DNA from: Candidatus Thiodiazotropha sp. LNASS1
GTDB lineage: Bacteria > Pseudomonadota > Gammaproteobacteria > Chromatiales > Chromatiaceae
NCBI RefSeq assembly: GCF_964212655.1
Contig: NZ_OZ156465.1
Coordinates: 3,844,001 to 3,908,000 of the forward strand
Reading direction: 5' to 3'
DNA: 64,000 bases
The notes under the pieces are model-generated. The model had not been told where the DNA came from. It ran no database searches and saw only the letters and a list, made by a program, of their open reading frames with translations. A program made the translations under genes and the position numbers. Numbering within the stretch: position 1 is the stretch's first letter; each line of letters starts with the position of its first letter. Below are positions 1 to 64,000 of the stretch, one piece after another.

Positions 1-1
1 C

Positions 2-115
2 TTCAAGACCCTGCATGCCGAAGGGCATACCCTGCTGATGGTGACCCACGATTCCGCCGTTGGCGAGTGCGCCGACCGGATCGTCAGGCTGCGCGATGGA
101 GCGATCGCATCATGA
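2..115 (+). CDS. ABC transporter ATP-binding protein, 3' end (partial)
   Basis: Only the last 37 codons are inside the window. The reading frame gives TLLMVTHDS, the H-loop region of an ABC ATPase (hydrophobic strand, then the switch His), followed by ADRIVRLRDGAIAS and the stop. That ending is typical of the MacB/LolD family of exporter ATPases. The TGA overlaps the ATG of the permease gene as ATGA, so the two are translationally coupled. The ATPase would energise the MacB/FtsX-type permease that follows. The substrate cannot be told from this fragment. Confidence 0.85.
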   Translation, partial: FKTLHAEGHTLLMVTHDSAVGECADRIVRLRDGAIAS

Positions 116-1356
116 AGGGGTTGCGCGTCTCCATCGAACTGATCAAAGAGGCCTTGCGGGCACTGCGGGAGAATCGCCTGCGATCCTTGTTGAGCGTGGT
201 GGGTATCGCTATCGGCATCGCAGCCGTGATGACTGTCAGTGCAGTGAGTAGTGGCGGCAAGGCCTTCGTCATGAAGGAGCTGGAGACCTTCGGACTGCGC
301 TCCGTCTGGGTCTTTCGCGACTATAACGACAAGGACCCCAACCGGCGGATACGCACGGGATCGGGTTTGCTGGAAAAGGACCTGGCTGTGTTGCATGGTG
401 ATTGCTGTCCGGCGGTACGCACGATCAGTCCGGTGTTGCTGGTGGAGAAACAATCGATCATCCAATGGGGCAATCGCTACAGCAATGCCTCGATCAAAGG
501 GGTGAATGCTGAATTTCTGACGATCAATAACGATCGCCTGAAACAGGGACGCGGTTTCAGGGGACAGGAGGTTAAGGCCCGACGTCCCGTGGTGTTGATC
601 GGAGAGACCGTGGTGAAGGACCTGTTTCCACAAGTGGAAAATCCCGTCGGCCGGTATCTGCGTATCGGCGGAAGAAAGTTCCGGGTGATCGGCGTCCTGC
701 AATACAAAAGCCGCGATCTGCTGGCAAGTATCGGTTCGGAGGGCGGCGAGGATGCGAATAACCGGATTCTGTTGCCCTATACCGTGGTACAGCAGATCAA
801 CGGCAAGCGGGAGATCAGTTACCTGCAGGCGGAGGCGGTCTCGCTGGCCCAGGCAGAGAGGGCGGCGGCTCAAATCAAGCAGGTATTGCAGCGTCGTCAT
901 CGCGACACCTATCGGTATAACCAGGTGACACTCGCCTCCTATCTGAAGACCGTGGAGCGGATCCTTGGAGGGATAACCGCCATGGGCGTGGTGGCGGCTT
1001 CCACCGCCCTGTTGGTGGGCGGTATCGGCGTGGCGGGAATTATGAGCACCGCGGTGGTGGAGCGAATCCGCGAGATCGGCGTGAGGATGGCGATCGGCGC
1101 GACACGCAGACAAATCCTTTTCCAGTTCCTGGCGGAGGCAGTCCTGATCAGCGTCATCGGCGGTTTTACCGGCCTGGGGGTGGGTTTGATCCTGGGTGGC
1201 CTGCTCGATCTCGTCACCGGATTTCCGCTGATACCGACAACCGGCGGCATCCTGATCGGCTTTATGGTGTCGGTCCTGGTGGGTTTGGCGTCCGGTTACT
1301 ATCCGGCGCGGCGGGCTGCAGGCTTTTTGCCGGTTGAGGCACTCAGGAGAGAGTAA
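112..1356 (+). CDS. MacB/FtsX-family ABC transporter permease
   Basis: This 414-residue inner-membrane permease has the MacB topology: one N-terminal membrane helix (about residues 25-45), a large periplasmic domain (about 50-280) and three C-terminal helices (about 290-410). The conserved C-terminal FtsX segment contains VVERIREIGVRMAIGAT, the signature of this family. I chose the ATG at 112 because it overlaps the stop of the upstream ATPase; an upstream in-frame start at 67 would bury 15 codons in the ATPase gene. By family it works as a mechanotransmission exporter with an adaptor protein, presumably encoded before the window. The substrate is unknown. Confidence 0.9.
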   Translation: MKGLRVSIELIKEALRALRENRLRSLLSVVGIAIGIAAVMTVSAVSSGGKAFVMKELETFGLRSVWVFRDYNDKDPNRRIRTGSGLLEKDLAVLHGDCCPAVRTISPVLLVEKQSIIQWGNRYSNASIKGVNAEFLTINNDRLKQGRGFRGQEVKARRPVVLIGETVVKDLFPQVENPVGRYLRIGGRKFRVIGVLQYKSRDLLASIGSEGGEDANNRILLPYTVVQQINGKREISYLQAEAVSLAQAERAAAQIKQVLQRRHRDTYRYNQVTLASYLKTVERILGGITAMGVVAASTALLVGGIGVAGIMSTAVVERIREIGVRMAIGATRRQILFQFLAEAVLISVIGGFTGLGVGLILGGLLDLVTGFPLIPTTGGILIGFMVSVLVGLASGYYPARRAAGFLPVEALRRE

Positions 1357-1361
1357 GCATC

Positions 1362-2483
1362 ATGCTGAATCGACATGACATGGCAGAGGGTAAACGCGTT
1401 GGGGGTGGGCGGGCCAAGAATCTGACAAAAGCGGACATTACCGACCTTATCGAGCAAGCAAGGCACGATCACAATATTCCTGCCTTTGCGGTGGTCGTGA
1501 TGGACGCTGTGCGTATCATCGCATCGGATATCCAAGGTAAAAGGGTCGTCGGTTCAAATGCGGACGCTTCACTGAATGATTTTTTTCATATCGGTTCTTG
1601 CTCTAAATCGATTTTGGCGGTGATGGCGGGAAGGCTGATTGAGCAAGGCAAACTCAATTGGGGTACGAAGTTCTTTGCAATATTCCCGGAGCTGAAAAGG
1701 GTGGCAAGAAACGAGTATCGTGATATCACACTAGAGGATTTGCTGTTATGCCAGGCCGGCATATTGCCCTATACCAAGGGAGACGAATTCGCCAGTCTGG
1801 ATGCCTCCGTATCTCAATCAAGGGAGACATTTATAGCTTATCTTTTACAGCAGAAACCTGCTGCGAAAAAGAGGGCAAAGGGACGCTTTAAACACCTCTA
1901 CTCGAATGCGAGTTACACCATGGCCGCCGTGATGTTGGAAAGGGTTGCCGGTGTTTCCTGGGAGGATTTAATTCAGCGGACCCTTTCTGATGAGTTAGGG
2001 CTCCCGGTTGTATTTGGTTGGCCAAACGGTCTCAACTATAACCAGCCATGGGGACATGCGGAACTCAACGGCAGTCTGCAAGCCTTTTCACCTGGCCATG
2101 AGTATCGGCTTCACAGAATCATAGCGCCTGCCGGTGACCTGAGTTTAAAGCCTCTGGATTATGCGAAATATGTTCAGCTTCACCTGCAAGGGCTAAAGGG
2201 TGTGGACAACTATCTCGCCGCCGCGACTTATCAGACCATTCATTACCGTCAACAGGGATTTTCTCTGGGTGTGGCGAGCGGATCATCGTGGGGCGAGCGC
2301 TATTCAATGTTTGATGGCAGTGCGGGTACATTTTACTGCGCCAGCATGATTTTTCCCGATTCGAATATGGCATTTGTCATCATGGCCAATTCAGGTACGG
2401 AGCAGGCAGTGAAAGGTATCTCCTGGCTAACCAAAAAGATCATAAAAAAGTACTTTAACCTGTGGTGGATGTTTTGGATGTGA
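1362..2483 (+). CDS. Serine hydrolase, beta-lactamase / class C-like family
   Basis: This 373-residue protein has the penicillin-binding/class C beta-lactamase fold. The SxxK motif is SCSK at residues 79-82, providing the nucleophilic Ser and general-base Lys. The second motif Y-x-N appears as YSN in HLYSNASYT, about 100 residues later. There is no signal peptide, so it probably acts in the cytoplasm, which argues for an esterase or peptidase rather than a resistance enzyme. The C-terminus is unusually rich in Trp and Met (WWMFWM). It starts 6 bp after the ABC permease gene and may be co-transcribed, although the two functions have no obvious link. Confidence 0.85.
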   Translation: MLNRHDMAEGKRVGGGRAKNLTKADITDLIEQARHDHNIPAFAVVVMDAVRIIASDIQGKRVVGSNADASLNDFFHIGSCSKSILAVMAGRLIEQGKLNWGTKFFAIFPELKRVARNEYRDITLEDLLLCQAGILPYTKGDEFASLDASVSQSRETFIAYLLQQKPAAKKRAKGRFKHLYSNASYTMAAVMLERVAGVSWEDLIQRTLSDELGLPVVFGWPNGLNYNQPWGHAELNGSLQAFSPGHEYRLHRIIAPAGDLSLKPLDYAKYVQLHLQGLKGVDNYLAAATYQTIHYRQQGFSLGVASGSSWGERYSMFDGSAGTFYCASMIFPDSNMAFVIMANSGTEQAVKGISWLTKKIIKKYFNLWWMFWM

Positions 2484-2621
2484 CTTTATCGAAATTGTCC
2501 GAACACCCTGCTGTCTCGGCATTTGACAGCAAGGCGCAGCAGCTGCAAGCCATTGGAGAGCGAGATACGGTTTAGTGTAACGGGCGGGATCAACGGCAGG
2601 ACTTCAGCATAAGGTGATGAG

Positions 2622-3503
2622 ATGAAAATACGATTCTTGAAAGGCCTGGCAGTCGTGGTGATCGGTGGCTGCCTGTTGACGGCTTGTACAACACTGCGCC
2701 ACAGCGAGCGTATTGAAATGGAGGGGGGTTCTGTCGGCTATGCCTCCGTTGGTGAAGGCGATGTGACCATCGTGCTGGAATCGGGATTGGGTGACGGTAT
2801 GACAAGTTGGGACGGGATCATGGATGAGCTTACGCAAATCTCACGGGTTTTTGCCTACAGCCGGCCAGGTTATTTTCCCAGCAGTGCATCGAACAGATCG
2901 CGCAATCCTGAACAGATCGTGGATGAACTGCGCCTGTTGCTGAAACGGACGGGGCATTCACCTCCCTATCTATTGGTCGGGCACTCCCTGGGAGGACTCT
3001 ATGTGCTTAATTTCGTCGAGCGTTATCCGGGTGAAGTGGCCGGTGTGGTATTGGTGGATGGTCGTCACCCGATGATGACCCAGGCCTGTCTAAAGCGGGC
3101 GCTCAACGGTTGTTCCCTGCCAAGTCTGATGCAATCCCTGCTTCCCGGGCATGCCGTGGATGAATACAAAGCCGCACAAACATCGAGATTGCCTGTCACC
3201 ATGGGTGACAAACCACTGGCTGTAATCAGCAGAGCGCCGGGGCATGGAATGAATTCGGCTGGCTGGGATACGCTGTGGTCGGAGATGCAGGTCGATCTGG
3301 CCGAATTGAGCCGTCGCAGTATACACCTGGTAGCCAGGCGTGGCGGGCATTACGTCCACAAGGATGAACCAGACAGGGTGATTGAGGGGATCAACTGGGT
3401 TTTATCCAGGGTGCGGAGCGATACCCGGAACGGGATTGATATGAAGGGTCGTGTGGACAATCGAGGGTATGCTCGCCTCACCCCTGTGCGCAGTATCCGT
3501 TGA
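2622..3503 (+). CDS. Alpha/beta hydrolase, predicted lipoprotein
   Basis: This 293-residue protein begins with a lipoprotein-type signal (hydrophobic stretch ending in the lipobox LTAC), so it is probably anchored in the cell envelope. The nucleophile elbow is GHSLGG and it is followed by the acid-bearing strand VLVDG and the catalytic His in GGHYVHKDEP, so the triad looks complete. The upstream motif around LESGLGDG corresponds to the oxyanion-hole strand. The likely role is a periplasmic or outer-membrane-facing esterase or lipase-like hydrolase of unknown substrate. The C-terminal 25 residues extend beyond the fold. Confidence 0.85.
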   Translation: MKIRFLKGLAVVVIGGCLLTACTTLRHSERIEMEGGSVGYASVGEGDVTIVLESGLGDGMTSWDGIMDELTQISRVFAYSRPGYFPSSASNRSRNPEQIVDELRLLLKRTGHSPPYLLVGHSLGGLYVLNFVERYPGEVAGVVLVDGRHPMMTQACLKRALNGCSLPSLMQSLLPGHAVDEYKAAQTSRLPVTMGDKPLAVISRAPGHGMNSAGWDTLWSEMQVDLAELSRRSIHLVARRGGHYVHKDEPDRVIEGINWVLSRVRSDTRNGIDMKGRVDNRGYARLTPVRSIR

Positions 3504-3556
3504 ACTGATTACACCAGCTGTTCAATGGGTGAGGATTCGGTTACAGTCGGGCGGTC

Positions 3557-4345
3557 ATGACTTACCAACCGCTATTTCTGTTCGGCGCAGGGTTTTTGGG
3601 GGGTATGCTGAATGCAATCGCAGGTGGCGGTAGTTTCATTACATTTCCCGCGTTGCTGTTAGTCGGTGTACCACCCGTCAGCGCCAATGCGACCAACACC
3701 TTCGCCTCCTGTGCCGGGTACCTGAGTGGGAGCTATGCCTTGCGCAGGGAGCTGGCCGCCTGCCGGACTCAATTGCCGCGTATCATCGGCATAAGTGCCA
3801 TAGGTGGCGGTCTGGGTGCGCTGTTGCTGTTGCAAACACCGGAGTCGATTTTTCGGCAAGCGATACCCTGGTTGCTGCTCTTCGCCACCCTTTTGTTTAT
3901 CTTTGGCGGGCGTATAAACCGGAACCTGAGAGACTTCGCCACAAGATATCGGCATGCTTCGCTTCTCGGCGGGCTGCTGCTGGTACTGCTATTGGCGGGG
4001 GTCTCCGTCTATGGAGGGTTTTTCAATGCAGGCCTCGGGATAATCATTCTCAGCTATCTGGCACTGGCGGGCTATAACGATATCAATACCATGAACGGCG
4101 TGAAACTGCTTATCTCCACGGTTGTATCGCTGGTCGCCATCCTGCTGTTTATCTATGATGGGATGATTGCCTGGTTTGCGGGCATAACGGTCATGCTCGG
4201 TACTTTGGCCGGGGGTTATATGGCTGCCCACCTGTCACGCCGGCTATCTCAACGCAGCGTGAGGTCGTTTATCATTTTTGCCGGCAGCGTCATAACACTC
4301 TATTTCTTCTACGAGACCTACTTTCAACCCGGCCCGACCGGGTGA
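3557..4345 (+). CDS. TSUP family (TauE/SafE) membrane transporter
   Basis: This 262-residue integral membrane protein has about eight predicted helices. It carries the TSUP pattern: an N-terminal GxxxGxxNAIAGGGSFITFP segment and a second related glycine-rich half starting at GVSVYGGFFNAGLGI. The family exports or imports sulfur-containing or organic anions (sulfite, sulfoacetate, thiosulfate, taurine-derived sulfonates), but individual substrates cannot be predicted. A hairpin with arms ACCCGG/CCGGGT at 4327-4343 lies at the very end of the gene but has no T-tract. Confidence 0.9.
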   Translation: MTYQPLFLFGAGFLGGMLNAIAGGGSFITFPALLLVGVPPVSANATNTFASCAGYLSGSYALRRELAACRTQLPRIIGISAIGGGLGALLLLQTPESIFRQAIPWLLLFATLLFIFGGRINRNLRDFATRYRHASLLGGLLLVLLLAGVSVYGGFFNAGLGIIILSYLALAGYNDINTMNGVKLLISTVVSLVAILLFIYDGMIAWFAGITVMLGTLAGGYMAAHLSRRLSQRSVRSFIIFAGSVITLYFFYETYFQPGPTG

Positions 4346-4364
4346 GTGTCAACACCCCCTGTCT

Positions 4365-5498
4365 CTAGCTCGACAGTTCCTGTCCCACAGGCGTGACTGG
4401 GCCCGTCGGTATTGGGTCGGCGGGTCCGACAAATGTTTTTTTGATCTTGAGCATGATATCGCTTGAAAGCGCATCGAGTTTCGCTTCCACTTCATTGAGC
4501 TTGCCTTGCCGGTCGTCGGCAGGAACCAACAATTGACGCAGCAATGGGACCAGCTCAAGCGCATAATCGGTTTGATGATTGTTCTCCAACGCCTGCAGCA
4601 GCGCCTGGTCGGCATTGATGTAGTCTTTCAGTTTGCAGTAGACACAGGTGGTGCGCAGGTAGATGGCGCACTGTCGCTTTTCCTCATTGTTGAGCCCGTG
4701 GTCAAGCACTGCGTAATGCTCCTTTGCCTGGTAGTAGTCTGCCGCGTCGTATGAGGCATCCGCTTCAGCCAGCAGATAACGGTTGCAGACGCCGATCCAG
4801 TAATCGATACGGTCACCGTAAAGATTGAATTTATGATTCCTGATTTCGGCTTTTGTCAGCCACTCACGGGCTTCCACGAAATGTCCCAGCCGAATATAGT
4901 GGCGGCCGATTGTATAGGCGCTCTGGGCATATTTTTTATTGCCCTGCTCGAATCTCTCTATAACCGTGTTGATGATGCCCTCGGTGTCCTGCAGTTCGAT
5001 ATTCATCTCCAGTTCCGCAAAGACATCGAGATGCTTACGTGAAAGCTCGCTCATCTGATGCAGGGCTTCCCTGGCGGCCTTGTGAACCTCCTCGGGTTCC
5101 TCCTCATCGGCGATGATGTCAACCAGCACCAGCAAGGCCCCGTCATCCCTTGACTCCCCCAGTGCCCTGGCGGAAGCGCAGCGTTCGGCCACGTCGTCCG
5201 ATCTCAACAGGAACTTCATGCAAAAGAGCATCATTTCACCGATATGATCTTGTTTGCGTCCCCAGAAAACAAGCCCGATGATGAGTGCAGCTCCCACGGC
5301 GAGGGAAATCAGCAAAGCAATGATCAAAGTGGTGGCCATGCCATTGTCATGATTGTTGCCCAAGGCGCCCTCTGCGGCTTGGATGTCGGTTGTGATCACC
5401 AAGGCAACGATCGCGGTTAAGGAGAAGATCCGGGCGGATCGTCCAAAAATACCTGTTTTTATGTGGCGGGTGGTGGCAGTTAGCATATTCGTATCCAT
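4365..5498 (-). CDS. Membrane-anchored helical-repeat (TPR-like) protein
   Basis: I do not recognise an orthologue. After a short N-terminus there are two hydrophobic stretches (one ending near DIQAAEG, the second being TTLIIALLISLAVGAALIIG), then about 300 residues of amphipathic helices. Segments such as QSAYTIGRHYIRLGHFVEAREWL and AADYYQAKEHYAVLDHGL look like degenerate TPRs, and an earlier part (ALGESRDDGALLVLVDIIADEE) resembles a HEAT/PBS repeat. The likely arrangement is a membrane-tethered cytoplasmic scaffold. The start is uncertain: a GTG at 5522 is in frame, and I prefer the ATG at 5498. It is convergent with the TSUP gene. Confidence 0.75.
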   Translation of the reverse strand: MDTNMLTATTRHIKTGIFGRSARIFSLTAIVALVITTDIQAAEGALGNNHDNGMATTLIIALLISLAVGAALIIGLVFWGRKQDHIGEMMLFCMKFLLRSDDVAERCASARALGESRDDGALLVLVDIIADEEEPEEVHKAAREALHQMSELSRKHLDVFAELEMNIELQDTEGIINTVIERFEQGNKKYAQSAYTIGRHYIRLGHFVEAREWLTKAEIRNHKFNLYGDRIDYWIGVCNRYLLAEADASYDAADYYQAKEHYAVLDHGLNNEEKRQCAIYLRTTCVYCKLKDYINADQALLQALENNHQTDYALELVPLLRQLLVPADDRQGKLNEVEAKLDALSSDIMLKIKKTFVGPADPIPTGPVTPVGQELSS

Positions 5499-5908
5499 GT
5501 TCGTGTGCGCAGTACCGCTCACAGACCGGGTCTAGATAAACACTGTTACATATGTAATGAAGCAAAGTCCAGAGCTGCCGCTCAGTCAAACAAATTTATT
5601 AAATAATGACATTTCGCCCCGTTCCTGGTGATGCTCATAGTACCGTTATAGTCTTAAATTAGTTCTGAGACAGATAGTTACCATAAATACTTGTGGGTAA
5701 ACCGGTAGACAAATAGCCATAAGCATCCTTTGATACATATTCTATGGATATCCATAGTGTTTTCCATCCGCCATATTTTATATCTTCAACACTGACCGCA
5801 GAAAGGGGTCTATGGGTGGCCGTTTTTCGAGGCTTGGTTATGTACAATAGGCTAAGTAATGGTTACGCATGCACAATATTCATTCACAGTAATAACATAT
5901 AGGCAGAC
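5499..5908. other. Intergenic region, AT-rich
   Basis: This divergent spacer lies between the TPR-like protein and the DUF502 gene and presumably carries both promoters. It has only a short minus-strand open frame (5659-5847) with no ribosome-binding site or recognisable motif, which I do not call. I see no RNA gene or clear repeat. Confidence 0.5.
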
Positions 5909-6577
5909 ATGAGCGGGACAAAATCTCGAACGCTGCATATTCAGCGCTATCTGATCAGCGGAATAATCACACTGATTCCCCTTTGGGTCACATGGCTTGT
6001 TTTCAAGTATATCTTCAATCAGCTTTCCAAGCTGGGATCACCATGGGCCAGGATGCTTTCGCGCAGCATCCAGAACGAGTACCCATCAATCGCCCAATGG
6101 CTTCTTGAACCATGGTTTCAAAATACCTTGGCCGTTTTCATCATGCTCCTGGGTCTCTATCTTGTTGGCTGGTTGGTGAGCCGGGTGATCGGCCGCAAGA
6201 TCCTTTTCTTTTTCGAATCGACCGTACAGCGCCTGCCTGTAGTTCAGAATGTTTACGGATTGGTGAAAAAACTGATATCAGCATTGGAGCAGAAACCGGA
6301 AAATGTGCAGCAAGTCGTGTTGATCGAGTTTCCATCCTCCGATATGAAGACGGTTGGCTTCGTGACGCGAACCATGGTTGACGCCAACAGCGGCAAAGAG
6401 CTCGCGGCGGTGTATGTGCCTACGACACCGAATCCCACATCCGGTTATCTCGAAATAGTACCGCTTGAAAACCTGGTATCGACGGATTGGAGTATTGATG
6501 AGGCGATGAGTTTCATTATCTCAGGCGGTGCGGTGGCGCCTGATCGAGTGCCTTATACGAATCATAATTCAGACTGA
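5909..6577 (+). CDS. DUF502 family membrane protein
   Basis: This 222-residue protein matches the DUF502 architecture. It has a first membrane helix in LISGIITLIPLWVTWLVF, a second in TLAVFIMLLGLYLVGWLVS, then a conserved soluble half with IPxxxxVYxxxKxL-type sequence (LPVVQNVYGLVKKLI) and VYVPTTPNPTSGYL, the most conserved stretch of the family. Function is unknown in bacteria; plant relatives are linked to membrane trafficking only by homology. It stands alone, with no operon partner within 300 bp. Confidence 0.9.
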   Translation: MSGTKSRTLHIQRYLISGIITLIPLWVTWLVFKYIFNQLSKLGSPWARMLSRSIQNEYPSIAQWLLEPWFQNTLAVFIMLLGLYLVGWLVSRVIGRKILFFFESTVQRLPVVQNVYGLVKKLISALEQKPENVQQVVLIEFPSSDMKTVGFVTRTMVDANSGKELAAVYVPTTPNPTSGYLEIVPLENLVSTDWSIDEAMSFIISGGAVAPDRVPYTNHNSD

Positions 6578-6974
6578 TTGTGCTTAACATGGCACAAGTC
6601 TCTGAAATCACTGCGTGGTCCGGATTGTGACTAACGCAGTCGTCTACCACAAGTAATCAAACTAGTGCGCTTGGCCAATACCATGCCGAAGCGGGAGGGC
6701 ATCGCTTCGCCTGCCGATAAGGACATGCTGGATATGTATGTAAAGCAAAGAACTAACCAAGTGGCGGTGGGATAGTAAAACAACATTTCTCAGCGATCGG
6801 GGTGAATAATGAGCTAAATTGCTGTTCAATAACTGCCGGTCTCAAGGAGAAGGACTTCTGTTCTTCCTGCACCCAGGCTATATTAGCTTTTGTAGTGCAT
6901 TAGGGAATCTAGTAAATAAGACACATACCGTGACAGCAATTGAGAGTCGCTGGATGGAAAAACTTGGTTTTTAG
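6578..6974. other. Intergenic region with a possible short coding relic
   Basis: There is no complete gene. A plus-strand open frame ending with the stop at about 6775 encodes a protein-like tail containing IKLVRLANTMPKREG and MLDMYVKQRTN, with no start codon or ribosome-binding site in place. It could be the 3' remnant of a decayed gene. Nothing else is evident. Confidence 0.4.
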
Positions 6975-7502
6975 ATGATGTGGCATTTCGGCTTGAAACA
7001 CCAATACCCGACACAAAAAACCGGACTCGGTCCTGCCGGAAAGTTACTTGAACGAGCCCGGCAGCGAATCGCCTCCCTGGAATTATTGATTTCCGGTAGT
7101 ACGCTCTTTTTGGATCGGATGCCACTGCTGCGGATATTTCGACGACAGGTGACTGCAGAGGTCTCCATGTTGTCTGAAGGGATAAATAGAACCGTGGGAT
7201 TTCGTGTGGAGTTTAAAACTCCCTATCTGCATCTTCCTGTTGAGATCGACAAGACCCAGATCGGCAGCGAAGATAATCAGCTCGGATTCAGGCCTGCGGC
7301 ATTCAGATTTTTTGATTGGCAGTCATGGGTACACATGACCGGAGAGATCAGCTGGCTGAGAGAACGCCAGGTTGAAGTCAGTGGGAAGACACACGATTTT
7401 GTCTCGGGATTCGAGTATCGGGTTGCGGCAGTGCCCACTGCTTCAGAAAACTTGGGGATCCGACTGCAGAAGGAATCGATGGAACAGCCAGGGTCCTGGT
7501 AA
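6975..7502 (+). CDS. Hypothetical protein
   Basis: I do not recognise this 175-residue product. It is basic at the N-terminus, with a helical stretch KLLERARQRIASLELLISG, followed by a mixed region containing VGFRVEFKTPYLHLPVEIDK and FFDWQSWVHMTGEISWLRE that looks like beta strands. There are no transmembrane helices or cysteine motifs. The start is ambiguous (two consecutive ATGs, weak ribosome-binding site). It is followed after 17 bp by another unrecognised gene on the same strand, so the two probably form a pair. Confidence 0.55.
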   Translation: MMWHFGLKHQYPTQKTGLGPAGKLLERARQRIASLELLISGSTLFLDRMPLLRIFRRQVTAEVSMLSEGINRTVGFRVEFKTPYLHLPVEIDKTQIGSEDNQLGFRPAAFRFFDWQSWVHMTGEISWLRERQVEVSGKTHDFVSGFEYRVAAVPTASENLGIRLQKESMEQPGSW

Positions 7503-7519
7503 ACCGCGATATCAGACAA

Positions 7520-8044
7520 ATGAAATTCGAGCCGGTTTATTGGATGCTGGAACGAGGGAGTGACGGCTATCATATCGTGGCAATAAACAATAATGACTTG
7601 ATGATATTGATCGTATCCCTCTCTGAAATTGGCAGCGGAAACGAGCAAATATACGAGAAGATGATTGCACGCCTGACTGATTGGGTAAGGTTCAGATTTA
7701 AAGGAAAAAGTCAGGAACACACCATGTTGGCTTTTCTGGTATACGTCAGGGATTGGGGGCCACTTGGTATGGAACCGTTATACCGTGGCTTAAAAGACGT
7801 GTTAACGCGATTAGATATTACAGGCGCTGAGCGAATTCTTTTCGATTTTTATGCGGATAATTGGGGTCTGCGGGATAATCGGCACGGCCGGCTGCTCGTC
7901 GTAAAAACACTTGAAGTCTTGGAAACCCAAGAAGCCCACCGTGCCCTCGAAGCCATCAGCGCTCATACACAGAGCCAGAACATCCCGCCCGAGGAATCGC
8001 AACTGATTCGAAATGCTATACGCACATACAAAGAAAAAGCATAA
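7520..8044 (+). CDS. Hypothetical protein
   Basis: This 174-residue product is unrecognised. The first half appears to alternate strands and helices (YHIVAINNNDLMILIVSLSEI); the second half is helical (EPLYRGLKDVLTRLDITGAERILFDFYADNWG and a C-terminal helix of about 40 residues). No signal peptide, membrane segment or metal-binding motif is visible. It sits 17 bp behind 6975-7502 and both share ordinary codon use, supporting real coding. Confidence 0.55.
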   Translation: MKFEPVYWMLERGSDGYHIVAINNNDLMILIVSLSEIGSGNEQIYEKMIARLTDWVRFRFKGKSQEHTMLAFLVYVRDWGPLGMEPLYRGLKDVLTRLDITGAERILFDFYADNWGLRDNRHGRLLVVKTLEVLETQEAHRALEAISAHTQSQNIPPEESQLIRNAIRTYKEKA

Positions 8045-8115
8045 GCACGAGCCGCAGAATAAGACACTAACGACAGGCCCTAGGAGCGGATATTCAGGTA
8101 ATCAGGTTTCACTGG

Positions 8116-11100
8116 CTAGAGGGTTGATCCTGACTCAGTGCCACCGGTTGCTTTTGGGGAACGACGAAAAAACAATGCCGCCATGATTAATGCAGGCAAG
8201 AACGTCAAGGTAACGATCGCGGTTCCAACCAGCCCGCACAGCACGATAACACCAACACCACGATAGAGTTCAGTACCCTCGCCCGGGATCAGGACAAGTG
8301 GCGCCAGTCCGCACACGGTCGTCAATGTCGTCATGGCGATGGGCCTTAGGCGTATGGCGACCGCATCGCGCACAGCCTGTTGTGCCGCCATGTGGTGTTC
8401 CCGGACATTGACCATGGCCTGATGCACAATCAGAATGGGATTGTTGACCACGGTACCCATAAGGATGAGAAAACCAAGCATAGTGATCATATCGAATGGC
8501 TGGCTCATGGCCGGGTAACCAACGGCTGGCAGCCAGGCGCCGATCTGGTTCATCAACCAGAGCCCAACAAGTCCGGAAGCGATTCCCAGCGGTATAGTGG
8601 TCATGATCAACAAGGGATAACCCCAGTGGGAAAAGATAGCGACCAGGACCAGATAGATAATGACAAGGGCCACCAGGTAGTTGGCAGTCAGTGATTCGCG
8701 GGTGGCCTGCAATTGATCGCTGGCGCCGGAGATGATGATTTTTACATTGCTGGGTACGACGCCGCTATCCAGCAGATATGTCACCACGTCGCGTTTGACG
8801 ATCTCCAGCCCTGTCTCCAAGGCGATGTTGTCTGGCGGTATGATGCTTAGGGTTACGGTGCGTTTACCATTGACGCGGCGGATGTTGCTGGTATCGACTG
8901 ACTCCACGATTCTTGCCAGCGATGCCAGAGGCACCACGGCATTGGTGGGAGTATAGACCGGCAGGCTATCCAAACTTTCCAACGAGGCGTTGCTGCCCGC
9001 ACTGCTGTAGAGATAGATATCGATCTTGTCATCTTCAAGGAAGAACTCATCGACAAAGGCGCCGTCGGTCAAGGCGGCGATGGTGAAGCCCATGTCGGCA
9101 TTGGATATACCGGACTGCGCCAGTCGCTCCCAATTGGGCTTGATCTCGATCAAGGGTTGAGAGAGGGTCAGCGAAGCGGGTTGCGAACGGACCCTCGGTT
9201 TTTCGAAAACCTGCTTGGCGCGGGATTCGGCTCGTGCCGCAACCGCATAGATGGTCTGCAGGGAGGGACCTGAGATGTCGAGGTTGATGCTGCGAGTACC
9301 GCCGCTATTGCTGGTTATGATGGAGCCGCGTGATACAAACGAACGCATACCGACATACTTTTCATACTGCCTGTCAACGGCATCCATCAGCGGCTTGATA
9401 TGTTTAGGATCCTTTGGCTGAGCGATAATGCGCAGGCGAGTGGCCTGAATGCTCAGATTGAAATAGGCCATGGCCGGTACTTCGGTCTCGCCACGGTCAA
9501 ATCGGCTCGGGCCATGCTCTAGAAAGGGCATGAAATACTCCTGCACTTCATGGCCGATGCGCGTCATGGTTTCGAGATTGTAGCCGGTGGGCGGACTCAT
9601 GCTGGCAAACAGCTTCGGCTCCTCGCCTTCCGGCAGGTATTCAGCCGGAGGTGTGAGGTAGACGATGATCGCGCCACAGATACCGATCACCACCACGATG
9701 ACGCCCAACTGATGTATGCGTGTCCCGACTATCCATTCGACACGCCTGATCAGGAATTCTCTCCACCCCACCTTGCCTGTAGACCGATGCCCCCCCTGGC
9801 TGCCGCTAAAGACGTGTGCGGCTGCCGAAGGTATCACGGCAATCGCCACCAGCATGGAGGCGATGATGGAAGCAGAGATGGCGATGGCCACATCGGAATA
9901 CAACTGCCCCGCCTCTTCGGCGATAAACACGATGGGCACGAACACCAGCACCGTGGTCAGGGTCGAGGCGAGCACCGCTGGCCAGACCTTGCGCACTCCG
10001 TCAACGGCGGCCTGCCATCGGTCCAGCCCCTTGCGCCATGACAGTTCAATGCTTTCCAGCACCACGATACTGTTGTCCAGAGTCATGCCGATGGCGAATG
10101 CCACACCGGCCAATGAGATGACATTGATGGTGCGACCCGCCAAGATGAGGCCCATAAAAGCGGCGATGGTACAGATCGGTATGCCCATCACCCCGATCAG
10201 TGTTGCCTTGCCGGTGCGCAGAAACAGGAACATCACCATACTGGCCAATATTGCTCCGATAAGCAGATTAGTCCAGACGTTATAGATCGAGGCCTCTACA
10301 TAACCCACGTCATCCGCCACTAGAAACATCTGCATACCTGCGGGTTTGAGCACCTCTTCGTTGATGGCCTCGACCTCCGGCATCATGGCCCGCTTGATGT
10401 CGATGACATTGGAACCCGCTTGACGTCGAACCGACATGCCGATCACCGGATCGCCGTCCGTATAAGAGAAACGGGTGATCTCGAAATGGCCGAGCCGGAT
10501 CTCCGCTATCTCACCAAGACGAGTCAGGGCATCGCCCTGATGGTCAACAATCACCTCTTTGAGATCTTCGACATCGCGAACACGCCCGATGGTACGCAGC
10601 AGATAACGCCGCTTGCCGGATTCGATCTCGCCGCCGGAGACGTCACGATTTCGCTGTTGGATGGCACCGCGCACTTGGGCCACGGTGAGATTGCGTTCAG
10701 CGAGTCGAGCGGGATCGACCAGTATCTGTATTTGTCGTTCCGCACCGCCGTAGACAGAGATCTCCGACACGCCTGGCACAGTTTCCATGCGCGAGGCCAC
10801 ATGGTCCCGTATGAAATCCTGCATCGGGATCATGTCCAGGTTGCGCGGATTGCCCGCTAAAGGCGTAACCCGGAAATACATGAAGGAGTTGGCTGAAAAG
10901 GAGGTGGCGTAGATGCGCGGTTCATCCACGTTGTTGGGATAAGAGGGCACACGGCTCAGCGCGTTGATCACTTCGATCAGGGTATCGTTGAGGTTGATAC
11001 CGAACGGGAACTCCAGTTCGACCTGGGCGCGACCAAAGGAGGCCGAGGAGACGATCCGCTGCAGTCCGCGTACGCTGCGCAAGTGTTCTTCCTGTTCGAT

Positions 11101-11286
11101 GAGGATCTCTTTCTCGACATCCTGCGGCGTGGCGCCTGGCCAGTTGGTGCGGATGGAGAAGGTGCGAACCTCCAGATCGGGGATCATTTGCACCGGTATT
11201 TTCAAGGCGGCGACGATCCCCAGCACGATCACGATGAGCGTGCCCACAGCGACCAGAATTCCGTGTTTGACCATGGCTTCGAACAT
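8116..11286 (-). CDS. RND efflux transporter, inner-membrane pump subunit
   Basis: This 1056-residue protein is full length for the AcrB/HAE-RND superfamily. It has an N-terminal helix (GILVAVGTLIVIVLGIVAAL), two large periplasmic loops and two blocks of six helices. The helix-4 proton-relay segment reads AFAIGMTLDNSIVVLE, with a single Asp where AcrB has two. The second half repeats the design (LILMGTVVNNPILIVHQAM). It exports lipophilic or amphipathic compounds with a membrane-fusion partner and an outer-membrane channel. The adaptor gene is immediately upstream; no TolC-like gene is in the window, so a separately encoded channel is presumably used. Confidence 0.95.
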   Translation of the reverse strand: MFEAMVKHGILVAVGTLIVIVLGIVAALKIPVQMIPDLEVRTFSIRTNWPGATPQDVEKEILIEQEEHLRSVRGLQRIVSSASFGRAQVELEFPFGINLNDTLIEVINALSRVPSYPNNVDEPRIYATSFSANSFMYFRVTPLAGNPRNLDMIPMQDFIRDHVASRMETVPGVSEISVYGGAERQIQILVDPARLAERNLTVAQVRGAIQQRNRDVSGGEIESGKRRYLLRTIGRVRDVEDLKEVIVDHQGDALTRLGEIAEIRLGHFEITRFSYTDGDPVIGMSVRRQAGSNVIDIKRAMMPEVEAINEEVLKPAGMQMFLVADDVGYVEASIYNVWTNLLIGAILASMVMFLFLRTGKATLIGVMGIPICTIAAFMGLILAGRTINVISLAGVAFAIGMTLDNSIVVLESIELSWRKGLDRWQAAVDGVRKVWPAVLASTLTTVLVFVPIVFIAEEAGQLYSDVAIAISASIIASMLVAIAVIPSAAAHVFSGSQGGHRSTGKVGWREFLIRRVEWIVGTRIHQLGVIVVVIGICGAIIVYLTPPAEYLPEGEEPKLFASMSPPTGYNLETMTRIGHEVQEYFMPFLEHGPSRFDRGETEVPAMAYFNLSIQATRLRIIAQPKDPKHIKPLMDAVDRQYEKYVGMRSFVSRGSIITSNSGGTRSINLDISGPSLQTIYAVAARAESRAKQVFEKPRVRSQPASLTLSQPLIEIKPNWERLAQSGISNADMGFTIAALTDGAFVDEFFLEDDKIDIYLYSSAGSNASLESLDSLPVYTPTNAVVPLASLARIVESVDTSNIRRVNGKRTVTLSIIPPDNIALETGLEIVKRDVVTYLLDSGVVPSNVKIIISGASDQLQATRESLTANYLVALVIIYLVLVAIFSHWGYPLLIMTTIPLGIASGLVGLWLMNQIGAWLPAVGYPAMSQPFDMITMLGFLILMGTVVNNPILIVHQAMVNVREHHMAAQQAVRDAVAIRLRPIAMTTLTTVCGLAPLVLIPGEGTELYRGVGVIVLCGLVGTAIVTLTFLPALIMAALFFRRSPKATGGTESGSTL

Positions 11287-11306
11287 GATTCTTTCCAGTG
11301 GCCTCT

Positions 11307-12449
11307 TTATTCCTCACGCTTGATGATGACATTCTGCCCGTCGCGCAACGCTTCATTGCCTTGCACCACAACGGTGGTATCGGCGGCCAAGCCGCTGGTG
11401 ATAGTGACCATGCCGTTGAAACTCAAACCGGTTTGAACCTGTTGTTCAGAGACCGTGGCGCTTTCTCCTTTCTGATTGACTGCCCAAACGGTGACACGAC
11501 CGTCTGGGTAGCGTATCAATGCATCTCGATGGATCACGACACCTCGAGTACCGGTATTCAAACGCAGTACCGCGCTAGCCGACATCCCCGGCGCCAGCTT
11601 CACTTGGTGATCGTCTAGCGTTGCCCGAACCAGAAAGGTGCGAGTGCCCGGGTCGGTTACCGGGATAATAGTCTCGATCACGCCATCAAATGTTCGCCCA
11701 GGCAGTGCATCCAAGCTGATAAGGATCTTGGTGGTTTTATCCAGTTTGGCGTAAACGGATTGCGGGACCCGGAAATCGATACGCAGTCCCTCGGTAGCGA
11801 TCAATTCGACGACGGTGTCACCCGGCTGAATCCACTCGCCCTGTTCGACCAGTCTGCGACTGATGACGCCGGCGAATGGCGCTATCAGCTTGTGGCGCTT
11901 CAGTTGCGCCGCCTGGCGTTGCTGCTCTGCCTGGAAACGCTTTACTCCAGCACCGTCAATGCGAACCTCAGCCGCCAGCGACTCGATTTCATTGACCGAC
12001 ACGCTGTGGCGCTTGGCCAGCACCTTGGCATCGTTCAGGCGGCGCTTGGCGTCCTCCAGTTCCTGGATCGCACTTTCCGTTGCAGCGCGAGCCGCCGCCA
12101 GGGAAAGCCTGTCCAGCTCCGAATTGAGCTGCAGGATTTCATCACCGGTCCGCACCTGGTCGCCTATCTCGATTGATATACGCTCAACGATACCGCTCAC
12201 CTCAGTCGATAGTTTAGCGATACGTGCTGAGATTACGCTGCCGGTTATTGGAACCTCTTCGATTAGTGCGACCTCCTCGGCTGAGTCAACCAGAACCATC
12301 GGACCGCTCTGTTGAGCAAATGCTACGTTCCCGCAAATGAACGCCATTAACACCAAGTATCGTCTCAAAACAAAGGGGCGTGTCTGGCGCCGATTTTTTT
12401 GCGGAATATTCATATGGCCTTGGCAGGAGAAACAATGATATGACTTCAT
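11307..12449 (-). CDS. RND efflux periplasmic adaptor (membrane fusion protein)
   Basis: This 380-residue periplasmic adaptor (HlyD/AcrA family) has an N-terminal hydrophobic signal (YLVLMAFICGNVAFAQQ). It then has a biotinyl-lipoyl half (EVSGIVERISIEIGDQVRTGDEILQL), an alpha-helical hairpin (residues about 125-195), the second lipoyl half (LIAPFAGVISRRLVEQGEWIQPGD) and beta-barrel/MP domains containing VTDPGTRTFLVRATLDD. It ends 20 bp before the pump gene, so the two form an adaptor-pump operon. It bridges the pump to an outer-membrane channel. Confidence 0.93.
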   Translation of the reverse strand: MKSYHCFSCQGHMNIPQKNRRQTRPFVLRRYLVLMAFICGNVAFAQQSGPMVLVDSAEEVALIEEVPITGSVISARIAKLSTEVSGIVERISIEIGDQVRTGDEILQLNSELDRLSLAAARAATESAIQELEDAKRRLNDAKVLAKRHSVSVNEIESLAAEVRIDGAGVKRFQAEQQRQAAQLKRHKLIAPFAGVISRRLVEQGEWIQPGDTVVELIATEGLRIDFRVPQSVYAKLDKTTKILISLDALPGRTFDGVIETIIPVTDPGTRTFLVRATLDDHQVKLAPGMSASAVLRLNTGTRGVVIHRDALIRYPDGRVTVWAVNQKGESATVSEQQVQTGLSFNGMVTITSGLAADTTVVVQGNEALRDGQNVIIKREE

Positions 12450-12577
12450 AAATCTATCACCGAAGCTCGAAAATGGAGCATTGTTTTACTATTGGAAGAA
12501 TATGATTTCTCAAGGGCTTAATTGTTTTTAGTGTCTCCCGCCTGCTGAAGTCAGCTGAGTCCGGCCGAGATTTGCGT

Positions 12578-12845
12578 CCAGATTGCCTCCTACCCTTTGA
12601 CCGCACCGCCAAAACAATAATCCATCGTAACTGTATTGTCCGTATTTGCACCAAGTTCGACAGCTTTTTTCAGAGCGTTGTTCATCAGCATACGCATTTT
12701 CTTCCGGTCTTCATACAGTTATCCGGTATGTTGATCCGCCTAATTTCGTGGTCAGTTAATCCATCCCTGTCATGGATGAGCTGTACCGTCGGGGCGTCAG
12801 ACCCGGCGGAGATGTAGTATCCCGCACAGGGTCTTCCATCCTCAC
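12578..12845 (-). pseudogene. Decayed dienelactone hydrolase fragment
   Basis: Two minus-strand frames together spell parts of a DLH-family protein. The first (12840 to about 12685) contains SDAPTVQLIHDRDGLTDHE, the strand-turn-helix with the HDxxGL motif after strand 1. The second (about 12718 to 12580) contains KKAVELGANTDNTVTMDY followed directly by CFGGAV, the nucleophile elbow with its Cys. The roughly 40 residues normally between these blocks are missing, the frame shifts, and a TAG follows immediately after the elbow. This is a truncated, frameshifted relic lying next to the DLH-like gene at 12842-13693. Confidence 0.75.
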
Positions 12846-13693
12846 TGTAGATAATGACTCATAAAATCAGCGGCTCGTTGTATGGCATCTTTTGCAGCCA
12901 AATCATCAGCAAATGTGCGAATGTTCTCTGGACGAAAATCAAAACCACGCCCAACACCGGGATAGATGAATAGCTCTACATGACGATTGTTGGCCTGCAT
13001 AGACTTGACAGCGGTTTCTATACTCCTCCTTCTTTGGTACTGCTCTTTTTCACCAATAAAGATGAGTGCGGGAATGACAAGATCATCAGCCTCTTTGGCG
13101 TAGCGATAAACCTGCATTGGCTCAGGTGCATTTGGGTCCTGCATATGTGGATAGTAAGAGACGTAGCAAGCGACTTCCTTGTTTTGCCGCTTCCTGGTAA
13201 CAGCGACTTTCAGTGTCATGTAACCACCGCGTGTATGTGAGTAGAGACAGATTTTATCTGAACTGATATCCGGCAGACTAAGTAAATGATCAACTCCCAT
13301 GTTGACGTCACTTTCCAGTGCGTAGTCATGCTCTATTGGAAATTTTTCGATGAAGCGCGCGGAAAAGACATCAGGTGCTAGAATCACGAATCCACGGGCA
13401 GCAAGTCTTTGTGCATGGCGTACCACCAAATCGTCAAGGCCGCGCCGTCCATGTTGAAACAGAATGCCAGGGTATTTCTTGTTGTCATCAGGGCGGATAA
13501 TCAAAGCAGGTATTTCAACATCTCCATTTGTGTAGGATGTATGACGTATAGTCACTGTGTTGTTGACTGGTATAGTTAATCTTCCTTTCTCCCACCATTC
13601 TTCATCCCACCACTGCTTGTTTGGGTTTAGCGGATCTTCAGCCTTCGCTAAGGGGCAAAGTAACGTTATCAGGCAAAGAATGATTCTTGACAT
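12842..13693 (-). CDS. Dienelactone hydrolase-fold protein, exported, catalytic residues degenerate
   Basis: This 283-residue protein has a signal peptide (ILCLITLLCPLAKA) and the DLH-type alpha/beta-hydrolase fold: YPGILFQHGRRGLDD (oxyanion strand), RLAARGFVILAPDVF, then the elbow YSHTRGGYM. In active relatives the elbow is GxCxGG or GxSxGG; here the nucleophile position is Thr. The acid position in LIFIGEKEQ is Glu rather than Asp, and the usual His before GF is Arg in GVGRGFDF. I infer that it is either a pseudoenzyme or uses a different mechanism in the periplasm. It neighbours a DLH relic, perhaps from an old tandem duplication. Confidence 0.8.
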   Translation of the reverse strand: MSRIILCLITLLCPLAKAEDPLNPNKQWWDEEWWEKGRLTIPVNNTVTIRHTSYTNGDVEIPALIIRPDDNKKYPGILFQHGRRGLDDLVVRHAQRLAARGFVILAPDVFSARFIEKFPIEHDYALESDVNMGVDHLLSLPDISSDKICLYSHTRGGYMTLKVAVTRKRQNKEVACYVSYYPHMQDPNAPEPMQVYRYAKEADDLVIPALIFIGEKEQYQRRRSIETAVKSMQANNRHVELFIYPGVGRGFDFRPENIRTFADDLAAKDAIQRAADFMSHYLQ

Positions 13694-14130
13694 TTTTATA
13701 ACTACGGTTCTTTGGTTTCAGCAATATATTGAAGTACAAAAAGATAAGCCGAAGCAGAAAGCGATTTGTAAGATATAAAATGATTGTGGATGATATAAAC
13801 TAAATAAAGACCTTAAGAAATTTAGTGGAATACCTCAATCTAACATTTCGATTATACTTTCTGAAAAATAGCTATAACATTCAGTTTTAGACGCCTAGGC
13901 AACGAGTATCTCGAAACCGAAACGACAGGTTTTGGCCAAAACCGGCTATAACGCCTTCCTCAAGAAATGCCCGCTTCTACCCGTAACATCCTGGTGTTTA
14001 GTTGTAATGCATTTGGATCTGTCGGTTTACATTGTTGAGATGGTTTTAATTTACAACAATTCTTCCACAGATTAGTTCATATAGAAGTACCTGCGGTAAA
14101 CTTGAGCACCTGACACGAATAGCGTATTGA
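13694..14130. other. Intergenic region, AT-rich
   Basis: This is the spacer between the 3' end of nifJ and the 5' end of the DLH-like gene. It is markedly AT-rich (13740-13880) and holds one perfect 16-bp palindrome at 13928-13943 (arms GGTTTTGG/CCAAAACC). I see no gene or RNA. Confidence 0.5.
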
Positions 14131-17100
14131 CTATTTATCTGTCTCTCCCACAGCCAGTTTCGCCAACTGTTCATAGAGCTGATAGCGGGTCTTGATATGC
14201 TGTTGTGCCTGACGCATGAAACGTTCCGAAAGATCCGGGTGGGTACGCTCCAATACACTGAACCGGGTTTCCGTACTGGCGAAGTCGCGATAGGGGATGG
14301 AGGGTTCCTTGGAGTCCATCTTTAAGGGATTCTCACCTTTTTCGGTCCGTCGGGGATCGTAACGGAACAGGGGCCAGTGTCCCGAGTCGACCGCCAGCTC
14401 CTGCTGCCGGATGTTGTTCGATAGATCCACGCCATGGGCGATGCAGGGTGAGTAACAGATGATCAGCGAGGGCCCCTCGTAGGACTCGGCCTCGAGAAAG
14501 ATGCGCAGGGTATGCACGTCCTTGGCGCCGAAGGCCACCTGCCCCACGTAGACATTGCCGTAGGACATGGCCATCAAGGCGATATCCTTCTTATTGGTCG
14601 GCTTGCCGCTGGCGGAGAACTTGGCGACCGCACCGAGGGGTGTTGCCTTGGATGTCTGGCCGCCGGTGTTGGAGTAGGTCTCAGTGTCGAGCAGCAGGAT
14701 GTTGACGTTGCGCCCGGATGCCAGGACATGGTCGACGCCGCCATAGCCGATGTCGTAGGCCCAGCCGTCACCGCCCACCAGCCAGACACTCTTTCTCGCC
14801 AGGCTGTCGGCCACCGCCAACAGTCTTTTGGCCTCCGGGGTGTCGAGATCGGCCAATTTCTCTTTCAACATATCGATACGCTGGCGCTGTTCGAATATCT
14901 CTGCCTCATTCTGCTGTTCTGCGCCAAGCAGGGCGTCGCACAGTTCACCGCCCAGTTGTTCCTGCATCTCATGGATCAGGGTGATGGCCTGGTCCCGCTG
15001 CTTATCGATGGCGATGCGCATGCCGAATCCGAATTCCGCATTGTCCTCGAACAGAGAGTTTGACCAGGTGGGGCCTCTACCCTCCGGATTGGTGGTGTAG
15101 GGAGTTGTGGGCAGATTGCCGCCGTAGATGGAAGAACAGCCGGTGGCATTGGCGATCAGCATGCGGTCGCCGAAGAGCTGGGTCGCCAGTTTGATGTAGG
15201 GCGTCTCGCCGCATCCCACACAGGCCCCGGAGAATTCGAACAAGGGCTGCATGATCATCGATCCCTTGAGGGTCGTCTGCTTGAGCCGGCTGCGATCGTA
15301 CTCGGGCAGGGTAAGGAAGAAATCCCAGTTGGCGCGCTCCTGGCGGTGGTAGGATTCATCGTCCACCATATTGAGCGCCTTGTGATGAGGATCCTTTTTA
15401 TCCCGGATCGGACAGATCTCCACACACAGGCCGCAGCCGGTACAGTCGTCGGGCGCCACCTGATAACTGATGTGGCTCCCCGGCTCGAAATCCTTGCCGC
15501 CCTTTACCTGGGTATGGAGGAAGCTGTCGGGGGCATTTTCGGTCAGTGCTTCGGGGAAGACCTTTGAGCGGATCGCGGCGTGAGGACAGACAAGGGGGCA
15601 CTTGCCGCAGTGGGTACAGAGGTCCATCTCCCATTTCGGCAGCTGTAGCGCGATGTTGCGTTTCTCATAAGCGGTGGTGCCCACGGGCCAGGTGCCATCG
15701 GAGGGCATCAAACTGACCGGCACGGCATCCCCCAGGCCTGCGATGATCAGGGAGGTCACCTGTTGCACGAAGGGTGGGGCATCGGCGGGCACCACTGCCT
15801 TGGGAGTCTCGTCCCTGGTGACTGCCTGCGGCACCTGTACCGGGTGCAGACCGGCCAGCGCCGCATCGATGGCGTCATAGTTGCGTTGCAGCAGACGTGC
15901 CCCCTTGCGGCCATAGCTCTTCTTCACCGCCTGTTTGATCAGTTCAATGGCGCGATCCTGATCCAGCAGGTCTGAGATAGCGAAGAAGCAGGTCTGCATG
16001 ATGGTGTTGATACGCCGGCCCATGCCGGTCTTGTCGGCAATTGCGTAGGCATCGATGATATAGAAGCTGAGTGCCTTATCGATGATCTGCCGCTGCATCT
16101 TACCGGGCAGGGTCTGCCACACCTCATCCGCTCCCGCACTGGTATTGAGCAGAAACACGCCACCCGGTTTGGCCTTGTCGAGCATTTCGTATCGGTCCGG
16201 AAAGGTGGGTTGGTGGCAGGCGACGAAACTCGCTTCGTCCTCGCCGATCAGGTAGGTGCTGTTGATCGGCTCGGGGCCGAAGCGCAGATGCGAGACGGTC
16301 ACTGCCCCCGATTTTTTTGAGTCGTATTGAAAATAGCCCTGGGCATGGTTGTCTGTCTGCTCGCCGATGATCTTGATGGAGTTCTTGTTGGCGGATACGG
16401 TACCGTCGGCCCCCAGGCCATAGAAGAGGCAGGCGGTGACGCCCTGGCTGGCTGCGGGCCGAAAACGGCTGTCCCAGGGCAGACTGGTCTTGCTGAGGTC
16501 GTCGATGATGCCGACGGTGAAGGGGTTTCTCGGCCGGTCGAGGGCTAGCTCTTCAAAGATGCCCTTGACCATCGCCGGGGTAAACTCTTTCGAGGAGAGG
16601 CCGTAGCGGCCACCGACGATTCTTGGTAACTGACTCCGGCGCCCATCGTTGTAGGCCTGGGCGAAGGCTCCTAGTACATCCTTGTAGAGTGGTTCGCCAT
16701 CGGCGCCTGGCTCCTTGGTGCGATCTAGGACGGCGATCTTCTGTACCGATGCGGGTACTGCGGCCAGCAGCCGTGCCGCATCGAAGGGGCGGAACAGGCG
16801 CACCTTGACCATGCCCACAGGCTCCCCCTCGGTCACAAGATGCTCCACCGCCTCCTGGGCGGCGCCGATGCCGGAGCCCATCAGCATGATCAGGCGCTCA
16901 GGTCGCTCCGCACCCAGATATTCGAACAGGCTGTATTGACGGCCGGTTAGGCGGGCAAAACGATCCATCGTCGATTGCAGGATGGACGGTGCATCAGCAT
17001 AGAAAGGGTTGACCGTTTCACGCCCTTGGAAATAGACATCCGGGTTTTGCGAGGTGCCGCGAATCACCGGGTGGTCGGGGGAGAGCGCACGTTGCCGATG

Positions 17101-17706
17101 GGCCGTGATCCACTCTTCGTCGAGCATCGCCCTGATGCTTTCCTCGTTGGGCAGGTGGATCTTGTTGACCTCGTGTGAAGTGCGAAAACCGTCAAAGAAG
17201 TGGAGGTAGGGCACCCGGCTTTCCAGGGTAGCCGCCTGGGCGATCAGGGCAAAGTCCGCCACCTCCTGCACGCTGGCGGAGCAGAGCATGGCATAGCCGG
17301 TGGCGCGGCAGGCCATGACATCGCTATGGTCACCGAAGATGGAGAGGGCCTGAACCGCCAATGAACGGGCCGAGACATGCAGAACTGTCGGGGTCAGCTC
17401 TCCCGCGATCTTGTACATGTTGGGTATCATCAAAAGCAGACCCTGAGAGGCGGTGAATGAGGTGGAGAGAGAGCCCGCCTGCAATGCCCCATGTACCGTC
17501 CCGGCGGCGCCGGCCTCGCTCTGCATCTCGATCACATCCGGCACCGAACCCCAGATATTTTTTATGCCCCGGGCAGACCACTCGTCTGACCACTCCCCCA
17601 TGGGCGATGCCGGCGTGATCGGATAGATGGCGATGATTTCATTGGTTAGGTGTGCAATATAAGCAGCGGCTTCGTTACCGTCGATGGTCACCATGTTTTT
17701 TTGCAT
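14131..17706 (-). CDS. nifJ: Pyruvate:ferredoxin (flavodoxin) oxidoreductase
   Basis: This homodimer-type PFOR, 1191 residues, converts pyruvate and CoA to acetyl-CoA and CO2 with low-potential electrons to ferredoxin or flavodoxin. Domains run in order: pyrimidine-binding domain I (VTIDGNEAAAYIAHLTNEI, YPITPASPMGEW), transketolase-C-like II, gamma/EKR region, two [4Fe-4S] clusters (CTHCGKCPLVCPHAA and CTGCGLCVEICP), then the TPP-binding domain (CVGCGETPY, GDGWAYDIGYGG, TETYSNTGGQ). I start at 17706 because AGGAATTC precedes that ATG; an upstream GTG-type extension is unlikely. It is divergent from the hydrogenase operon, suggesting joint use in anaerobic pyruvate metabolism. No obvious damage. 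Confidence 0.96.
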   Translation of the reverse strand: MQKNMVTIDGNEAAAYIAHLTNEIIAIYPITPASPMGEWSDEWSARGIKNIWGSVPDVIEMQSEAGAAGTVHGALQAGSLSTSFTASQGLLLMIPNMYKIAGELTPTVLHVSARSLAVQALSIFGDHSDVMACRATGYAMLCSASVQEVADFALIAQAATLESRVPYLHFFDGFRTSHEVNKIHLPNEESIRAMLDEEWITAHRQRALSPDHPVIRGTSQNPDVYFQGRETVNPFYADAPSILQSTMDRFARLTGRQYSLFEYLGAERPERLIMLMGSGIGAAQEAVEHLVTEGEPVGMVKVRLFRPFDAARLLAAVPASVQKIAVLDRTKEPGADGEPLYKDVLGAFAQAYNDGRRSQLPRIVGGRYGLSSKEFTPAMVKGIFEELALDRPRNPFTVGIIDDLSKTSLPWDSRFRPAASQGVTACLFYGLGADGTVSANKNSIKIIGEQTDNHAQGYFQYDSKKSGAVTVSHLRFGPEPINSTYLIGEDEASFVACHQPTFPDRYEMLDKAKPGGVFLLNTSAGADEVWQTLPGKMQRQIIDKALSFYIIDAYAIADKTGMGRRINTIMQTCFFAISDLLDQDRAIELIKQAVKKSYGRKGARLLQRNYDAIDAALAGLHPVQVPQAVTRDETPKAVVPADAPPFVQQVTSLIIAGLGDAVPVSLMPSDGTWPVGTTAYEKRNIALQLPKWEMDLCTHCGKCPLVCPHAAIRSKVFPEALTENAPDSFLHTQVKGGKDFEPGSHISYQVAPDDCTGCGLCVEICPIRDKKDPHHKALNMVDDESYHRQERANWDFFLTLPEYDRSRLKQTTLKGSMIMQPLFEFSGACVGCGETPYIKLATQLFGDRMLIANATGCSSIYGGNLPTTPYTTNPEGRGPTWSNSLFEDNAEFGFGMRIAIDKQRDQAITLIHEMQEQLGGELCDALLGAEQQNEAEIFEQRQRIDMLKEKLADLDTPEAKRLLAVADSLARKSVWLVGGDGWAYDIGYGGVDHVLASGRNVNILLLDTETYSNTGGQTSKATPLGAVAKFSASGKPTNKKDIALMAMSYGNVYVGQVAFGAKDVHTLRIFLEAESYEGPSLIICYSPCIAHGVDLSNNIRQQELAVDSGHWPLFRYDPRRTEKGENPLKMDSKEPSIPYRDFASTETRFSVLERTHPDLSERFMRQAQQHIKTRYQLYEQLAKLAVGETDK

Positions 17707-18010
17707 AGCCTGAATTCCTGCTCTGGTTGCCGGGATAATCGTGAAAACCAAACTGATCTGCAGCGGTCATCGGTTATTTGCGTGAGGCCAATCCCGCTCC
17801 TGTTCGGTGCATTTAATATCCATGATTGATGAAGGTCATAGTACGACTGATTTTATGCTTTTTTGCCTATGCAGCATGGATTCCTTGGCTAGAATTAAGT
17901 CGAAGAAGAATCCGATTCAGATCCTGAATCCTTTAATAGCGCAGGCGCGTATTTTTTTAACTTTACGCTTTTTCCCAGTGATGACCAAGTAACGGTCACA
18001 AGGATCCAGT
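17707..18010. promoter_or_regulatory. Divergent control region nifJ / hydrogenase operon, with palindrome
   Basis: This 300-bp spacer must hold promoters for nifJ (minus) and the hydrogenase operon (plus). It contains a perfect inverted repeat with arms GATTCAG/CTGAATC and a 3-nt spacer at 17914-17930, roughly midway, which could be an operator. A weak FNR-like half site TTGAT lies at 17825, but its partner half is poor (GTCAT). AAGGA at 18000-18004 is the ribosome-binding site for the GTG start at 18011. Confidence 0.45.
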
Positions 18011-19141
18011 GTGAATTCTCAGGTCCACCCATCTGTCGAAAGGCGTCCGGGTTTTCTCCCTCGTTCGTCATTGCAGGCACTCTTCACGGTATTGTTACAG
18101 ACCGGCTACAAGATATATGGTCCCCAGGTTCGTGACGGTGCGATTCAGTTCGTGTATATGGACGACCCTGAGTCGTTGCCAATGGGTGTGACCAATGAGC
18201 AGCAACCGGGACACTATCGATTGACCAGCGGGGAGAGCCGGCGACTCTTCGACTGGAATCACGGTCCACAGGCTTTGAAGCCACTCTGTTTCGCTCCTCG
18301 TGAGGTGCTCTGGCTGGAGAGTGCGGCGCCCTTCGCCTTCAAGCGCACCCTGCCGGAGGTCACGCAGACTGCAGTGATAGGCGTGCGGGCCTGTGATTTG
18401 GCGGCGTTGGCGATACTGGATCAGCACTTCGAGCTCGAGATGCGGCCGGATCCCCATTACCGGCAGCGCCGGGATAGCCTGTTGCTGATCGGGGTCGATT
18501 GCGCCCATTCAGCCTCGACCTGCTTTTGTGCCTCCACCGGTGATGGCCCGGCTCTGGATGGTGGTTACGACATCGGCATGGCGGAACTCGATGAGGGTTT
18601 TCTGATCTGGCGCCAAAGCGACAAAGGTCAGGCGATCACCGATCAATTGAAACTCCGGCCCGCCGACGATGACCAGCTGGAGGCGATGCTGCAGGCCACC
18701 ACCCGGGCAGCCGGACAACAGAAGCGCCATCTGCCCGGAAGTGAGGAACTGCAACAACTCTACAAGCGTTTGGAACACAGTCACTGGGATCAGGTGGCAG
18801 AGCGCTGCCTCTCTTGCGGCAACTGTACCGCGGTCTGTCCCACCTGCTTCTGCTATCAGGTCGAACATGAAATGGCCCTGACCGGCGATAGTGCGGAGAT
18901 GGTTCGCAGTTGGGATTCCTGTTTCAGTCCGACCCATAGCGATATGGGGCATTTCCAGGTCCGCAACAACATCAAGTGCCGCTATCGTCAATGGATGACC
19001 CACAAGCTCGCCGGGTGGCAGGTGCAGCAGAGGCGTATCGGTTGCACCGGCTGCGGTCGCTGCATCGCCTGGTGTCCGGTGGGAATAGATCTGACCGAGG
19101 AAGTAACGGCAGTGTTGGAGGAGGGCAGTCTCGATGTTTGA
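18011..19141 (+). CDS. hydB: [NiFe] hydrogenase (group 3b-type) beta subunit, 4Fe-4S electron-transfer protein
   Basis: This 376-residue cytoplasmic iron-sulfur protein is like the beta subunit of Pyrococcus sulfhydrogenase and subunit A of anaerobic sulfite reductase. An N-terminal domain of about 240 residues includes VIGVRACDLAALAILDQHF and a Cys-containing segment with CFCASTGDGP. The C-terminal part holds two [4Fe-4S] motifs, CLSCGNCTAVCP and CTGCGRCIAWCP. It relays electrons between the hydrogenase module and the flavoprotein gamma subunit. It starts with GTG, supported by AAGGA 6 nt upstream. Its stop overlaps the ATG of the next gene, indicating translational coupling. The symbol follows the archaeal hydBGDA order, which this operon matches. 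Confidence 0.9.
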   Translation: MNSQVHPSVERRPGFLPRSSLQALFTVLLQTGYKIYGPQVRDGAIQFVYMDDPESLPMGVTNEQQPGHYRLTSGESRRLFDWNHGPQALKPLCFAPREVLWLESAAPFAFKRTLPEVTQTAVIGVRACDLAALAILDQHFELEMRPDPHYRQRRDSLLLIGVDCAHSASTCFCASTGDGPALDGGYDIGMAELDEGFLIWRQSDKGQAITDQLKLRPADDDQLEAMLQATTRAAGQQKRHLPGSEELQQLYKRLEHSHWDQVAERCLSCGNCTAVCPTCFCYQVEHEMALTGDSAEMVRSWDSCFSPTHSDMGHFQVRNNIKCRYRQWMTHKLAGWQVQQRRIGCTGCGRCIAWCPVGIDLTEEVTAVLEEGSLDV

Positions 19142-19964
19142 TCCCCATATGCCACATGTCGCAGTGATCGATCGGCGTATTCAGGAATCACCCACAATCT
19201 TTACGTTAAGGCTTCAGTACGACTGGGAGGTGCGGCAGGCCTACGAATTCGATCCCGGACAGTTCAACATGGTGACTCTCTTCGGTGTTGGAGAGATCCC
19301 CATCTCCATCGTCAACGACCCCCTGGACAACCACTACTTCGACCATACGATCCGGGTGGTCGGGCGTGTCTCGGATGGGTTGTCGAAATTGCAACCGGGT
19401 GATCGGGTCGGTATTCGCGGTCCTTTCGGTCGGGGCTGGCCGCTGGCGCGAATGAAGGGCAAGGATATTCTACTGATCACTGGAGGACTGGGCTGTGCCC
19501 CTCTGGTGTCGGTTATCAGATTCATCATGCGCCGCCGCGAATACTATGGCCGCATCCACATCCTGCAGGGGGTCAAGCACTCCGATGATCTCATATGGCG
19601 CGAACAGTATGACGAATGGGCAAAGCTGAGAGACGTGCATATTCTGCTGGCGGCGGATGTTGTCGGTATGGGCTGGAAAGGACAACAAGGGATGGTGACT
19701 GAGCTGATCAGTCAGATTTCGGTACGACCCCATCGGACAGTGGCCCTGCTCTGTGGACCGGAGCTGATGATGCTGGCAGCCATCGCCAACCTGCGCGACA
19801 TGGCGCTGGCCGACGGCAGTATCTGGTTCAGCATGGAGCGCAACATGCAGTGTGGCATCGGGCAGTGTGGCCACTGCCAGGTCGGTCCGCACTATGTGTG
19901 CCAGGACGGGCCGGTATTCTGTTATTCGGATCTGGCGGACTTTTTGGGGGCGAAAGGGTTTTAA
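19134..19964 (+). CDS. hydG: [NiFe] hydrogenase (group 3b-type) gamma subunit, FAD/NAD(P)-binding
   Basis: This 276-residue diaphorase subunit has an FAD domain (FDPGQFNMVTLFGVGEIPISI), then an NAD(P)-binding Rossmann-type half (DILLITGGLGCAPLVSVIRF) and a C-terminal [2Fe-2S] site in CGIGQCGHCQVGPHYVCQDGP. It would exchange electrons with NAD(P)H, letting the complex make H2 from NADPH or reduce NADP with H2. Start overlaps the beta-subunit stop by 8 nt. This hydG is the sulfhydrogenase gamma subunit and is unrelated to the radical-SAM HydG of [FeFe] hydrogenases. Confidence 0.9.
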   Translation: MFDPHMPHVAVIDRRIQESPTIFTLRLQYDWEVRQAYEFDPGQFNMVTLFGVGEIPISIVNDPLDNHYFDHTIRVVGRVSDGLSKLQPGDRVGIRGPFGRGWPLARMKGKDILLITGGLGCAPLVSVIRFIMRRREYYGRIHILQGVKHSDDLIWREQYDEWAKLRDVHILLAADVVGMGWKGQQGMVTELISQISVRPHRTVALLCGPELMMLAAIANLRDMALADGSIWFSMERNMQCGIGQCGHCQVGPHYVCQDGPVFCYSDLADFLGAKGF

Positions 19965-19970
19965 CTGACG

Positions 19971-20124
19971 AGTTTTGAGTTATGAGTTTTGAGTTGGTTG
20001 TGTGCGGCAAGCCGCACGGTTCTTTGATTCCCTCTAACACAGGTAGAGGGCACACGTGAGATGAAAAATCTTGAGCGTAGCGAATACAACCAACTCAAAA
20101 CTAAAAACTTATAACTTAAAACTT
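19971..20124. repeat. Structured inverted-repeat element inside the hydrogenase operon
   Basis: Between the gamma and delta genes lies a palindromic unit. The left arm (19971-20002, AGTTTTGAGTTATGAG then TTTTGAGTTGGTTG) pairs imperfectly with the right arm (20086-20124). The loop itself contains two further hairpins: GTGCGGC/GCCGCAC at 20002-20017 and CCCTCT/AGAGGG at 20030-20050. This resembles a MITE or REP-like element and, if transcribed, would fold into a branched RNA. It interrupts an otherwise overlapping operon with about 220 bp. Confidence 0.65.
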
Positions 20125-20187
20125 CCGGTACCTGTGGCTGTGTAAGCTGATCTATCTGACATTCTTTGGAAGACGGAGTTTAGAAAC

Positions 20188-20976
20188 ATGACGGGTACTA
20201 AACCAAAGCTCGCAGTCCACAAATTCAGCTCCTGCGACGGCTGCCAGCTGGCGCTGCTGAATTTGGGTGAGCCACTGCTGCTGCTTCCGCAGTTGGTGGA
20301 CATTGTTCATTTTGCCGAGGCAGGTCCCAGTGACCCGGTAGCCCAGGCCGATATTGCACTGGTGGAGGGGAGTGTCTCCACGCCTGAGGATATCGAGCGT
20401 ATCCGGCAAGTGCGGGAGCACAGCGGCTTGCTGATCTCCATAGGCGCCTGTGCCACCGCAGGCGGGTTACAGGCACTGGCCAATTTTACTGACCGTGACA
20501 GCTGGATTGCGGCGGTCTATGAGCAACCCGACTACATCGACGCCTTGCAACACTCCAATCCCATCTCCCACTACGTCAAGGTCGATTTCGAGATCCCCGG
20601 CTGTCCGGTCAATTCCCGTCAGGTAGTGGCGGCCTTGCGCGACCTGCTGAGCGGCGTCAAACCCCGCCCGGAGCGCCAGTCGGTCTGTATGGAATGCAAG
20701 CGTAAGGGGTTGGTCTGTACCATGGTCAGCAAGGGAGAGCCCTGCATGGGACCGGTGACAGTGGCCGGATGCGGCGCACTTTGTCCATCCATGGGTCGTG
20801 GTTGCTACAGCTGTTACGGACCCCTCGAACAGATCAATGATCGTTCCTTGGCTGAGCGTTTTAACCAGCTTGGCCTCGACCGGGCAGCCGTCGTACGACG
20901 GTTCCATTTTATTGCCAATCATGCCCCTGCCTTTAAACAGGCCGGAGAGCGGCTGAAAGAAACGACCAATGAATGA
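20188..20976 (+). CDS. hydD: [NiFe] hydrogenase (group 3b-type) small (delta) subunit
   Basis: This 262-residue small subunit lacks a Tat signal, so it is cytoplasmic. The proximal cluster ligands are visible: FSSCDGCQLALL at the N-terminus, the GACA segment SIGACATAGG, and CPVNSRQV. Downstream Cys motifs (CMECKRKGLVC, CGALCPSMGRGCYSCYGP) indicate the further cluster ligands typical of group 3. It conducts electrons from the Ni-Fe site to the beta/gamma subunits. Its end overlaps the large-subunit start (20969) by 8 nt. Confidence 0.93.
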   Translation: MTGTKPKLAVHKFSSCDGCQLALLNLGEPLLLLPQLVDIVHFAEAGPSDPVAQADIALVEGSVSTPEDIERIRQVREHSGLLISIGACATAGGLQALANFTDRDSWIAAVYEQPDYIDALQHSNPISHYVKVDFEIPGCPVNSRQVVAALRDLLSGVKPRPERQSVCMECKRKGLVCTMVSKGEPCMGPVTVAGCGALCPSMGRGCYSCYGPLEQINDRSLAERFNQLGLDRAAVVRRFHFIANHAPAFKQAGERLKETTNE

Positions 20977-22270
20977 CACAACACGTGATATCCACATCCA
21001 TGTGCCGGTCTTGACCCGGGTCGAGGGTGAAGGCGCCCTGAAGATCGATGTGGTGGACGGCGCCATCCAGAATCTGGCCCTGCACATCTATGAACCGCCG
21101 CGGTTATTCGAGAAATTTGTCGAAGACTACGAGTGCAATCAAGTCATCGACATGGTGGCGCGCATCTGCGGCATCTGTCCGGTGGCCTACCAGATGAGTG
21201 CGGTGCAGGCCTTTGAGAGCCTGTTCGGCTTTCAGCCCCCGGACTGGGTGAGGGATATGCGCCGGGCGATGTACTGCGGTGAATGGCTGCAGAGCCATGC
21301 CCTGCATATCCATCTGCTGTCAGCCCCCGATTTTCTCGGTTTCGATTCGGCTATCGCCATGGCGGCCGACTATCCGGATGCGGTGCGGCGGGGTCTTGAA
21401 CTGCAGAGCCTCGGCAACGATCTGATTGCGCTTTTCGGTGGTCGTTCGGTGCATCCCGTCGGGGTTCGTGTCGGAGGATTCTATCGGGCGCCGAGAGAGG
21501 ATGAAGTAGCAACCCTACTAAGACGCCTGGAGGCGGCACTGCCGGCAGCCGAGGCCCTGGTAGGCTGGACTGCCGGGCTCGAATTTCCGGACGACGAACA
21601 GGCCTTCACCAGTGTTGCTATGAGTCACCCCGATGAGTACGCCATCAATCAGGGCAACCTGATCTCGGGACAGGGCCTGGAGACCGAGATAACCTTCTAT
21701 GAAAGCTATTTTCAGGAGCACCAGTCCCCCCACTCCACCGCCCTCCATTCGACGCTGGATGAACGCCCCTATCTGGTCGGTCCCCTGGCCCGGCTCAACC
21801 TCAACTTCCATCAGCTGCCCAAGCCGGTGCGCAAGATCATGGACGGGTGCGGTATCCCGTTTCCCAGTCACAACATGTTCCACAGCATTGTGGCGCGGGC
21901 CATCGAGCTTCACCTGGCGGTTTATGAGGCGATCCGGCTGCTGCAAAATTACCATCCGCCCGATGAACCCTATATCCCGCTCAAACCCCGGGAGGGTAAC
22001 GCATTCGGTTGCACCGAAGCGCCGCGCGGTATCCTCTGGCACCGCTACGACGTGGACGACCGGGGAATGGTGCGTCATGCCCGCATCGTGCCGCCCACCA
22101 GCCAGAATCAAGGGCGGATCGAAGAGGATATCCGCCTTTCACTGGAGCGCTTCGGTCTGGACAATCCGGATGACGCGCTGCGCCTGAGGGCCGAACAGGT
22201 GATTCGCAATTACGATCCCTGTATCTCTTGCGCCACACATTTTCTCAGACTCCACGTTCATCGCCGATGA
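20969..22270 (+). CDS. hydA: [NiFe] hydrogenase (group 3b-type) large (alpha) subunit
   Basis: This 433-residue catalytic subunit carries both Ni-binding motifs: L1 in ARICGICPVAYQMSA and L2 in NYDPCISCATHF. The short tail after the L2 His (FLRLHVHRR) is the peptide normally removed by the maturation protease, whose gene is next and overlaps the stop. It matches group 3b bidirectional NADP-linked hydrogenases (sulfhydrogenases), which evolve H2 or, in some archaea, reduce sulfur. No hypABCDEF accessory genes are in the window, so they must be elsewhere. Confidence 0.95.
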   Translation: MNDTTRDIHIHVPVLTRVEGEGALKIDVVDGAIQNLALHIYEPPRLFEKFVEDYECNQVIDMVARICGICPVAYQMSAVQAFESLFGFQPPDWVRDMRRAMYCGEWLQSHALHIHLLSAPDFLGFDSAIAMAADYPDAVRRGLELQSLGNDLIALFGGRSVHPVGVRVGGFYRAPREDEVATLLRRLEAALPAAEALVGWTAGLEFPDDEQAFTSVAMSHPDEYAINQGNLISGQGLETEITFYESYFQEHQSPHSTALHSTLDERPYLVGPLARLNLNFHQLPKPVRKIMDGCGIPFPSHNMFHSIVARAIELHLAVYEAIRLLQNYHPPDEPYIPLKPREGNAFGCTEAPRGILWHRYDVDDRGMVRHARIVPPTSQNQGRIEEDIRLSLERFGLDNPDDALRLRAEQVIRNYDPCISCATHFLRLHVHRR

Positions 22271-22713
22271 CCCGCGTTCTCGGGGTCGGTTCACCCTTTG
22301 GCGCCGATCGACTGGCCTGGCTGGCCATCGATCATCTTGCCGGATTGGGCTGGAAGGATTGTGAACTGGTCAAGCTCGATCGACCCGGCAGCCGGCTGGT
22401 CAGCTATTTTCATGGTGTTGAGCAGGTGGTGATCATCGATGCCGTATGCTTGTCCGATCAACCGGGAAGTGTTGTTGCAATAGACCTTGAGAGGTTGCAG
22501 CAACTGGATTATCCGACCTCCAGTCATGGTTTTGGTGTGGCCGAGGCTGTGGCCCTTGCCAGGCAACTGGGTGAACTGCCGCCCCGACTCCACGTGCTGG
22601 GTATTCAGACAGGTGAAGATGTCATGCAACTGCCGGCCGTTGATCTACAGGTGCTTGCAAAGCTGGTTAGCGGCTATTTGGATACGGCATCCTTTCAGGG
22701 CCGATTGGATTAG
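22267..22713 (+). CDS. [NiFe] hydrogenase maturation protease
   Basis: This 148-residue endopeptidase is of the HyaD/HycI type. The N-terminal GVGSPFGADRLAW carries the acidic Ni-sensing residue, the second acid is in VVIIDAV, and SSHGFG supplies the His. It trims the C-terminus of the large subunit once Ni is inserted. The ATG at 22267 overlaps the stop of the large-subunit gene as ATGA, so an apparent upstream start at 22228 is rejected. It ends the operon; a hairpin with arms GTGTCA/TGACAC at 22742-22761 follows. Confidence 0.9.
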   Translation: MTRVLGVGSPFGADRLAWLAIDHLAGLGWKDCELVKLDRPGSRLVSYFHGVEQVVIIDAVCLSDQPGSVVAIDLERLQQLDYPTSSHGFGVAEAVALARQLGELPPRLHVLGIQTGEDVMQLPAVDLQVLAKLVSGYLDTASFQGRLD

Positions 22714-22826
22714 TGTCAACAGGCCCTGGTTCGGCGATTCGGTGTCAACAAGCTCTGACACTCGTCTCATCATCCGCATAAGGTTTTCAGTGAATTGCCG
22801 ATAAGAGAGATGGGGTTATTCCGGGA

Positions 22827-25211
22827 GTGATGATGAAGCCTAAAAAGATCGGGCGGTTTCAGGTTGGAGAACAACTGGGTGTTGGCAATCAGGGTACGGT
22901 CTATCTCTGTCACGACAGCCAGCTGCAACGCAAGGTTGCGATTAAACTGCTCAACAAGTCGCTGCAGGAATCATCGTTTCTGGATGAAGCCCGGGCGGCT
23001 AGTAAGCTCCAGCATGCCAATATCGTCTCCATCTACGAGGCCGGTGAGCACCAGCAGATACCCTACCTGGTGTTTGAGTATGCACAAGGCGAACTACTGA
23101 AAGACCTGATCAATGGTGAGCCTTTGGAGGTGGGTGATGTACTGCGGATCTTTCAGGGCCTGCTGGAAGGCATGGGCCAGGCCCACAAGGCAGGTATAGT
23201 CCATCGTGACCTGAAGCCGGCGAACATCATTATCAGCGAAGATAAGGTTCCGAAGATAATGGACTTCGGCATCGCCCGCCTTTTATCGGAGGCAAAGGGC
23301 CCGGATCGTCAACTAATCGGTACACCCAGATACCTGGCGCCGGAGTACATCCAAAGAGGCGAAGTCGGGCCGCAGGCTGATGTTTTTGCCCTTGGTTTGA
23401 TTCTGGATGAGATGTTGACCGGAATGCCTGTGTTTAGCGGTCACAATCAGCAGATCGTTATCGATGCCATTCTCAAGCTGGAGGTGAAGCCTCCATCCCA
23501 GTTCAATCCGGCAGTGGATGAGAAGCTCGACCGCTTCATCCTCAAGTCCCTGGAAAAAGATCCTGTCTTACGTTACAGCGATGCAATCGAGATGTTGCAG
23601 GCCTTCAATGAGATGCGTGGCGTGACAGGGGAAAAACTGAGTGTCGAAGAAGATGCGAGCGGTACGGTGGAGTTCCTGCTCCGGCGGATGAAAAGGAAGA
23701 GCGACTTTCCCGCATTGTCGCAGTCGGTGCGCAGCATCAATGCCATGGCCGACGCCAGCAATAAGGATGTCAATCAGATGGCGGGCGTCATCGTCAAGGA
23801 TTTTGCATTGACGAACAAGATCCTGAAAGTGGTCAACTCCGCCTACTATGGACGCTTCTCCGGAAGAATCGGAACCGTATCGCGGGCAGTCGTGGTTTTG
23901 GGTACACAAGCTATCCGCTCGTTGGCGGCCTCTTTGATTTTTTTCGAGCATATCGAAAACAAGCAGCAGGCCGAACACCTCAGGGAGCTGGTCTCTTCGG
24001 CGATGTTCCGTGCAACCCTGGCACACAAGGTGGCGGATGAAATCGATCAGAAGGAGGCCGAGGCCTATTTTCTTACCGGTTTGTTGAACGACCTGGGTAA
24101 GTTGCTGGTGGCATTCTATCTACCTGATGAGTCACAGGAGATTGATCGGCTGATCAAGGTCGATGGCAAGGAGCCGGTCGCGGCGCAGCACAGCGTACTG
24201 GGTGTCAGTTTCGAAAAGATCGGGATTGAGATCGCCGGACAGTGGAATTTTCCCAAGTCACTCATCGATAGTATGAAGCATTGGCAGGGGGATCATAAAC
24301 CGGTCAACCGATTGGAGCGCAGACGTCTGGTCACCGCATTTGCTGATGATGCCATGGCGGTGATGATTGAATCGGGGCTCGACAGCAAATCCGCAATGGA
24401 AAGCCTGGCTAAAAAATATGATAAGGGGCTCAACATCACGAACAAGCAGATCTCTCGATTCGCCACTCGGTCGATGGAAGAGTTTCAAGAAGTGGCGAAG
24501 GCGATATCGAGCGATATATCAGATCAATTCATACAAAAACTCACCTCAAAAACCGATGATCTGCAATCCCATAAGGGGGTTGAAAAAAGTAAACCTAAAG
24601 CTATGGACAAGGACGGTTTGTCCGAAACACAGATTCTGGATGAAGAGGGTACCCAGACAGTCCAATCGACAGCCTCCGAGGATAATCCTCCAGCAACTCC
24701 GGAAGATGCGGAAACCCTGCTGATGGATGGCCTGCAGGAGGTGACGGGCATGCTGGTGGGAAACCACAGTGTATCCGAAATCTTCAACGTGGTGCTTGAA
24801 ACCATGTACCGCGCGGTCGGCTTTCAAAGAGTCGTGTTGGCGCTACTGGATCGCAAGCGGGGGGAGATGGTGGGCAGATTGGGTTTCGGCAGTTCCGCCG
24901 ATGAGTTTGTCGAGCTGTTCCACTTTCCCACGGTATATAGCGTGGATGTCTTTCATGGGGCATTGAAGAATGCCGTGGATGTCTATATCGCAGATACCAC
25001 CGAAGGGAAGATTCAGGCCGATATTCCCGAATGGTACAAGCAGATCTCCAGTGCGGGATCATTTCTGCTCTTTCCCCTGGTGGTTAAAAACAGAGCGGTC
25101 GGTTTGATCTATGCGGATCATTCCAGTCCGCACGGTCTGGAGATCGATAAAAAGAGACTCAATCTGCTGAAGTCTCTCAGAAATCAGATTGTATTGGCGG
25201 TGAAATCCTAG
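22827..25211 (+). CDS. Ser/Thr protein kinase - HDOD - GAF fusion protein
   Basis: This 794-residue cytoplasmic signalling protein has three modules. Residues about 8-265 form a Hanks-type kinase: glycine loop LGVGNQGTVY, catalytic Lys in VAIKLL, HRDLKPANI, DFG in IMDFGIAR, and APEY. Residues about 285-490 form an HDOD domain (FPALSQSVRSINAMA, LTNKILKVVNSAYYG, AVVVLGTQAIRSLAAS), a degenerate HD fold that usually acts as a scaffold in second-messenger or motility control. After a polar linker, about residues 640-790 form a GAF domain (EIFNVVLETMYRAVGFQRVVLALL). Start is GTG 22827 or ATG 22830/22833; GGGAG at 22823-22827 favours an ATG. Confidence 0.92.
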   Translation: MMMKPKKIGRFQVGEQLGVGNQGTVYLCHDSQLQRKVAIKLLNKSLQESSFLDEARAASKLQHANIVSIYEAGEHQQIPYLVFEYAQGELLKDLINGEPLEVGDVLRIFQGLLEGMGQAHKAGIVHRDLKPANIIISEDKVPKIMDFGIARLLSEAKGPDRQLIGTPRYLAPEYIQRGEVGPQADVFALGLILDEMLTGMPVFSGHNQQIVIDAILKLEVKPPSQFNPAVDEKLDRFILKSLEKDPVLRYSDAIEMLQAFNEMRGVTGEKLSVEEDASGTVEFLLRRMKRKSDFPALSQSVRSINAMADASNKDVNQMAGVIVKDFALTNKILKVVNSAYYGRFSGRIGTVSRAVVVLGTQAIRSLAASLIFFEHIENKQQAEHLRELVSSAMFRATLAHKVADEIDQKEAEAYFLTGLLNDLGKLLVAFYLPDESQEIDRLIKVDGKEPVAAQHSVLGVSFEKIGIEIAGQWNFPKSLIDSMKHWQGDHKPVNRLERRRLVTAFADDAMAVMIESGLDSKSAMESLAKKYDKGLNITNKQISRFATRSMEEFQEVAKAISSDISDQFIQKLTSKTDDLQSHKGVEKSKPKAMDKDGLSETQILDEEGTQTVQSTASEDNPPATPEDAETLLMDGLQEVTGMLVGNHSVSEIFNVVLETMYRAVGFQRVVLALLDRKRGEMVGRLGFGSSADEFVELFHFPTVYSVDVFHGALKNAVDVYIADTTEGKIQADIPEWYKQISSAGSFLLFPLVVKNRAVGLIYADHSSPHGLEIDKKRLNLLKSLRNQIVLAVKS

Positions 25212-25323
25212 GGATTGTAAGATCTGTCCAATAAACATCAATCGCCGTCAATAATCAAAAACAGCTACGGCTCGGCGTATTGGATTTGTGTTAACAGGCC
25301 TTAGGATTTGAAGCTACCGGAAT

Positions 25324-26049
25324 ATGTCTGGTGCTTGGATTTCAGTCTCACAACTGGAAGCCGTAATGTTGGGATTCAACGCCATATTTAGCATAGTGAA
25401 AGCATATAGCACTAAAGATTCGCTGATCTTGTTTCTGACATGCATCATGCTAATGTCTCCGGGACATATCAGTGCATGTGGTTGGTGGGGTGACGGTGAA
25501 GTCAATAGGGAGGATAACGAAGTAATAACGACACCGGATGGAAGGGTGTTGCCCCACATAGTAAACCAACACTCATCAAAACTACCGGGACGGATGGGTT
25601 ACGGCATTGCAATACCTGATCCGGGCCGTGCCATTCCTTATCTGCAGGCGACCATGGGACGCCCGCTCAATCGTATTGCGGAGCTGAGCGCGTTCGGGTT
25701 TAAAACGGTCATCGATATCGGTACGTCTGAAAAGAGTGCTCGTCTGCACCGAAAGGAGACCGAAGTGCTTGGTATGCGCTATATAAGCATACCGGTAGAC
25801 GGCAACCTGCCGAGCCGGGAGCAGGTTGAGGATTTCACTCAACATGTTGTAGATGCCAGCCATGGAATGCTGTTGGTCTATGCCCCAAGATCAGAACTGC
25901 TTGGGACTATGTGGGCGGCCTACCGGATGAATCTTGGCGCACCTGCCGGCTTCGCCATTAAGGAAGGCAGAGAACTCGGTATGCTGCCTGATCAAGAGAT
26001 TACTCTTCGTAATCGTTATGGATCAAAAAAAGACCCTGAAACGCCCTAG
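25324..26049 (+). CDS. Exported dual-specificity-phosphatase-like protein, probably inactive
   Basis: This 241-residue protein has a hydrophobic export signal (SLILFLTCIMLMSPGHISAC) followed by CGWWGDGE, possibly a lipoprotein anchor. The C-terminal half resembles tyrosine/dual-specificity phosphatase-like proteins (FKTVIDIGTSE, GMRYISIPVDGNLPSREQVEDF, LGTMWAAYRMNLG). In active relatives the strand before LGxxWAAYRM holds HCxxxxR; here it reads VYAPRSELLG, so the Cys is Tyr and the Arg is Glu. I infer a non-catalytic, periplasmic, perhaps anion- or phosphate-binding role. It is convergent with the molybdoenzyme operon and its last codons form that operon's terminator. Confidence 0.7.
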   Translation: MSGAWISVSQLEAVMLGFNAIFSIVKAYSTKDSLILFLTCIMLMSPGHISACGWWGDGEVNREDNEVITTPDGRVLPHIVNQHSSKLPGRMGYGIAIPDPGRAIPYLQATMGRPLNRIAELSAFGFKTVIDIGTSEKSARLHRKETEVLGMRYISIPVDGNLPSREQVEDFTQHVVDASHGMLLVYAPRSELLGTMWAAYRMNLGAPAGFAIKEGRELGMLPDQEITLRNRYGSKKDPETP

Positions 26050-26069
26050 CTGAACAGGCGTTTCGGGTC
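26025..26069 (-). terminator. Intrinsic terminator of the molybdoenzyme operon
   Basis: A hairpin with arms of 13-14 bp (GACCCTGAAACGCC at 26032-26045 and GGCGTTTCGGGTC at 26057-26069, one bulged base) is followed on the minus strand by seven T residues (26031-26025). It lies about 50 bp past the stop of the torD-like gene. It is built into the last codons of the convergent phosphatase-like gene. Confidence 0.8.
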
Positions 26070-26119
26070 GATAAAAGTCCTTAAATAGCTGCCTTCATCG
26101 GATGGTTTGTATTGCTTAT

Positions 26120-26773
26120 CTAGGCGGCTGTTTCGGTTACTAGACTCTGCTCTTCGAGCTTAAGGAAACTGTTTGTCAACTTAGCCAGTTCCCGGTAAAA
26201 AGGAATACCTGCCTGCGCTATCACCGCATCACAGAACTTGGGTATCCAACCCAGAATATGCTGTTGCAAGAACATGCGCTGAATTGACAGGCAGTACTCG
26301 GCACTGATGCGATCCATCTCTATCCACTTGTCGGCTTCCCAATCGGCCAGCTTCTGCATGAACTCAAGTTCAACGCTGATATGATCAGGCAGCCCCGTGA
26401 ACTGGGAAGCGTAATCAAGTCCGGTTGTCTCGATAAACTTCTTCACTTCAACTGTTCTGGCGCCCCATAAACCACCTGAGTCACCATCCACTTCAGTGAA
26501 AATCGATTCATGGGCGGAAATGTGCCGTCCAGGACCTATGAACAGGCGCGAAAATTCAAGCGCAAGTTGATCGGCTATGGTTGATACGGGTTCGCTGTAA
26601 AAAGAGCTCCCCATTTCCAGCTCCATGTCCGAGAAGGCCCCCGCCAAGCGGGGCCCCCTCAGTTCGTTGATGAAGGCTTCGCTGGGCTCCTGCCGAAAGA
26701 CCAGGGTCAATAACCCATACATGTCACTTCTTGTTTTGGCGTTATCGGCCATTTTATTCCAGTCGGTTCCCAT
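26120..26773 (-). CDS. TorD/DmsD-family molybdoenzyme chaperone
   Basis: This 217-residue all-helical cytoplasmic protein is of the TorD family (MYGLLTLVFRQEPSEAFINELRG, LALEFSRLFIGPGRHISAHESIF with the conserved PxxSxHxS-like region, and DHISVELEFMQKLADWE with the ExEFM signature). Such chaperones bind the Tat signal of a molybdoenzyme and help load the molybdopterin cofactor before export. It lies 30 bp after the molybdoenzyme gene, its obvious client. A start further in (MADNAKTRSDMYG, ATG 26752) is possible. Confidence 0.9.
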   Translation of the reverse strand: MGTDWNKMADNAKTRSDMYGLLTLVFRQEPSEAFINELRGPRLAGAFSDMELEMGSSFYSEPVSTIADQLALEFSRLFIGPGRHISAHESIFTEVDGDSGGLWGARTVEVKKFIETTGLDYASQFTGLPDHISVELEFMQKLADWEADKWIEMDRISAEYCLSIQRMFLQQHILGWIPKFCDAVIAQAGIPFYRELAKLTNSFLKLEEQSLVTETAA

Positions 26774-26802
26774 TTCAGCTCTCCTCTTTCAGTAGACTCA
26801 AT

Positions 26803-29328
26803 TTATGCCTTGGCTACCCTGACGACGGTATCCATCCACCGCTGTGTGCCGCTGATAGGATCTGATGAGTTGGGGATGATGGTATTGGGATGAGTACCAT
26901 GCTTTTTCCACCATATATTCTTCACATCCGGATCAGCCGCGGCGCCTCCCGGTGTGGGAGAACGCTTGCCCGAACCATAGACCCCCGAGTGCTTGCGACC
27001 CAGGTGATGGGATATGGCGATCACACCCGGAATGATGCCTTCGGTAACATAGGCTGTGGTGGTGATCTCGCCCAGGCTGTTATAGACTCTGATCTTGTCG
27101 CCATTCTTAATACCGCGCGCTTCAGCCGTCTTGGTATTGATCCAGCCGGGATTGTCGTGCTTGATCTCGGTGAGCCACTTGCAGTGCGCGGTCCTTGAAT
27201 GGGTATGTACCGCCACCTTGTAGGTGGTGAGATTCAGCTCATCATCCGCCATCTTCTGGTGTTCGGGAATCGGCGTATAGGATGGGAATGCCGGAAAACC
27301 CTTGTTGGCGAAATTATCTGAATAGAAGTCCAGATAACCTGCCTTGACGAACTTGGTATTGGGGGGATAGGCCAGGTAAGCCGTGCCATCGATATTTTGC
27401 GCGACATAGGCCTTTTTAGCGCCTTTCGTACCCAGATACCCTTGACGCTTGGCTTCGGCTTCACTGTCGACACCTGCCTTTTTCCAGTTCCAGTAGACAC
27501 CGGTCTTCTCATCGAGAATCACGCCATCGCCGGACACGTCCACCTTGGTCTCATAGAAGCCGTAGTTGGGTTTGGCCTTCGGATCGTGCCATACGCCTTG
27601 CTTCTTCATATACTCGAAGCCTCCGGCCTCCCGCACACCGGGTGTCATCTCACAGGACTGACGTACGAAGTCTTCCTTGCTTGAGTATGCCAGTTCAAAG
27701 CCCATGCGCTTGGCCAGCTCAGGCCAGACATCGCCCTGGCAACGTGATTCTCCCAGGGGTTTAACCAACGGCTGCCGGATATAGAACTCGGCGATCTGGT
27801 TTGCCGACACCATGTCCTCCCAGTCCCAGCGCTCCAGGTATGTGACGTCGGGTAGGATCAAGTCTGCATACTGAGATGATTCGTCATAGACGATGGTTGT
27901 TGAAATAAGGAAGGGGATAATACTTTCATCCCGCATAATCGACTGCAGTTCCTTGTTGTCGCCATTGATGAATCCCGGGTTGTAGCAACTCCACCAGTAG
28001 ACCTTCGGTCGACCCGCCTGGCCATCCTTGATCATCGGTAGCACCTGGTGGCTTACATGATGAGTCGGGTAGGCCGCTTCACCCGGAAACCCGTCCTTGA
28101 CGTGGAGCGTTTTGTGGACCTTCGCCTTGGGGGAGGAGGGATGTTTCCAGCCTGCTCCAACACCCATGACACGTCCACCCGGACGATCGAGATTGTTGGT
28201 GATCGCTGACAACAGCATTGCCGCCCGCTCCTGATCCGCGCCGTGATAGTGCATTACGGTTCCACGGTAGGTGACCAGGCAGGCTGATTTGGCTTTTGCG
28301 AACCCGCGAGCGATCTTGCGTATGGTATCGGCTGGCACACCACTCTGTTTCTCTGCAAACTCGGGGGTGTACTTAGCGACATTTTTCTTCACCGCTGCAA
28401 TCTTCTCATCGATAGTCGCTTTGTAGTTTTCGCTGACACGCATGAATTTGAAGTGATCCTTCCTGTAGAGTTTCTCGTTCATGATGACATTACACATGGC
28501 CAGCATCACCAGTCCGTCATGTCCCACTTTGATCGGTACCCACTGATCGGCCTTGGCCGCCGTGTTTGTCAGGCGCACGTCGAATACGTATAGGGGTACG
28601 CCACGATCAACCTTGGCCCGGATCAGGCGCTGGGCGGTCGGAATATGGTTGGTATGGGTCTCAAACTGATTGCTGCCGAAAATCACCACGTAATCGGTGT
28701 TGTCATAATCCCAGTTGTCATACATGCCCCCCCACAGACTCTCCTGTCCTACCCATTTTGCCGCCTCACAGACAGAGGTGTGATTACCGATGGTGCCAGT
28801 GCCGTAGGCCTGCATGAAGTCGTACATGGTGGCAGCCTGGGACGCCTTGTGTCTGCCGTACTGATACATGAACAGTTCAGGGGTACCCGCATCGCGCAGG
28901 GGTTTCAGCTTGGATACGATCAGGTCAAGGGCCTCATCCCAGGAAATACGTTTCCATTTGTGCTCGCCACGTTTGCCTGCGCGTTTCATCGGGTGCAGGA
29001 TCCGGTCGGGGAAGTAGACCTGGTTGATGCCCGCCTGTCCCTTGGCACAGAGTTTGCCGAGTGTGCGGATGGAATCGGGATGGCCTTCGAGCTTTACCAG
29101 GCGTCCGTCCTCTACATAACCGATCATGGAGTCTCGGGTTACACACTGCCAGCAGGCCGTGGGAATTGCCTGTCTCTCCTTACCTGTTGTGGGTGAAAAA
29201 TCCTTGCCGCCCGCCTGCAGTTTAAGCGATCCGGCAAATGCACTCTGACTGCAGCCCAATCCGGCTGCCAATGCGCAACCGCTGCCTGCGGTCAGTTTCA
29301 TGAAATCACGACGATTTAACTTTTTCAT
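26803..29328 (-). CDS. Periplasmic DMSO-reductase-family molybdopterin oxidoreductase, catalytic subunit
   Basis: This 841-residue Mo-bisMGD enzyme has a Tat signal (RRDFMK at 6-11). The N-terminal iron-sulfur site has Cys59, Cys62 and Cys94 (CWQC...GKLC), but position 66, normally the third Cys, is Asp (CVTRDSM). Cys187 in GNHTSVCEAA is the likely Mo ligand. MGD-binding segments such as YVVIFGSNQFETHTNH and DYVVIFGSN, and a C-terminal MopB domain (LTTYKVAVHTHSRTAHC, ARGIKNGDKIRVYNSLGEITTTAYV), are present. It resembles polysulfide/thiosulfate/selenate-type reductases rather than NapA or NarG. The substrate is unknown. It is co-transcribed with the ferredoxin subunit, the 12-haem cytochrome and a TorD-type chaperone. 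Confidence 0.9.
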   Translation of the reverse strand: MKKLNRRDFMKLTAGSGCALAAGLGCSQSAFAGSLKLQAGGKDFSPTTGKERQAIPTACWQCVTRDSMIGYVEDGRLVKLEGHPDSIRTLGKLCAKGQAGINQVYFPDRILHPMKRAGKRGEHKWKRISWDEALDLIVSKLKPLRDAGTPELFMYQYGRHKASQAATMYDFMQAYGTGTIGNHTSVCEAAKWVGQESLWGGMYDNWDYDNTDYVVIFGSNQFETHTNHIPTAQRLIRAKVDRGVPLYVFDVRLTNTAAKADQWVPIKVGHDGLVMLAMCNVIMNEKLYRKDHFKFMRVSENYKATIDEKIAAVKKNVAKYTPEFAEKQSGVPADTIRKIARGFAKAKSACLVTYRGTVMHYHGADQERAAMLLSAITNNLDRPGGRVMGVGAGWKHPSSPKAKVHKTLHVKDGFPGEAAYPTHHVSHQVLPMIKDGQAGRPKVYWWSCYNPGFINGDNKELQSIMRDESIIPFLISTTIVYDESSQYADLILPDVTYLERWDWEDMVSANQIAEFYIRQPLVKPLGESRCQGDVWPELAKRMGFELAYSSKEDFVRQSCEMTPGVREAGGFEYMKKQGVWHDPKAKPNYGFYETKVDVSGDGVILDEKTGVYWNWKKAGVDSEAEAKRQGYLGTKGAKKAYVAQNIDGTAYLAYPPNTKFVKAGYLDFYSDNFANKGFPAFPSYTPIPEHQKMADDELNLTTYKVAVHTHSRTAHCKWLTEIKHDNPGWINTKTAEARGIKNGDKIRVYNSLGEITTTAYVTEGIIPGVIAISHHLGRKHSGVYGSGKRSPTPGGAAADPDVKNIWWKKHGTHPNTIIPNSSDPISGTQRWMDTVVRVAKA

Positions 29329-29361
29329 ATCAATTCCTCTCTTAATACAGGCTCTCAGGGT

Positions 29362-30213
29362 CTATGGAATCTGGTCCACAAAGTGGTCCAGTTTGCCCTT
29401 CTTTCGCTGTGTATAGAGGGTTTTCAACATGTTGTCGGGATCGATGTAGAACACATGAGGAATGGTTCCCTCTTCCGGAAGCAGAACGTTGTCGGCCTTG
29501 GCCAGGTTGTGCTCTTTTACAAGCTTGGAGACTTCGCTGTTCGGGTCGTTGAGGTCACCGAAAATTCGTGCACGTCCCTGGCAAGTGTTGACACAGGATG
29601 GTTCGACCCCGTTATCGACACGATGAGCACACATATCGCATTTGTCCGCAGCCTGCTTTGTCGGATCAGCGCCCGCTTTGACAAAGGGATCAAATGAACG
29701 GACGCCGTAAGGGCAGGCATCAATACATTTGCCGCAGCCGATACATTTTTCCTTGTCTATCAGGATCAAGCCATCAGGACGTTTATAGGTCGCACCCGTG
29801 CGATAACGTATGGTTTTGCCATCAGCCGTCTTGAATTTGGCCCGTTTGCCTGGAAATTCCGGACAGGCTTTGACACAAGGTGGAACACCATCTTTCTCAT
29901 TGCCCTCGCAGTGATTGCACATCAGGGGTAAGAATTCCTTCTTGGTATTTGGAAATGTACCCATGGTTTTCTCTTGGACGACTGCCCGGAAACGGCCCAA
30001 AGAGACATTGTTTTCAGATTTGCAGGCCACGGTACAGGCCCTGCAGCCTATGCAGCGCCTGAGGTCCATCACCATCGCCCAACGGGGTGCTTTTGATTGA
30101 GCCGCTTCAAGACTCACCTTCGGTGTCGCCAATGCCGCAGCGCCTATCGCGGCTGTGCCTACACCACTCAGAAATTTGCGACGGTTGACGTCTGGTGTTT
30201 TGTTATCACTCAT
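29362..30213 (-). CDS. Tat-exported four-cluster ferredoxin subunit (DmsB/PsrB/NrfC-like)
   Basis: This 283-residue electron-transfer subunit has a twin-arginine signal NRRKFLSG. Four [4Fe-4S] motifs follow: CIGCRACTVACK, CNHCEGNEKDGVPPCVKAC, CIGCGKCIDACPYG and CDMCAHRVDNGVEPSC. It would carry electrons between the molybdoenzyme and the multihaem cytochrome in the periplasm. I chose ATG 30213, with AGGAGA at 30221-30226, over an in-frame start at 30240. It overlaps the cytochrome stop by 8 nt, so translation is coupled. Confidence 0.93.
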   Translation of the reverse strand: MSDNKTPDVNRRKFLSGVGTAAIGAAALATPKVSLEAAQSKAPRWAMVMDLRRCIGCRACTVACKSENNVSLGRFRAVVQEKTMGTFPNTKKEFLPLMCNHCEGNEKDGVPPCVKACPEFPGKRAKFKTADGKTIRYRTGATYKRPDGLILIDKEKCIGCGKCIDACPYGVRSFDPFVKAGADPTKQAADKCDMCAHRVDNGVEPSCVNTCQGRARIFGDLNDPNSEVSKLVKEHNLAKADNVLLPEEGTIPHVFYIDPDNMLKTLYTQRKKGKLDHFVDQIP

Positions 30214-31795
30214 ATCGTATTCTCCTACGCATCTCCTCACCCTCCGCTACAGTTGATTGTGTGGTTTTTGCAAGATCATCACTACTTCTCGTCTCTTCCA
30301 ATAGCTCAATGGTGTCTTCAAAATTGCCGAATGCACCGTCGAGAATGTTTACTGCGTACTTTTTGTTATGTACGCCGTTACCAACGCGTACAATATTGAG
30401 AAGATCATTTCCCTCGGCTAGCATTTGCTCTGCTTGGGTCAATCTCTCATTGTCCAATCTATCCTTCAGTTCGGCGAAGAGATTCCTGGCTTCCTTCTCA
30501 ACCTCTTCCACGTCCGCCACCTCATTGGTGAGTAATTCGTTCCAGTCACTGAGCATTTTTCTGTGTTGTTCTGTATGGCAGGCAGCACAGGTATCGCCTG
30601 AGGCGGTTCTCACGTCATGCCCTTTACTCAGTGTCTTCTTGAGATGACAGCCCATGCAGTTTGTGTTGACCTCGTACATCAGATGCGGGTCACCCGAGAT
30701 ATCCTCATTAACAGGAGCGCCTGAAAGCAGCAGCTTTTGGTACTTGTGCTGATCGACGTGACAGAGCTGACAATCATTGCGTACGAAATCAAGATGGTCA
30801 GTTCTGTTCTTATGTTCGATCACGCTGTGACAATCGAAGCAGTCAGCCTTGTTCGGCACATGCTTGTCATGCATGAGTTCGCGGTCGCCTGCAGTTGCCA
30901 GTAACGTCTGACTTCTGTTATGGCAGGTAAGACAGCCATTCGAGACGACATTTCCGGTATTAATCTCTCCCTCCCCGCTTACCATTTCGAAGTGGCAACT
31001 CTCACAGGCAACGCCTGATTCCTGTATTGTCTGATGAGTGATCGGTTTTTTGGTGCTGGCAGGGTCGCCTGCCTGTAACTGGCTTTGAAGCGATTTTGTC
31101 GGGATCGTGTGGCAGATATCGCAACGGGAGACCCCTTGATTGAAATCGATGGCCGGCTTGTTGACAAAGGTGATTTTCTTAATGTCCCCATTGGCCATCT
31201 CCGCTTTGTCAAGTGTGGGCTTGTCCAGTTTAAGGTGACAAAGGAAACAGATGTCTTCAGGCACCTCGAAGTGCTTTTTCTCCGTTGTCTTGAAATGGCA
31301 TGTATCGCAGGTGATCTGGTGGCCATCGAGAGCCTTATCACTAAAGTGAACCTGGTGTTTGAAACGGACCCGATCAGTAAACTGTATCTCCACCGGCGCC
31401 AGTTTCTCACGGTCGTGACAGCCGGACTGTAAACAAGCGCCATCCTTGATCACAGGGCGTATGGGCAGTGGAGCATCCCGGTCATAAAGGTATGCTGCAA
31501 GGTGGCGTAATCCTTCGTACTTGGCCTTCATGGAATGCTTCTCGCCTGGTAAAAAGTGGCAATCGACACACTCCGCCTGCATGCCTTCCGGATTATTGCT
31601 CTTGTAGTGATAGTTTGACTTCCAGGCTTCATACTGCTCTGTCATGGTGTGGCAGCTGCCCCCACAAAAAGACGACTGCGACGTGTAATACTCAAAGCCG
31701 CCCCAGGCGGTTAAGAGAAAAAGAACTGTTCCCATGAAGATCAGTACCATCAGTCGCCAGGTAACTCTTAATTCAATTCCAGCGCCACTATTCAT
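30206..31795 (-). CDS. Membrane-anchored 12-haem c-type cytochrome
   Basis: This 529-residue protein has an N-terminal membrane helix (LMVLIFMGTVLFLLTAWGGFEYY) and a periplasmic domain with ten CxxCH motifs (CVDCH, CDTCH, CFLCH, CDICH, CESCH, CLTCH, CFDCH, CQLCH, CMGCH, CAACH). An initial CGGSCH (CX3CH) and a CLQSGCH (CX4CH) make up to twelve haems. The first haem region (SSFCGGSCHTM) resembles NapC/NirT quinol dehydrogenases. The last 110 residues have no haem sites and look like coiled coil. No NrfD/PsrC-like membrane subunit is encoded, so this cytochrome probably exchanges electrons with the quinone pool. It is the first gene of the operon, behind the sigma-54 promoter. Confidence 0.9.
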   Translation of the reverse strand: MNSGAGIELRVTWRLMVLIFMGTVLFLLTAWGGFEYYTSQSSFCGGSCHTMTEQYEAWKSNYHYKSNNPEGMQAECVDCHFLPGEKHSMKAKYEGLRHLAAYLYDRDAPLPIRPVIKDGACLQSGCHDREKLAPVEIQFTDRVRFKHQVHFSDKALDGHQITCDTCHFKTTEKKHFEVPEDICFLCHLKLDKPTLDKAEMANGDIKKITFVNKPAIDFNQGVSRCDICHTIPTKSLQSQLQAGDPASTKKPITHQTIQESGVACESCHFEMVSGEGEINTGNVVSNGCLTCHNRSQTLLATAGDRELMHDKHVPNKADCFDCHSVIEHKNRTDHLDFVRNDCQLCHVDQHKYQKLLLSGAPVNEDISGDPHLMYEVNTNCMGCHLKKTLSKGHDVRTASGDTCAACHTEQHRKMLSDWNELLTNEVADVEEVEKEARNLFAELKDRLDNERLTQAEQMLAEGNDLLNIVRVGNGVHNKKYAVNILDGAFGNFEDTIELLEETRSSDDLAKTTQSTVAEGEEMRRRIRYE

Positions 31796-31864
31796 TGCCT
31801 TTGTTTTCCCCCAGTCGGGCAGACTGTGTTCACTCGGCTTTGTGTTTATATGTTTCGGAACATC

Positions 31865-31880
31865 AGCAAGAGTCGTTCCA
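31865..31880 (-). promoter_or_regulatory. Sigma-54 (-24/-12) promoter for the cytochrome-molybdoenzyme operon
   Basis: Read on the minus strand the site is TGGAACGACTCTTGCT. It matches the consensus TGGCACGNNNNTTGCW at every fixed position except one (A for C at the fourth), with exact GG-to-GC spacing. Transcription would start near 31854, leaving a leader of about 60 nt before the cytochrome ATG. The adjacent divergent operon encodes an NtrC-type activator, the protein class that such promoters require. Confidence 0.75.
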
Positions 31881-32030
31881 GGTTATTATCTGTTTGAAAA
31901 TGTGGAAAAATATAAAGTAGAAAAAATATAAATCTGGATTTAGTTACCTGTTGGTTACTTTTCGCTGAATTGTGTAACCATTGTGGTTTGTTCTTTAATT
32001 ACATGCTGTTAGCAAAGCACCGCCTGACAG

Positions 32031-32052
32031 TATGTTACCGATAGGTAACATA
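32031..32052. promoter_or_regulatory. Perfect palindrome, candidate enhancer for the NtrC-type regulator
   Basis: Arms TATGTTACC (32031-32039) and GGTAACATA (32044-32052) are separated by 4 nt. Related GTTACC/GGTTAC/GTAACC half-sites recur at about 31942-31980. The palindrome lies about 180 bp upstream of the predicted sigma-54 start at 31854, a normal distance for an enhancer. It could serve the divergent sensor operon too. Confidence 0.55.
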
Positions 32053-32341
32053 CCGAGATGTGGAGAAGCACTCCGGAGAAGGCTTCTTCACTGCCCATGA
32101 AAAAGCGGGTACAAACAGGTGGTCTGGATGCGGACAGTAGGCGTATGCAACTAAAAAACAACAACTTCCTGATTAAGTAATGGATTCTGCTATCCTTGCA
32201 GAATAGCAACTATAAAAGTACGGGAAAGTGTGGCCATTGAAGGTCTTTGTTCGCTGCAGGGAGCGTATGACATTTCGTAATGCAGCTACCGTGACATAAC
32301 TTAGCAGTATCCCTGAGAAGTTGTTTTAGTGAGGATCCCAA

Positions 32342-33211
32342 GTGCGATTGACCTTTTTAATATTACTTTTCTGGATTACTCCAATTTATGCAGCCAATAC
32401 GGAATCACCTATCCGTTTCGGTTTAACGGCTGTTGTGCCCACTGAAAATCTAAGATTTCTGGATCAATGGAGTCAATACCTGGAGCAAAAAACAGGTCGC
32501 AAGGTCGAGTTTGTGCAGAGAAAGTCTTATCGGGAAGTAATGGATCTGTTGGATACGGGTGTTATCGAATTCGCTTGGATCTGCGGTTATCCTTACATCC
32601 AGGCAAGAGAAACGGAATCACTTCAGCTCCTGACAGTGCCTATTTACCGGGGAGCACCACGTTATCACTCTTATATAATTGTCCATCATAGCAGTCCCTA
32701 TAAACGCTTCAGCGACCTGAGAGGGAAAAGTTTCGCCTTCTCTGATCCTGATTCGAATTCAGGTTTCCTCTATCCACTGGCCTTGATTGCAAAAAAAGGA
32801 GAGAAGCCTGAGACTTTTTTCCGCCAGACATTCTTTACCTTCAATCACGCTGAGACGGTACAAGCCGTTTCCGAGCAGGTTGCAGATGCTGGAGCCGTAG
32901 ACTCGTATATATGGGAGTACATTGCCGTCTTCAAGCCGGATATTACTGAAAAAACCCGAATAATAAAGAAATCGCCAAGCTTTGGTTTTCCACCTGTTGT
33001 ATACCGTCTAGGTATAGATACCGACATAGTAAAACAAATGAAACATACACTTGAAAATATGCATCAGGATTTAACCGGACAGGAACTACTCGACCGGCTC
33101 AAACTGGATGGCTTCGGTGATTATTCTGATTCGTTGTTCAATGAAATCCGCGCTTTGGAAAATACAGTTCAAAGCGCCGACCCCAGGTACTCCGTGGTAC
33201 AAACAGATTAA
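32342..33211 (+). CDS. PhnD-like periplasmic binding protein (sensor accessory)
   Basis: This 289-residue protein has a signal peptide (FLILLFWITPIYAANT) and the phosphate/phosphonate-binding fold: IRFGLTAVVPTENLRFLDQWSQYL, VEFVQRKSYREVMDLL, FAWICGYPYI, and SDLRGKSFAFSDPDSNSGFLYP. Family members near two-component genes (for example ArxX, and the sensor part of TtrS) bind the ligand and signal to the kinase. No ABC transporter genes accompany it, supporting a sensory role. It begins with GTG and ends 15 bp before the kinase gene. Confidence 0.88.
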   Translation: MRLTFLILLFWITPIYAANTESPIRFGLTAVVPTENLRFLDQWSQYLEQKTGRKVEFVQRKSYREVMDLLDTGVIEFAWICGYPYIQARETESLQLLTVPIYRGAPRYHSYIIVHHSSPYKRFSDLRGKSFAFSDPDSNSGFLYPLALIAKKGEKPETFFRQTFFTFNHAETVQAVSEQVADAGAVDSYIWEYIAVFKPDITEKTRIIKKSPSFGFPPVVYRLGIDTDIVKQMKHTLENMHQDLTGQELLDRLKLDGFGDYSDSLFNEIRALENTVQSADPRYSVVQTD

Positions 33212-33226
33212 TTATTCAGTATACAA

Positions 33227-34702
33227 ATGCCCAAGATTAATCCGAAATCCTGGCCATTGGCGATAAAGTTATCCCTCACCATAACGGCCGTTGTTACATG
33301 CGTCGGGTTTTTGATCGGAATACTCATGGTTGTACAGGACTGGAAACGATTTCAAAATGATTTGGGTGAAAAAGCGCTGCTGCTATCTGAATCCATTTCA
33401 ATCACTGCGCCAAAGGCTATGCTGCGAAAAGACTATTGGTCTCTTTACCTCAGTCTCAAGAATATGGCATCCAAGGGTCCTGGAGCCAGAAGCGAACACG
33501 AAATCATAGATGCGATGATATTGGATGCTGAAGGCCTGGTTCAGGCCCATCTTCATCCCGCGAAGCATCCGATAGGTCTTGTCTTTGCGCCAGATAATGA
33601 AACCGAGAAAGCTATAACCAGCCAGGCGATGGCCGCGAGAACTCCGACCGTGTTGAGCAACGGCGGTTTTTCCAAAGATGGATTTCAGGAAGGTGTCGTA
33701 CCGCTGTTTTCAGATCAAAAATACCTTGGTGTGGTTCGGGTTCGTCTCTCTGTCGTCAGTCTATTCGAAAAGGCGAAATCCACAGCCGTAATCGTTCTTT
33801 TGTCGATATTGCTCTTCGTCTTTATCGGAAGTCTGCTGGGTACCATAGTATCCAGGCGGGTTGTCGGGCCTTTGACCGCAATCACACACGGGCTTGAGGC
33901 GGTAGGACGTGGAGAGATGACCGACTTTTCACCAATACCGGTGAAAGAAGGAGATGAAATAGGAAGGCTTAGTGTGACCTTCAATCAGATCATGTCTGAA
34001 CTGGCGGAAAAAAAGATGCTCGAAGAGGAGATCGCAATGAGCGAGAAACTGGTCGCCTTGGGAAGAATTACCGCCGGTGTGGCGCATGAGGTAAATAATC
34101 CACTTGCAGGGCTTTTAAACTGTATAGATACGCTGCGTCAGCATCCAAACGACAAGGAGTTGATCGATCGTTACCTGCCGGTTATTGACCAGGGACTGCA
34201 TCGGATTAAAGATATTGTTCATAACCTTCTCGTTGGACTCAAGAACGAGGATAGTGATGAAATGATAAACATTCAACAGGTCGACAAGCTTCATGATTTG
34301 ATACTGGCGGAAATAGGTGAAAGAGATATCAAAATATACTGGAACAATACAGCAGATAGAGATACCTGTATTCCAGGAAAGACCGAACAGATAATCTGTA
34401 ATTTACTGAAAAATGCTGTTGAAATCATTCCCGAAAACGGAACCATTGATTTCAACATGTATCAAGAGGGAAGGCGTCTCGTCATCAAAGTCAGTGATAA
34501 TGGCCCCGGAGTTGCCTCAAATATAAGAAACCAACTATTCGATCCTTTCTTTACAACAAAGCCCAACGGCACAGGATTGGGACTGTGGGTTGTCTACCGT
34601 CTGGTTCAGAATATGCAAGGTATCATCGAGGTAGAGAGCGAGCTGGGAAAAGGTACGACTTTCCTCATCGAACTACCGGTAATCAACAGGCAGGCAGCCT
34701 GA
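33227..34702 (+). CDS. Membrane sensor histidine kinase
   Basis: This 491-residue kinase has two membrane helices (about 16-36 and 186-206) flanking a periplasmic sensor of about 150 residues. A HAMP domain follows (VSRRVVGPLTAITHGLEAVGRGEM), then the phosphoacceptor His287 in AGVAHEVNNPL. ATPase motifs are CNLLKNAVEIIPENG (N box), VSDNGPGVA (G1), FFTTKPNGTGLGLWVV (F/G2). The H-box and catalytic domain are of the NtrB/ZraS type that partners NtrC-family regulators. The stop shares one base with the regulator start. Confidence 0.95.
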   Translation: MPKINPKSWPLAIKLSLTITAVVTCVGFLIGILMVVQDWKRFQNDLGEKALLLSESISITAPKAMLRKDYWSLYLSLKNMASKGPGARSEHEIIDAMILDAEGLVQAHLHPAKHPIGLVFAPDNETEKAITSQAMAARTPTVLSNGGFSKDGFQEGVVPLFSDQKYLGVVRVRLSVVSLFEKAKSTAVIVLLSILLFVFIGSLLGTIVSRRVVGPLTAITHGLEAVGRGEMTDFSPIPVKEGDEIGRLSVTFNQIMSELAEKKMLEEEIAMSEKLVALGRITAGVAHEVNNPLAGLLNCIDTLRQHPNDKELIDRYLPVIDQGLHRIKDIVHNLLVGLKNEDSDEMINIQQVDKLHDLILAEIGERDIKIYWNNTADRDTCIPGKTEQIICNLLKNAVEIIPENGTIDFNMYQEGRRLVIKVSDNGPGVASNIRNQLFDPFFTTKPNGTGLGLWVVYRLVQNMQGIIEVESELGKGTTFLIELPVINRQAA

Positions 34703-36090
34703 TGCAGAATAGTATGGATCAGACGATGGAGGCGGATAGCTACAAAGACTTGTGCCTGTTGTTGGTTGAAGATGATGAGATCATGCAAATATCGCTTGTT
34801 GACAGGCTACGCATAGAATCAATACCTGTGCGTGCGGTGAGTGATACTGCGAGTGCAAGAAAAGAGCTGGAAAAAGGAGATATAGATCTCGTCGTAACCG
34901 ATATCCGCCTACCGGATGGTACAGGGATCGAACTCTTTACAGATATCTCAAACAATTATCCAGGCATACCTGTCATCCTCATGACGGCTTATGGCGATAT
35001 ATCGGACGCAGTCGCTACGGTTAAAGCCGGCGCTTTGGATTATCTAACAAAACCTTTTGACATTAATGAGTTCATCAAGAAGGTGGTGCACCAGCTCTCA
35101 TGTATTTCCGACATTCAGTTAACGGCCAACAACCCTGGCACTGATAATGATTACTTCAAACCAGGTAGTGGTTGTTTGGGAAAAAGCAACGCCATGCGAA
35201 AGATCGAGAGACTTGTGGCGCGTCTCAGAGAGAGTGACAGTTCAATATTGCTTACCGGAGAGTCCGGGGTTGGCAAAGAGGTCGTTGCAAACCTGATACA
35301 CAACAACAGTCTGAGGTCACAGGGTCCCATGGTCAGTGTGAACTGTGCCGCACTACCTGCCACACTGATCGAAAGTGAGCTCTTTGGCCATGAAAAGGGG
35401 GCTTTTACCGGAGCGACACAACAACGAAAAGGACGTTTTGAGCAGGCTCAAGGCGGCACCATCTTTCTTGATGAGATCGCGGAAGTATCGTCCGATATAC
35501 AGGTAAAACTACTGAGAGTGCTGCAGGAGAGGGAGTTTGAACGTGTTGGCGGATCGGTTTCAATTCCACTTGATGTGAGGGTGATTGCCGCAACTCAGGC
35601 CAATCTCGATGTCGCTATTGAAAAAAATGAATTCAGGTCGGATCTTTACTGGCGCCTCAATGTAATCAATATCGACATTCCACCACTGCGGCAACGTAGG
35701 GAGGACATAGTCTATCTCGCCAGACAATTCGTCAGCCAGCTGGGGCGATGTAAAAAGGGGGGCATCAAAGGTCTGTCGAAGGAGGCTGAACTCTCTCTTC
35801 AATCCATGTCATTCCCTGGGAATGTTCGTGAACTAAAGAATGTCATTGAAAGAGCAGTCGCCCTTTGCGATGGGCCTTGGATAAGCCAAAGCGATCTTTC
35901 GATCACGGACAGCAATGCCCACACTCACGATACAACTACACTAAAAGAGACTATCGAAGAGGCTGAACGGAAGTCAATAACCAGAGCGCTAGCGGAAAAT
36001 AAAGGCAAAATCAATCAGACAGCGGATTCCTTGGGTATCTCGCGCAAAAACCTGTGGGAGAAGATGAAACGCTACGAAATAGATAAGTAG
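34702..36090 (+). CDS. NtrC-family sigma-54-dependent response regulator
   Basis: This 462-residue protein has a receiver domain (acidic pocket LLVEDDE, phosphoacceptor Asp67 in VVTDIRLPDG, Lys in DYLTKPFD), a central AAA+ domain (Walker A GESGVGKE, sigma-54 loop GAFTGA, Walker B GGTIFLDEI) and a C-terminal Fis-type helix-turn-helix (KINQTADSLGISRKNLWEKM). It activates sigma-54 promoters when phosphorylated. The start at 34702 overlaps the kinase TGA (TGATG). The strong sigma-54 site at 31865-31880 in front of the molybdoenzyme operon is the obvious target. Confidence 0.95.
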   Translation: MQNSMDQTMEADSYKDLCLLLVEDDEIMQISLVDRLRIESIPVRAVSDTASARKELEKGDIDLVVTDIRLPDGTGIELFTDISNNYPGIPVILMTAYGDISDAVATVKAGALDYLTKPFDINEFIKKVVHQLSCISDIQLTANNPGTDNDYFKPGSGCLGKSNAMRKIERLVARLRESDSSILLTGESGVGKEVVANLIHNNSLRSQGPMVSVNCAALPATLIESELFGHEKGAFTGATQQRKGRFEQAQGGTIFLDEIAEVSSDIQVKLLRVLQEREFERVGGSVSIPLDVRVIAATQANLDVAIEKNEFRSDLYWRLNVINIDIPPLRQRREDIVYLARQFVSQLGRCKKGGIKGLSKEAELSLQSMSFPGNVRELKNVIERAVALCDGPWISQSDLSITDSNAHTHDTTTLKETIEEAERKSITRALAENKGKINQTADSLGISRKNLWEKMKRYEIDK

Positions 36091-36213
36091 CTGCCTCGGC
36101 TATGCATGAAGCTTGACCAAGGATCTAAAGATGGATTCTTCAGGTGGCTGAACGCCTATGCACCGGATGAAATGGATCCTTATTAAGCTGAAATTCGGCA
36201 GGTAAAAAAGAAT

Positions 36214-36252
36214 GCACCGGATTTAAGGATCGTAATCCCTGGAATCCGGTGC
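36214..36252. terminator. Hairpin downstream of the response regulator gene
   Basis: Ten-base arms GCACCGGATT (36214-36223) and AATCCGGTGC (36243-36252) form a strong stem with a 19-nt loop between the convergent regulator and Ig-repeat genes. There is no clear T-run, so it is only a probable bidirectional terminator. Confidence 0.5.
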
Positions 36253-36317
36253 GTGGTATAGCCAACCAATCGACTATCTGATTGCAGCTATATTCTCATG
36301 GCCGCTTCGGTCGTCAA

Positions 36318-38108
36318 TCACATGGTGCTCTTCATGGCAACGTTGGAGTAATCGCTCTCATTGCCTTCGGTATCATAAGTGGTGACTGCGAAGTAGTAGT
36401 CGCCGACATCGAGATTGTCGATGACATAGTCGTGGATGGTGCAGTCTGCCAGGTCCATGACCTGTTGCAGGTTGTCTGCGGTTGTTCCCATATAGATCTT
36501 GTAGCCGGCGATCTCGCTCATATCGAGTGATGAGCCGTCTGTGCGTGTTGAAGGCGGAACCCATGCCAGTGATACGCTGCCTACGGTGGGTTCCGGTTCC
36601 ACTACCTCGATGCTCAGAGGGCTCAGTGATGCGCTGTCGGTTCCATCCGTTACCGTGATGACGATAGCGTCGTAGCGTCCGATATCCTCGCTGTTGGGCG
36701 TGCCGCTCAGTACACCGGTTTGGGTGTTGAGGCTGGCCCATGCCGGCAGATTGGATGCGCTGAAGGTCAGCTCATCGTTGTCCGCATCGGAGGCATCGGG
36801 TGCAAACCTGTAATCATTCCCGGCGATGACGCTGGATTCGGCTGTACCGCTGATGACTGGGGCGTTGTTCGGTTCTGCCACATCATTGATGGTGATGGTG
36901 AATCCATCGAGGCTTACACTGTCACTGCCGTCAGACACAGTGATGACGATATTCCGGTATGTTCCAGCAGACTCGGAATCAGGCGTGCCGCTGAGGCGTC
37001 CGCTGTTGGGGTTGAACGCTGCCCAGTATGGCCGGTTGCTGATCGAGAATGTCAGCGCATCGCCGTCGGGATCGCTGGCGGCCGGTGTGAAGCTGTAACC
37101 GTTACCCTCTTCAATGGTGGTATCGGGTGTGCCGCTGATGCTGGGGGCGCGATTGGTGTCGCTGACAGTGATGCTGAAGGCATTCAGGGAAGCGGTGGCA
37201 TTACCGTCGGAGACGCTGATGACAATTTGGTCGGTAGTGCCGGCGGAGCCATAGCCGGGGGTGCCGCTGAGAACACCGGTCGAGGGATTGAAGCTGGCCC
37301 AGTCCGGTCTGTTATCGATGGAGAAGGTCAGGCTGTCGCCATCGGCATCATGTGCCTGAGGTGCAAACCGATAGCCGGCGCCCTCTGCAACTGTGGTGGC
37401 CGGTGCGCCACTGATTGTGGGTGGCTGGTTGCTGTCGTCGACAGTGATACTGAAGGCATCGAGAGATGCGCTTGCGGAACCGTCGGAACAACTGATCACG
37501 ATGTTGTTGGTGGTACCGGCAGCGTTTTGATCGGGTGTGCCGCTCAGTTGCCCTGTGGATGTATTGAAATTCGCCCAGTTGGGTCTATTGGCGATGGAGA
37601 AGGTCAAAGCGTCGCCATCGGCATCGTTTGCGCTGGGGGTAAAATGGTATGCCTGGCCCTCGGCAACCTGGGTCTGCGGTGTGCCGCTGATTACAGGAGG
37701 CCTATTCTCAGCGGGTGGCTCCGGCTCCGAGCCGCTGACGCAGTCCGCCGGTGCCCGAATAACGGTTCTTTCCTGAACAAGCGTTCCATATTCGGTACGC
37801 ACGCCGCAGGGTACGTTGGCCGGATTATAGAACTTTAATCTCCAGTAGCCTCGTCTGTTGACGGTTTTGCTTCCCAGATAAAGATCCGTACCGGCGATGA
37901 AAACGTCTACCTTAACGCCTGGTGTTCCATTGCCTTTGAGAACCAGCAGATCTTTTCTTTTCCGCCATACGGCTTTCTCGAAACTGAATGATTCAGCCGG
38001 TTCGGCATAACTCTCTTCAGCGACGGTTCCGGCTTGCAGTTGGCTCATCTCGGTCAGGAAAAGTGCGGGGAGAACAACAAGTGGTAGCAGGGTGTGTAGG
38101 GCTTTCAT
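36318..38108 (-). CDS. Exported protein with four putative-Ig (He_PIG) repeats and a C-terminal FnIII-like domain
   Basis: This 596-residue protein begins with a signal peptide (LLPLVVLPALFLTEMSQLQA). After an N-terminal beta domain it has four tandem repeats of about 90 residues, each with the pattern PxISGTP..T..EGxxYxFxPxAxDxDGDxLTFSI.NRPxWAxFN..TGxLSGTP, the cadherin/He_PIG-like bacterial Ig domain. The C-terminal segment (SVSLAWVPPSTRTDGSSL, GYKIYMGT, YYFAVTTYDTEGNESDYS) is fibronectin type III-like. It is likely surface-associated or secreted and adhesive or matrix-binding. No LPXTG or autotransporter domain is present. Confidence 0.88.
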   Translation of the reverse strand: MKALHTLLPLVVLPALFLTEMSQLQAGTVAEESYAEPAESFSFEKAVWRKRKDLLVLKGNGTPGVKVDVFIAGTDLYLGSKTVNRRGYWRLKFYNPANVPCGVRTEYGTLVQERTVIRAPADCVSGSEPEPPAENRPPVISGTPQTQVAEGQAYHFTPSANDADGDALTFSIANRPNWANFNTSTGQLSGTPDQNAAGTTNNIVISCSDGSASASLDAFSITVDDSNQPPTISGAPATTVAEGAGYRFAPQAHDADGDSLTFSIDNRPDWASFNPSTGVLSGTPGYGSAGTTDQIVISVSDGNATASLNAFSITVSDTNRAPSISGTPDTTIEEGNGYSFTPAASDPDGDALTFSISNRPYWAAFNPNSGRLSGTPDSESAGTYRNIVITVSDGSDSVSLDGFTITINDVAEPNNAPVISGTAESSVIAGNDYRFAPDASDADNDELTFSASNLPAWASLNTQTGVLSGTPNSEDIGRYDAIVITVTDGTDSASLSPLSIEVVEPEPTVGSVSLAWVPPSTRTDGSSLDMSEIAGYKIYMGTTADNLQQVMDLADCTIHDYVIDNLDVGDYYFAVTTYDTEGNESDYSNVAMKSTM

Positions 38109-38548
38109 TGTACAACCTCGATTGCGATATATCTTAGTTGTTCACTATGGCGGTCAACACCCGTTTTTATTCATTCACGAGATCACAGTTTTAGGGGACG
38201 AACTTCACACATTACGCTGTAGGGTTCCACAGTGTGAAAGAGCTCGAAAATATGAGAATGCATTTGTAAAAAAAACCGGAATTACACCGGATTCCCTTGC
38301 CTTTTATGCGTACCAATAAATTGCGAAAGAGAAGTGAGAACTGGTCGGAATCGACTATGAGAGTCAATTCAAAAAAACCTTCGTTTTTGGCACTATTTAT
38401 GGGAATTTAATGTTGATTATTACCTGCATTCATATTCGGTTTTCTTATGATGTCAACGGCAATAAATTAACTGAATGACGTTTGAATAAAAGCCAGGTCA
38501 ATCGGCTATTTTTATAACACTGGAATATATAAAATTTAGGAGCAGGAT
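38109..38548. other. Intergenic region
   Basis: This divergent spacer lies between the Ig-repeat gene and yceI, with AT-rich stretches at 38380-38540 and an AGGAG ribosome-binding site at 38539-38543. I see no gene; the short open frames lack ribosome-binding sites. Confidence 0.5.
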
Positions 38549-39175
38549 ATGATTAAAATTCCTATCAAGCCGGCACTGGTTTTGTTCCTGGTCTTTAGTC
38601 TGTCGCAATCGGTTTCGGCATCGGATTATGTTATCGATACGGAAGGTGGACACGCCTATATCCAATTCAAAATCAGCCATCTCGGTTTCAGTTGGCTGAC
38701 CGGGCGATTCAATCGCTTCTCCGGTGATTTCAGTTACGACGAAAACAACCCGTCAGCGGCGAAGATCGAAGTCATGATCGATACCCGGAGTATCGACTCC
38801 AACCATGCCGAGCGAGACAAGCATCTCAGAGATGAGGATTTCCTGAATGTCGCAGCCTATCCGGAAGCCAGGTTTATCAGCAGATCGTTTAATGAGCATG
38901 GCGAGGGTAAGGCAACCCTCGTCGGTGATCTGACCTTGAGGGGCGTTACCCGACCAGTGCGAATCGAAGTGGATCATGTCGGTGAAGGGACAGATCCCTG
39001 GGGTGGCTATCGGCGTGGATTTTCAGGCAAGACCCGCATCATCCTGGCGGATTTCGGCATAACCAAGTATCTTGGCTCCACCGCCAAGGCGGTGGAGTTG
39101 AGTCTCGGTATCGAAGGCATACGTAAAAGATCGAAAAACCGCTCGAGAAGACCGGGCGGATTACGCACTCGTTAG
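38549..39175 (+). CDS. YceI-family periplasmic protein
   Basis: This 208-residue protein has a signal peptide (ALVLFLVFSLSQSVSA) and the YceI lipocalin-like barrel: SDYVIDTEGGHAYIQFKISH, GWLTGRFNRFSG-like segment, VMIDTRSIDSNHAERDKHLR and LTLRGVTRPV are family hallmarks. YceI proteins bind polyisoprenoid or quinone-like lipids in the periplasm. The basic tail (KRSKNRSRRPGG) extends past the barrel. It is monocistronic. Confidence 0.93.
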   Translation: MIKIPIKPALVLFLVFSLSQSVSASDYVIDTEGGHAYIQFKISHLGFSWLTGRFNRFSGDFSYDENNPSAAKIEVMIDTRSIDSNHAERDKHLRDEDFLNVAAYPEARFISRSFNEHGEGKATLVGDLTLRGVTRPVRIEVDHVGEGTDPWGGYRRGFSGKTRIILADFGITKYLGSTAKAVELSLGIEGIRKRSKNRSRRPGGLRTR

Positions 39176-39215
39176 GGCCGCGGATTCTGATCGGATGGGT
39201 GAAGCGCATTCAACA

Positions 39216-39617
39216 CTATCCTGAATGTAGCCACTCGACACGAAAACGGATTTTACGCCATGGATTTTCCTCTTCAAGCAGGCGTACGATGGTGGTTTCC
39301 AGCCGTTCGCCCTGGTCCAACAGCCGGGCAAGGGTGCGGTTTTCACGACGTGGGATGTATCCCAGATGCTCATTTTTAAACCACACGGCGACAGCATAGC
39401 GGTCATGTGGATTACTGGGTTCACGTTTGAGGTGGAGATGCTCACCGACTCGGAGAAAGGGCCAGATCGACGCAGCACGATGGTATTGAAACCCCGCCAG
39501 GGGTGATTCCTGAAGCACCACCCGGCGCCGAGCTGGGCATGTCAGGCCGTGAGGCGTCAGCCGTAGAGCCAATCCCGCCATCCGCAATATTGAGAATAGG
39601 ATATCTTTTCTCTTCAT
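39216..39617 (-). CDS. HIRAN domain protein
   Basis: This 133-residue protein consists of an N-terminal hydrophobic helix (ILFSILRMAGLALRLTP) and a HIRAN domain (VLQESPLAGFQYHRAASIWPFLRVGEHLHL, REPSNPHDRYAVAVWFKNEHLGYIPRRENRTLARLL). HIRAN domains, found in helicases such as HLTF, bind single-stranded 3' DNA ends; stand-alone bacterial forms are of unknown function. I chose ATG 39617 because GGGGAG precedes it by 8 nt. Confidence 0.85.
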   Translation of the reverse strand: MKRKDILFSILRMAGLALRLTPHGLTCPARRRVVLQESPLAGFQYHRAASIWPFLRVGEHLHLKREPSNPHDRYAVAVWFKNEHLGYIPRRENRTLARLLDQGERLETTIVRLLEEENPWRKIRFRVEWLHSG

Positions 39618-39729
39618 AGGGTACACTCCCCGAAGCTTTTGGGATTAGTAACAGGTCCTGTACGAGAAGTTGAAGAATAACCCGGGTGCAGGCTCAAACC
39701 GTGAGCCCGCGGGGGAGGTGGCGACTGTC

Positions 39730-40131
39730 ATGTTGGAATATATCTTGTTCGATGAACACTCTTGGCGTGGGTTCATCGACTATCTGCGTCAGCTGGGTCT
39801 GGATCCGCAAACCTCTGTTGCGGAAGAGGGATGGCTGATTGCCTTGCCGGAAGACCTGGATGAAGCGTTGGATGTAAAGATCGAGGCCTATTATGGTCAG
39901 TTGCTGGAGGGTGACGAGGCTGCTGTGGCGGAGAGGGAAGGGGAAGCGCATCTGCATGCCGCCGGCGTGAATGTTACCCTGGCGGATGGACGTATCGTTC
40001 AGGCCGTCATCGATCCCAAGCTGATGCAGCGCCTGTTGGGGGCCGTTTCACCGCAGGAGTTGGGTGAGTTTGTGGATGCCATAGCCGCCGCTGTGGAAAA
40101 CCCGGACGAACGTCCCTTGTGTCAACGTTGA
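39730..40131 (+). CDS. Hypothetical protein
   Basis: This 133-residue acidic soluble protein is not one I can name. It starts MLEYILFDEHSWRGFIDYLRQLG and ends with a helical half (LMQRLLGAVSPQELGEFVDAIAAAVENP). The start at 39730 is preceded by GGGAGG; an earlier ATG at 39670 lacks a site. Its stop overlaps the convergent small-membrane-protein gene by 10 nt. Confidence 0.75.
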   Translation: MLEYILFDEHSWRGFIDYLRQLGLDPQTSVAEEGWLIALPEDLDEALDVKIEAYYGQLLEGDEAAVAEREGEAHLHAAGVNVTLADGRIVQAVIDPKLMQRLLGAVSPQELGEFVDAIAAAVENPDERPLCQR

Positions 40132-40343
40132 GTATCTGTCGCCTGCTCTGGCTGACCCTGTTGCCCCTGTTTCTCACGGTTCTCAGTCGAAAGTCGTTCC
40201 GCCTTTCTCTTTTCCACCATCTCTATATACTCTTTCGGTGTCTGGTGGATATTGGTTTCAGGAGGATTGTCGCTGCTTTTCATGACATACAAAATGCCGA
40301 GAATGAGCACGATCAGCACGGCAAAAAAAGCGGTGTTTCCCAT
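40122..40343 (-). CDS. Small single-pass membrane protein
   Basis: This 73-residue protein has one N-terminal helix (FFAVLIVLILGILYVM) and a charged, Gln/Glu-rich tail (KRKAERLSTENREKQ). Its function is unknown. It lies 38 bp downstream of the HAD phosphatase gene on the same strand and is probably co-transcribed. Confidence 0.65.
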   Translation of the reverse strand: MGNTAFFAVLIVLILGILYVMKSSDNPPETNIHQTPKEYIEMVEKRKAERLSTENREKQGQQGQPEQATDTQR

Positions 40344-40381
40344 AATGGATCTCCTGGCCTGCTAGGACCTGTTTACGCGAG

Positions 40382-41038
40382 TCAACCATGTAATTGCAGA
40401 ATCCGCCAGTTGCGCTCCCTGGCGATCCCTGAGAGGATTTCGTCAGGGTTCACGGCAACCGGGTGTTCAACGGCCTCCAGAAGGGGAAGATCGTTGTGTG
40501 AATCGCTGTAGAACCAGCTTCCCTGCAGATCCTCTTGATGGTCATGCAGCCAATCGCGGAGGCGATTCACCTTGCCTTGCTTGAAGCTGGGTTCTCCCTC
40601 TACCTCTCCGGTATAGTGGCCGTCCAATCTCTCCGGCTCTGTGGCAATCAGGTGGTCGATTCCGAACTGTTGGGCAATTGGGGATGTAACAAATGCATTC
40701 GTGGCGGTAATGATCAGCAGTGTATCCCCTGCGTTACGGTGTTTTTCCACCAATTGACGGGATTGAGGACTGATGATGGGCAGGATTTTTGATTCGAGGA
40801 ACTCTCTGCGCCAATCGAGCAGATTTTCCATCGTATTGTCACGCAGCGGTCTCAGGGAGAAACGCTGAAACTCGAAGATATCCAGGCGACCAGCCTTGTA
40901 GTCCTGGTAGAAACGATCGTTCTCCAGCTTATAAGCCTTGCCGTCCACAATCCCCCTTTCCACCAGGAACTCACCCCAAAGGTAATCCGAGTCCCCCGCC
41001 AGTAGGGTATTATCCAGGTCAAATATTGCCAACGTCAT
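40382..41038 (-). CDS. HAD-superfamily (IB) phosphatase, SerB-like
   Basis: This 218-residue enzyme has the HAD motifs: nucleophile DLDNT in IFDLDNTLLAGDSD, motif II LLIITATNAF, motif III Lys in SFKQGKVNRLRDWL, and motif IV YSDSHNDLPLLE. It matches HAD-IB phosphatases related to phosphoserine phosphatase, histidinol phosphatase and CicA. The exact substrate is unknown. Confidence 0.9.
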   Translation of the reverse strand: MTLAIFDLDNTLLAGDSDYLWGEFLVERGIVDGKAYKLENDRFYQDYKAGRLDIFEFQRFSLRPLRDNTMENLLDWRREFLESKILPIISPQSRQLVEKHRNAGDTLLIITATNAFVTSPIAQQFGIDHLIATEPERLDGHYTGEVEGEPSFKQGKVNRLRDWLHDHQEDLQGSWFYSDSHNDLPLLEAVEHPVAVNPDEILSGIARERNWRILQLHG

Positions 41039-41373
41039 ACTCGTGTAGTGTCCTGTACTAGGCCCTGCTAAAACCTACCCACTCCGCCCTGCAGGGACAA
41101 ATATTTTGTCCACTAAGGCGATATGAGCGAAGTGTAGTCGATCTGATTGAGTGGATGATAATACCTCTGGGCGGTCAAACAGCTCCAGCCCTTCAGGTGT
41201 AACAGGGCCTGATGCCCATTTCTTTTCCTTAACTTGCGACTTACAAGTGTTTAAGTCGTGAACAGTAACGGAATATCCATAATCAGCAAAGGCTTATGTT
41301 TTACCACCTTGCCGCTCAAGGGTGAATGTGGAAGAATCCACTGTAGAGATTCCATAATAAATTGGCTGCTACC
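41039..41373. other. Intergenic region with two copies of a short repeated motif
   Basis: This divergent spacer between the HAD phosphatase gene and rppH contains two versions of a motif related to GTGTTAACAGGCCCTAGG (41059-41074 on the minus strand, 41197-41212 on the plus strand). No gene is evident; no ATG exists upstream of rppH in its frame. Confidence 0.5.
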
Positions 41374-41898
41374 TTGATTGACACTGACGGTTATCGACCC
41401 AATGTAGGTATCATCCTGTGCAATGACAATCGCCAGCTGTTTTGGGGGCGTCGGGTCGGGCAGGATGCCTGGCAGTTTCCTCAGGGTGGCATAAAGTCGG
41501 ACGAAACCCCCGAAGAGGCTATGTTTCGCGAGTTGCGAGAGGAAGTGGGACTGGGGGTAGAGCAGGTTAAGATCATGGGCACAACCCGAGATTGGCTGCG
41601 CTATCGCCTTCCCGAACGCTATATCCGCCGCAACCGTGAGCCTTTGTGCATTGGGCAGAAACAGATCTGGTTTCTGCTGCGGGCAAAATGTGGTGAGGAA
41701 GCCTTCTGTCTCGATAACTGCGAAACTCCGGAATTCGAGGAGTGGCGTTGGGTCAACTACTGGCAGCCCGTCCGCGAGGTGATCTACTTCAAGCGTAATG
41801 TCTATACCAAGGCGCTTGAGGAGCTGGCACCCCTGCTCTATCCGGAAGGGACGCCAAACCGAATTCATACAAACTATTTGAGACAGCAGCGACGTTGA
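41374..41898 (+). CDS. rppH: RNA pyrophosphohydrolase
   Basis: This Nudix hydrolase removes pyrophosphate from 5'-triphosphorylated mRNA to trigger decay. The Nudix box is [17 protein letters not shown] followed by REEVGL. Further RppH-specific stretches are [16 protein letters not shown] and GQKQIWFLL. Family members begin with [12 protein letters not shown], so I start at the TTG at 41374 ([16 protein letters not shown]); another TTG lies at 41362 and no ATG is available. rppH directly before ptsP is a conserved gammaproteobacterial order. Confidence 0.93.
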
Positions 41899-42044
41899 AT
41901 CGCCTTTTTCGACAGCCGACCATCAGAATGCTAGTCGAGGTTCCAATATTTCCCGTATACCCATGAATACCTTTAAAAAGGATCGGGATGGGTCGAAACG
42001 GCCATGCTCACCTATAACCCACCATTCGCGCAAGGAGCGCTGGC

Positions 42045-44309
42045 ATGCTTGATACCCTCCATCGTATCGTGAAAGAGGTCAATGCAGCGCCCGATCTGGA
42101 ACAGGCCCTTGATATCATCGTGACGCAGGTGAAGGGGGCGATCAGCACGGATGTCTGTTCGGTCTATCTAACCGATTTCGAACGGCGTGAACATGTACTG
42201 ATGGCGACCAAGGGCTTGCATCGGGATGCTGCCGGCAAGGTGAGACTGCCTTACCACCGTGGGCTCATCGGCCTGGTCTGTGAGCGGGCGGAACCGGTCA
42301 ACCTGGCGGATGCGCCCAGTCACAGCCGTTATCTGTTTACCCATGAGACGGGTGAGACCCAGTACAAGGGTTTTCTTGGCGTGCCCATCATCCAGAATCG
42401 CAAAGTGCTGGGCGTGCTGGTGGTGCGTCAGCATATTCAGCGTAGTTTCGAGGATCAGGAGGTCACCTTTCTTTTTACCCTCGCGGCGCAACTAGCCGGC
42501 GCCATCACCTACGCCCAGGCCAGTGGCAATCTGGTGACTCAGAGTGATGACCTTGCACCGCCAAACCGATTTCTTCAGGGGAGACCGGGATCTCCGGGTG
42601 TGGCGCTGGGTACTGCCGTTGTCGTCTATCCCCCGGCTGATCTGGATGCGGTGCCGGACAGATCGTCGAAGGATCCGGATTGTGAGGAGGAGGAGTTCCG
42701 TACAGCGGTTGCCGCCGTGATTCAGGACCTGATGGCGATAGAGGATCGTTTCGAGGAGACGCTGCCGGCGGAGGACCGTGCCCTGTTCGACGCCTGGCTG
42801 ATGATGTTGGGAAGTGATTCGCTGATCGGTAATACGGTCAAAAGAATCCATGAGGGTAACTGGGCGTCGGGGGCGTTGCGTGAAACCATAGAGGAGCATG
42901 CCAAAGTCTTTGATGCCATGGAAGATGTCTACCTGAGAGAGCGTGCTTCCGATGTTCGGGATCTGGGCAGGCGTATTCTGATGCATCTGCAGCAGAAGGT
43001 CGCGGGTCCGACCGACTATCCGGAAAATACGGTACTGGTAGGCGATGAGGTCAGTGCAATGCAGATGGCTGAGGTGCCGCAGGGGCGTCTGGCGGGGGTT
43101 GTCTCAGCCCAGGGGGCCAGTTTTTCCCACGTGGCGATATTGGCACGGGCGATGAACGTGCCGGCTGTGATGGGGCTTAGCGATCTGCCTGTGAATCGGG
43201 TTGACGGCCGGTTCGTGATTCTCGAGGGCTATCTTGGTCGTCTCTATGTCTCTCCTGCGTCGTCAGTGATCCAGGAGTATCAACGACTTGCCAGCGAGGA
43301 TCAGGCTCTCTTCAAAGAGCTTGAAGCGGAGAAGGACCTGCCCTGCGAGACGACAGACGGCGCCAAGATACCGCTGTATATGAATACCGGACTGATCTCC
43401 GAGCTGGGCTCCCAAGGCAGCTACGAGTCGGAAGGTGTCGGTCTGTATCGCACAGAGCTGCCATTCATGGTGCGTGACAGCTTTCCCGGCGAATCGGTGC
43501 AGGTGGCAAATTATCAGAGGGTAATGAGTGCTTTTCATCCCCGTCCGGTAACCATTCGCACCCTCGATATCGGTGGCGATAAACCGCTTCCCTACTTTCC
43601 GGTGGAGGAGTCGAACCCATTTTTGGGTTGGCGGGGAATACGCATCTCTCTGGATCATCCCGAAATATTCCTTACCCAGGTGCGTGCTATCCTGCGTGCC
43701 GCTATCGGTCTGGATAACGTCCGTATTCTTCTGCCGATGATCAGCCATGTGCAGGAGGTGGATGACGCACTGCTTCTGATTCAGCGTGCCCACGATGAAT
43801 TGATAGAAGAGGATTATGCCGTAACCATGCCGAAGATCGGTGTGATGATCGAAGTGCCGTCCGCTGTCTATCAGGTCGATGCTCTGGCGCGCCGGATCGA
43901 TTTCGTCTCCGTCGGCACCAATGACCTGACCCAGTATCTGCTTGCAGTGGATCGGAACAATGCCCACGTTGCGGATATCTACGATGATATGCATCCGTCG
44001 GTACTGCGGGCGCTTATCCAGATCGTCTCCGGGGCCAAAGCGTATCAGCGTGAAGTCAGCGTCTGTGGCGAGATGGCGGGCAATCCCGCTGCCGCTGTGC
44101 TGTTGATCGGCATGGGTGTGGACAGTCTGAGTATGAATGGGGGCAGTCTGTTACGTGTGAAGTGGGTATTACGATCAGTCTCCCGCTCCAGGGCCAGGGA
44201 ATTGCTGCAGGCGGCATTGCGTTGCGAAAAGGTATCCGAAGTCAAACTGCTGCTTGGCAATGCCTTGGAAGAGATGGGATTGGGTGGCCTGATGCGTGCG
44301 GGCAGGTAA
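42045..44309 (+). CDS. ptsP: PTS-Ntr enzyme I (PEP-protein phosphotransferase with GAF)
   Basis: This 754-residue protein begins with a GAF domain (about 1-155), then the EI N-terminal domain with the phospho-His in GASFSHVAILARAMNVP, and the PEP-binding barrel (LYRTELPFMVRD, TIRTLDIGGDKPLP, SVGTNDLTQYLLAVDR, SVCGEMAGNP with its catalytic Cys). It starts the nitrogen-related PTS phosphorelay to NPr and EIIA-Ntr, controlling potassium and nitrogen/carbon balance rather than sugar uptake. Confidence 0.96.
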   Translation: MLDTLHRIVKEVNAAPDLEQALDIIVTQVKGAISTDVCSVYLTDFERREHVLMATKGLHRDAAGKVRLPYHRGLIGLVCERAEPVNLADAPSHSRYLFTHETGETQYKGFLGVPIIQNRKVLGVLVVRQHIQRSFEDQEVTFLFTLAAQLAGAITYAQASGNLVTQSDDLAPPNRFLQGRPGSPGVALGTAVVVYPPADLDAVPDRSSKDPDCEEEEFRTAVAAVIQDLMAIEDRFEETLPAEDRALFDAWLMMLGSDSLIGNTVKRIHEGNWASGALRETIEEHAKVFDAMEDVYLRERASDVRDLGRRILMHLQQKVAGPTDYPENTVLVGDEVSAMQMAEVPQGRLAGVVSAQGASFSHVAILARAMNVPAVMGLSDLPVNRVDGRFVILEGYLGRLYVSPASSVIQEYQRLASEDQALFKELEAEKDLPCETTDGAKIPLYMNTGLISELGSQGSYESEGVGLYRTELPFMVRDSFPGESVQVANYQRVMSAFHPRPVTIRTLDIGGDKPLPYFPVEESNPFLGWRGIRISLDHPEIFLTQVRAILRAAIGLDNVRILLPMISHVQEVDDALLLIQRAHDELIEEDYAVTMPKIGVMIEVPSAVYQVDALARRIDFVSVGTNDLTQYLLAVDRNNAHVADIYDDMHPSVLRALIQIVSGAKAYQREVSVCGEMAGNPAAAVLLIGMGVDSLSMNGGSLLRVKWVLRSVSRSRARELLQAALRCEKVSEVKLLLGNALEEMGLGGLMRAGR

Positions 44310-44430
44310 TGGGGTGTTGTAAATCATGGTAATAGGTTCAGCCATTACCAATGATCTACCTCTTGTCGCGACAGTTTCAGGCTCATATCCGATTCACCGA
44401 TACTTGATCACAACTTCCTTGGATGATCGC

Positions 44431-45186
44431 TCAGGCGGGTTGATAGGTCAGCGTATCCATCAAGTCGATCATGAATTCCATCTCTTCCTCCTCGACCTTT
44501 ACCCAGCTATCGAAACCCAGAGATTGAAGCACTCCACTCCCCTTAGGATCCTCAGACATAGCCGCCAACAACTCGCTCAGCCGCTGTTGCTTGTCTGCCA
44601 GCTTGGGGCCTATCAATAAGGCATGGTGGATTATATGGATCTGACTGGTGACGAGTGGACGCAACTGCTTGCGGGTGACGCCAGACAGGGAGTTAAATGC
44701 CTCAGCCAGAAAGAAACCCAGATCAACCTGGCCTTGGATCACAGCTTTAGCAACAAGTGGGTAGCTTTCCTTCTCGTCGCGTTGCGTATTCTCGGCATTG
44801 AGTTCGGCCGGTTCAAGCATGATGGCGCACATGAGGTTGACATCGGGATCATCGGTAGCGGCGATTCGTATTCCGCTGCTTAGGTCTTCCACTACCTGTG
44901 TTGGGCTGTCATCCCGTACAGCAATAATCGCTTCATCCGCCACACCGCCGGGCCTGGCCACAGGCAGGAATCCTTTTTCGCGCACCAGCATGGCCGCATC
45001 GTAAGGATTGGCATAGATCAGATCCACCTGGTCGGATTGGATCGCGGATCGCTGATCGTTGAAATTATTGTATAGCTCCAGATGGATCCCTTCATCAAGG
45101 GCCTTCTGCAGCCAGGTGTTGAATATATACCAGCCGGAGATATGATCGGGTGTAAAGTCGGGGCTTACAGTGAGTTGAAATGGCAT
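44431..45186 (-). CDS. PhnD-like binding protein without a signal peptide
   Basis: This 251-residue protein has the phosphate/phosphonate-binding fold (QLTVSPDFTPDHISGWYIFNTWL, VDLIYANPYDAAMLVREKGF, GVADEAIIAVRDD, LVAKAVIQGQVDLGFFLAEAF), but starts directly with the first strand and has no export signal. GGAG sits 8 nt before the ATG, and no longer in-frame N-terminus is visible. I infer a cytoplasmic ligand sensor. It is the last gene of the roadblock/GTPase cluster. Confidence 0.8.
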   Translation of the reverse strand: MPFQLTVSPDFTPDHISGWYIFNTWLQKALDEGIHLELYNNFNDQRSAIQSDQVDLIYANPYDAAMLVREKGFLPVARPGGVADEAIIAVRDDSPTQVVEDLSSGIRIAATDDPDVNLMCAIMLEPAELNAENTQRDEKESYPLVAKAVIQGQVDLGFFLAEAFNSLSGVTRKQLRPLVTSQIHIIHHALLIGPKLADKQQRLSELLAAMSEDPKGSGVLQSLGFDSWVKVEEEEMEFMIDLMDTLTYQPA

Positions 45187-45201
45187 TTTGGAATCTCCAG
45201 C

Positions 45202-45675
45202 TTAGAATAGGGTTGGGTAGGTCTTGATGCACTCCTCGACCTTTCTCCGCGCAGGTTTACGGCGGACAGAGGTGTAACCGGTAATCTTGCCGTTACGCAC
45301 ATTGGGGATAACCGTTGCCAATACCCAATAGAAGCCGCCATCTTTTCGCAGATTTTTCACATAACCATGCCACTTTTCTCCTTTTTGCACCGTATCCCAT
45401 AAATCCTTGAAGGCAGCCGGAGGCATATCCGGATGACGCAGTATGTGGTGAGGCTGGCCCAGCAGCTCATCTTCACTGTAAACGGCCATCTCCACAAAGG
45501 AGTGGTTGACCTGGGTGATGATGCCGGCGGGATCGGTACGGGAAACGATGAGGCGTCCATCCGGATATGGTGACTCGATATCCGTCACCAAAATATGGCG
45601 ACTGCTGCCATCCTGGAAAGTGAGCGTATGCTCACGGTAATCGCCGACAATGTCGTCAGGGTTCATATCATGCAT
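45202..45675 (-). CDS. PAS-domain protein (Aer-like PAS)
   Basis: This 157-residue single-domain protein contains a PAS fold close to that of aerotaxis sensors: IVSRTDPAGIITQVNHSFVEMA, LLGQPHHILRHPDMP, FKDLWDTVQKGEKWHGYVKN and FYWVLATVIPNV. Related PAS domains bind FAD or haem and sense redox or oxygen. No output domain is fused, so it probably acts through its neighbours. I start at ATG 45675 (GGAG 8 nt upstream) instead of a TTG at 45690. Confidence 0.88.
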   Translation of the reverse strand: MHDMNPDDIVGDYREHTLTFQDGSSRHILVTDIESPYPDGRLIVSRTDPAGIITQVNHSFVEMAVYSEDELLGQPHHILRHPDMPPAAFKDLWDTVQKGEKWHGYVKNLRKDGGFYWVLATVIPNVRNGKITGYTSVRRKPARRKVEECIKTYPTLF

Positions 45676-45710
45676 GGTAATGAGCTCCAAGTGATCTCAC
45701 TGAATCAAAG

Positions 45711-46073
45711 TTAGATGAGTTTTGAGATACCTTCCGCCGCTCGTTTTACATCAAGGAAGATCAAACCAAGTTTTGTGCTGGATTTTGCCAGAACGGATAT
45801 GACCGCCTCTTCACCTGCATGGGTCATGATGACATAGCCTTGATTACCCTTAATCAATACCTGTTCAAGTTCCCCACGGGCCAGTTCTTGGGCAGTTCGG
45901 TCACCCAGGGAGAGCATGGCTGCACTCATCGCGCCCACCCGGTCCTCATCCAGATTAGCGGGTAGCAGGGAGGCCATGATCAGGCCGTCAGTAGAGATGA
46001 CTGCAGAGGCCTCAATGTCTGCAGAGGTGCCGTTGAGTTCACTCAGTATCGATGCCAACATGTCTTCACGCAT
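45711..46073 (-). CDS. Roadblock/LC7-domain protein (MglB-like)
   Basis: This 120-residue protein is a single roadblock domain: helix MLASILSELNGTSADIEASAVISTDG, LIMASLLPANLDEDRVGAMSAAMLSLGDRTAQEL and VLIKGNQGYVIMTHAGEEAVISVLA. Such proteins regulate small GTPases, as MglB does for MglA in polarity control. A small GTPase is encoded in the same cluster. GGAG precedes the ATG by 9 nt. Confidence 0.9.
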   Translation of the reverse strand: MREDMLASILSELNGTSADIEASAVISTDGLIMASLLPANLDEDRVGAMSAAMLSLGDRTAQELARGELEQVLIKGNQGYVIMTHAGEEAVISVLAKSSTKLGLIFLDVKRAAEGISKLI

Positions 46074-46119
46074 TGTCGTTTACTCCTGGAGTGGTATAAA
46101 AAAAATTACAGCTAAGGTT

Positions 46120-46254
46120 CTATTTGGTGTAAGTACTGACCATATTGTTGAGCTGTGTCCGGCTCATGCCCGTTATCCGGAAGAGTTGGTCAAGCTCTTC
46201 GGCCAGGCGGAATGAATCATGGAGCTTTCGCTCCACCCTGTTGATGTCAACCAT
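46120..46254 (-). CDS. Small helical protein overlapping the upstream gene
   Basis: This 44-codon minus-strand frame begins with ATG at 46254 and overlaps the stop of the preceding gene (46247) by 8 nt (ATGGTTGA), which indicates translational coupling. GGGAG lies about 11 nt upstream. The product is predicted helical, with RVERKLHDSFRLAEELDQLF followed by RITGMSRTQLNNMVSTY. It is unrecognised, but its placement between two roadblock-type genes and the coupling support real expression. Confidence 0.6.
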   Translation of the reverse strand: MVDINRVERKLHDSFRLAEELDQLFRITGMSRTQLNNMVSTYTK

Positions 46255-46909
46255 TGTCGGTTTGGTTCTCCCATAGTTTTTCTGTCGAGTAACGCAGGGT
46301 TAGTGTCCACACCAGATCGCGAAATGCCGGTTGATTGAGACAGGGACGGTCTTCGATAACCAGCACAAAGCGTTGTTGGCCGATATGCAGGGGCCAGAAT
46401 CCAAGCTGGCTGTTGCCTGAGGCGTCAGCCAGCGTCCAAGCTTGTTGATTCAGGCCCAAGTTATTGGCGAGCAAGTGTTGGTGTCGTTCATAGAGGGAAC
46501 CCAGATCGGCACTGACGGCGGATAGCGCTTCGGCGGCTTCATGCGGTATACCACTGGTTGCAAGGTAGAATCCCTGGTTGTCTGCCAACAGCGCCTTGCC
46601 AGTGAAGGAAACCTGCTTCAACAGTTCAGGAAGTACATCCTCCAACGGGCCCACCGGTGCCGACAGGGGGGAGTCGAGTCCAGTTAACCAGCCGAGGTCC
46701 TGTAGCCTGGAGATCAGCTCCACAGTCGCTTGCTGATCCAGTCCACTCCAGTTGGTAAGACGTTCACTATCTGCAATCGGACATCTGCTTTGCGCCAGAA
46801 TGCCAAACAACAATCGTCTTGCCGGTTCCATATGGCTTGAACTCGCCGCATAGAAGGTGCCTGCAGGGGTGGGTTCCAAATAGGCAGAGGTATCCAGGTT
46901 CATGGTCAT
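46247..46909 (-). CDS. Roadblock-like domain protein with N-terminal helical/winged region
   Basis: This 220-residue protein has an N-terminal region of about 95 residues with a winged-helix look (RRLLFGILAQSRCPIADSERL, TVELISRLQDLGWL). Its C-terminal half reads like a divergent roadblock/LC7 domain (TGKALLADNQGFYLATSGI, EAAEALSAVSADLGSLYERH, WPLHIGQQRFVLVIED). I infer a second partner for the GTPase encoded 5 bp upstream. Confidence 0.7.
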   Translation of the reverse strand: MTMNLDTSAYLEPTPAGTFYAASSSHMEPARRLLFGILAQSRCPIADSERLTNWSGLDQQATVELISRLQDLGWLTGLDSPLSAPVGPLEDVLPELLKQVSFTGKALLADNQGFYLATSGIPHEAAEALSAVSADLGSLYERHQHLLANNLGLNQQAWTLADASGNSQLGFWPLHIGQQRFVLVIEDRPCLNQPAFRDLVWTLTLRYSTEKLWENQTDNG

Positions 46910-46913
46910 GTCA

Positions 46914-47453
46914 TTAGTTCGCCAACGTGGGATCTAGGGAGTAGAGCAGAGACTGCACCAGTAGAGAGACATCGCCCTTTTTGCGGGCATCCACCTCCAA
47001 TAGTGGCAGTGTGGACCAGCCGAGGGCAGACAGTTCTCGTTGATAATCGCCAATTGTCGGGGTGGATTTTTCATCCATACGGGTAATGCCGATGGAAACC
47101 GCTGTGCAGCCGATAAAATCTTTAAAGGCATCAAGAAAAAAGTGGAGGTCGCGAAACGGTTCGATCCGTGAATTGTCGATCAGCAATACCAAGCCGAGTC
47201 CGCCTTGTGTGAGAATGTCCCACATAAAGTCAAAACGCTCCTGACCGGGGGTGCCGTATAAGTGGATGCGCTCTTCTCCAGCCAACTGCATAATGCCGTA
47301 ATCCATCGCGACTGTGGTTTGGGATTTGCGATCTTTCGTCATGTCGCTGGCCAACTCATCAGTGGTAACCATGGGCACATCTGACAGCACGCTGATAGCT
47401 GTTGTTTTACCGGCGCCTACAGGGCCGGTGAAAATGATTTTATAATTTGCCAT
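46914..47453 (-). CDS. Small Ras-like GTPase (MglA/SrgA-type)
   Basis: This 179-residue GTP-binding protein has a P-loop GPVGAGKTT, a switch II region YGTPGQERFDFMWDIL in which the G3 motif DxxG reads GTPG, and a base-specificity region GITRMDE in place of NKxD. These departures match the bacterial ATP/GTP-binding family that travels with roadblock proteins. It would act as a molecular switch in the cytoplasm, with the roadblock proteins as regulators. Confidence 0.9.
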   Translation of the reverse strand: MANYKIIFTGPVGAGKTTAISVLSDVPMVTTDELASDMTKDRKSQTTVAMDYGIMQLAGEERIHLYGTPGQERFDFMWDILTQGGLGLVLLIDNSRIEPFRDLHFFLDAFKDFIGCTAVSIGITRMDEKSTPTIGDYQRELSALGWSTLPLLEVDARKKGDVSLLVQSLLYSLDPTLAN

Positions 47454-47482
47454 AGGGTTTCATGATCCGGTCTCAGTATTCA

Positions 47483-48694
47483 TCATGCAGCACGCAGATG
47501 ATTCAGGATGCGCCCCAGCAGTCCTTTACGTGAAGGCTCCGCTTTTTGCATCTGAACCATTTCCTCACCCCCGGGTACTGTTTGAAGTTGTACCAAGCCC
47601 AAGTTATGGCAAGCGGAGTAAAAGGCACAGACATAGCGCGCTTCCATGCCCAGGGTGTCCGCAGTCTGGGCCAGGGAAACCGGGGTTCGGGACCACAACG
47701 CGGCGATACGAAGAAATGGTGAAATGCTCAATAGCCGGGTTAAATTAGGCCACTGCCGTAGATGTACCGGAGCATGAATGTCCGTGTTAAGCGGGAGGCG
47801 GCCGCGGGCACTCCATAAGGTCACTTTCCAAAGCAACGCATCCATATTCTGAGGTGTCTGCTTACTGAGTCGCAACAGGTTGCTTTCGTTGACGCGAGGA
47901 TTCTCGAAACGAATCTCGTCCGGTTTGACTGCCATGAGGCAGCGTGGGCGTAGCCTGGAATCACTGAGGTCAGTCAAAGCAACACCGGCTTTTGGCAGCA
48001 GGGTGATACTTTTTCCGCCAGGCAGGTGGAGTGCGATCGGATATGCATCTTTCCGGCAGCGTGCTATGGCGGTCTCCAGGATGTGTTGGAATAGGTTTTG
48101 GGAATCATAAAAAAGCTTGTCGCGGTCTGCTCCATTGACTAAGTCTGTACTGTTTTCAGTACCGCAACACTCATGGGTGATACGGGTTAGAGTTTCAAGG
48201 TTGCGTACGGCATTTTGAGTGTCGTTGGCAGCGAACCCTACCGGCATTCGTTTCTCTTCAGTATCGGGCTGTCCGATAGTGATCGGTTGTACTGATGGCT
48301 TGGGGGGAGATTCAGCTTTTTGGATTTTAACCGGTGTTTTTGTTTCGGTATCTGCGTTTTTATGGATTGGTTCATTGCGATAAAAGTCAATAATTGTCTT
48401 AAGTGAATCGACCTTTATTGGTTTACGCAGGAACTGCACGCCATCAATCTCTCGATCACGCACCGAGAGTGCGAGCATAGGGCGGTGAGGATAGTGGTTG
48501 CGCTGATGCTGAAGTAGTTTTTGACCGTTTAAACTGTCTAAATCCAGTATACACAACTGCGCCTGTTGTTCCGGCACTATGGTATACTTATCTTTGTTCT
48601 GCCTTTGGAGGAACAGTTCGAGCATGGCCATATCCCTATCGCTTACTCCCAATAGTGCTATTTTGAATAGCTTTTGATCGTTTCGAGTAGACAT
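47483..48694 (-). CDS. Receiver-like protein with uncharacterised C-terminal region
   Basis: This 403-residue protein starts with a receiver-like fold (FKIALLGVSDRDMAMLELFL, AQLCILDLDSLNGQKLLQ, REIDGVQFLRKPIKVDSLKTII): the phosphoacceptor-like Asp lies in ILDLDS, but the acidic pair after strand 1 is weak. A polar linker follows, then about 240 residues of unknown fold with a possible winged helix near the end (SLAQTADTLGMEARYVCAFYSA). GAGGAA precedes the ATG. I infer an adaptor or DNA-binding role without a known family. Confidence 0.7.
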   Translation of the reverse strand: MSTRNDQKLFKIALLGVSDRDMAMLELFLQRQNKDKYTIVPEQQAQLCILDLDSLNGQKLLQHQRNHYPHRPMLALSVRDREIDGVQFLRKPIKVDSLKTIIDFYRNEPIHKNADTETKTPVKIQKAESPPKPSVQPITIGQPDTEEKRMPVGFAANDTQNAVRNLETLTRITHECCGTENSTDLVNGADRDKLFYDSQNLFQHILETAIARCRKDAYPIALHLPGGKSITLLPKAGVALTDLSDSRLRPRCLMAVKPDEIRFENPRVNESNLLRLSKQTPQNMDALLWKVTLWSARGRLPLNTDIHAPVHLRQWPNLTRLLSISPFLRIAALWSRTPVSLAQTADTLGMEARYVCAFYSACHNLGLVQLQTVPGGEEMVQMQKAEPSRKGLLGRILNHLRAA

Positions 48695-48703
48695 AAAGAT
48701 TCC

Positions 48704-49435
48704 TCAATTTTCCAGCTTACTGCGTGTCTGATTCCATTCTTCAAGCGCAATAACAATGTTGTTGCCAAGCCTCTCCTGCATGCGTATCAGGTCTTCAAGT
48801 GAACGTGTATGGCTATACAGTTCCAGTAATTCGTGATGCAGTTCAGGGGTTTTTGGTGCTTCTATCAGTGCCTCTTCCAGGATCTGCTGCGCCTTGGATA
48901 CATCGCCAAAATTAAGTTCTTCTCTCGCTAGGTCCAATGGATTCTGTTGTTTTAAGCTGGGCGTGGTTCGAGAGGTTTCTTTTTTTACGAGAATTGTATT
49001 CCCCGCAAAAAAGTTGCCGAGCACGGAATGGCGACTGGGTGGCAGCGACTGATCAGGTCGCAGTCCAGGTTTATAGTGCTTGAGAAACAGGTCATAGCGG
49101 TCTTGCGGCAGTATTTTTTTCAATTGTCGTAAAAGGCTGCCCCGTAGACTGATGCCCTTGTCGCCAAGTACCAAGTGAAGGTCCAGCATGGCGCCGAATG
49201 ATGCATCAGCTTCATTGCATGCCAAGTGTAAGCGTACTCTGCGAACATGGTTGATCAGGTTGAATGGTTCGCGTGCGACAGAATATGCTAAATGTTTCGA
49301 CCACAAGTTCAGGTCAACACCTTTAGGAATGGTTAAATCCCATTGAGGCTGATCAATGAAGGCCATCTGCATCGGATAGCCGGCCGTCTCAGCAGTGTAT
49401 TCATCAAAATGAGGATTTTTTTGAGCGTCTGACAT
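48704..49435 (-). CDS. FimV/TPR-like protein
   Basis: This 243-residue cytoplasmic protein has a middle part (LHLACNEADASFGAMLDLHLVLGDKG) and a C-terminal TPR-like region (PLDLAREELNFGDVSKAQQILEEALIE, HHELLELYSHTRSLEDLIRMQERL) that resembles the FimV C-terminal domain, the part that recruits polar and type IV pilus regulators. It lacks membrane and LysM segments. It is the first gene of the signalling cluster. I start at ATG 49435, with AGGTGG upstream, rather than a GTG at 49444. Confidence 0.65.
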   Translation of the reverse strand: MSDAQKNPHFDEYTAETAGYPMQMAFIDQPQWDLTIPKGVDLNLWSKHLAYSVAREPFNLINHVRRVRLHLACNEADASFGAMLDLHLVLGDKGISLRGSLLRQLKKILPQDRYDLFLKHYKPGLRPDQSLPPSRHSVLGNFFAGNTILVKKETSRTTPSLKQQNPLDLAREELNFGDVSKAQQILEEALIEAPKTPELHHELLELYSHTRSLEDLIRMQERLGNNIVIALEEWNQTRSKLEN

Positions 49436-49937
49436 TAAAGCCACCTAATATCCATGTTCCCCTGAATGTCACGAAACCAGACAAGCAGAGACCCCTTCAT
49501 TAATCCAGGGTAAAGAGTTGATTAAATTAAGCTTTAATGTCAGATAGAAGGATCAGCCTACACCCTTGAGTGCATCCCTTCAGTATTGCGTATGGTGGTC
49601 TGTCGCTCCAGAGAGGTTCTTGACATGTATCAGCCTAAAGATTTCCAGTTTTAACGGTAAGGATGACAATATCTTTAGTACTTTTGTGACTTAGATCACA
49701 CATTATTCGAAGTAATGGTAGAAAGAAGAAGTTAATTCTGGATGTGTTTTCACGCGGTTGAATATGTGATGTCTGATTTATAGGCGGCCGTCGAGGGCTG
49801 TGGCGGCTAGTTCCTTAAAGCATGCATGCACTTGCCGCACACTTGTCATCCCCATGGCGTAGAAGGAATGGAGAGTTTATGTGCTGCCTTTTCAGGTCAC
49901 GGGTATAAAGTTGTAGATAAGGCAGCAACTCAATTGT
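49436..49937. other. Intergenic region upstream of the GTPase/roadblock cluster
   Basis: This 500-bp spacer lies between the SH3 protein's 3' end and the FimV-like gene. It contains a perfect CRP-type site (49685-49700) and AT-rich flanks suited to a promoter. I find no gene in it. Confidence 0.5.
49685..49700. promoter_or_regulatory. Perfect CRP/Vfr-type binding site
   Basis: TGTGACTTAGATCACA fits the consensus TGTGA-N6-TCACA without a mismatch. It lies 250 bp upstream of the FimV-like gene start. This is consistent with cAMP-CRP (Vfr) control of the signalling cluster, though the distance is long. Confidence 0.6.
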
Positions 49938-50606
49938 TTAAAGAGAACCCCAGTTGCTGCGGCGTCTTTGGAATCGCAGATGTGGCAGGATCAGGCCAAT
50001 CAAAATGCCGGCAATGATGACACCCGCACCGATAAGGAACCAGTCACGTGTGGCCTCATTGCTGAGGCCGCGGTTTTCCTGCTTCAAATCCTCCGCTTCA
50101 CGGGTCAGATCGGCAACCTGTTTGCGCAGTTCATTGCGTTCGTTGGAGATGCGAATTGCATTGGAAGCGGTTCTCTGGATGCTTTGCAGCTCCTGTTCCT
50201 GCTTGTCCTTGATCTGTTGCAGCTTTTTGTGTGAGGCCAGTAGTTCACGGTGATTCTTCTGCAGGTCGGCAAGGTTACGCCGCAGTTCACCCGGAGCTGC
50301 CTTCAACGCATCAATCTCCTTGCGCATGGTCTCCAATTGAGTACGTGCGACAGGTTCACTCAGCAGTTGCCTGGTTAGCACGAAGCCCTCTTTGGTGCCC
50401 ACCCGAACCTTGCTGTAGCCGCTCTCCTTGTTGGTGGAGATGACCTCCACTGCAGTGCCGGTGTTGATGTAACGGGTTATGCGGTGTTTGATGCTCTCGC
50501 CGGTACGCATGGCGATCTTGAAGTCGTCAGTAACATAGTAGGTTTTTGCCTGAACCATCGCAGGCAGTAGCAGCAGGCAGAAGATCGAAATAGTGAATCT
50601 CTTCAT
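49938..50606 (-). CDS. TIGR04211-type SH3 domain protein
   Basis: This 222-residue protein has a signal peptide (ISIFCLLLLPAMVQA), a bacterial SH3 domain (YYVTDDFKIAMRTGESIKHRI, GTAVEVISTNKESGYSKVRV), a coiled coil of about 90 residues (LRRNLADLQKNHRELLASHK) and a C-terminal membrane helix (FLIGAGVIIAGILIGLIL) with a basic tail. This is the YgiM-like TIGR04211 architecture, an inner-membrane-anchored periplasmic protein of unknown envelope role. Confidence 0.9.
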   Translation of the reverse strand: MKRFTISIFCLLLLPAMVQAKTYYVTDDFKIAMRTGESIKHRITRYINTGTAVEVISTNKESGYSKVRVGTKEGFVLTRQLLSEPVARTQLETMRKEIDALKAAPGELRRNLADLQKNHRELLASHKKLQQIKDKQEQELQSIQRTASNAIRISNERNELRKQVADLTREAEDLKQENRGLSNEATRDWFLIGAGVIIAGILIGLILPHLRFQRRRSNWGSL

Positions 50607-50692
50607 GGCAATCTCTCAGTCCGACGATTATCGGGCATTTTACAACTCTAAGCGTTCCTTGTTACAAAACAGACCACATTTTAACAGGCTGT

Positions 50693-51598
50693 TTACCTGC
50701 CGAGCAGTAGAAACTCCATCAACGCCTTTTGAGAGTGGAGACGATTTTCCGCTTCGTCCCATACCACGCTCTCTTCTCTGTCAATGACGGATGCGCTTAC
50801 CTCTTCACCGCGGTGGGCAGGCAGACAGTGAAAGAAAAGCGTGTCATCGGTCGCCCGTGCCATCAGCTCGTCGTTCACCTGGTAACGGGCGAACGCCTTC
50901 TCCCGCTGCACCTGTTCCTCCTCCTGTCCCATACTGGCCCAGACATCAGTGACGATCAGGTCGGCATCTTCTGCCGCAAGCAGGGGATCTCTCACAATGG
51001 AAACCTGTTCCTTCGCAGCCTGCAAGACCGTTGGATCGGGATCGTAACCCTCCGGACATGCGATGTTCAAGTGGAAGTCGAACCGTCTCGCTGCGTTGAT
51101 ATATGAGTGGCACATGTTATTCCCGTCGCCGATCCAGGCCACACGTTTGTCGCGGATATCACCCCGATGCTCGAAATATGTCTGCATATCCGCCAGCAGT
51201 TGGCAGGGATGGAGCAGATCGGTGAGTGCATTGATGACAGGCACCTTGGAGTGGGCGGCGAATCGCTCCAGGACAGATTGATCGTAGGTGCGGATCATGA
51301 TGATATCGAGCATACGTGACAATACGCGCGCACTGTCTTCAATCGGTTCGCCACGCCCCAGTTGAGTATCCCTGGGTGAGAGAAAGAGGGCGTGTCCACC
51401 CAGCTGCGACATCCCCACCTCAAAGGAGACGCGGGTACGGGTGGATGATTTCTCGAAAATCATGCCGAGATTTTTGCCCTTCAGTGGCGTATGGGTATCG
51501 CCTCGATGCTGTATGCGCTTGAGTTCACTGGCTCTGCGGATCAGCGCATGCAGTTCATCGCTGCTGAGATCGAGAAGTGATAGAAAATGCCTTGTCAT
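50693..51598 (-). CDS. argF: Ornithine carbamoyltransferase
   Basis: This 301-residue anabolic enzyme makes citrulline from ornithine and carbamoyl phosphate. The carbamoyl-phosphate loop is [14 protein letters not shown], with MIRTYDQ and [14 protein letters not shown] as further substrate segments. The ornithine-side [13 protein letters not shown] carries the conserved HCLPxHRG motif. It lies 22 bp behind argD in a small arginine operon. Confidence 0.96.
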
Positions 51599-51620
51599 AG
51601 TTACTGTCTCAAACCGACAA

Positions 51621-52790
51621 TCAAAGATATCCCAGGATCAATGCACTGACCTTGTCGATGATCTCTTCGCATTCGGCGTCACTGATGATCAGTGGAGGTA
51701 ACAGTCGTACAACCTTATCGGCAGTGACATTGATCAGTATGCCCTGATCAAGGGCACGGGTTACCAGCTCAAAGCATGGCCGGTCAAGTTCGATACCGAT
51801 CATAAGGCCGGATACGCGAATCGAGACCACTCCCTGTTGTTCGCCAAGCTTGGATTGAAAGCCGTTTCGCATGCGTTCACCCAGCTGTGCGGCCCTTGCT
51901 GCCAACTGGTGGGACTCAATTTGCTCCAGTACCGTCAGAGCAACTCGGCAGGCGAGTGGATTGCCGCCGAAGGTGGAACCGTGATTCCCGGGTGAGAACA
52001 TCTCGGCCGCGGCACCCCTCGCCAGGCAGGCGCCGATAGGAACGCCGTTGCCCAATCCTTTCGCCAGGGTCATGACATCCGGCAGGATGTCGTTATGCTG
52101 GTGACTGAACATGCGGCCGGTGCGCCCGATCCCGGTCTGGATTTCATCCAGCATCATCAACCAATCGTTTTCATCGCAGATCTCGCGTATCCGATTGAGG
52201 TAATCCCCGTCGGGGATGTTGATCCCGCCTTCACCCTGGATGGGTTCAACAAGCACCGCTACTACGTTGTTGCTGTTGTTGGCGATTTCGGTGATCGCTT
52301 CGATATCATCGTATGGAACACGCACAAAACCCTGAACCAGGGGCTCGAATCCGGCCTGAACCTTGCGGTTGCCGGTGGCGGTCAGCGTGGCAAGGGTGCG
52401 ACCATGGAAACTCTGGTCCATGACTATGATTGCGGGATTCCTGACCCCTTTTTTGTTGCCATGGAGACGGGCGATCTTTATCGCCGCTTCGTTGGCTTCG
52501 GCACCGGAATTGGCGAAAAAAACCCGGTCCATCGAGGCCATTTCGCAAAGTTTGGCACCCAGCTTTTCCTGGTAGGCAATGCCATAGATATTGGATGTGT
52601 GGAGCAAGGTTCCGGCCTGGTCACACAAGGCATCTCGAATCTCAGGGTGTGCATGTCCCAGCCCGCAGACGGCAATGCCGGCAATGGCGTCAAGATAGGA
52701 ACGGCCCTGATCATCCCACAGCCGGGCGCCCTCACCCCGTAGGAAGGTTATAGGTAACCGATTGTAAGTCGTCATCAGAGAGTCGACCAT
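51621..52790 (-). CDS. argD: Acetylornithine/succinyldiaminopimelate aminotransferase
   Basis: This PLP-dependent class III aminotransferase of about 390 residues converts N-acetylglutamate semialdehyde to N-acetylornithine. Visible motifs are [50 protein letters not shown] and the PLP Lys in [13 protein letters not shown]. Several in-frame ATGs exist; homologues begin near the sequence MxxxLMxTYxRLP, which favours 52790 ([13 protein letters not shown]) over the long frame from 52871. Confidence 0.95.
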
Positions 52791-53060
52791 GTGCATACCC
52801 ATAAAACAAAAAAGGCATCCGTTTAGGACGCCAGTCAATGCGTTAGTCCCGCCAAATCGACAGGGAATCAAGTAGTTTACCTAGCCAGATGCAGTTTTTC
52901 AAACTTCTGTGCTGGCAGGGTCTGTGGATACCGATCTTGATTTCATAACCATGCAATGAGATGAATGGCGGCCTTCGACTATACGGCAGTTGGAGATTGG
53001 ATGGCGGTTAGGCACAATGGACGATCCTTCTTGAATCAATCCTTGTAGAGGTGGAGAGTT

Positions 53061-53519
53061 ATGTCGATTGCTATGACCCTGCATATCATTGGTGTCATTA
53101 TTTGGGTTGGAGGGATGTTTTTTGCGCATATGGTTCTGCGTCCCGCGCTCAATGATTCTCTGGAGGCCCCACAACGTTTATCGCTTCTTTTGCGAGTATT
53201 TGATGGTTTCTTTCCCTGGGTTTGGGTGGCTGTCATTGCCATTGTGGCCAGCGGATTCTGGATGTTGTTCATGTTCTATGAAGATAACATCGGATTGTGG
53301 TTGGGATTTATGACGGTAGTGGGTATCTTGATGTCCGCTATTTTCGTTTTTATCTATGCCATTCCCTACAAACAGATTAGGGTGGCGCAAAAAGAGGATG
53401 ACAAGCCGAAGTTAGTGGAGGCCGTCAGCCTGATACGACAACTGATACTGATTAATCTCACCTTTGGAATGCTGGTCACTGTAGTTGCTGTCGTGGGTAA
53501 GTATGGCCTGCTTCAATAA
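53061..53519 (+). CDS. CopD-like four-helix membrane protein
   Basis: This 152-residue integral membrane protein has four helices, with HIIGVIIWVGGMFFAHMVLRPAL at the start, resembling the CopD/YkoX-like family whose N-terminal His and WVGGMFF segment are conserved. A role in copper handling is possible only by family; no Cop/Sco genes are near. GGAG precedes the ATG by about 8 nt. Confidence 0.8.
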   Translation: MSIAMTLHIIGVIIWVGGMFFAHMVLRPALNDSLEAPQRLSLLLRVFDGFFPWVWVAVIAIVASGFWMLFMFYEDNIGLWLGFMTVVGILMSAIFVFIYAIPYKQIRVAQKEDDKPKLVEAVSLIRQLILINLTFGMLVTVVAVVGKYGLLQ

Positions 53520-53600
53520 TCCACGAGGGATGTTTCTCAAATCACTGGTCGTGTCGGAGAATGATGCCTGAAAACACAGAGTACAGATATTTATGGTGAC

Positions 53601-55295
53601 ATGATTATGGCTATGTCGATTTACTTGTTCTGCCGGCGCCTGATTGGAATTAGTATCGTTGCGCTCTTTCTGATCATGCCTTGTCCGGTTCTTGCGGAGG
53701 AGGATGCTGGAGGGTCCACAGACAAAGAGAGAAATACCCTCTCTACACTGCTCAATCTGGTAACCATCAGAGAGAATATAGAAGGGGATATTGCATCATT
53801 AAGCAGATCCGTCGCCGCTGCGGAGTCGGAGACGCAAAAGGCTTCATTGAAACAACAGCTGCTGAAACTGGATGCCGAGCTATCACGCACTGTTGAGAAT
53901 TTTGAGAATATCTCCGCGGGGATCGATCTAACAAGCCTGCGTAGCGAGGATGAGACTCAGTTCGATCTCAAGCAGGAGTTGTTCTCTTTGCTCAAGCCTG
54001 CCATCGACGAGATGAAGGATATGACATCGAAGGTGCGTCAGAAATCGGAGTTGAAGGAGAAGATCGCCTATTACGGTGAAAGGCTGAAGATACTCGATAA
54101 CGCCCTGAAAAATATTGAAGCCTTGCGTATGGAAAGTGATTCGGACAAGTTGAAGGCGTCCCTCGACATACTTACTGAAAAATGGCTCAAGAGTCACACA
54201 TTCATGAGCAGCGAATATCAAGCGGCAGAATTACAGCTTGATGAAATACTCGCTTCCGAGGTCTCGATCACCGATGCATCACAGGACTATTTGAAACAGT
54301 TCTTTCAACGCCGCGGGCTCTATCTGATTGAAGCGATATTGGTGGTTGCGATCATTATTCTCCTCTCCAGGATGAGTGACAAGGCGATGAGACGCCTGAT
54401 GCCTGGTTTTAAAAAGAGACACCGCAGTTTTCGTGTCAGGCTATTGGAGCTTGTGCATCGGATAGTGACTACCTTGCTGATCATCATTGGGCCCATGGTG
54501 GTTTTCTATGTTGTCGAAGATTGGGTGTTGTTCAGTTTGGGTATTCTGCTGCTGTTGGGAATGGCATGGGGGCTTCGCCAGGCCTTGCCCAGATATTGGC
54601 ACCAGATACAGTTGTTTCTGAATATTGGCTCAGTGCGTGAGGGGGAGCGCATATTTTTGGATGGATTGCCCTGGCGGGTTGAGCAGATCAATGTCTTCTC
54701 CATCCTGGAGAATCCGGATGCAGGACTTGGTCTGCGAGTACCCATCGATGAACTGGTTGATCATAAATCGAGACCCAGTAATCCGGATGAGCCATGGTTT
54801 CCTTGCCAAAAGGGCGACTGGGTGATTCTCAGTGATGGAGTCAGGGGTCGAGTGACCGGAATTTCCCCGGAACTGGTGCAGCTGGTGGAACGGGGCGGCG
54901 CACAACTGACCTACCAAACCAGTGATTTCCTTGCCGCATCACCACGCAACCTGGCAACAAACTTCCGTATTAAAGAGGTGATTGGCGTCAGTTATGCACT
55001 TCAGGAGAAGAGTACGGATACTATCCCGGAAATCCTGCGGAACACGATTCAGCTGCGACTGGAGCAGGAGGGCTATACTGAACATCTGCTCAATTTGCGT
55101 GTTGAATTTTCTCAGGCCAACAGCTCTTCACTCGATATCACCGTGATTGCGGATTTCAGCGGTGAACTCGGGGAACTCTACAATCGCCTGCGCCGTGCTA
55201 TTCAACGTTGGTGCGTGGATGCCTGTACTGAAAACGGATGGGAGATACCGTTTCCTCAAATGACCCTGAGTGGCAGTCTAGGCAAACTCCCTTGA
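53601..55295 (+). CDS. MscS-family mechanosensitive channel with long periplasmic coiled coil
   Basis: This 564-residue protein has a signal sequence (IVALFLIMPCPVLAEE), about 190 residues of periplasmic coiled coil, then helices at LIEAILVVAIIILLS, LLIIIGPMVVFYVV and FSLGILLLLGMAWGLRQAL, and a soluble C-terminal part. The region after the last helix (IGSVREGERIFLDGLPWRVEQINVFSI, KGDWVILSDGVRGRVTGISPELVQL) matches the MscS beta domain. The C-terminus (VEFSQANSSSLDITVIADFSG) matches the cytoplasmic vestibule. Confidence 0.82.
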   Translation: MIMAMSIYLFCRRLIGISIVALFLIMPCPVLAEEDAGGSTDKERNTLSTLLNLVTIRENIEGDIASLSRSVAAAESETQKASLKQQLLKLDAELSRTVENFENISAGIDLTSLRSEDETQFDLKQELFSLLKPAIDEMKDMTSKVRQKSELKEKIAYYGERLKILDNALKNIEALRMESDSDKLKASLDILTEKWLKSHTFMSSEYQAAELQLDEILASEVSITDASQDYLKQFFQRRGLYLIEAILVVAIIILLSRMSDKAMRRLMPGFKKRHRSFRVRLLELVHRIVTTLLIIIGPMVVFYVVEDWVLFSLGILLLLGMAWGLRQALPRYWHQIQLFLNIGSVREGERIFLDGLPWRVEQINVFSILENPDAGLGLRVPIDELVDHKSRPSNPDEPWFPCQKGDWVILSDGVRGRVTGISPELVQLVERGGAQLTYQTSDFLAASPRNLATNFRIKEVIGVSYALQEKSTDTIPEILRNTIQLRLEQEGYTEHLLNLRVEFSQANSSSLDITVIADFSGELGELYNRLRRAIQRWCVDACTENGWEIPFPQMTLSGSLGKLP

Positions 55296-55386
55296 AAATG
55301 GCCTATGCTTACCGATGCGGGGACGCGTAAGAACGCCTCCCAGGTGTTACCACCTGCTTCACTCTAATAAAAGAATAGGGGGTAGT

Positions 55387-55584
55387 ATGAAACTGGAATA
55401 CGAAGTCATCGAAGATCAATACGACGATACCACGCACATCAGAAGCATGACGGAACAGGCCCGTATACCGGGAGGTGGGTGGTTGATACGTACCACGCTC
55501 TATACACCCCACCAAATCGGTGTAGATGTACTGAGACTACCTGCCGTTAAAAAGAAAGGCGCCCTGTATAAACCCGTGGGCTGA
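55387..55584 (+). CDS. Small hypothetical protein
   Basis: This 65-residue product, starting MKLEYEVIEDQYDD with GGGGGT upstream of ATG 55387, has a beta-rich pattern (GGGWLIRTTLYTPHQIG). I do not recognise it. An earlier ATG at 55315 has no ribosome-binding site. It is convergent with moaA, whose stop is 8 bp away. Confidence 0.6.
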   Translation: MKLEYEVIEDQYDDTTHIRSMTEQARIPGGGWLIRTTLYTPHQIGVDVLRLPAVKKKGALYKPVG

Positions 55585-55591
55585 TGCTTAT

Positions 55592-56566
55592 TCAGCCGCC
55601 AAGGGCCGACATCGGGCGAATGATCGCGGTCGGCGTTTCGCCGAAATGATGTCGTTCCGGTTTGCGTGCAATGGCGGAGTGAATTGCCGCCTGTATGTCT
55701 GCATCCGTTGCACCCTCGCGCATCAGGGGACGCAGTGCCAGCTTATCTTCCTGTCCAAGGCAGAGATGGAGATCGCCGCTCACGGAGACTCGTACACGAT
55801 TGCAGGTTGCACAGAAGTGTTGTGACTGCGGGGTGATGAACCCGATTACGAGATCGGAGTCATCGATCTGGAAATAGCGAGCCGGACCGCTTCCACGCAT
55901 CGCCGCGGGTTGTAACTTATAGCGTTTATTAAGCCGTGCCTCGATCTCGGAGAGCGGCATGTAATGCTCAGAGGCAGACAGTCCGCCCTGACCGACCGGC
56001 ATGGTTTCGATAAAGCGCAGGGTGAGGCCCCGTTCCATGCAGTACTCGATCATGCTCTCGACTTCATCGTCGTTGATGCCCCGCATGATGACCATGTTCA
56101 GTTTTATCGGTGTCAGACCAACCGCCTGTGCACTGGCTATACCTTCCAAAACCGGTTGCAACCGGCTGCCGGTGATCGTTTTAAATTTTTTCTCGTTGAG
56201 TGAATCGAGACTGATATTGAGTCGTGTCACGCCCGCATCGCTCAATGGTCCGGCAAATTGGCTGAGGCGGGAGGCATTGGTGCTGAGGGACAACTCCTCG
56301 ATACCTTGAAGGGCGGCGATACGGCGGGCAATGTCCTCCAGCTCCTTGCGGACGAGAGGCTCACCTCCGGTGAGTCTGACATGTTTGACGCCAAGCGCGG
56401 CAAATTGAGCGATGAGCCGTTCCACTTCATCGGTAGTGAGCCAATCATCGGGTGTCTCGAACGTTCTATGGCTCCTGGGAAGGCAATAAAAACAGCGAAA
56501 ATCACAGCGATCTGTGACGGATAGGCGCAGGTACTCGATCCGTCTGCCGAACGTGTCACTTAGCAT
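55592..56566 (-). CDS. moaA: GTP 3',8-cyclase (molybdopterin synthesis)
   Basis: This 324-residue radical-SAM enzyme converts GTP to the first molybdopterin intermediate with MoaC. The N-terminal cluster is CDFRCFYC, the C-terminal GTP-site cluster is CATCNRVRVSVSGDLHLC, and the essential C-terminal GG is present (MSALGG). It supplies the cofactor needed by NapA and by the molybdoenzyme at 26803-29328. Confidence 0.97.
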   Translation of the reverse strand: MLSDTFGRRIEYLRLSVTDRCDFRCFYCLPRSHRTFETPDDWLTTDEVERLIAQFAALGVKHVRLTGGEPLVRKELEDIARRIAALQGIEELSLSTNASRLSQFAGPLSDAGVTRLNISLDSLNEKKFKTITGSRLQPVLEGIASAQAVGLTPIKLNMVIMRGINDDEVESMIEYCMERGLTLRFIETMPVGQGGLSASEHYMPLSEIEARLNKRYKLQPAAMRGSGPARYFQIDDSDLVIGFITPQSQHFCATCNRVRVSVSGDLHLCLGQEDKLALRPLMREGATDADIQAAIHSAIARKPERHHFGETPTAIIRPMSALGG

Positions 56567-56820
56567 GGCCGCCTCTCACACAATCATTTTCTGTCATTAT
56601 AGACCTATCAGTCAAACTAATCATTCAACGGTATTGGGAAAAGGTCAACTGTTTTCCCTCGGTCGCTGAATATGCCGCTACAGCTTCTCAAAGACTGCAT
56701 TCATAACCTGGGTGGCTGACGGTGCATCCTGCTAATAAGGGATTTGCCGACAGGAATTCTTAACCGTTTGATTACAAAGTACTTTTAATTGAGCGCAGGA
56801 AAAATGTCCGTATGTCCATA

Positions 56821-57393
56821 TCAAAACTCGGCGTTGGGATCGAACCCTTCGGGGAGTGAATGGGCAATCCCTTTATGGCAATCGATACAGGTTTTTTGCG
56901 GTTCCTTTCCATCCACAGCGTCCCAGTAGTGAGGATCGTGCTGCTCGGAACTGCGTGGTGCCTGTCTGTCCAGATCCATTGAGACGAACTTGTGGCAGTT
57001 ACGGCACTCCCGGGAGTCGGTCTTCTTCATCGAGCGCCAAACATTCTGTGCCAGCTCGAGACGCTTGGCTTCGTACTTCTCCGGCGTGTCGATGGTTCCC
57101 AGCATCTTGTGGTAGAGCTCATTGGTTGCCTGAATCTTGCGCACGACTTTGTGGATCCACTCCTTGGGGACATGGCAGTCAGGGCAGGTGGCGCGAACAC
57201 CGGTCCTGTTGGTGAAGTGGATCGTCTCCTGCAGCTCTTGGTAGACCGTCTGTTCCATTTCATGGCATGAGATACAGAAGGTTTCGGTATTTGTCATCTC
57301 CATTGCGGTATTGAATCCACCCCACAATATGACACCGGCAACGATACCGACGGCTATCAGGAACAGCCCGCCTTTTTTCTTACTTTCGTTCAT
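56821..57393 (-). CDS. napC: NapC-type tetrahaem quinol dehydrogenase
   Basis: This 190-residue membrane-anchored cytochrome has one N-terminal helix (LIAVGIVAGVILWGGFN) and four haem motifs: CISCHEM, CPDCH, CRNCH and CIDCH. It passes electrons from quinol to NapB/NapA in the periplasm. It is the last gene of napFDAGHBC. Confidence 0.95.
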   Translation of the reverse strand: MNESKKKGGLFLIAVGIVAGVILWGGFNTAMEMTNTETFCISCHEMEQTVYQELQETIHFTNRTGVRATCPDCHVPKEWIHKVVRKIQATNELYHKMLGTIDTPEKYEAKRLELAQNVWRSMKKTDSRECRNCHKFVSMDLDRQAPRSSEQHDPHYWDAVDGKEPQKTCIDCHKGIAHSLPEGFDPNAEF

Positions 57394-57478
57394 ACTTACT
57401 TTTCACTAGTTGATTTGTCTACTGCTATTCAGTGAATCGTGGTCGCCTCCATTCGAGGCGACCCGATTCGGCTGAATA

Positions 57479-57904
57479 CTATTTGGCACCTTGAAAGTTG
57501 TTTTGCACCAGGGGATCCGCGCCCACCTGGGGTGCATGGCACTGGTTACAGAAGTATCGGCGGCTGGAGATAGTCTTCAGAACCTTGCCCTCACGATCCT
57601 CATAGTGGCTATCACCCACCTTGGGCGCCTTCTCTTTCTCGTAGGTGGCTTCGCTGTGACATTTCATGCAACCGTTGTTCTTCAGGTTGACTTCGTATTT
57701 GTCCACTTCGTGCGGCACCATGGGCGGTTGCAGCTTGAAGCTTCTTTCGATGCCGCCTTTCACATTGACGAGCTTCAGGTCGGCCGGTTTTTTCGCCATG
57801 GTGTCGAGTGCATCGCCACGCAGCGATTGAACGTCGGCCAACAGGGCAGTCGACAGGAACATGGTTGCGATTGCCGCAAGTGTCAGTAGTGCGATTTTTT
57901 TCAT
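57479..57904 (-). CDS. napB: Periplasmic nitrate reductase dihaem cytochrome subunit
   Basis: This 141-residue protein has a signal peptide (IALLTLAAIATMFLSTALLA) and two haem motifs, CMKCHSEA and CNQCHAP, as in NapB, with conserved surroundings (PPMVPHEVDKYEV, RRYFCNQCHAPQ). It delivers electrons to NapA. The ATG at 57904 is preceded by GGAG; the longer open frame to 58069 runs into napH and is rejected. Confidence 0.96.
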   Translation of the reverse strand: MKKIALLTLAAIATMFLSTALLADVQSLRGDALDTMAKKPADLKLVNVKGGIERSFKLQPPMVPHEVDKYEVNLKNNGCMKCHSEATYEKEKAPKVGDSHYEDREGKVLKTISSRRYFCNQCHAPQVGADPLVQNNFQGAK

Positions 57905-57953
57905 ACCTTTCTCCATCATCACTCTCATAAACAGAATTGGTTTGATGTGCCGG

Positions 57954-58862
57954 TCAGGCCCGGACACCCCGATTGACTTCAACCTCTCGCTTGTACTCGT
58001 CGATTTTTTTGGCGTGACGTCCGCCATAACTGAAAACCTCTGGTGCACAGATATCGATACAGCGCCCACAATTGGTGCAGTCGGAAGAGAGAATCACCGG
58101 GCTCAGCCCCTTCTTCTCCCCCTTCAGCGCCGGCTTGATCACCTGCGGTTCCGGACAGACCACGTAGCACTCCATACAGTCGTTGCAGGCCTGACGCTCA
58201 AGGGCGTTGACCCGCAACAGGCTCTTACTGCCGACCAGGTTGTAGAAAGCACCCACTGGACAGATGTGTCCGCACCAGCCGTCCTTCGCCACAATCAGAT
58301 CGAACAGAAAGATCCCCAGGACCATGATCCAGGCTGCACCCATGCCGAAGACAATGCCGCGGAACATCATGGAGACCGGATTGACCAGTTCCCAGATGAT
58401 GCCCCCGGTCACCACCAGCGGCAGGATCAACGTCAGCGCCAACATCCAGTAGCGGGTGGAACGCGAGAGCTGCGAGGTGGTTCTGATCCCCAGCTTGCGC
58501 CGCAACCAGGCGGCCAGGTCGGTGACCATGTTGACCGGGCAGACCCAGGAGCAGTAGACCCGGCCTCCCACCAGGAAGTAGAAGACCAGCACGATGACCA
58601 CGCCGATAATGGCGGCAGTCTCCGGAACCACTCCCGACAGACTGGCTTGCAGCAACACATAGGGGTCGGTCAGCGGCAGCACGTCCAGGGTCAGGTTTGA
58701 GGCCAGGTTGCCCTTCACGATCCAGATGCCGAGCCAGGGACCGGTCAAGAACAGCGCCAGAATCCCGAGTTGACTGAGTCGCCTCAGGATCAGGAACTTG
58801 TGGGCCTTGAACCAGCCTTTTTCGGCAATGGCATCGTCACCCAATGTCTTCATGTCTAACAT
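57954..58862 (-). CDS. napH: NapH membrane quinol dehydrogenase component
   Basis: This 302-residue protein has four or five membrane helices (LGILALFLTGPWLGIWI, GVVIVLVFYFLVGGRVYCSWVCP), conserved cytoplasmic CxxxCP motifs (CSWVCP, CGHICP) and two C-terminal [4Fe-4S] sites (CNDCMECYVVCP, CTNCGRCIDIC). With NapG it forms a second quinol-to-Nap route. The start is ATG 58862 or 58853; napG ends 1 bp upstream. Confidence 0.95.
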   Translation of the reverse strand: MLDMKTLGDDAIAEKGWFKAHKFLILRRLSQLGILALFLTGPWLGIWIVKGNLASNLTLDVLPLTDPYVLLQASLSGVVPETAAIIGVVIVLVFYFLVGGRVYCSWVCPVNMVTDLAAWLRRKLGIRTTSQLSRSTRYWMLALTLILPLVVTGGIIWELVNPVSMMFRGIVFGMGAAWIMVLGIFLFDLIVAKDGWCGHICPVGAFYNLVGSKSLLRVNALERQACNDCMECYVVCPEPQVIKPALKGEKKGLSPVILSSDCTNCGRCIDICAPEVFSYGGRHAKKIDEYKREVEVNRGVRA

Positions 58863-58863
58863 G

Positions 58864-59721
58864 CTACTTGTCCATGAAACCGCTATTGAGTGTATCCAGA
58901 GGATTGGAGGAGAAGGGTGTCTCCCCGGCCTCGCCTTCGATGATCAAGCCTTCACCCTGCAGGTCGTAACGCACCCCTTCGGGCAGGTTGTAACGATGCT
59001 CGGTGTCGGGAGTGACCAGTGACTTGCCCGCTTTCTCTTTCTCCTTCCAGCCCAAACGGTAGTGCTTGCCCAATTCACCCTTCGCAAGGTGCATGGGAAA
59101 GACCTTGATGGCCGCCTCTTCCAGAATGCATGCGCGTTCACAGAGTCCGCAGCCGGTACAGGCTTCGGAGTGGACTATGGGAATGAACAGGGCATGCTTA
59201 CCGGAACGGGTGTTGTGCTGCATGTCCAGGGTGATGGCGCGATTGCGGATCGGACAGACGTTGAAGCAGACTTCACAACGCAGTCCGTGGAACGCAATGC
59301 AGTTCTCCTGGTCGATGAGCACAGCCAGGCCCATACGCGAATCTTCGATATCTTTCAGGTCATGGTCGAGGGCGTTGGTGGGACAGGCCACCACACAGGG
59401 AATGTCCTCGCACATCTCACACGGCCCGGTACGGGCGATGAAATAGGGCGTTCCCGTGGCGACTTCGTCACCGACCTCACCCAGAAACAGAATGTCGTAG
59501 GGACAATCGCGCACACAGAGGCCGCAGCGAATGCAGGCGCCGAGAAAATCCTCCTCCGGCAAGGCGCCGGGGGGGCGAATGTAGTTGGCCGGCATGGTAG
59601 AGGCCCGTTTCGAATAGGCGCCCAGTCCCAGTCCGACCAATCCTACACCACAGGCGGTTTTGAGCATATTGCCCAGAAACTGCCGGCGGTTGATCTCGTT
59701 TTTTCTCTCTGTTTCTGACAT
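58864..59721 (-). CDS. napG: NapG Tat-exported ferredoxin subunit
   Basis: This 285-residue protein has a twin-arginine signal (NRRQFLGNM) and four [4Fe-4S] motifs: CIRCGLCVRDCPYD, CEMCEDIPCVVACP, CEVCFNVCP and CTGCGLCERAC. It relays electrons from NapH toward NapB/NapA. Confidence 0.96.
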   Translation of the reverse strand: MSETERKNEINRRQFLGNMLKTACGVGLVGLGLGAYSKRASTMPANYIRPPGALPEEDFLGACIRCGLCVRDCPYDILFLGEVGDEVATGTPYFIARTGPCEMCEDIPCVVACPTNALDHDLKDIEDSRMGLAVLIDQENCIAFHGLRCEVCFNVCPIRNRAITLDMQHNTRSGKHALFIPIVHSEACTGCGLCERACILEEAAIKVFPMHLAKGELGKHYRLGWKEKEKAGKSLVTPDTEHRYNLPEGVRYDLQGEGLIIEGEAGETPFSSNPLDTLNSGFMDK

Positions 59722-59799
59722 GACTGATGTGATACTGCGATTCAGTGCTCCGTTTTCAGTTAACCGCCGGTCCGGTTGCCCGGACCGGCACCGTACAAG

Positions 59800-62370
59800 C
59801 TATGCGCGTGTCACCTTGACACCGCACTTCTTGTAGTCCGTCTCTTTCGAGAGCGGATCGGTCTGGTCGAGGGTCAGTTTGTTGACCAGGCGTCCCGCAT
59901 CGAACCAGGGCACGAAGATCAGGCCCTCGGGACACTTGTTGCGACCCTTGGTGTCGACCTTGCACACGATCTCGCCACGACGGGTGGTGAGCTTGGCCAG
60001 CGCACCGTTACGCAGACGACGTTTCTTGGCGTCTTTCGGGTGCATGTAGACCACCGCGTCGGGTACCGCACGATAGAGTTCGGGAACGCGACGGGTCATT
60101 GAACCGGAGTGCCAGTGCTCCAATACACGGCCGGTGCAGAGCCACAGATCGTACTCTTTATCCGGCGGCTCGGCGGCCGGCTCATAGGGCGCGGTGATGA
60201 TGTTGGCCTTGCCGTCAGGCTTGCCGTAAAACTTGACCCCTTCGCCCTTGGCGACATGGGGATCGTAGCCTTCGCGGAAACGCCACAGGGTCTCCTTGCC
60301 GTCGATCACAGGCCAGCGCATACCGCGGACTTTGTGGTAGGTATCGAAATCGGCCATCTCGTGACCCTTCTTCGGGATGCCCTCGACGGAATTGAAGAGA
60401 CGATACTCTTCAAACAGCCCCTTCTGTACGTAGAAGCCGAAGTCAGCCGACTCGTCGTTGTCGTACTTGTTGCCGCGGCTGTCGGTGACCTGTTCCACTG
60501 GGAACTTGTCGACCTGGCCGTTGGCGAAGAGCACATCAAACAGGGTCTTGCCCGCATACTCGGGCTTCTTCGCGATGAGATCTGCAGGCCAGACATCCTC
60601 GACCTTGACGTATTTGGCGAACTCCATGACCTGCCAGACGTCAGATTTGGCCTCACCCGGTGCGGCAACCTGCTGACGCCAGAACTGGGTACGACGTTCT
60701 GCGTTACCGTAGGCACCCTCCTTCTCTATCCACATGGCGGTCGGCAGGATCAGGTCTGCGGCCTGGGCCGATACCGTCGGATAGGGGTCGGAGACGGTGA
60801 TGAAGTTGTCCGGGTTGCGCCAACCGGGATAACTCTCGTCATTCATGTTGGCCGCAGCCTGCATGTTGTTGTTACACATGACCCAGAAGGTATTCATCTT
60901 GCCGTCGTTGAGGGCGCGATGCATGGCGACCGCATGGATCAGGGTCTTGCCCATGGGCTTGCCGCTGATGTCGGTCTGATCGGCGCCATCGGTCTTGCCG
61001 TTGGCCCTGGGGATCGTACCGGCCGGCAGCTTCCAGGTCTTCTCGGCGAACTTGCAGTGGGCATCCTTCTTGGTCACCAGGTCTGCGGGCAGACGGTGGG
61101 TGAAGGTGCCGACCTCGCGTGCGGTACCGCACGCGGAGGGCTGACCGGTCAGTGAGAAGGGGCTGTTGCCGGGTTCTGAGATCTTACCCATCAAAAGGTG
61201 GACGTTATAACAGAGGCCGTTGACCCAGACACCGCGGGTATGCTGGTTGAAACCCATGGTCCAGTAAGATGAGACCTTCTTCTTGGGATCGGCGTAGGCC
61301 TTGGCCAGTCTCAACAGTTTGTCCTTCGGCACCTTGGAGAGCTTGGCAGTGTACTCCAGGGTATAGGGCTCAACCGACTTGGCGTACTCTTCGAAACTGA
61401 TCTTGGTGAGCTTGCCCTTGGCCCGGTTCTTGGCTGCCTTCTCACGAGGATCGTTGGCACGCAGACCGTAACCGATATCGGTCGGGGTCTTGGTGAAGTT
61501 GACGTGCTTGTCGATGAACTCCTTGTTGTAGGCCTTGTTCTGGATGATGTAGTTGGCGATATAGTTGAGAATCGCCAGATCGGTCTGGGGCTCGAATACC
61601 ATGCCGTTGTCCGCCAGCTCGTAGCAGCGATGCTCGAAGGTGGAGAGCACATGGACTTCACAGCCGGGCTTGGTCAGACGGGTGTCGGTGAGACGGGACC
61701 AGAGAATCGGGTGCATCTCCGCCATGTTGGCGCCCCACAGCACGAAGACATCGGCGTGCTCCAGATCGTCGTAACAGCCCATCGGCTCATCGATACCGAA
61801 GGCGCGCATGAAGGCGCCCACCGCAGAGGCCATGCAGTGACGGGCGTTGGGTTCCAGGCTGTTGGAACGGAAACCGGCCTTCAACAGTTTCTGCGCAGCA
61901 TAGCCTTCCCACACGGTCCACTGACCGGAGCCAAACATGCCGACGCCTTTCGGGCCCTTGGCCTTACGGGCAGCGACCCATTTCTCGGCCATCGTCTTGA
62001 AGGCCTCTTCCCAGGAAACGGCTTCGAATTTGCCGTTCTTGTCATACTTGCCGTTGGTCTTGCGCAACAGCGGTTTGGTCAGCCGATCCTCACCATAGAG
62101 GATCTTCGGCAGAAAGTAGCCCTTGATACAGTTGAGGCCCTTGTTGACCGGTGCGTCAGGATCGCCCTGACTGGCCACGACTTTACCGTCTTTTACACCC
62201 ATCAGTACGCTGCAGCCGGTACCGCAGTAACGGCAGGCAGCCTTGTCCCAACGAATGCCGTCGTCTGCATCGGCAGCAACGGTTTGGCTGACCGGTAGGG
62301 TAACACCAGCCACGGAGGCTGCTGCGGCCACTGCATTACTCTTAATAAAATCTCTTCTAGTTAATTTCAC
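59800..62370 (-). CDS. napA: Periplasmic nitrate reductase catalytic subunit
   Basis: This 856-residue Mo-bisMGD enzyme reduces nitrate to nitrite. It has a Tat signal (RRDFIK), [4Fe-4S] ligands in [14 protein letters not shown] and GLNCIKG, and the Mo-ligating Cys in [13 protein letters not shown]. The length is typical. The start is GTG at 62370, with GGAGG a few bases upstream, overlapping napD by 14 nt. Confidence 0.98.
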
Positions 62371-62626
62371 GGTTCATTTCCTCCATCGACTCTTCACCGC
62401 CAAAGTGATAAATCAAAACAGTGTTCACGACGCCTTTCACGTCACGAAGGGCATTCATGGTGTCTGACACGGGTGACATCGACTCACCCTCGTCCTCAAT
62501 AGTGACAATCAATTTGTCTTCCTCGGTTCCTCCATGGACCTCGACTCCCTGGAACCCTTGCAGGCGTTGGCACACCTCGGCTCCCTGGGTCGGTTTGGTA
62601 TGGACGATCAAGCTGCATATATTCAT
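62357..62626 (-). CDS. napD: NapD chaperone for NapA
   Basis: This 89-residue ferredoxin-fold protein ([39 protein letters not shown]) binds the NapA Tat signal and holds export until the cofactor is inserted. The start overlaps the napF stop (ATGA) and the end overlaps the napA start. Confidence 0.94.
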
Positions 62627-63174
62627 GGATTGAGCATCTCCTCACGGACTTTTGTTGATACCGCGTGGTCATTTGAAATGGGGGTAATTGTTATTGATTT
62701 ACTCGGACAAACTGCGACGCAGGCCCCGCAGCCGGTACAGATTGAGAGATCGGGTTGCGGCTGTGAGCGGCCACCCGTCTGAAGCTGAAACCGAATTGCA
62801 CGTTCCTCGCAGATGTCGCCGCAGCTTCTGCAGACAACGCCATTGAGGGAGAGGCACGACTGTTCGATTTCGATCTCAAGCAACCAGGGTGGAGTGGATA
62901 AATCGTCGGGGAATTCCAAAGCCTTGGGTTGGCACACCTTTACGCAGTCGCCGCAAAATGTGCAATGACCCCGTGTGAAGTCAATCACAGGGAAGCCGCC
63001 TGACCCGTTGATGATAATTGCGGGTTGGCATGCCTTGATGCACTCATCGCAACGGTTGCAGAGTTCCAGGAAGCTGGAATCCCCAATCGACCAGGGTGGA
63101 TGTATGCCTCTGTGGCGACTGTTGACGTCGCCACGGAGGAACTGAACTCTGTCTATGGATATATCCACAATCAT
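62623..63174 (-). CDS. napF: NapF cytoplasmic ferredoxin
   Basis: This 183-residue protein has no export signal and four Cys clusters: CNRCDECIKACQ, CTFCGDCVKVCQ, CRSCGDICEE and CTGCGACVAVCP. NapF helps mature NapA or insert its cluster in the cytoplasm. It is the first gene of the nap operon. Confidence 0.95.
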   Translation of the reverse strand: MIVDISIDRVQFLRGDVNSRHRGIHPPWSIGDSSFLELCNRCDECIKACQPAIIINGSGGFPVIDFTRGHCTFCGDCVKVCQPKALEFPDDLSTPPWLLEIEIEQSCLSLNGVVCRSCGDICEERAIRFQLQTGGRSQPQPDLSICTGCGACVAVCPSKSITITPISNDHAVSTKVREEMLNP

Positions 63175-63270
63175 GCCTCAATCGAGGTAGTCGAATCGGC
63201 GAAAGCTCACCGGATTAAGTGACAATTTCTCAATGAGCCTAAAGTGTTTCACCAGAGGGGTGCGACCGCT

Positions 63271-63284
63271 TTGACACGGATCAA
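63271..63284 (-). promoter_or_regulatory. FNR box in the nap promoter
   Basis: TTGACACGGATCAA differs from TTGATNNNNATCAA at one position. Centred about 103 bp upstream of the napF start, it fits an FNR-activated promoter with a leader of roughly 60 nt if it sits at -41.5. Confidence 0.7.
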
Positions 63285-63330
63285 GGATTGAATGGAAAAG
63301 ATTAAGAATTTATTAATAGAATCAAGAAGT

Positions 63331-63346
63331 TACCAATATTTTGGTA
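63331..63346 (-). promoter_or_regulatory. NarP/NarL 7-2-7 site (promoter-proximal)
   Basis: TACCAAT, 2 nt, TTTGGTA: one heptamer fits TACYNMT and the other (TACCAAA on the opposite strand) differs only at the last base. This 7-2-7 inverted arrangement is the form bound by NarP and NarL. It lies about 60 bp upstream of the FNR box. Confidence 0.6.
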
Positions 63347-63354
63347 GTCCCTGT

Positions 63355-63370
63355 TACTACTATTTGGGTA
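63355..63370 (-). promoter_or_regulatory. NarP/NarL 7-2-7 site (promoter-distal)
   Basis: TACTACT, 2 nt, TTGGGTA: the second tandem heptamer pair, 24 bp centre-to-centre from the first, with the same 2-nt spacer AT. The regulator gene at 63455-64000 encodes a protein of the family that binds such sites. Confidence 0.55.
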
Positions 63371-63454
63371 GATTGTATATCGTATGAGGTAGAGAATCGG
63401 GTTGATGGAGGAAAATAATGACTTGAACGGATCGGTTGGAGGCAGTTGAAATGA

Positions 63455-64000
63455 TTAACGGCCAGCGGTGATTCCCTCTTTCAATGCCCACACGGCCGCT
63501 TCGGTTCGGGAGTGCAGGTTGAGCTTCTTGAGTAGATGCTTGACATGTACCTTGACCGTTCCTTCAGAGATATTCAGGACATTCGCAATTTGTTTGTTGC
63601 TCTGGCCCTGGGCTATGCATTGCAAAATCTCCTTCTCCCTGGCAGTCAGCGAGGTGATGGGATCCTTCACTTTGAGTTTGTCATCCTCCCTCAGTGCTTT
63701 CGCCAGTAATTGAGTCAGGTGGTCGCTGATCACCAGGGAGCCTTTCACCGCCTTACGGATCGATTTCAGGATATCCTCGGGTTCCATATCCTTCAGCAGA
63801 TAGCCGTCCGCACCCAGGCGTAAGGCGGTCAGAACATCCTCTTCATTATCGGACACGGTGAGCATAAGCACCCTGGAATCGATCTCCTGTTCTCTGATCG
63901 CCTTCAGGGTTTCGAGTCCGTTCATGCCCTTCATATTGATATCCAGCAGGATCAGGTCCGGATTGAACTGTTTCGCCACTACCAGTCCGTCCGGTCCGTT
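63455..64000 (-). CDS. NarL/FixJ-family response regulator (5' end beyond window)
   Basis: The visible 181 codons cover most of the receiver (phosphoacceptor Asp in DLILLDINMKG, switch region MLTVSDNE, Lys in GYLLKDMEPEDIL) and the LuxR-type helix-turn-helix (LTAREKEILQCIAQGQSNKQI, GTVKVHVKHLLKKLNLHSR). The first part of the receiver lies beyond base 64000. Its place upstream of napF and the two 7-2-7 sites between them suggest it is the nitrate/nitrite regulator (NarL/NarP role) of the operon; this is an inference. Confidence 0.9.
   Translation of the reverse strand, partial: NGPDGLVVAKQFNPDLILLDINMKGMNGLETLKAIREQEIDSRVLMLTVSDNEEDVLTALRLGADGYLLKDMEPEDILKSIRKAVKGSLVISDHLTQLLAKALREDDKLKVKDPITSLTAREKEILQCIAQGQSNKQIANVLNISEGTVKVHVKHLLKKLNLHSRTEAAVWALKEGITAGR

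Follow-up and report, generated by a model that had tools for sequence, protein, structure and literature searches.

A conserved seven-gene set with an AioX-like sensor, a molybdoenzyme and a dodecahaem cytochrome: a possible third route of bacterial arsenic respiration

The window, that is the whole 64,000-nucleotide stretch of a Candidatus Thiodiazotropha-type genome that was analysed, contains seven genes at positions 26120-36090 and a recurrent eighth one at 25324-26049. An earlier note on this DNA had described the seven genes as a single structural operon (cyt-fer-mopB-torD) divergent from a three-part sensor, and the observation is real: Pfam/NCBIfam profiles and open reading frames (ORFs) recovered all seven, with the domains and the arrangement that had been stated. 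The operon lies on the minus strand and begins with a membrane-anchored 12-haem cytochrome of 529 aa (30206-31795; PF03264, 5.6e-18, PF14537 and motif counts), followed by a Tat-type ferredoxin subunit with four [4Fe-4S] motifs (29362-30213; profiles), by the catalytic MopB subunit, 841 aa long and with a Tat signal (26803-29328; PF00384, PF01568 and PF04879, alignments and trees), and by a TorD-like molybdoenzyme chaperone of 217 aa (26120-26773; PF02613, 4.8e-22). The ORF call of the ferredoxin starts at a GTG at 30240; judging from its relatives, the protein probably starts at 30213. The plus strand encodes an AioX-like, PhnD-like (PF12974) periplasmic sensor of 289 aa (X, 32342-33211; PDB matches and pocket), a HAMP histidine kinase of 491 aa (S, 33227-34702; PF00512, PF02518 and PF00672) and an NtrC-type sigma-54 response regulator with receiver, AAA+ and Fis helix-turn-helix domains (R, 34702-36090; PF00072, PF00158 and PF02954), whose start is probably at 34702. 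Full-text literature searches found no description of this gene set, in keeping with its presentation in the earlier note as a candidate undescribed system.

The intergenic region contains a palindrome, GTTACCTATCGGTAAC (GTT-N10-AAC; 32034-32049), which on account of its sequence conservation is a candidate operator for the NtrC-type regulator, a second inverted repeat with wider spacing, GTTAC-N15-GTAAC (31954-31978), and, on the minus strand upstream of the cytochrome gene, a sigma-54 promoter candidate, TGGAACGACTCTTGCT (31865-31880), which scored 0.93 under a weighting made for this analysis. A sigma-54 site and a GTT-N10-AAC site placed in this way before the structural genes make up the layout of AioXSR/ArxXSR-type systems. 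Neither these cis-elements nor the eighth gene appear in the earlier note.

A search of genomes for the seven-gene neighbourhood showed that the module recurs elsewhere and, because the same set is found across other genomes, it is not a chance assembly. The named loci are the 80 best among 114 that peptide patterns from P0001 had confirmed, and 46 of them are of the cytochrome type; ferredoxin and TorD are present in all 46 and the sensor trio in 36. This choice favours near relatives, and many of the contigs are short. The operon was found in 18 of the 22 genomes of the window's genus, as well as in many alphaproteobacterial MAGs. No full X-S-R set is seen at 20 of the 26 loci of the NrfD type, many of which are on short contigs, so that other functions may exist within the family. 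Two named strains, Sedimenticola hydrogenitrophicus SB48 (L110) and Aromatoleum toluclasticum ATCC 700605 (L109), are among the carriers of NrfD-type relatives.

The closest solved relative of X is AioX (PDB 6esk and 6esv, with E-values of 5e-61 and 6e-61), followed by ArrX (6x6b, 1e-42), while the matches to PtxB (2.8e-15) and PhnD (7.4e-14) are weaker than both. All seven residues of the AioX pocket (Tyr88, Cys106, Tyr131, Ser161, Ser163, His192 and Asp210) are identical in X (Y63, C81, Y108, S138, S140, H169 and D187). Over 47 rows (the window, 44 locus sensors longer than 220 aa, L143 and L119), five of these positions are invariant, one serine is kept in 45 rows and the aspartate in 44. 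Seven TtrS-like sensors, all scoring under the TtrS cut-off, lack the pocket cysteine and have at most one of the seven residues each (L146 being aligned in part only). The loop of X is of the AioX/ArxX type and not of the ArrX type, and the sensor tree places X, away from ArrX, in a 45-row clade (support 100/100) together with AioX and the sensor of L143. Loops of the ArrX type occur outside this clade, in the sensors of L082 and L091 (Desulfobacterota), L107 (Nitrospirota) and L114 (Aminicenantes). The cytochrome-type operon of L048 lies beside a sister of AioX, and the NrfD-type operons of L110 and L111 lie beside sisters of the L143 sensor (ArxX sisters). In the ITC experiments described in PMC5908839, AioX and ArxX bound arsenite and none of nine other oxyanions, including antimonite, selenate, tetrathionate and thiosulphate, and antimonite did not bind to ArrX either; the same source notes that the pocket alone does not fix the choice of oxyanion, since ArrX has the same residues and binds arsenate. 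By sequence comparison, X is a member of the AioX/ArxX/ArrX arsenic-oxyanion subfamily.

The motif GTTAC-N6-GTAAC was present in 32 of 35 divergent intergenic regions, as compared to a mean of 0.03 in shuffled sequences. These comprise the region of L143 and all those where X is transcribed away from the first structural gene across a gap of 80-1000 bp; 11 of the 35 are titled Thiodiazotropha and, as both the 35 regions and the 80 loci include close relatives, the counts are not independent. The palindrome fits the AioR consensus documented in PMC5335332, GTT-N10-AAC, and the strict form of the published AioR motif was found in only 8 of the 35 regions. In its own genome GTTAC-N6-GTAAC occurs at 8 places, among which the window site is the sole GTTACC-N4-GGTAAC. 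Other spacings seen in the regions, N15 (3), N26 (22) and N27 (1), we take as pairs across neighbouring half-sites. A sigma-54 site, scored with weights set by the author of the analysis, lies downstream of the operator and was found in 31 of 61 regions, compared with 0.6 in shuffles; sigma-70 scans gave no more hits than shuffles. Within 420 bp, L048 and L064 have a sigma-54 site and no GTT-N10-AAC, and L086, where X-S-R is present, has neither; in L093, L099 and L102, whose loci include X-S-R, neither an operator nor a sigma-54 site was seen upstream. At the level of sequence, AioXSR-like control of the operon is well supported. Regulation in this way narrows the substrate: the list that the earlier note had left open (sulfur, selenium, arsenic or halogen oxyanions) can be shortened, because X belongs to the arsenic-oxyanion subfamily, the pocket of TtrS-like sensors differs and the operator fits the AioR consensus.

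The best NCBIfam score of MopB was obtained with PhsA, 338.6 bits, which is half of the cut-off of 694; ArrA gave 170.7 bits (cut-off 1600), TtrA 112.6 (1750), AioA 27.1 (359) and the DMSO type II model 197 (985). In BLAST, the ArxA/ArrA rows reached 116-228 bits, less than PhsA (245) and L131 (258). The best PDB match is 2vpw, named thiosulfate reductase; identity to the ArrA row L123 is 23.8%, and the PDB ArrA can be aligned with MopB across residues 55-798. The FeS motif reads CX2CX3D..C, with an aspartate at the position of one cysteine ligand. Arg159, in YGR, belongs to a GR dipeptide that is invariant in the 33 aligned family rows and lines up with the GR of the ArrA and ArxA rows; the three PhsA-type rows shown lack it. 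The Mo-ligand candidate is Cys187, in NHTSVCE, and a cysteine ligand is, as outlined in PMC7331816, that of the branch including sulfur, selenium and arsenic enzymes.

The earlier note had proposed placing MopB in a tree of the DMSO-reductase family with characterised members. Trees were built from hand-chosen rows, 71 at first and then 44, after 9 long-branch or off-family rows had been dropped and 18 thinned out. The references covered part of the proposed list, with PhsA, DmsA, a cluster whose genes are in arx order and one ArrA that exceeds its curated cut-off, and without true PsrA, SrdA, SerA, PcrA or AnrA rows; a TtrA-like row below its cut-off was in the 71-row tree only. The ArxA rows were identified from their gene order (L143) and from their neighbours in the tree, not by annotation; L143 was called ArxA from its gene order and its GRGWG motif, which we take to be ArxA-typical, and L130 and the TtrS-like rows lie below their own curated cut-offs. 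In the 44-row tree the MopB family forms a clade of its own (support 100/100), outside the ArxA/ArrA, PhsA and DmsA rows, the four PhsA-type rows standing apart from it. The separate clade and the low model scores bear out the statement that the catalytic subunit is neither ArxA/ArrA nor TtrA-like. Plain membership of Arx, Arr, Aio, Ttr or Phs was rejected on the same two grounds.

The N-terminus of the cytochrome is of the NapC/NirT type (PF03264, 65.7 bits against a cut-off of 24.1, residues 14-101), as the proposed NapC-like anchor implied. Its haem sites are ten CXXCH, one CX3CH (CGGSCH), which is the first site and precedes a transmembrane segment, and one CX4CH (CLQSGCH), so that the 12 haems previously counted hold only if the last two are included, and the canonical ones are ten. 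The exact 10/1/1 pattern was found in 36 of 45 cytochrome ORFs called in relatives; the other nine are the partial ORFs of L042 and L059, L069 (10/2/0) and the 11-CXXCH types of L077, L080, L082, L091 (twice) and L115. The ferredoxin, read from its sequence, has four groups of four cysteines, and its best NCBIfam models, TtrB, DsrO, ArrB and NrfC, all score under their cut-offs (TtrB 194 vs. 416 bits). As had been noted, NrfD is missing beside the operon: a Pfam scan of nine window proteins (22827-26049 and 26120-36090) revealed none, and neither a second ferredoxin nor a Rieske family was found among them. Phmmer with two NrfD queries at 1e-8, a scan that can miss distant NrfD, found none in the cytochrome-type loci; a Pfam check revealed one near the L080 cytochrome gene, with which homologues in L082, L091 and L115 cluster. 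Since NapC-type anchors usually oxidise quinol, a reductase would fit this cytochrome better.

With Arx (arxB2ABCD and arxXSR) the window shares the divergent X-S-R trio, the sigma-54 activator and promoter, a Tat MopB, ferredoxin and TorD, and the GTT-N10-AAC-type operator, of which L143 has one site; it differs in the separate clade and the CX2CX3D motif of its catalytic subunit, and in having the 12-haem NapC-like cytochrome instead of the second ferredoxin arxB2 and the NrfD-type arxC. Aio with AioXSR has the same type of sensor and regulator, operator consensus and sigma-54 promoter. However, Aio has a Rieske small subunit, which the nine scanned proteins lack, and the AioA score of MopB is far below the cut-off. 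Arr resembles the window in its Cys-ligated periplasmic MopB, ArrB-like ferredoxin, GR dipeptide before the Mo ligand and X of the same subfamily, but not in the identity, clade and ArrA score of MopB. PsrA/PhsA provide the top NCBIfam score (PhsA) and the best PDB match, whereas only half of the PhsA cut-off is reached and the GR dipeptide is missing from the PhsA-type rows shown. Ttr differs in its TtrA and TtrB scores and in the pocket of its sensors, as far as TtrS-like ones represent it. An uncharacterised cluster on plasmid pAZKH of Azoarcus sp. KH32C has a MopB that is 38.7% identical and in the same larger clade, a divergent X-S-R, the palindrome and a sigma-54 site, and adjoins arsA and ACR3, but its anchor is NrfD and not the cytochrome.

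We propose an arsenite-switched, periplasmic and membrane-linked molybdenum respiratory complex, most likely oxidising arsenite (or thio-arsenic species), and give this proposal an even chance of being right; among arsenic oxidoreductases, the enzyme is probably an arsenite oxidase. The model builds on what the sequences support: the gene set, which is conserved, the cis-elements, and the pocket and family ties of X. From these we infer the ligand of X, the phosphotransfer, the binding of R to the palindrome, the substrate, the direction and the electron path. Arsenite would bind X through Cys81 and the six other pocket residues; X would signal to S, which would phosphorylate R, and R would bind GTTACC-N4-GGTAAC, about 150 bp upstream of the sigma-54 promoter, and switch on cyt-fer-mopB-torD. 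TorD would serve the maturation of Tat-exported MopB, which, with the four-cluster ferredoxin, would most likely convert arsenite to arsenate (or act on thio-arsenic species). Electrons would pass from MopB to the ferredoxin and on to the NapC-like dodecahaem cytochrome, which may stand in for the usual NrfD (ArxC) and link to the quinone pool or to other periplasmic cytochromes.

With electrons flowing the other way, from quinol through the NapC-like cytochrome and the ferredoxin to MopB, the complex would be a respiratory arsenate reductase. CymA passes electrons to Arr in Shewanella, and the NapC/NrfH-type N-terminus of the cytochrome, the alignment of MopB with the PDB ArrA and the ArrX-type loops of the L082, L091, L107 and L114 sensors are consistent with this direction. 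We nevertheless consider it unlikely, given the AioX/ArxX-type loop of the window's X, the NtrC-type R, unlike the ArrR of Chrysiogenes, which PMC5908839 places in a CitB-like family, and the description in PMC11171427 of Thiodiazotropha symbionts as autotrophs that oxidise sulfur and use oxygen and nitrate as acceptors. Arsenite might instead be the inducer of an enzyme whose substrate is thioarsenite or thioarsenate, which arise in sulfidic habitats from arsenic and sulfide; that many carriers belong to sulfur-cycle lineages, that MopB has the Cys ligand of the sulfur/selenium/arsenic branch (PMC7331816) and that PhsA is its best-scoring NCBIfam model would suit this rather improbable case, and nothing in the analysis separates thioarsenic from plain arsenite.

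The PhsA score of MopB, the TtrB score of the ferredoxin and the sulfur oxidation of the hosts (PMC11171427) would also suit an enzyme for sulfur oxyanions or polysulfide, with a recruited relative of the arsenic-type sensors whose ligand has changed. This appears quite unlikely, because X keeps all AioX pocket residues, from which TtrS-like sensors differ, the operator is of the AioR type, the family is paired with different arsenite-sensor lineages, and AioX and ArxX bound neither tetrathionate nor thiosulphate in the assays of PMC5908839. It is very improbable that the enzyme in truth acts on antimony or on another metalloid of similar chemistry. Antimony can be a substrate of arsenic enzymes, and PMC11521347 names AioAB an Sb(III) oxidase, but the described Sb(III) oxidase NaoABC clusters nearest NapA, and the lack of antimonite binding by AioX, ArxX and ArrX (PMC5908839) speaks against this reading. 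In Thioalkalivibrio, a candidate for alternative arsenite oxidation is a SoeABC-like enzyme without Tat signal.

Genes of the ars type, searched with eight local queries, adjoin 4 of the 80 loci, namely L042 and L043 (closely related Ctena symbionts), L070 and L077, and belong to the ACR3, ArsA, ArsD, ArsC, ArsJ or ArsJ-type GAPDH families; the distant relative L119 also adjoins ars genes. None lies beside the window's operon, in whose genome ArsJ is 430 and 440 kb distant. ArsJ is present in 20 of the 22 genus genomes, and only in G019 and G043 is it on the same contig as MopB within 10 kb. This linkage is weak and alone would not carry the claim on arsenic.

Arsenite oxidases are counted as two types, Aio and Arx, in PMC6549141. 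The seven-gene set may add a third to the ways in which bacteria use arsenic in respiration. More specifically, and with somewhat less than even confidence, we suggest an arsenite oxidase family that would be the third after Aio and Arx and phylogenetically distinct from both, in Alpha- and Gammaproteobacteria including clam symbionts, with a 12-haem NapC-like cytochrome whose first haem site is CX3CH, an Asp-for-Cys cluster and an exported CGWWG partner; the relatives with ArrX-type sensors may be its reductase counterpart. If such a third oxidase exists, surveys of aioA, arxA and arrA would overlook a share of arsenic cycling, and arsenic would become one facet of lucinid symbioses.

The partner candidate is the eighth gene (25324-26049, plus strand), convergent with torD and recognised by its recurrence in loci and its motif. 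Its mature product is predicted to start with ACGWWGDGE, after which comes a PTP-like domain, with an alanine, by eye, at the position of the catalytic cysteine and a Pfam PTP-NADK score of 27.0 bits, exactly at the cut-off. In its own genome, the DNA of the CGWWG motif has a single further match, which lies in no long reading frame. A search of the loci from L039 on gave 20 matches, 18 of which are of the same type; the remaining two, in L110 and L111, are Sel1-repeat proteins with the common N-terminal motif.

The window covers bases 3844001-3908000 in a complete genome of 4.75 Mb. Four genes on the window's minus strand (26120-31795) encode a multihaem cytochrome, a ferredoxin, the MopB catalytic subunit and a TorD protein, and divergent from them, on the plus strand (32342-36090), lie those for a PhnD-like protein (X), a kinase (S) and an NtrC-type regulator (R), as the earlier note had described for a four-gene operon and its three-part sensor. 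The twelve haems that it gave to the cytochrome are reached only when one CX3CH and one CX4CH are counted together with the ten canonical CXXCH sites; this 10/1/1 pattern is kept in 36 of the 45 cytochrome ORFs called among relatives. The NapC-like character of the first haem region was borne out: the first site (CGGSCH), followed by TM, sits inside a NapC/NirT-type N-terminus.

The MopB gene was found in 18 of the 22 genomes of the window's genus (78-100% identity), and its closest named relatives belong to lucinid clam symbionts (Ctena orbiculata symbiont, 100%; Candidatus Thiodiazotropha endolucinida, 99%). The same neighbourhood, which the earlier note had proposed to look for elsewhere, was recovered in other genomes. 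The best 80 of 114 loci from one scan of genome contigs comprise 46 with a multihaem cytochrome (cytochrome-type), 26 with an NrfD protein (NrfD-type) and 8 with neither inside the contig. Among these best 80, ferredoxin and TorD occur in 46/46 cytochrome-type loci, and X, S and R are within reach in 36/46; where at least 9 kb of upstream sequence was present, the three were found in 23 of 25 such loci, the exceptions being L080 and L082. They were also seen in 6/26 NrfD-type loci and in 2/8 loci of neither type. The types partly overlap, since L080 also has an NrfD protein and L082, L091 and L115 have homologues. Going by their record titles, carriers include Rhodospirillales, Kiloniellales, Hyphomicrobiales, Desulfobacterales and Nitrospirota, as well as two named strains with NrfD-type loci, Sedimenticola hydrogenitrophicus SB48 (L110) and Aromatoleum toluclasticum ATCC 700605 (L109). 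Loci L093, L099 and L102 contain two tandem MopB genes of the window's family, one NrfD gene and an AioX-side sensor trio.

The catalytic subunit (about 26803-29328) scored below the cut-off of all 25 NCBIfam models shown, out of 27 matched; the top scores were 338.6 bits for PhsA (cut-off 694) and 280.7 for DmsA/YnfE (777.7), and the ArrA model gave 170.7 (1600). A quick 71-row tree placed it inside a 49-row clade (SH-aLRT 100). When 44 of these rows were placed in a careful tree, whose bootstrap came near but short of convergence, the subunit's 30-row clade (100/100) was separate from the ArxA/ArrA clade (98/94), the PhsA-type rows and DmsA. The proposed unlikeness to ArxA stands, and the suggested DMSO-reductase-family placement is answered in part, as a clade apart from these rows. 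Its candidate Mo ligand is Cys187 (NHTSVCE), a motif type missing from one long-branched family row, L031. Cys59, Cys62 and Cys94 are invariant across 33 aligned rows, and Asp66 replaces the third Cys of the cluster motif (CX2CX3D). This Asp is shared by the cytochrome-type Proteobacteria rows, L106, L107, L114, L116, L117, L115, L076 and the KH32C group; the NrfD-type rows plus L077, L080, L082 and L091 have Cys there. All 33 aligned family rows (L031 not included) keep Arg159, part of a GR dipeptide, which aligns with the GR of ArrA, ArxA and TtrA-like rows; in the alignment, this GR is absent from the three PhsA-type rows shown, DmsA, L134 and L114_18757. We take Arg159 to correspond to Arg165 of Shewanella ArrA. 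PMC10100899 mentions seemingly novel lineages of the MopB superfamily and names no function for them, and our literature search, to which most subscription papers were closed, found no published description of this clade or operon. A second MopB of the window's genome (4279092-4281641; L121, L126) is ArrA-like, scoring 1129 bits with the ArrA model against a cut-off of 1600; its companions are a nine-haem protein (PF11783), a cytochrome b561 (PF01292), a ferredoxin and TorD; X, S and R were not found in the 19 kb examined around it. Locus L127 (genome G440) holds, within about 13 kb, a MopB with an AioA-type Rieske 3Fe-4S domain (PF18465), an AioX-like sensor and an ArrA/ArxA-like MopB.

The solved structures closest to X were AioX (5e-61), ArrX (1e-42) and PtxB (3e-15), in this order. 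All AioX pocket residues named in PMC5908839 are present in X; across 47 rows five positions are invariant, the second serine is kept in 45 and the aspartate in 44. The pocket cysteine is absent from seven TtrS-like sensors, all scoring below the TtrS cut-off, none of which keeps more than one of the seven residues (the alignment of L146 is incomplete). A loop of X (TAVV) is hydrophobic, as in AioX and ArxX, and is ArrX-like in L082, L091, L107 and L114. In a careful 53-row tree, 45 proteobacterial sensors, including AioX and the sensor of L143 (an arx-ordered gene cluster on a Sulfuricella plasmid), formed one clade (100/100), outside which fell ArrX, L114, L082/L091 and L107. At L048 the sensor is sister to AioX (100/100), yet the MopB is 80% identical to that of the window, and the sensors of L110 and L111 cluster with the L143 sensor; one MopB family is therefore paired with differing arsenite-sensor lineages.

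The cytochrome gene is preceded, at a distance of 70 bp, by a candidate sigma-54 site, TGGAACGACTCTTGCT, and farther upstream by a candidate operator palindrome, GTTACCTATCGGTAAC. Sigma-54 scores of at least 0.88 were obtained in 31/61 upstream regions, as compared to a mean of 0.6 (maximum 3) in shuffles and 1/61 on the reverse strand. In 35 regions (X and first structural gene divergent and 80-1000 bp apart, plus L143), which are not independent because they include close relatives, 11 of them titled Thiodiazotropha, GTTAC-N6-GTAAC occurs in 57 copies in 32 regions, against 0.03 regions expected. No such pair was seen in them at any other spacing from N0 to N13; wider pairs numbered 3 at N15, 22 at N26 and 1 at N27. 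The regions lacking the N6 pair are L069, L143 and L110, whose copy lies just beyond the region cut. The looser GTT-N10-AAC was present in 33/35 (5.1 expected). This is the AioR consensus documented in PMC5335332, with the footprinted site GTTCGGATTTCCGAAC; the strict motif published there is satisfied in 8/35 regions. Palindrome and sigma-54 site are both present in L119, L109, L110 and L111, and neither in the NrfD-type loci L078, L081, L083, L085, L088 and L092, with no X, S, R in reach. L105 shows one unlike GTT-N10-AAC match and sigma-54 scores all at or below 0.75. Contrary to this pattern, L048 and L064 have the sigma-54 site without GTT-N10-AAC, the 420 bp examined in L086 show neither element, and the first gene of L093, L099 and L102, which possess X, S and R, has no site of the kind upstream. 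In the window's own genome GTTAC-N6-GTAAC is not above chance, being found at 8 places as compared to 10 for the reversed control pattern; only the window copy has the form GTTACC-N4-GGTAAC.

Judging from sequence, this is most likely an arsenite-switched module whose enzyme oxidises arsenite and feeds the quinone pool or other cytochromes. Arsenite would be sensed by X and the signal passed through S to R, which would activate sigma-54 transcription of the structural genes; a Tat-exported MopB-ferredoxin pair and the NapC-like 12-haem cytochrome would be produced, and electrons from arsenite would reach the quinone pool or other cytochromes. Oxidation is only the probable direction: reductases are the usual partners of NapC-type anchors. 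Also counted against the arsenite reading, ars genes occur in the fetched flanks of only 4 of the best 80 of 114 loci (L042, L043, L070, L077), with a further case adjoining L119, outside that set, and the window genome's ArsJ genes are 430 and 440 kb distant. PMC5908839 reports that arsenite bound to AioX and ArxX and that nine other oxyanions, tried alongside, did not; the same paper holds that the pocket by itself does not determine the ligand, which was counted against this reading.

An exported protein encoded at 25324-26049 (mature N-terminus ACGWWGDGE) is a possible partner of the module. Its ACGWWG(D/E) N-terminus is shared with Sel1-repeat proteins of L097, L108, L110 and L111, all encoded in loci of the window's MopB family; the C-terminal domains differ, and the window protein has a PTP-like one in which Ala occupies the place of the catalytic Cys. 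Elsewhere in the window, NiFe hydrogenase small- and large-subunit-like genes (PF01058, PF00374) lie at 20188-22270, a few kb upstream of the module, and another molybdopterin oxidoreductase (PF00384, 222.8 bits) is encoded on the minus strand at about 60613-62085.
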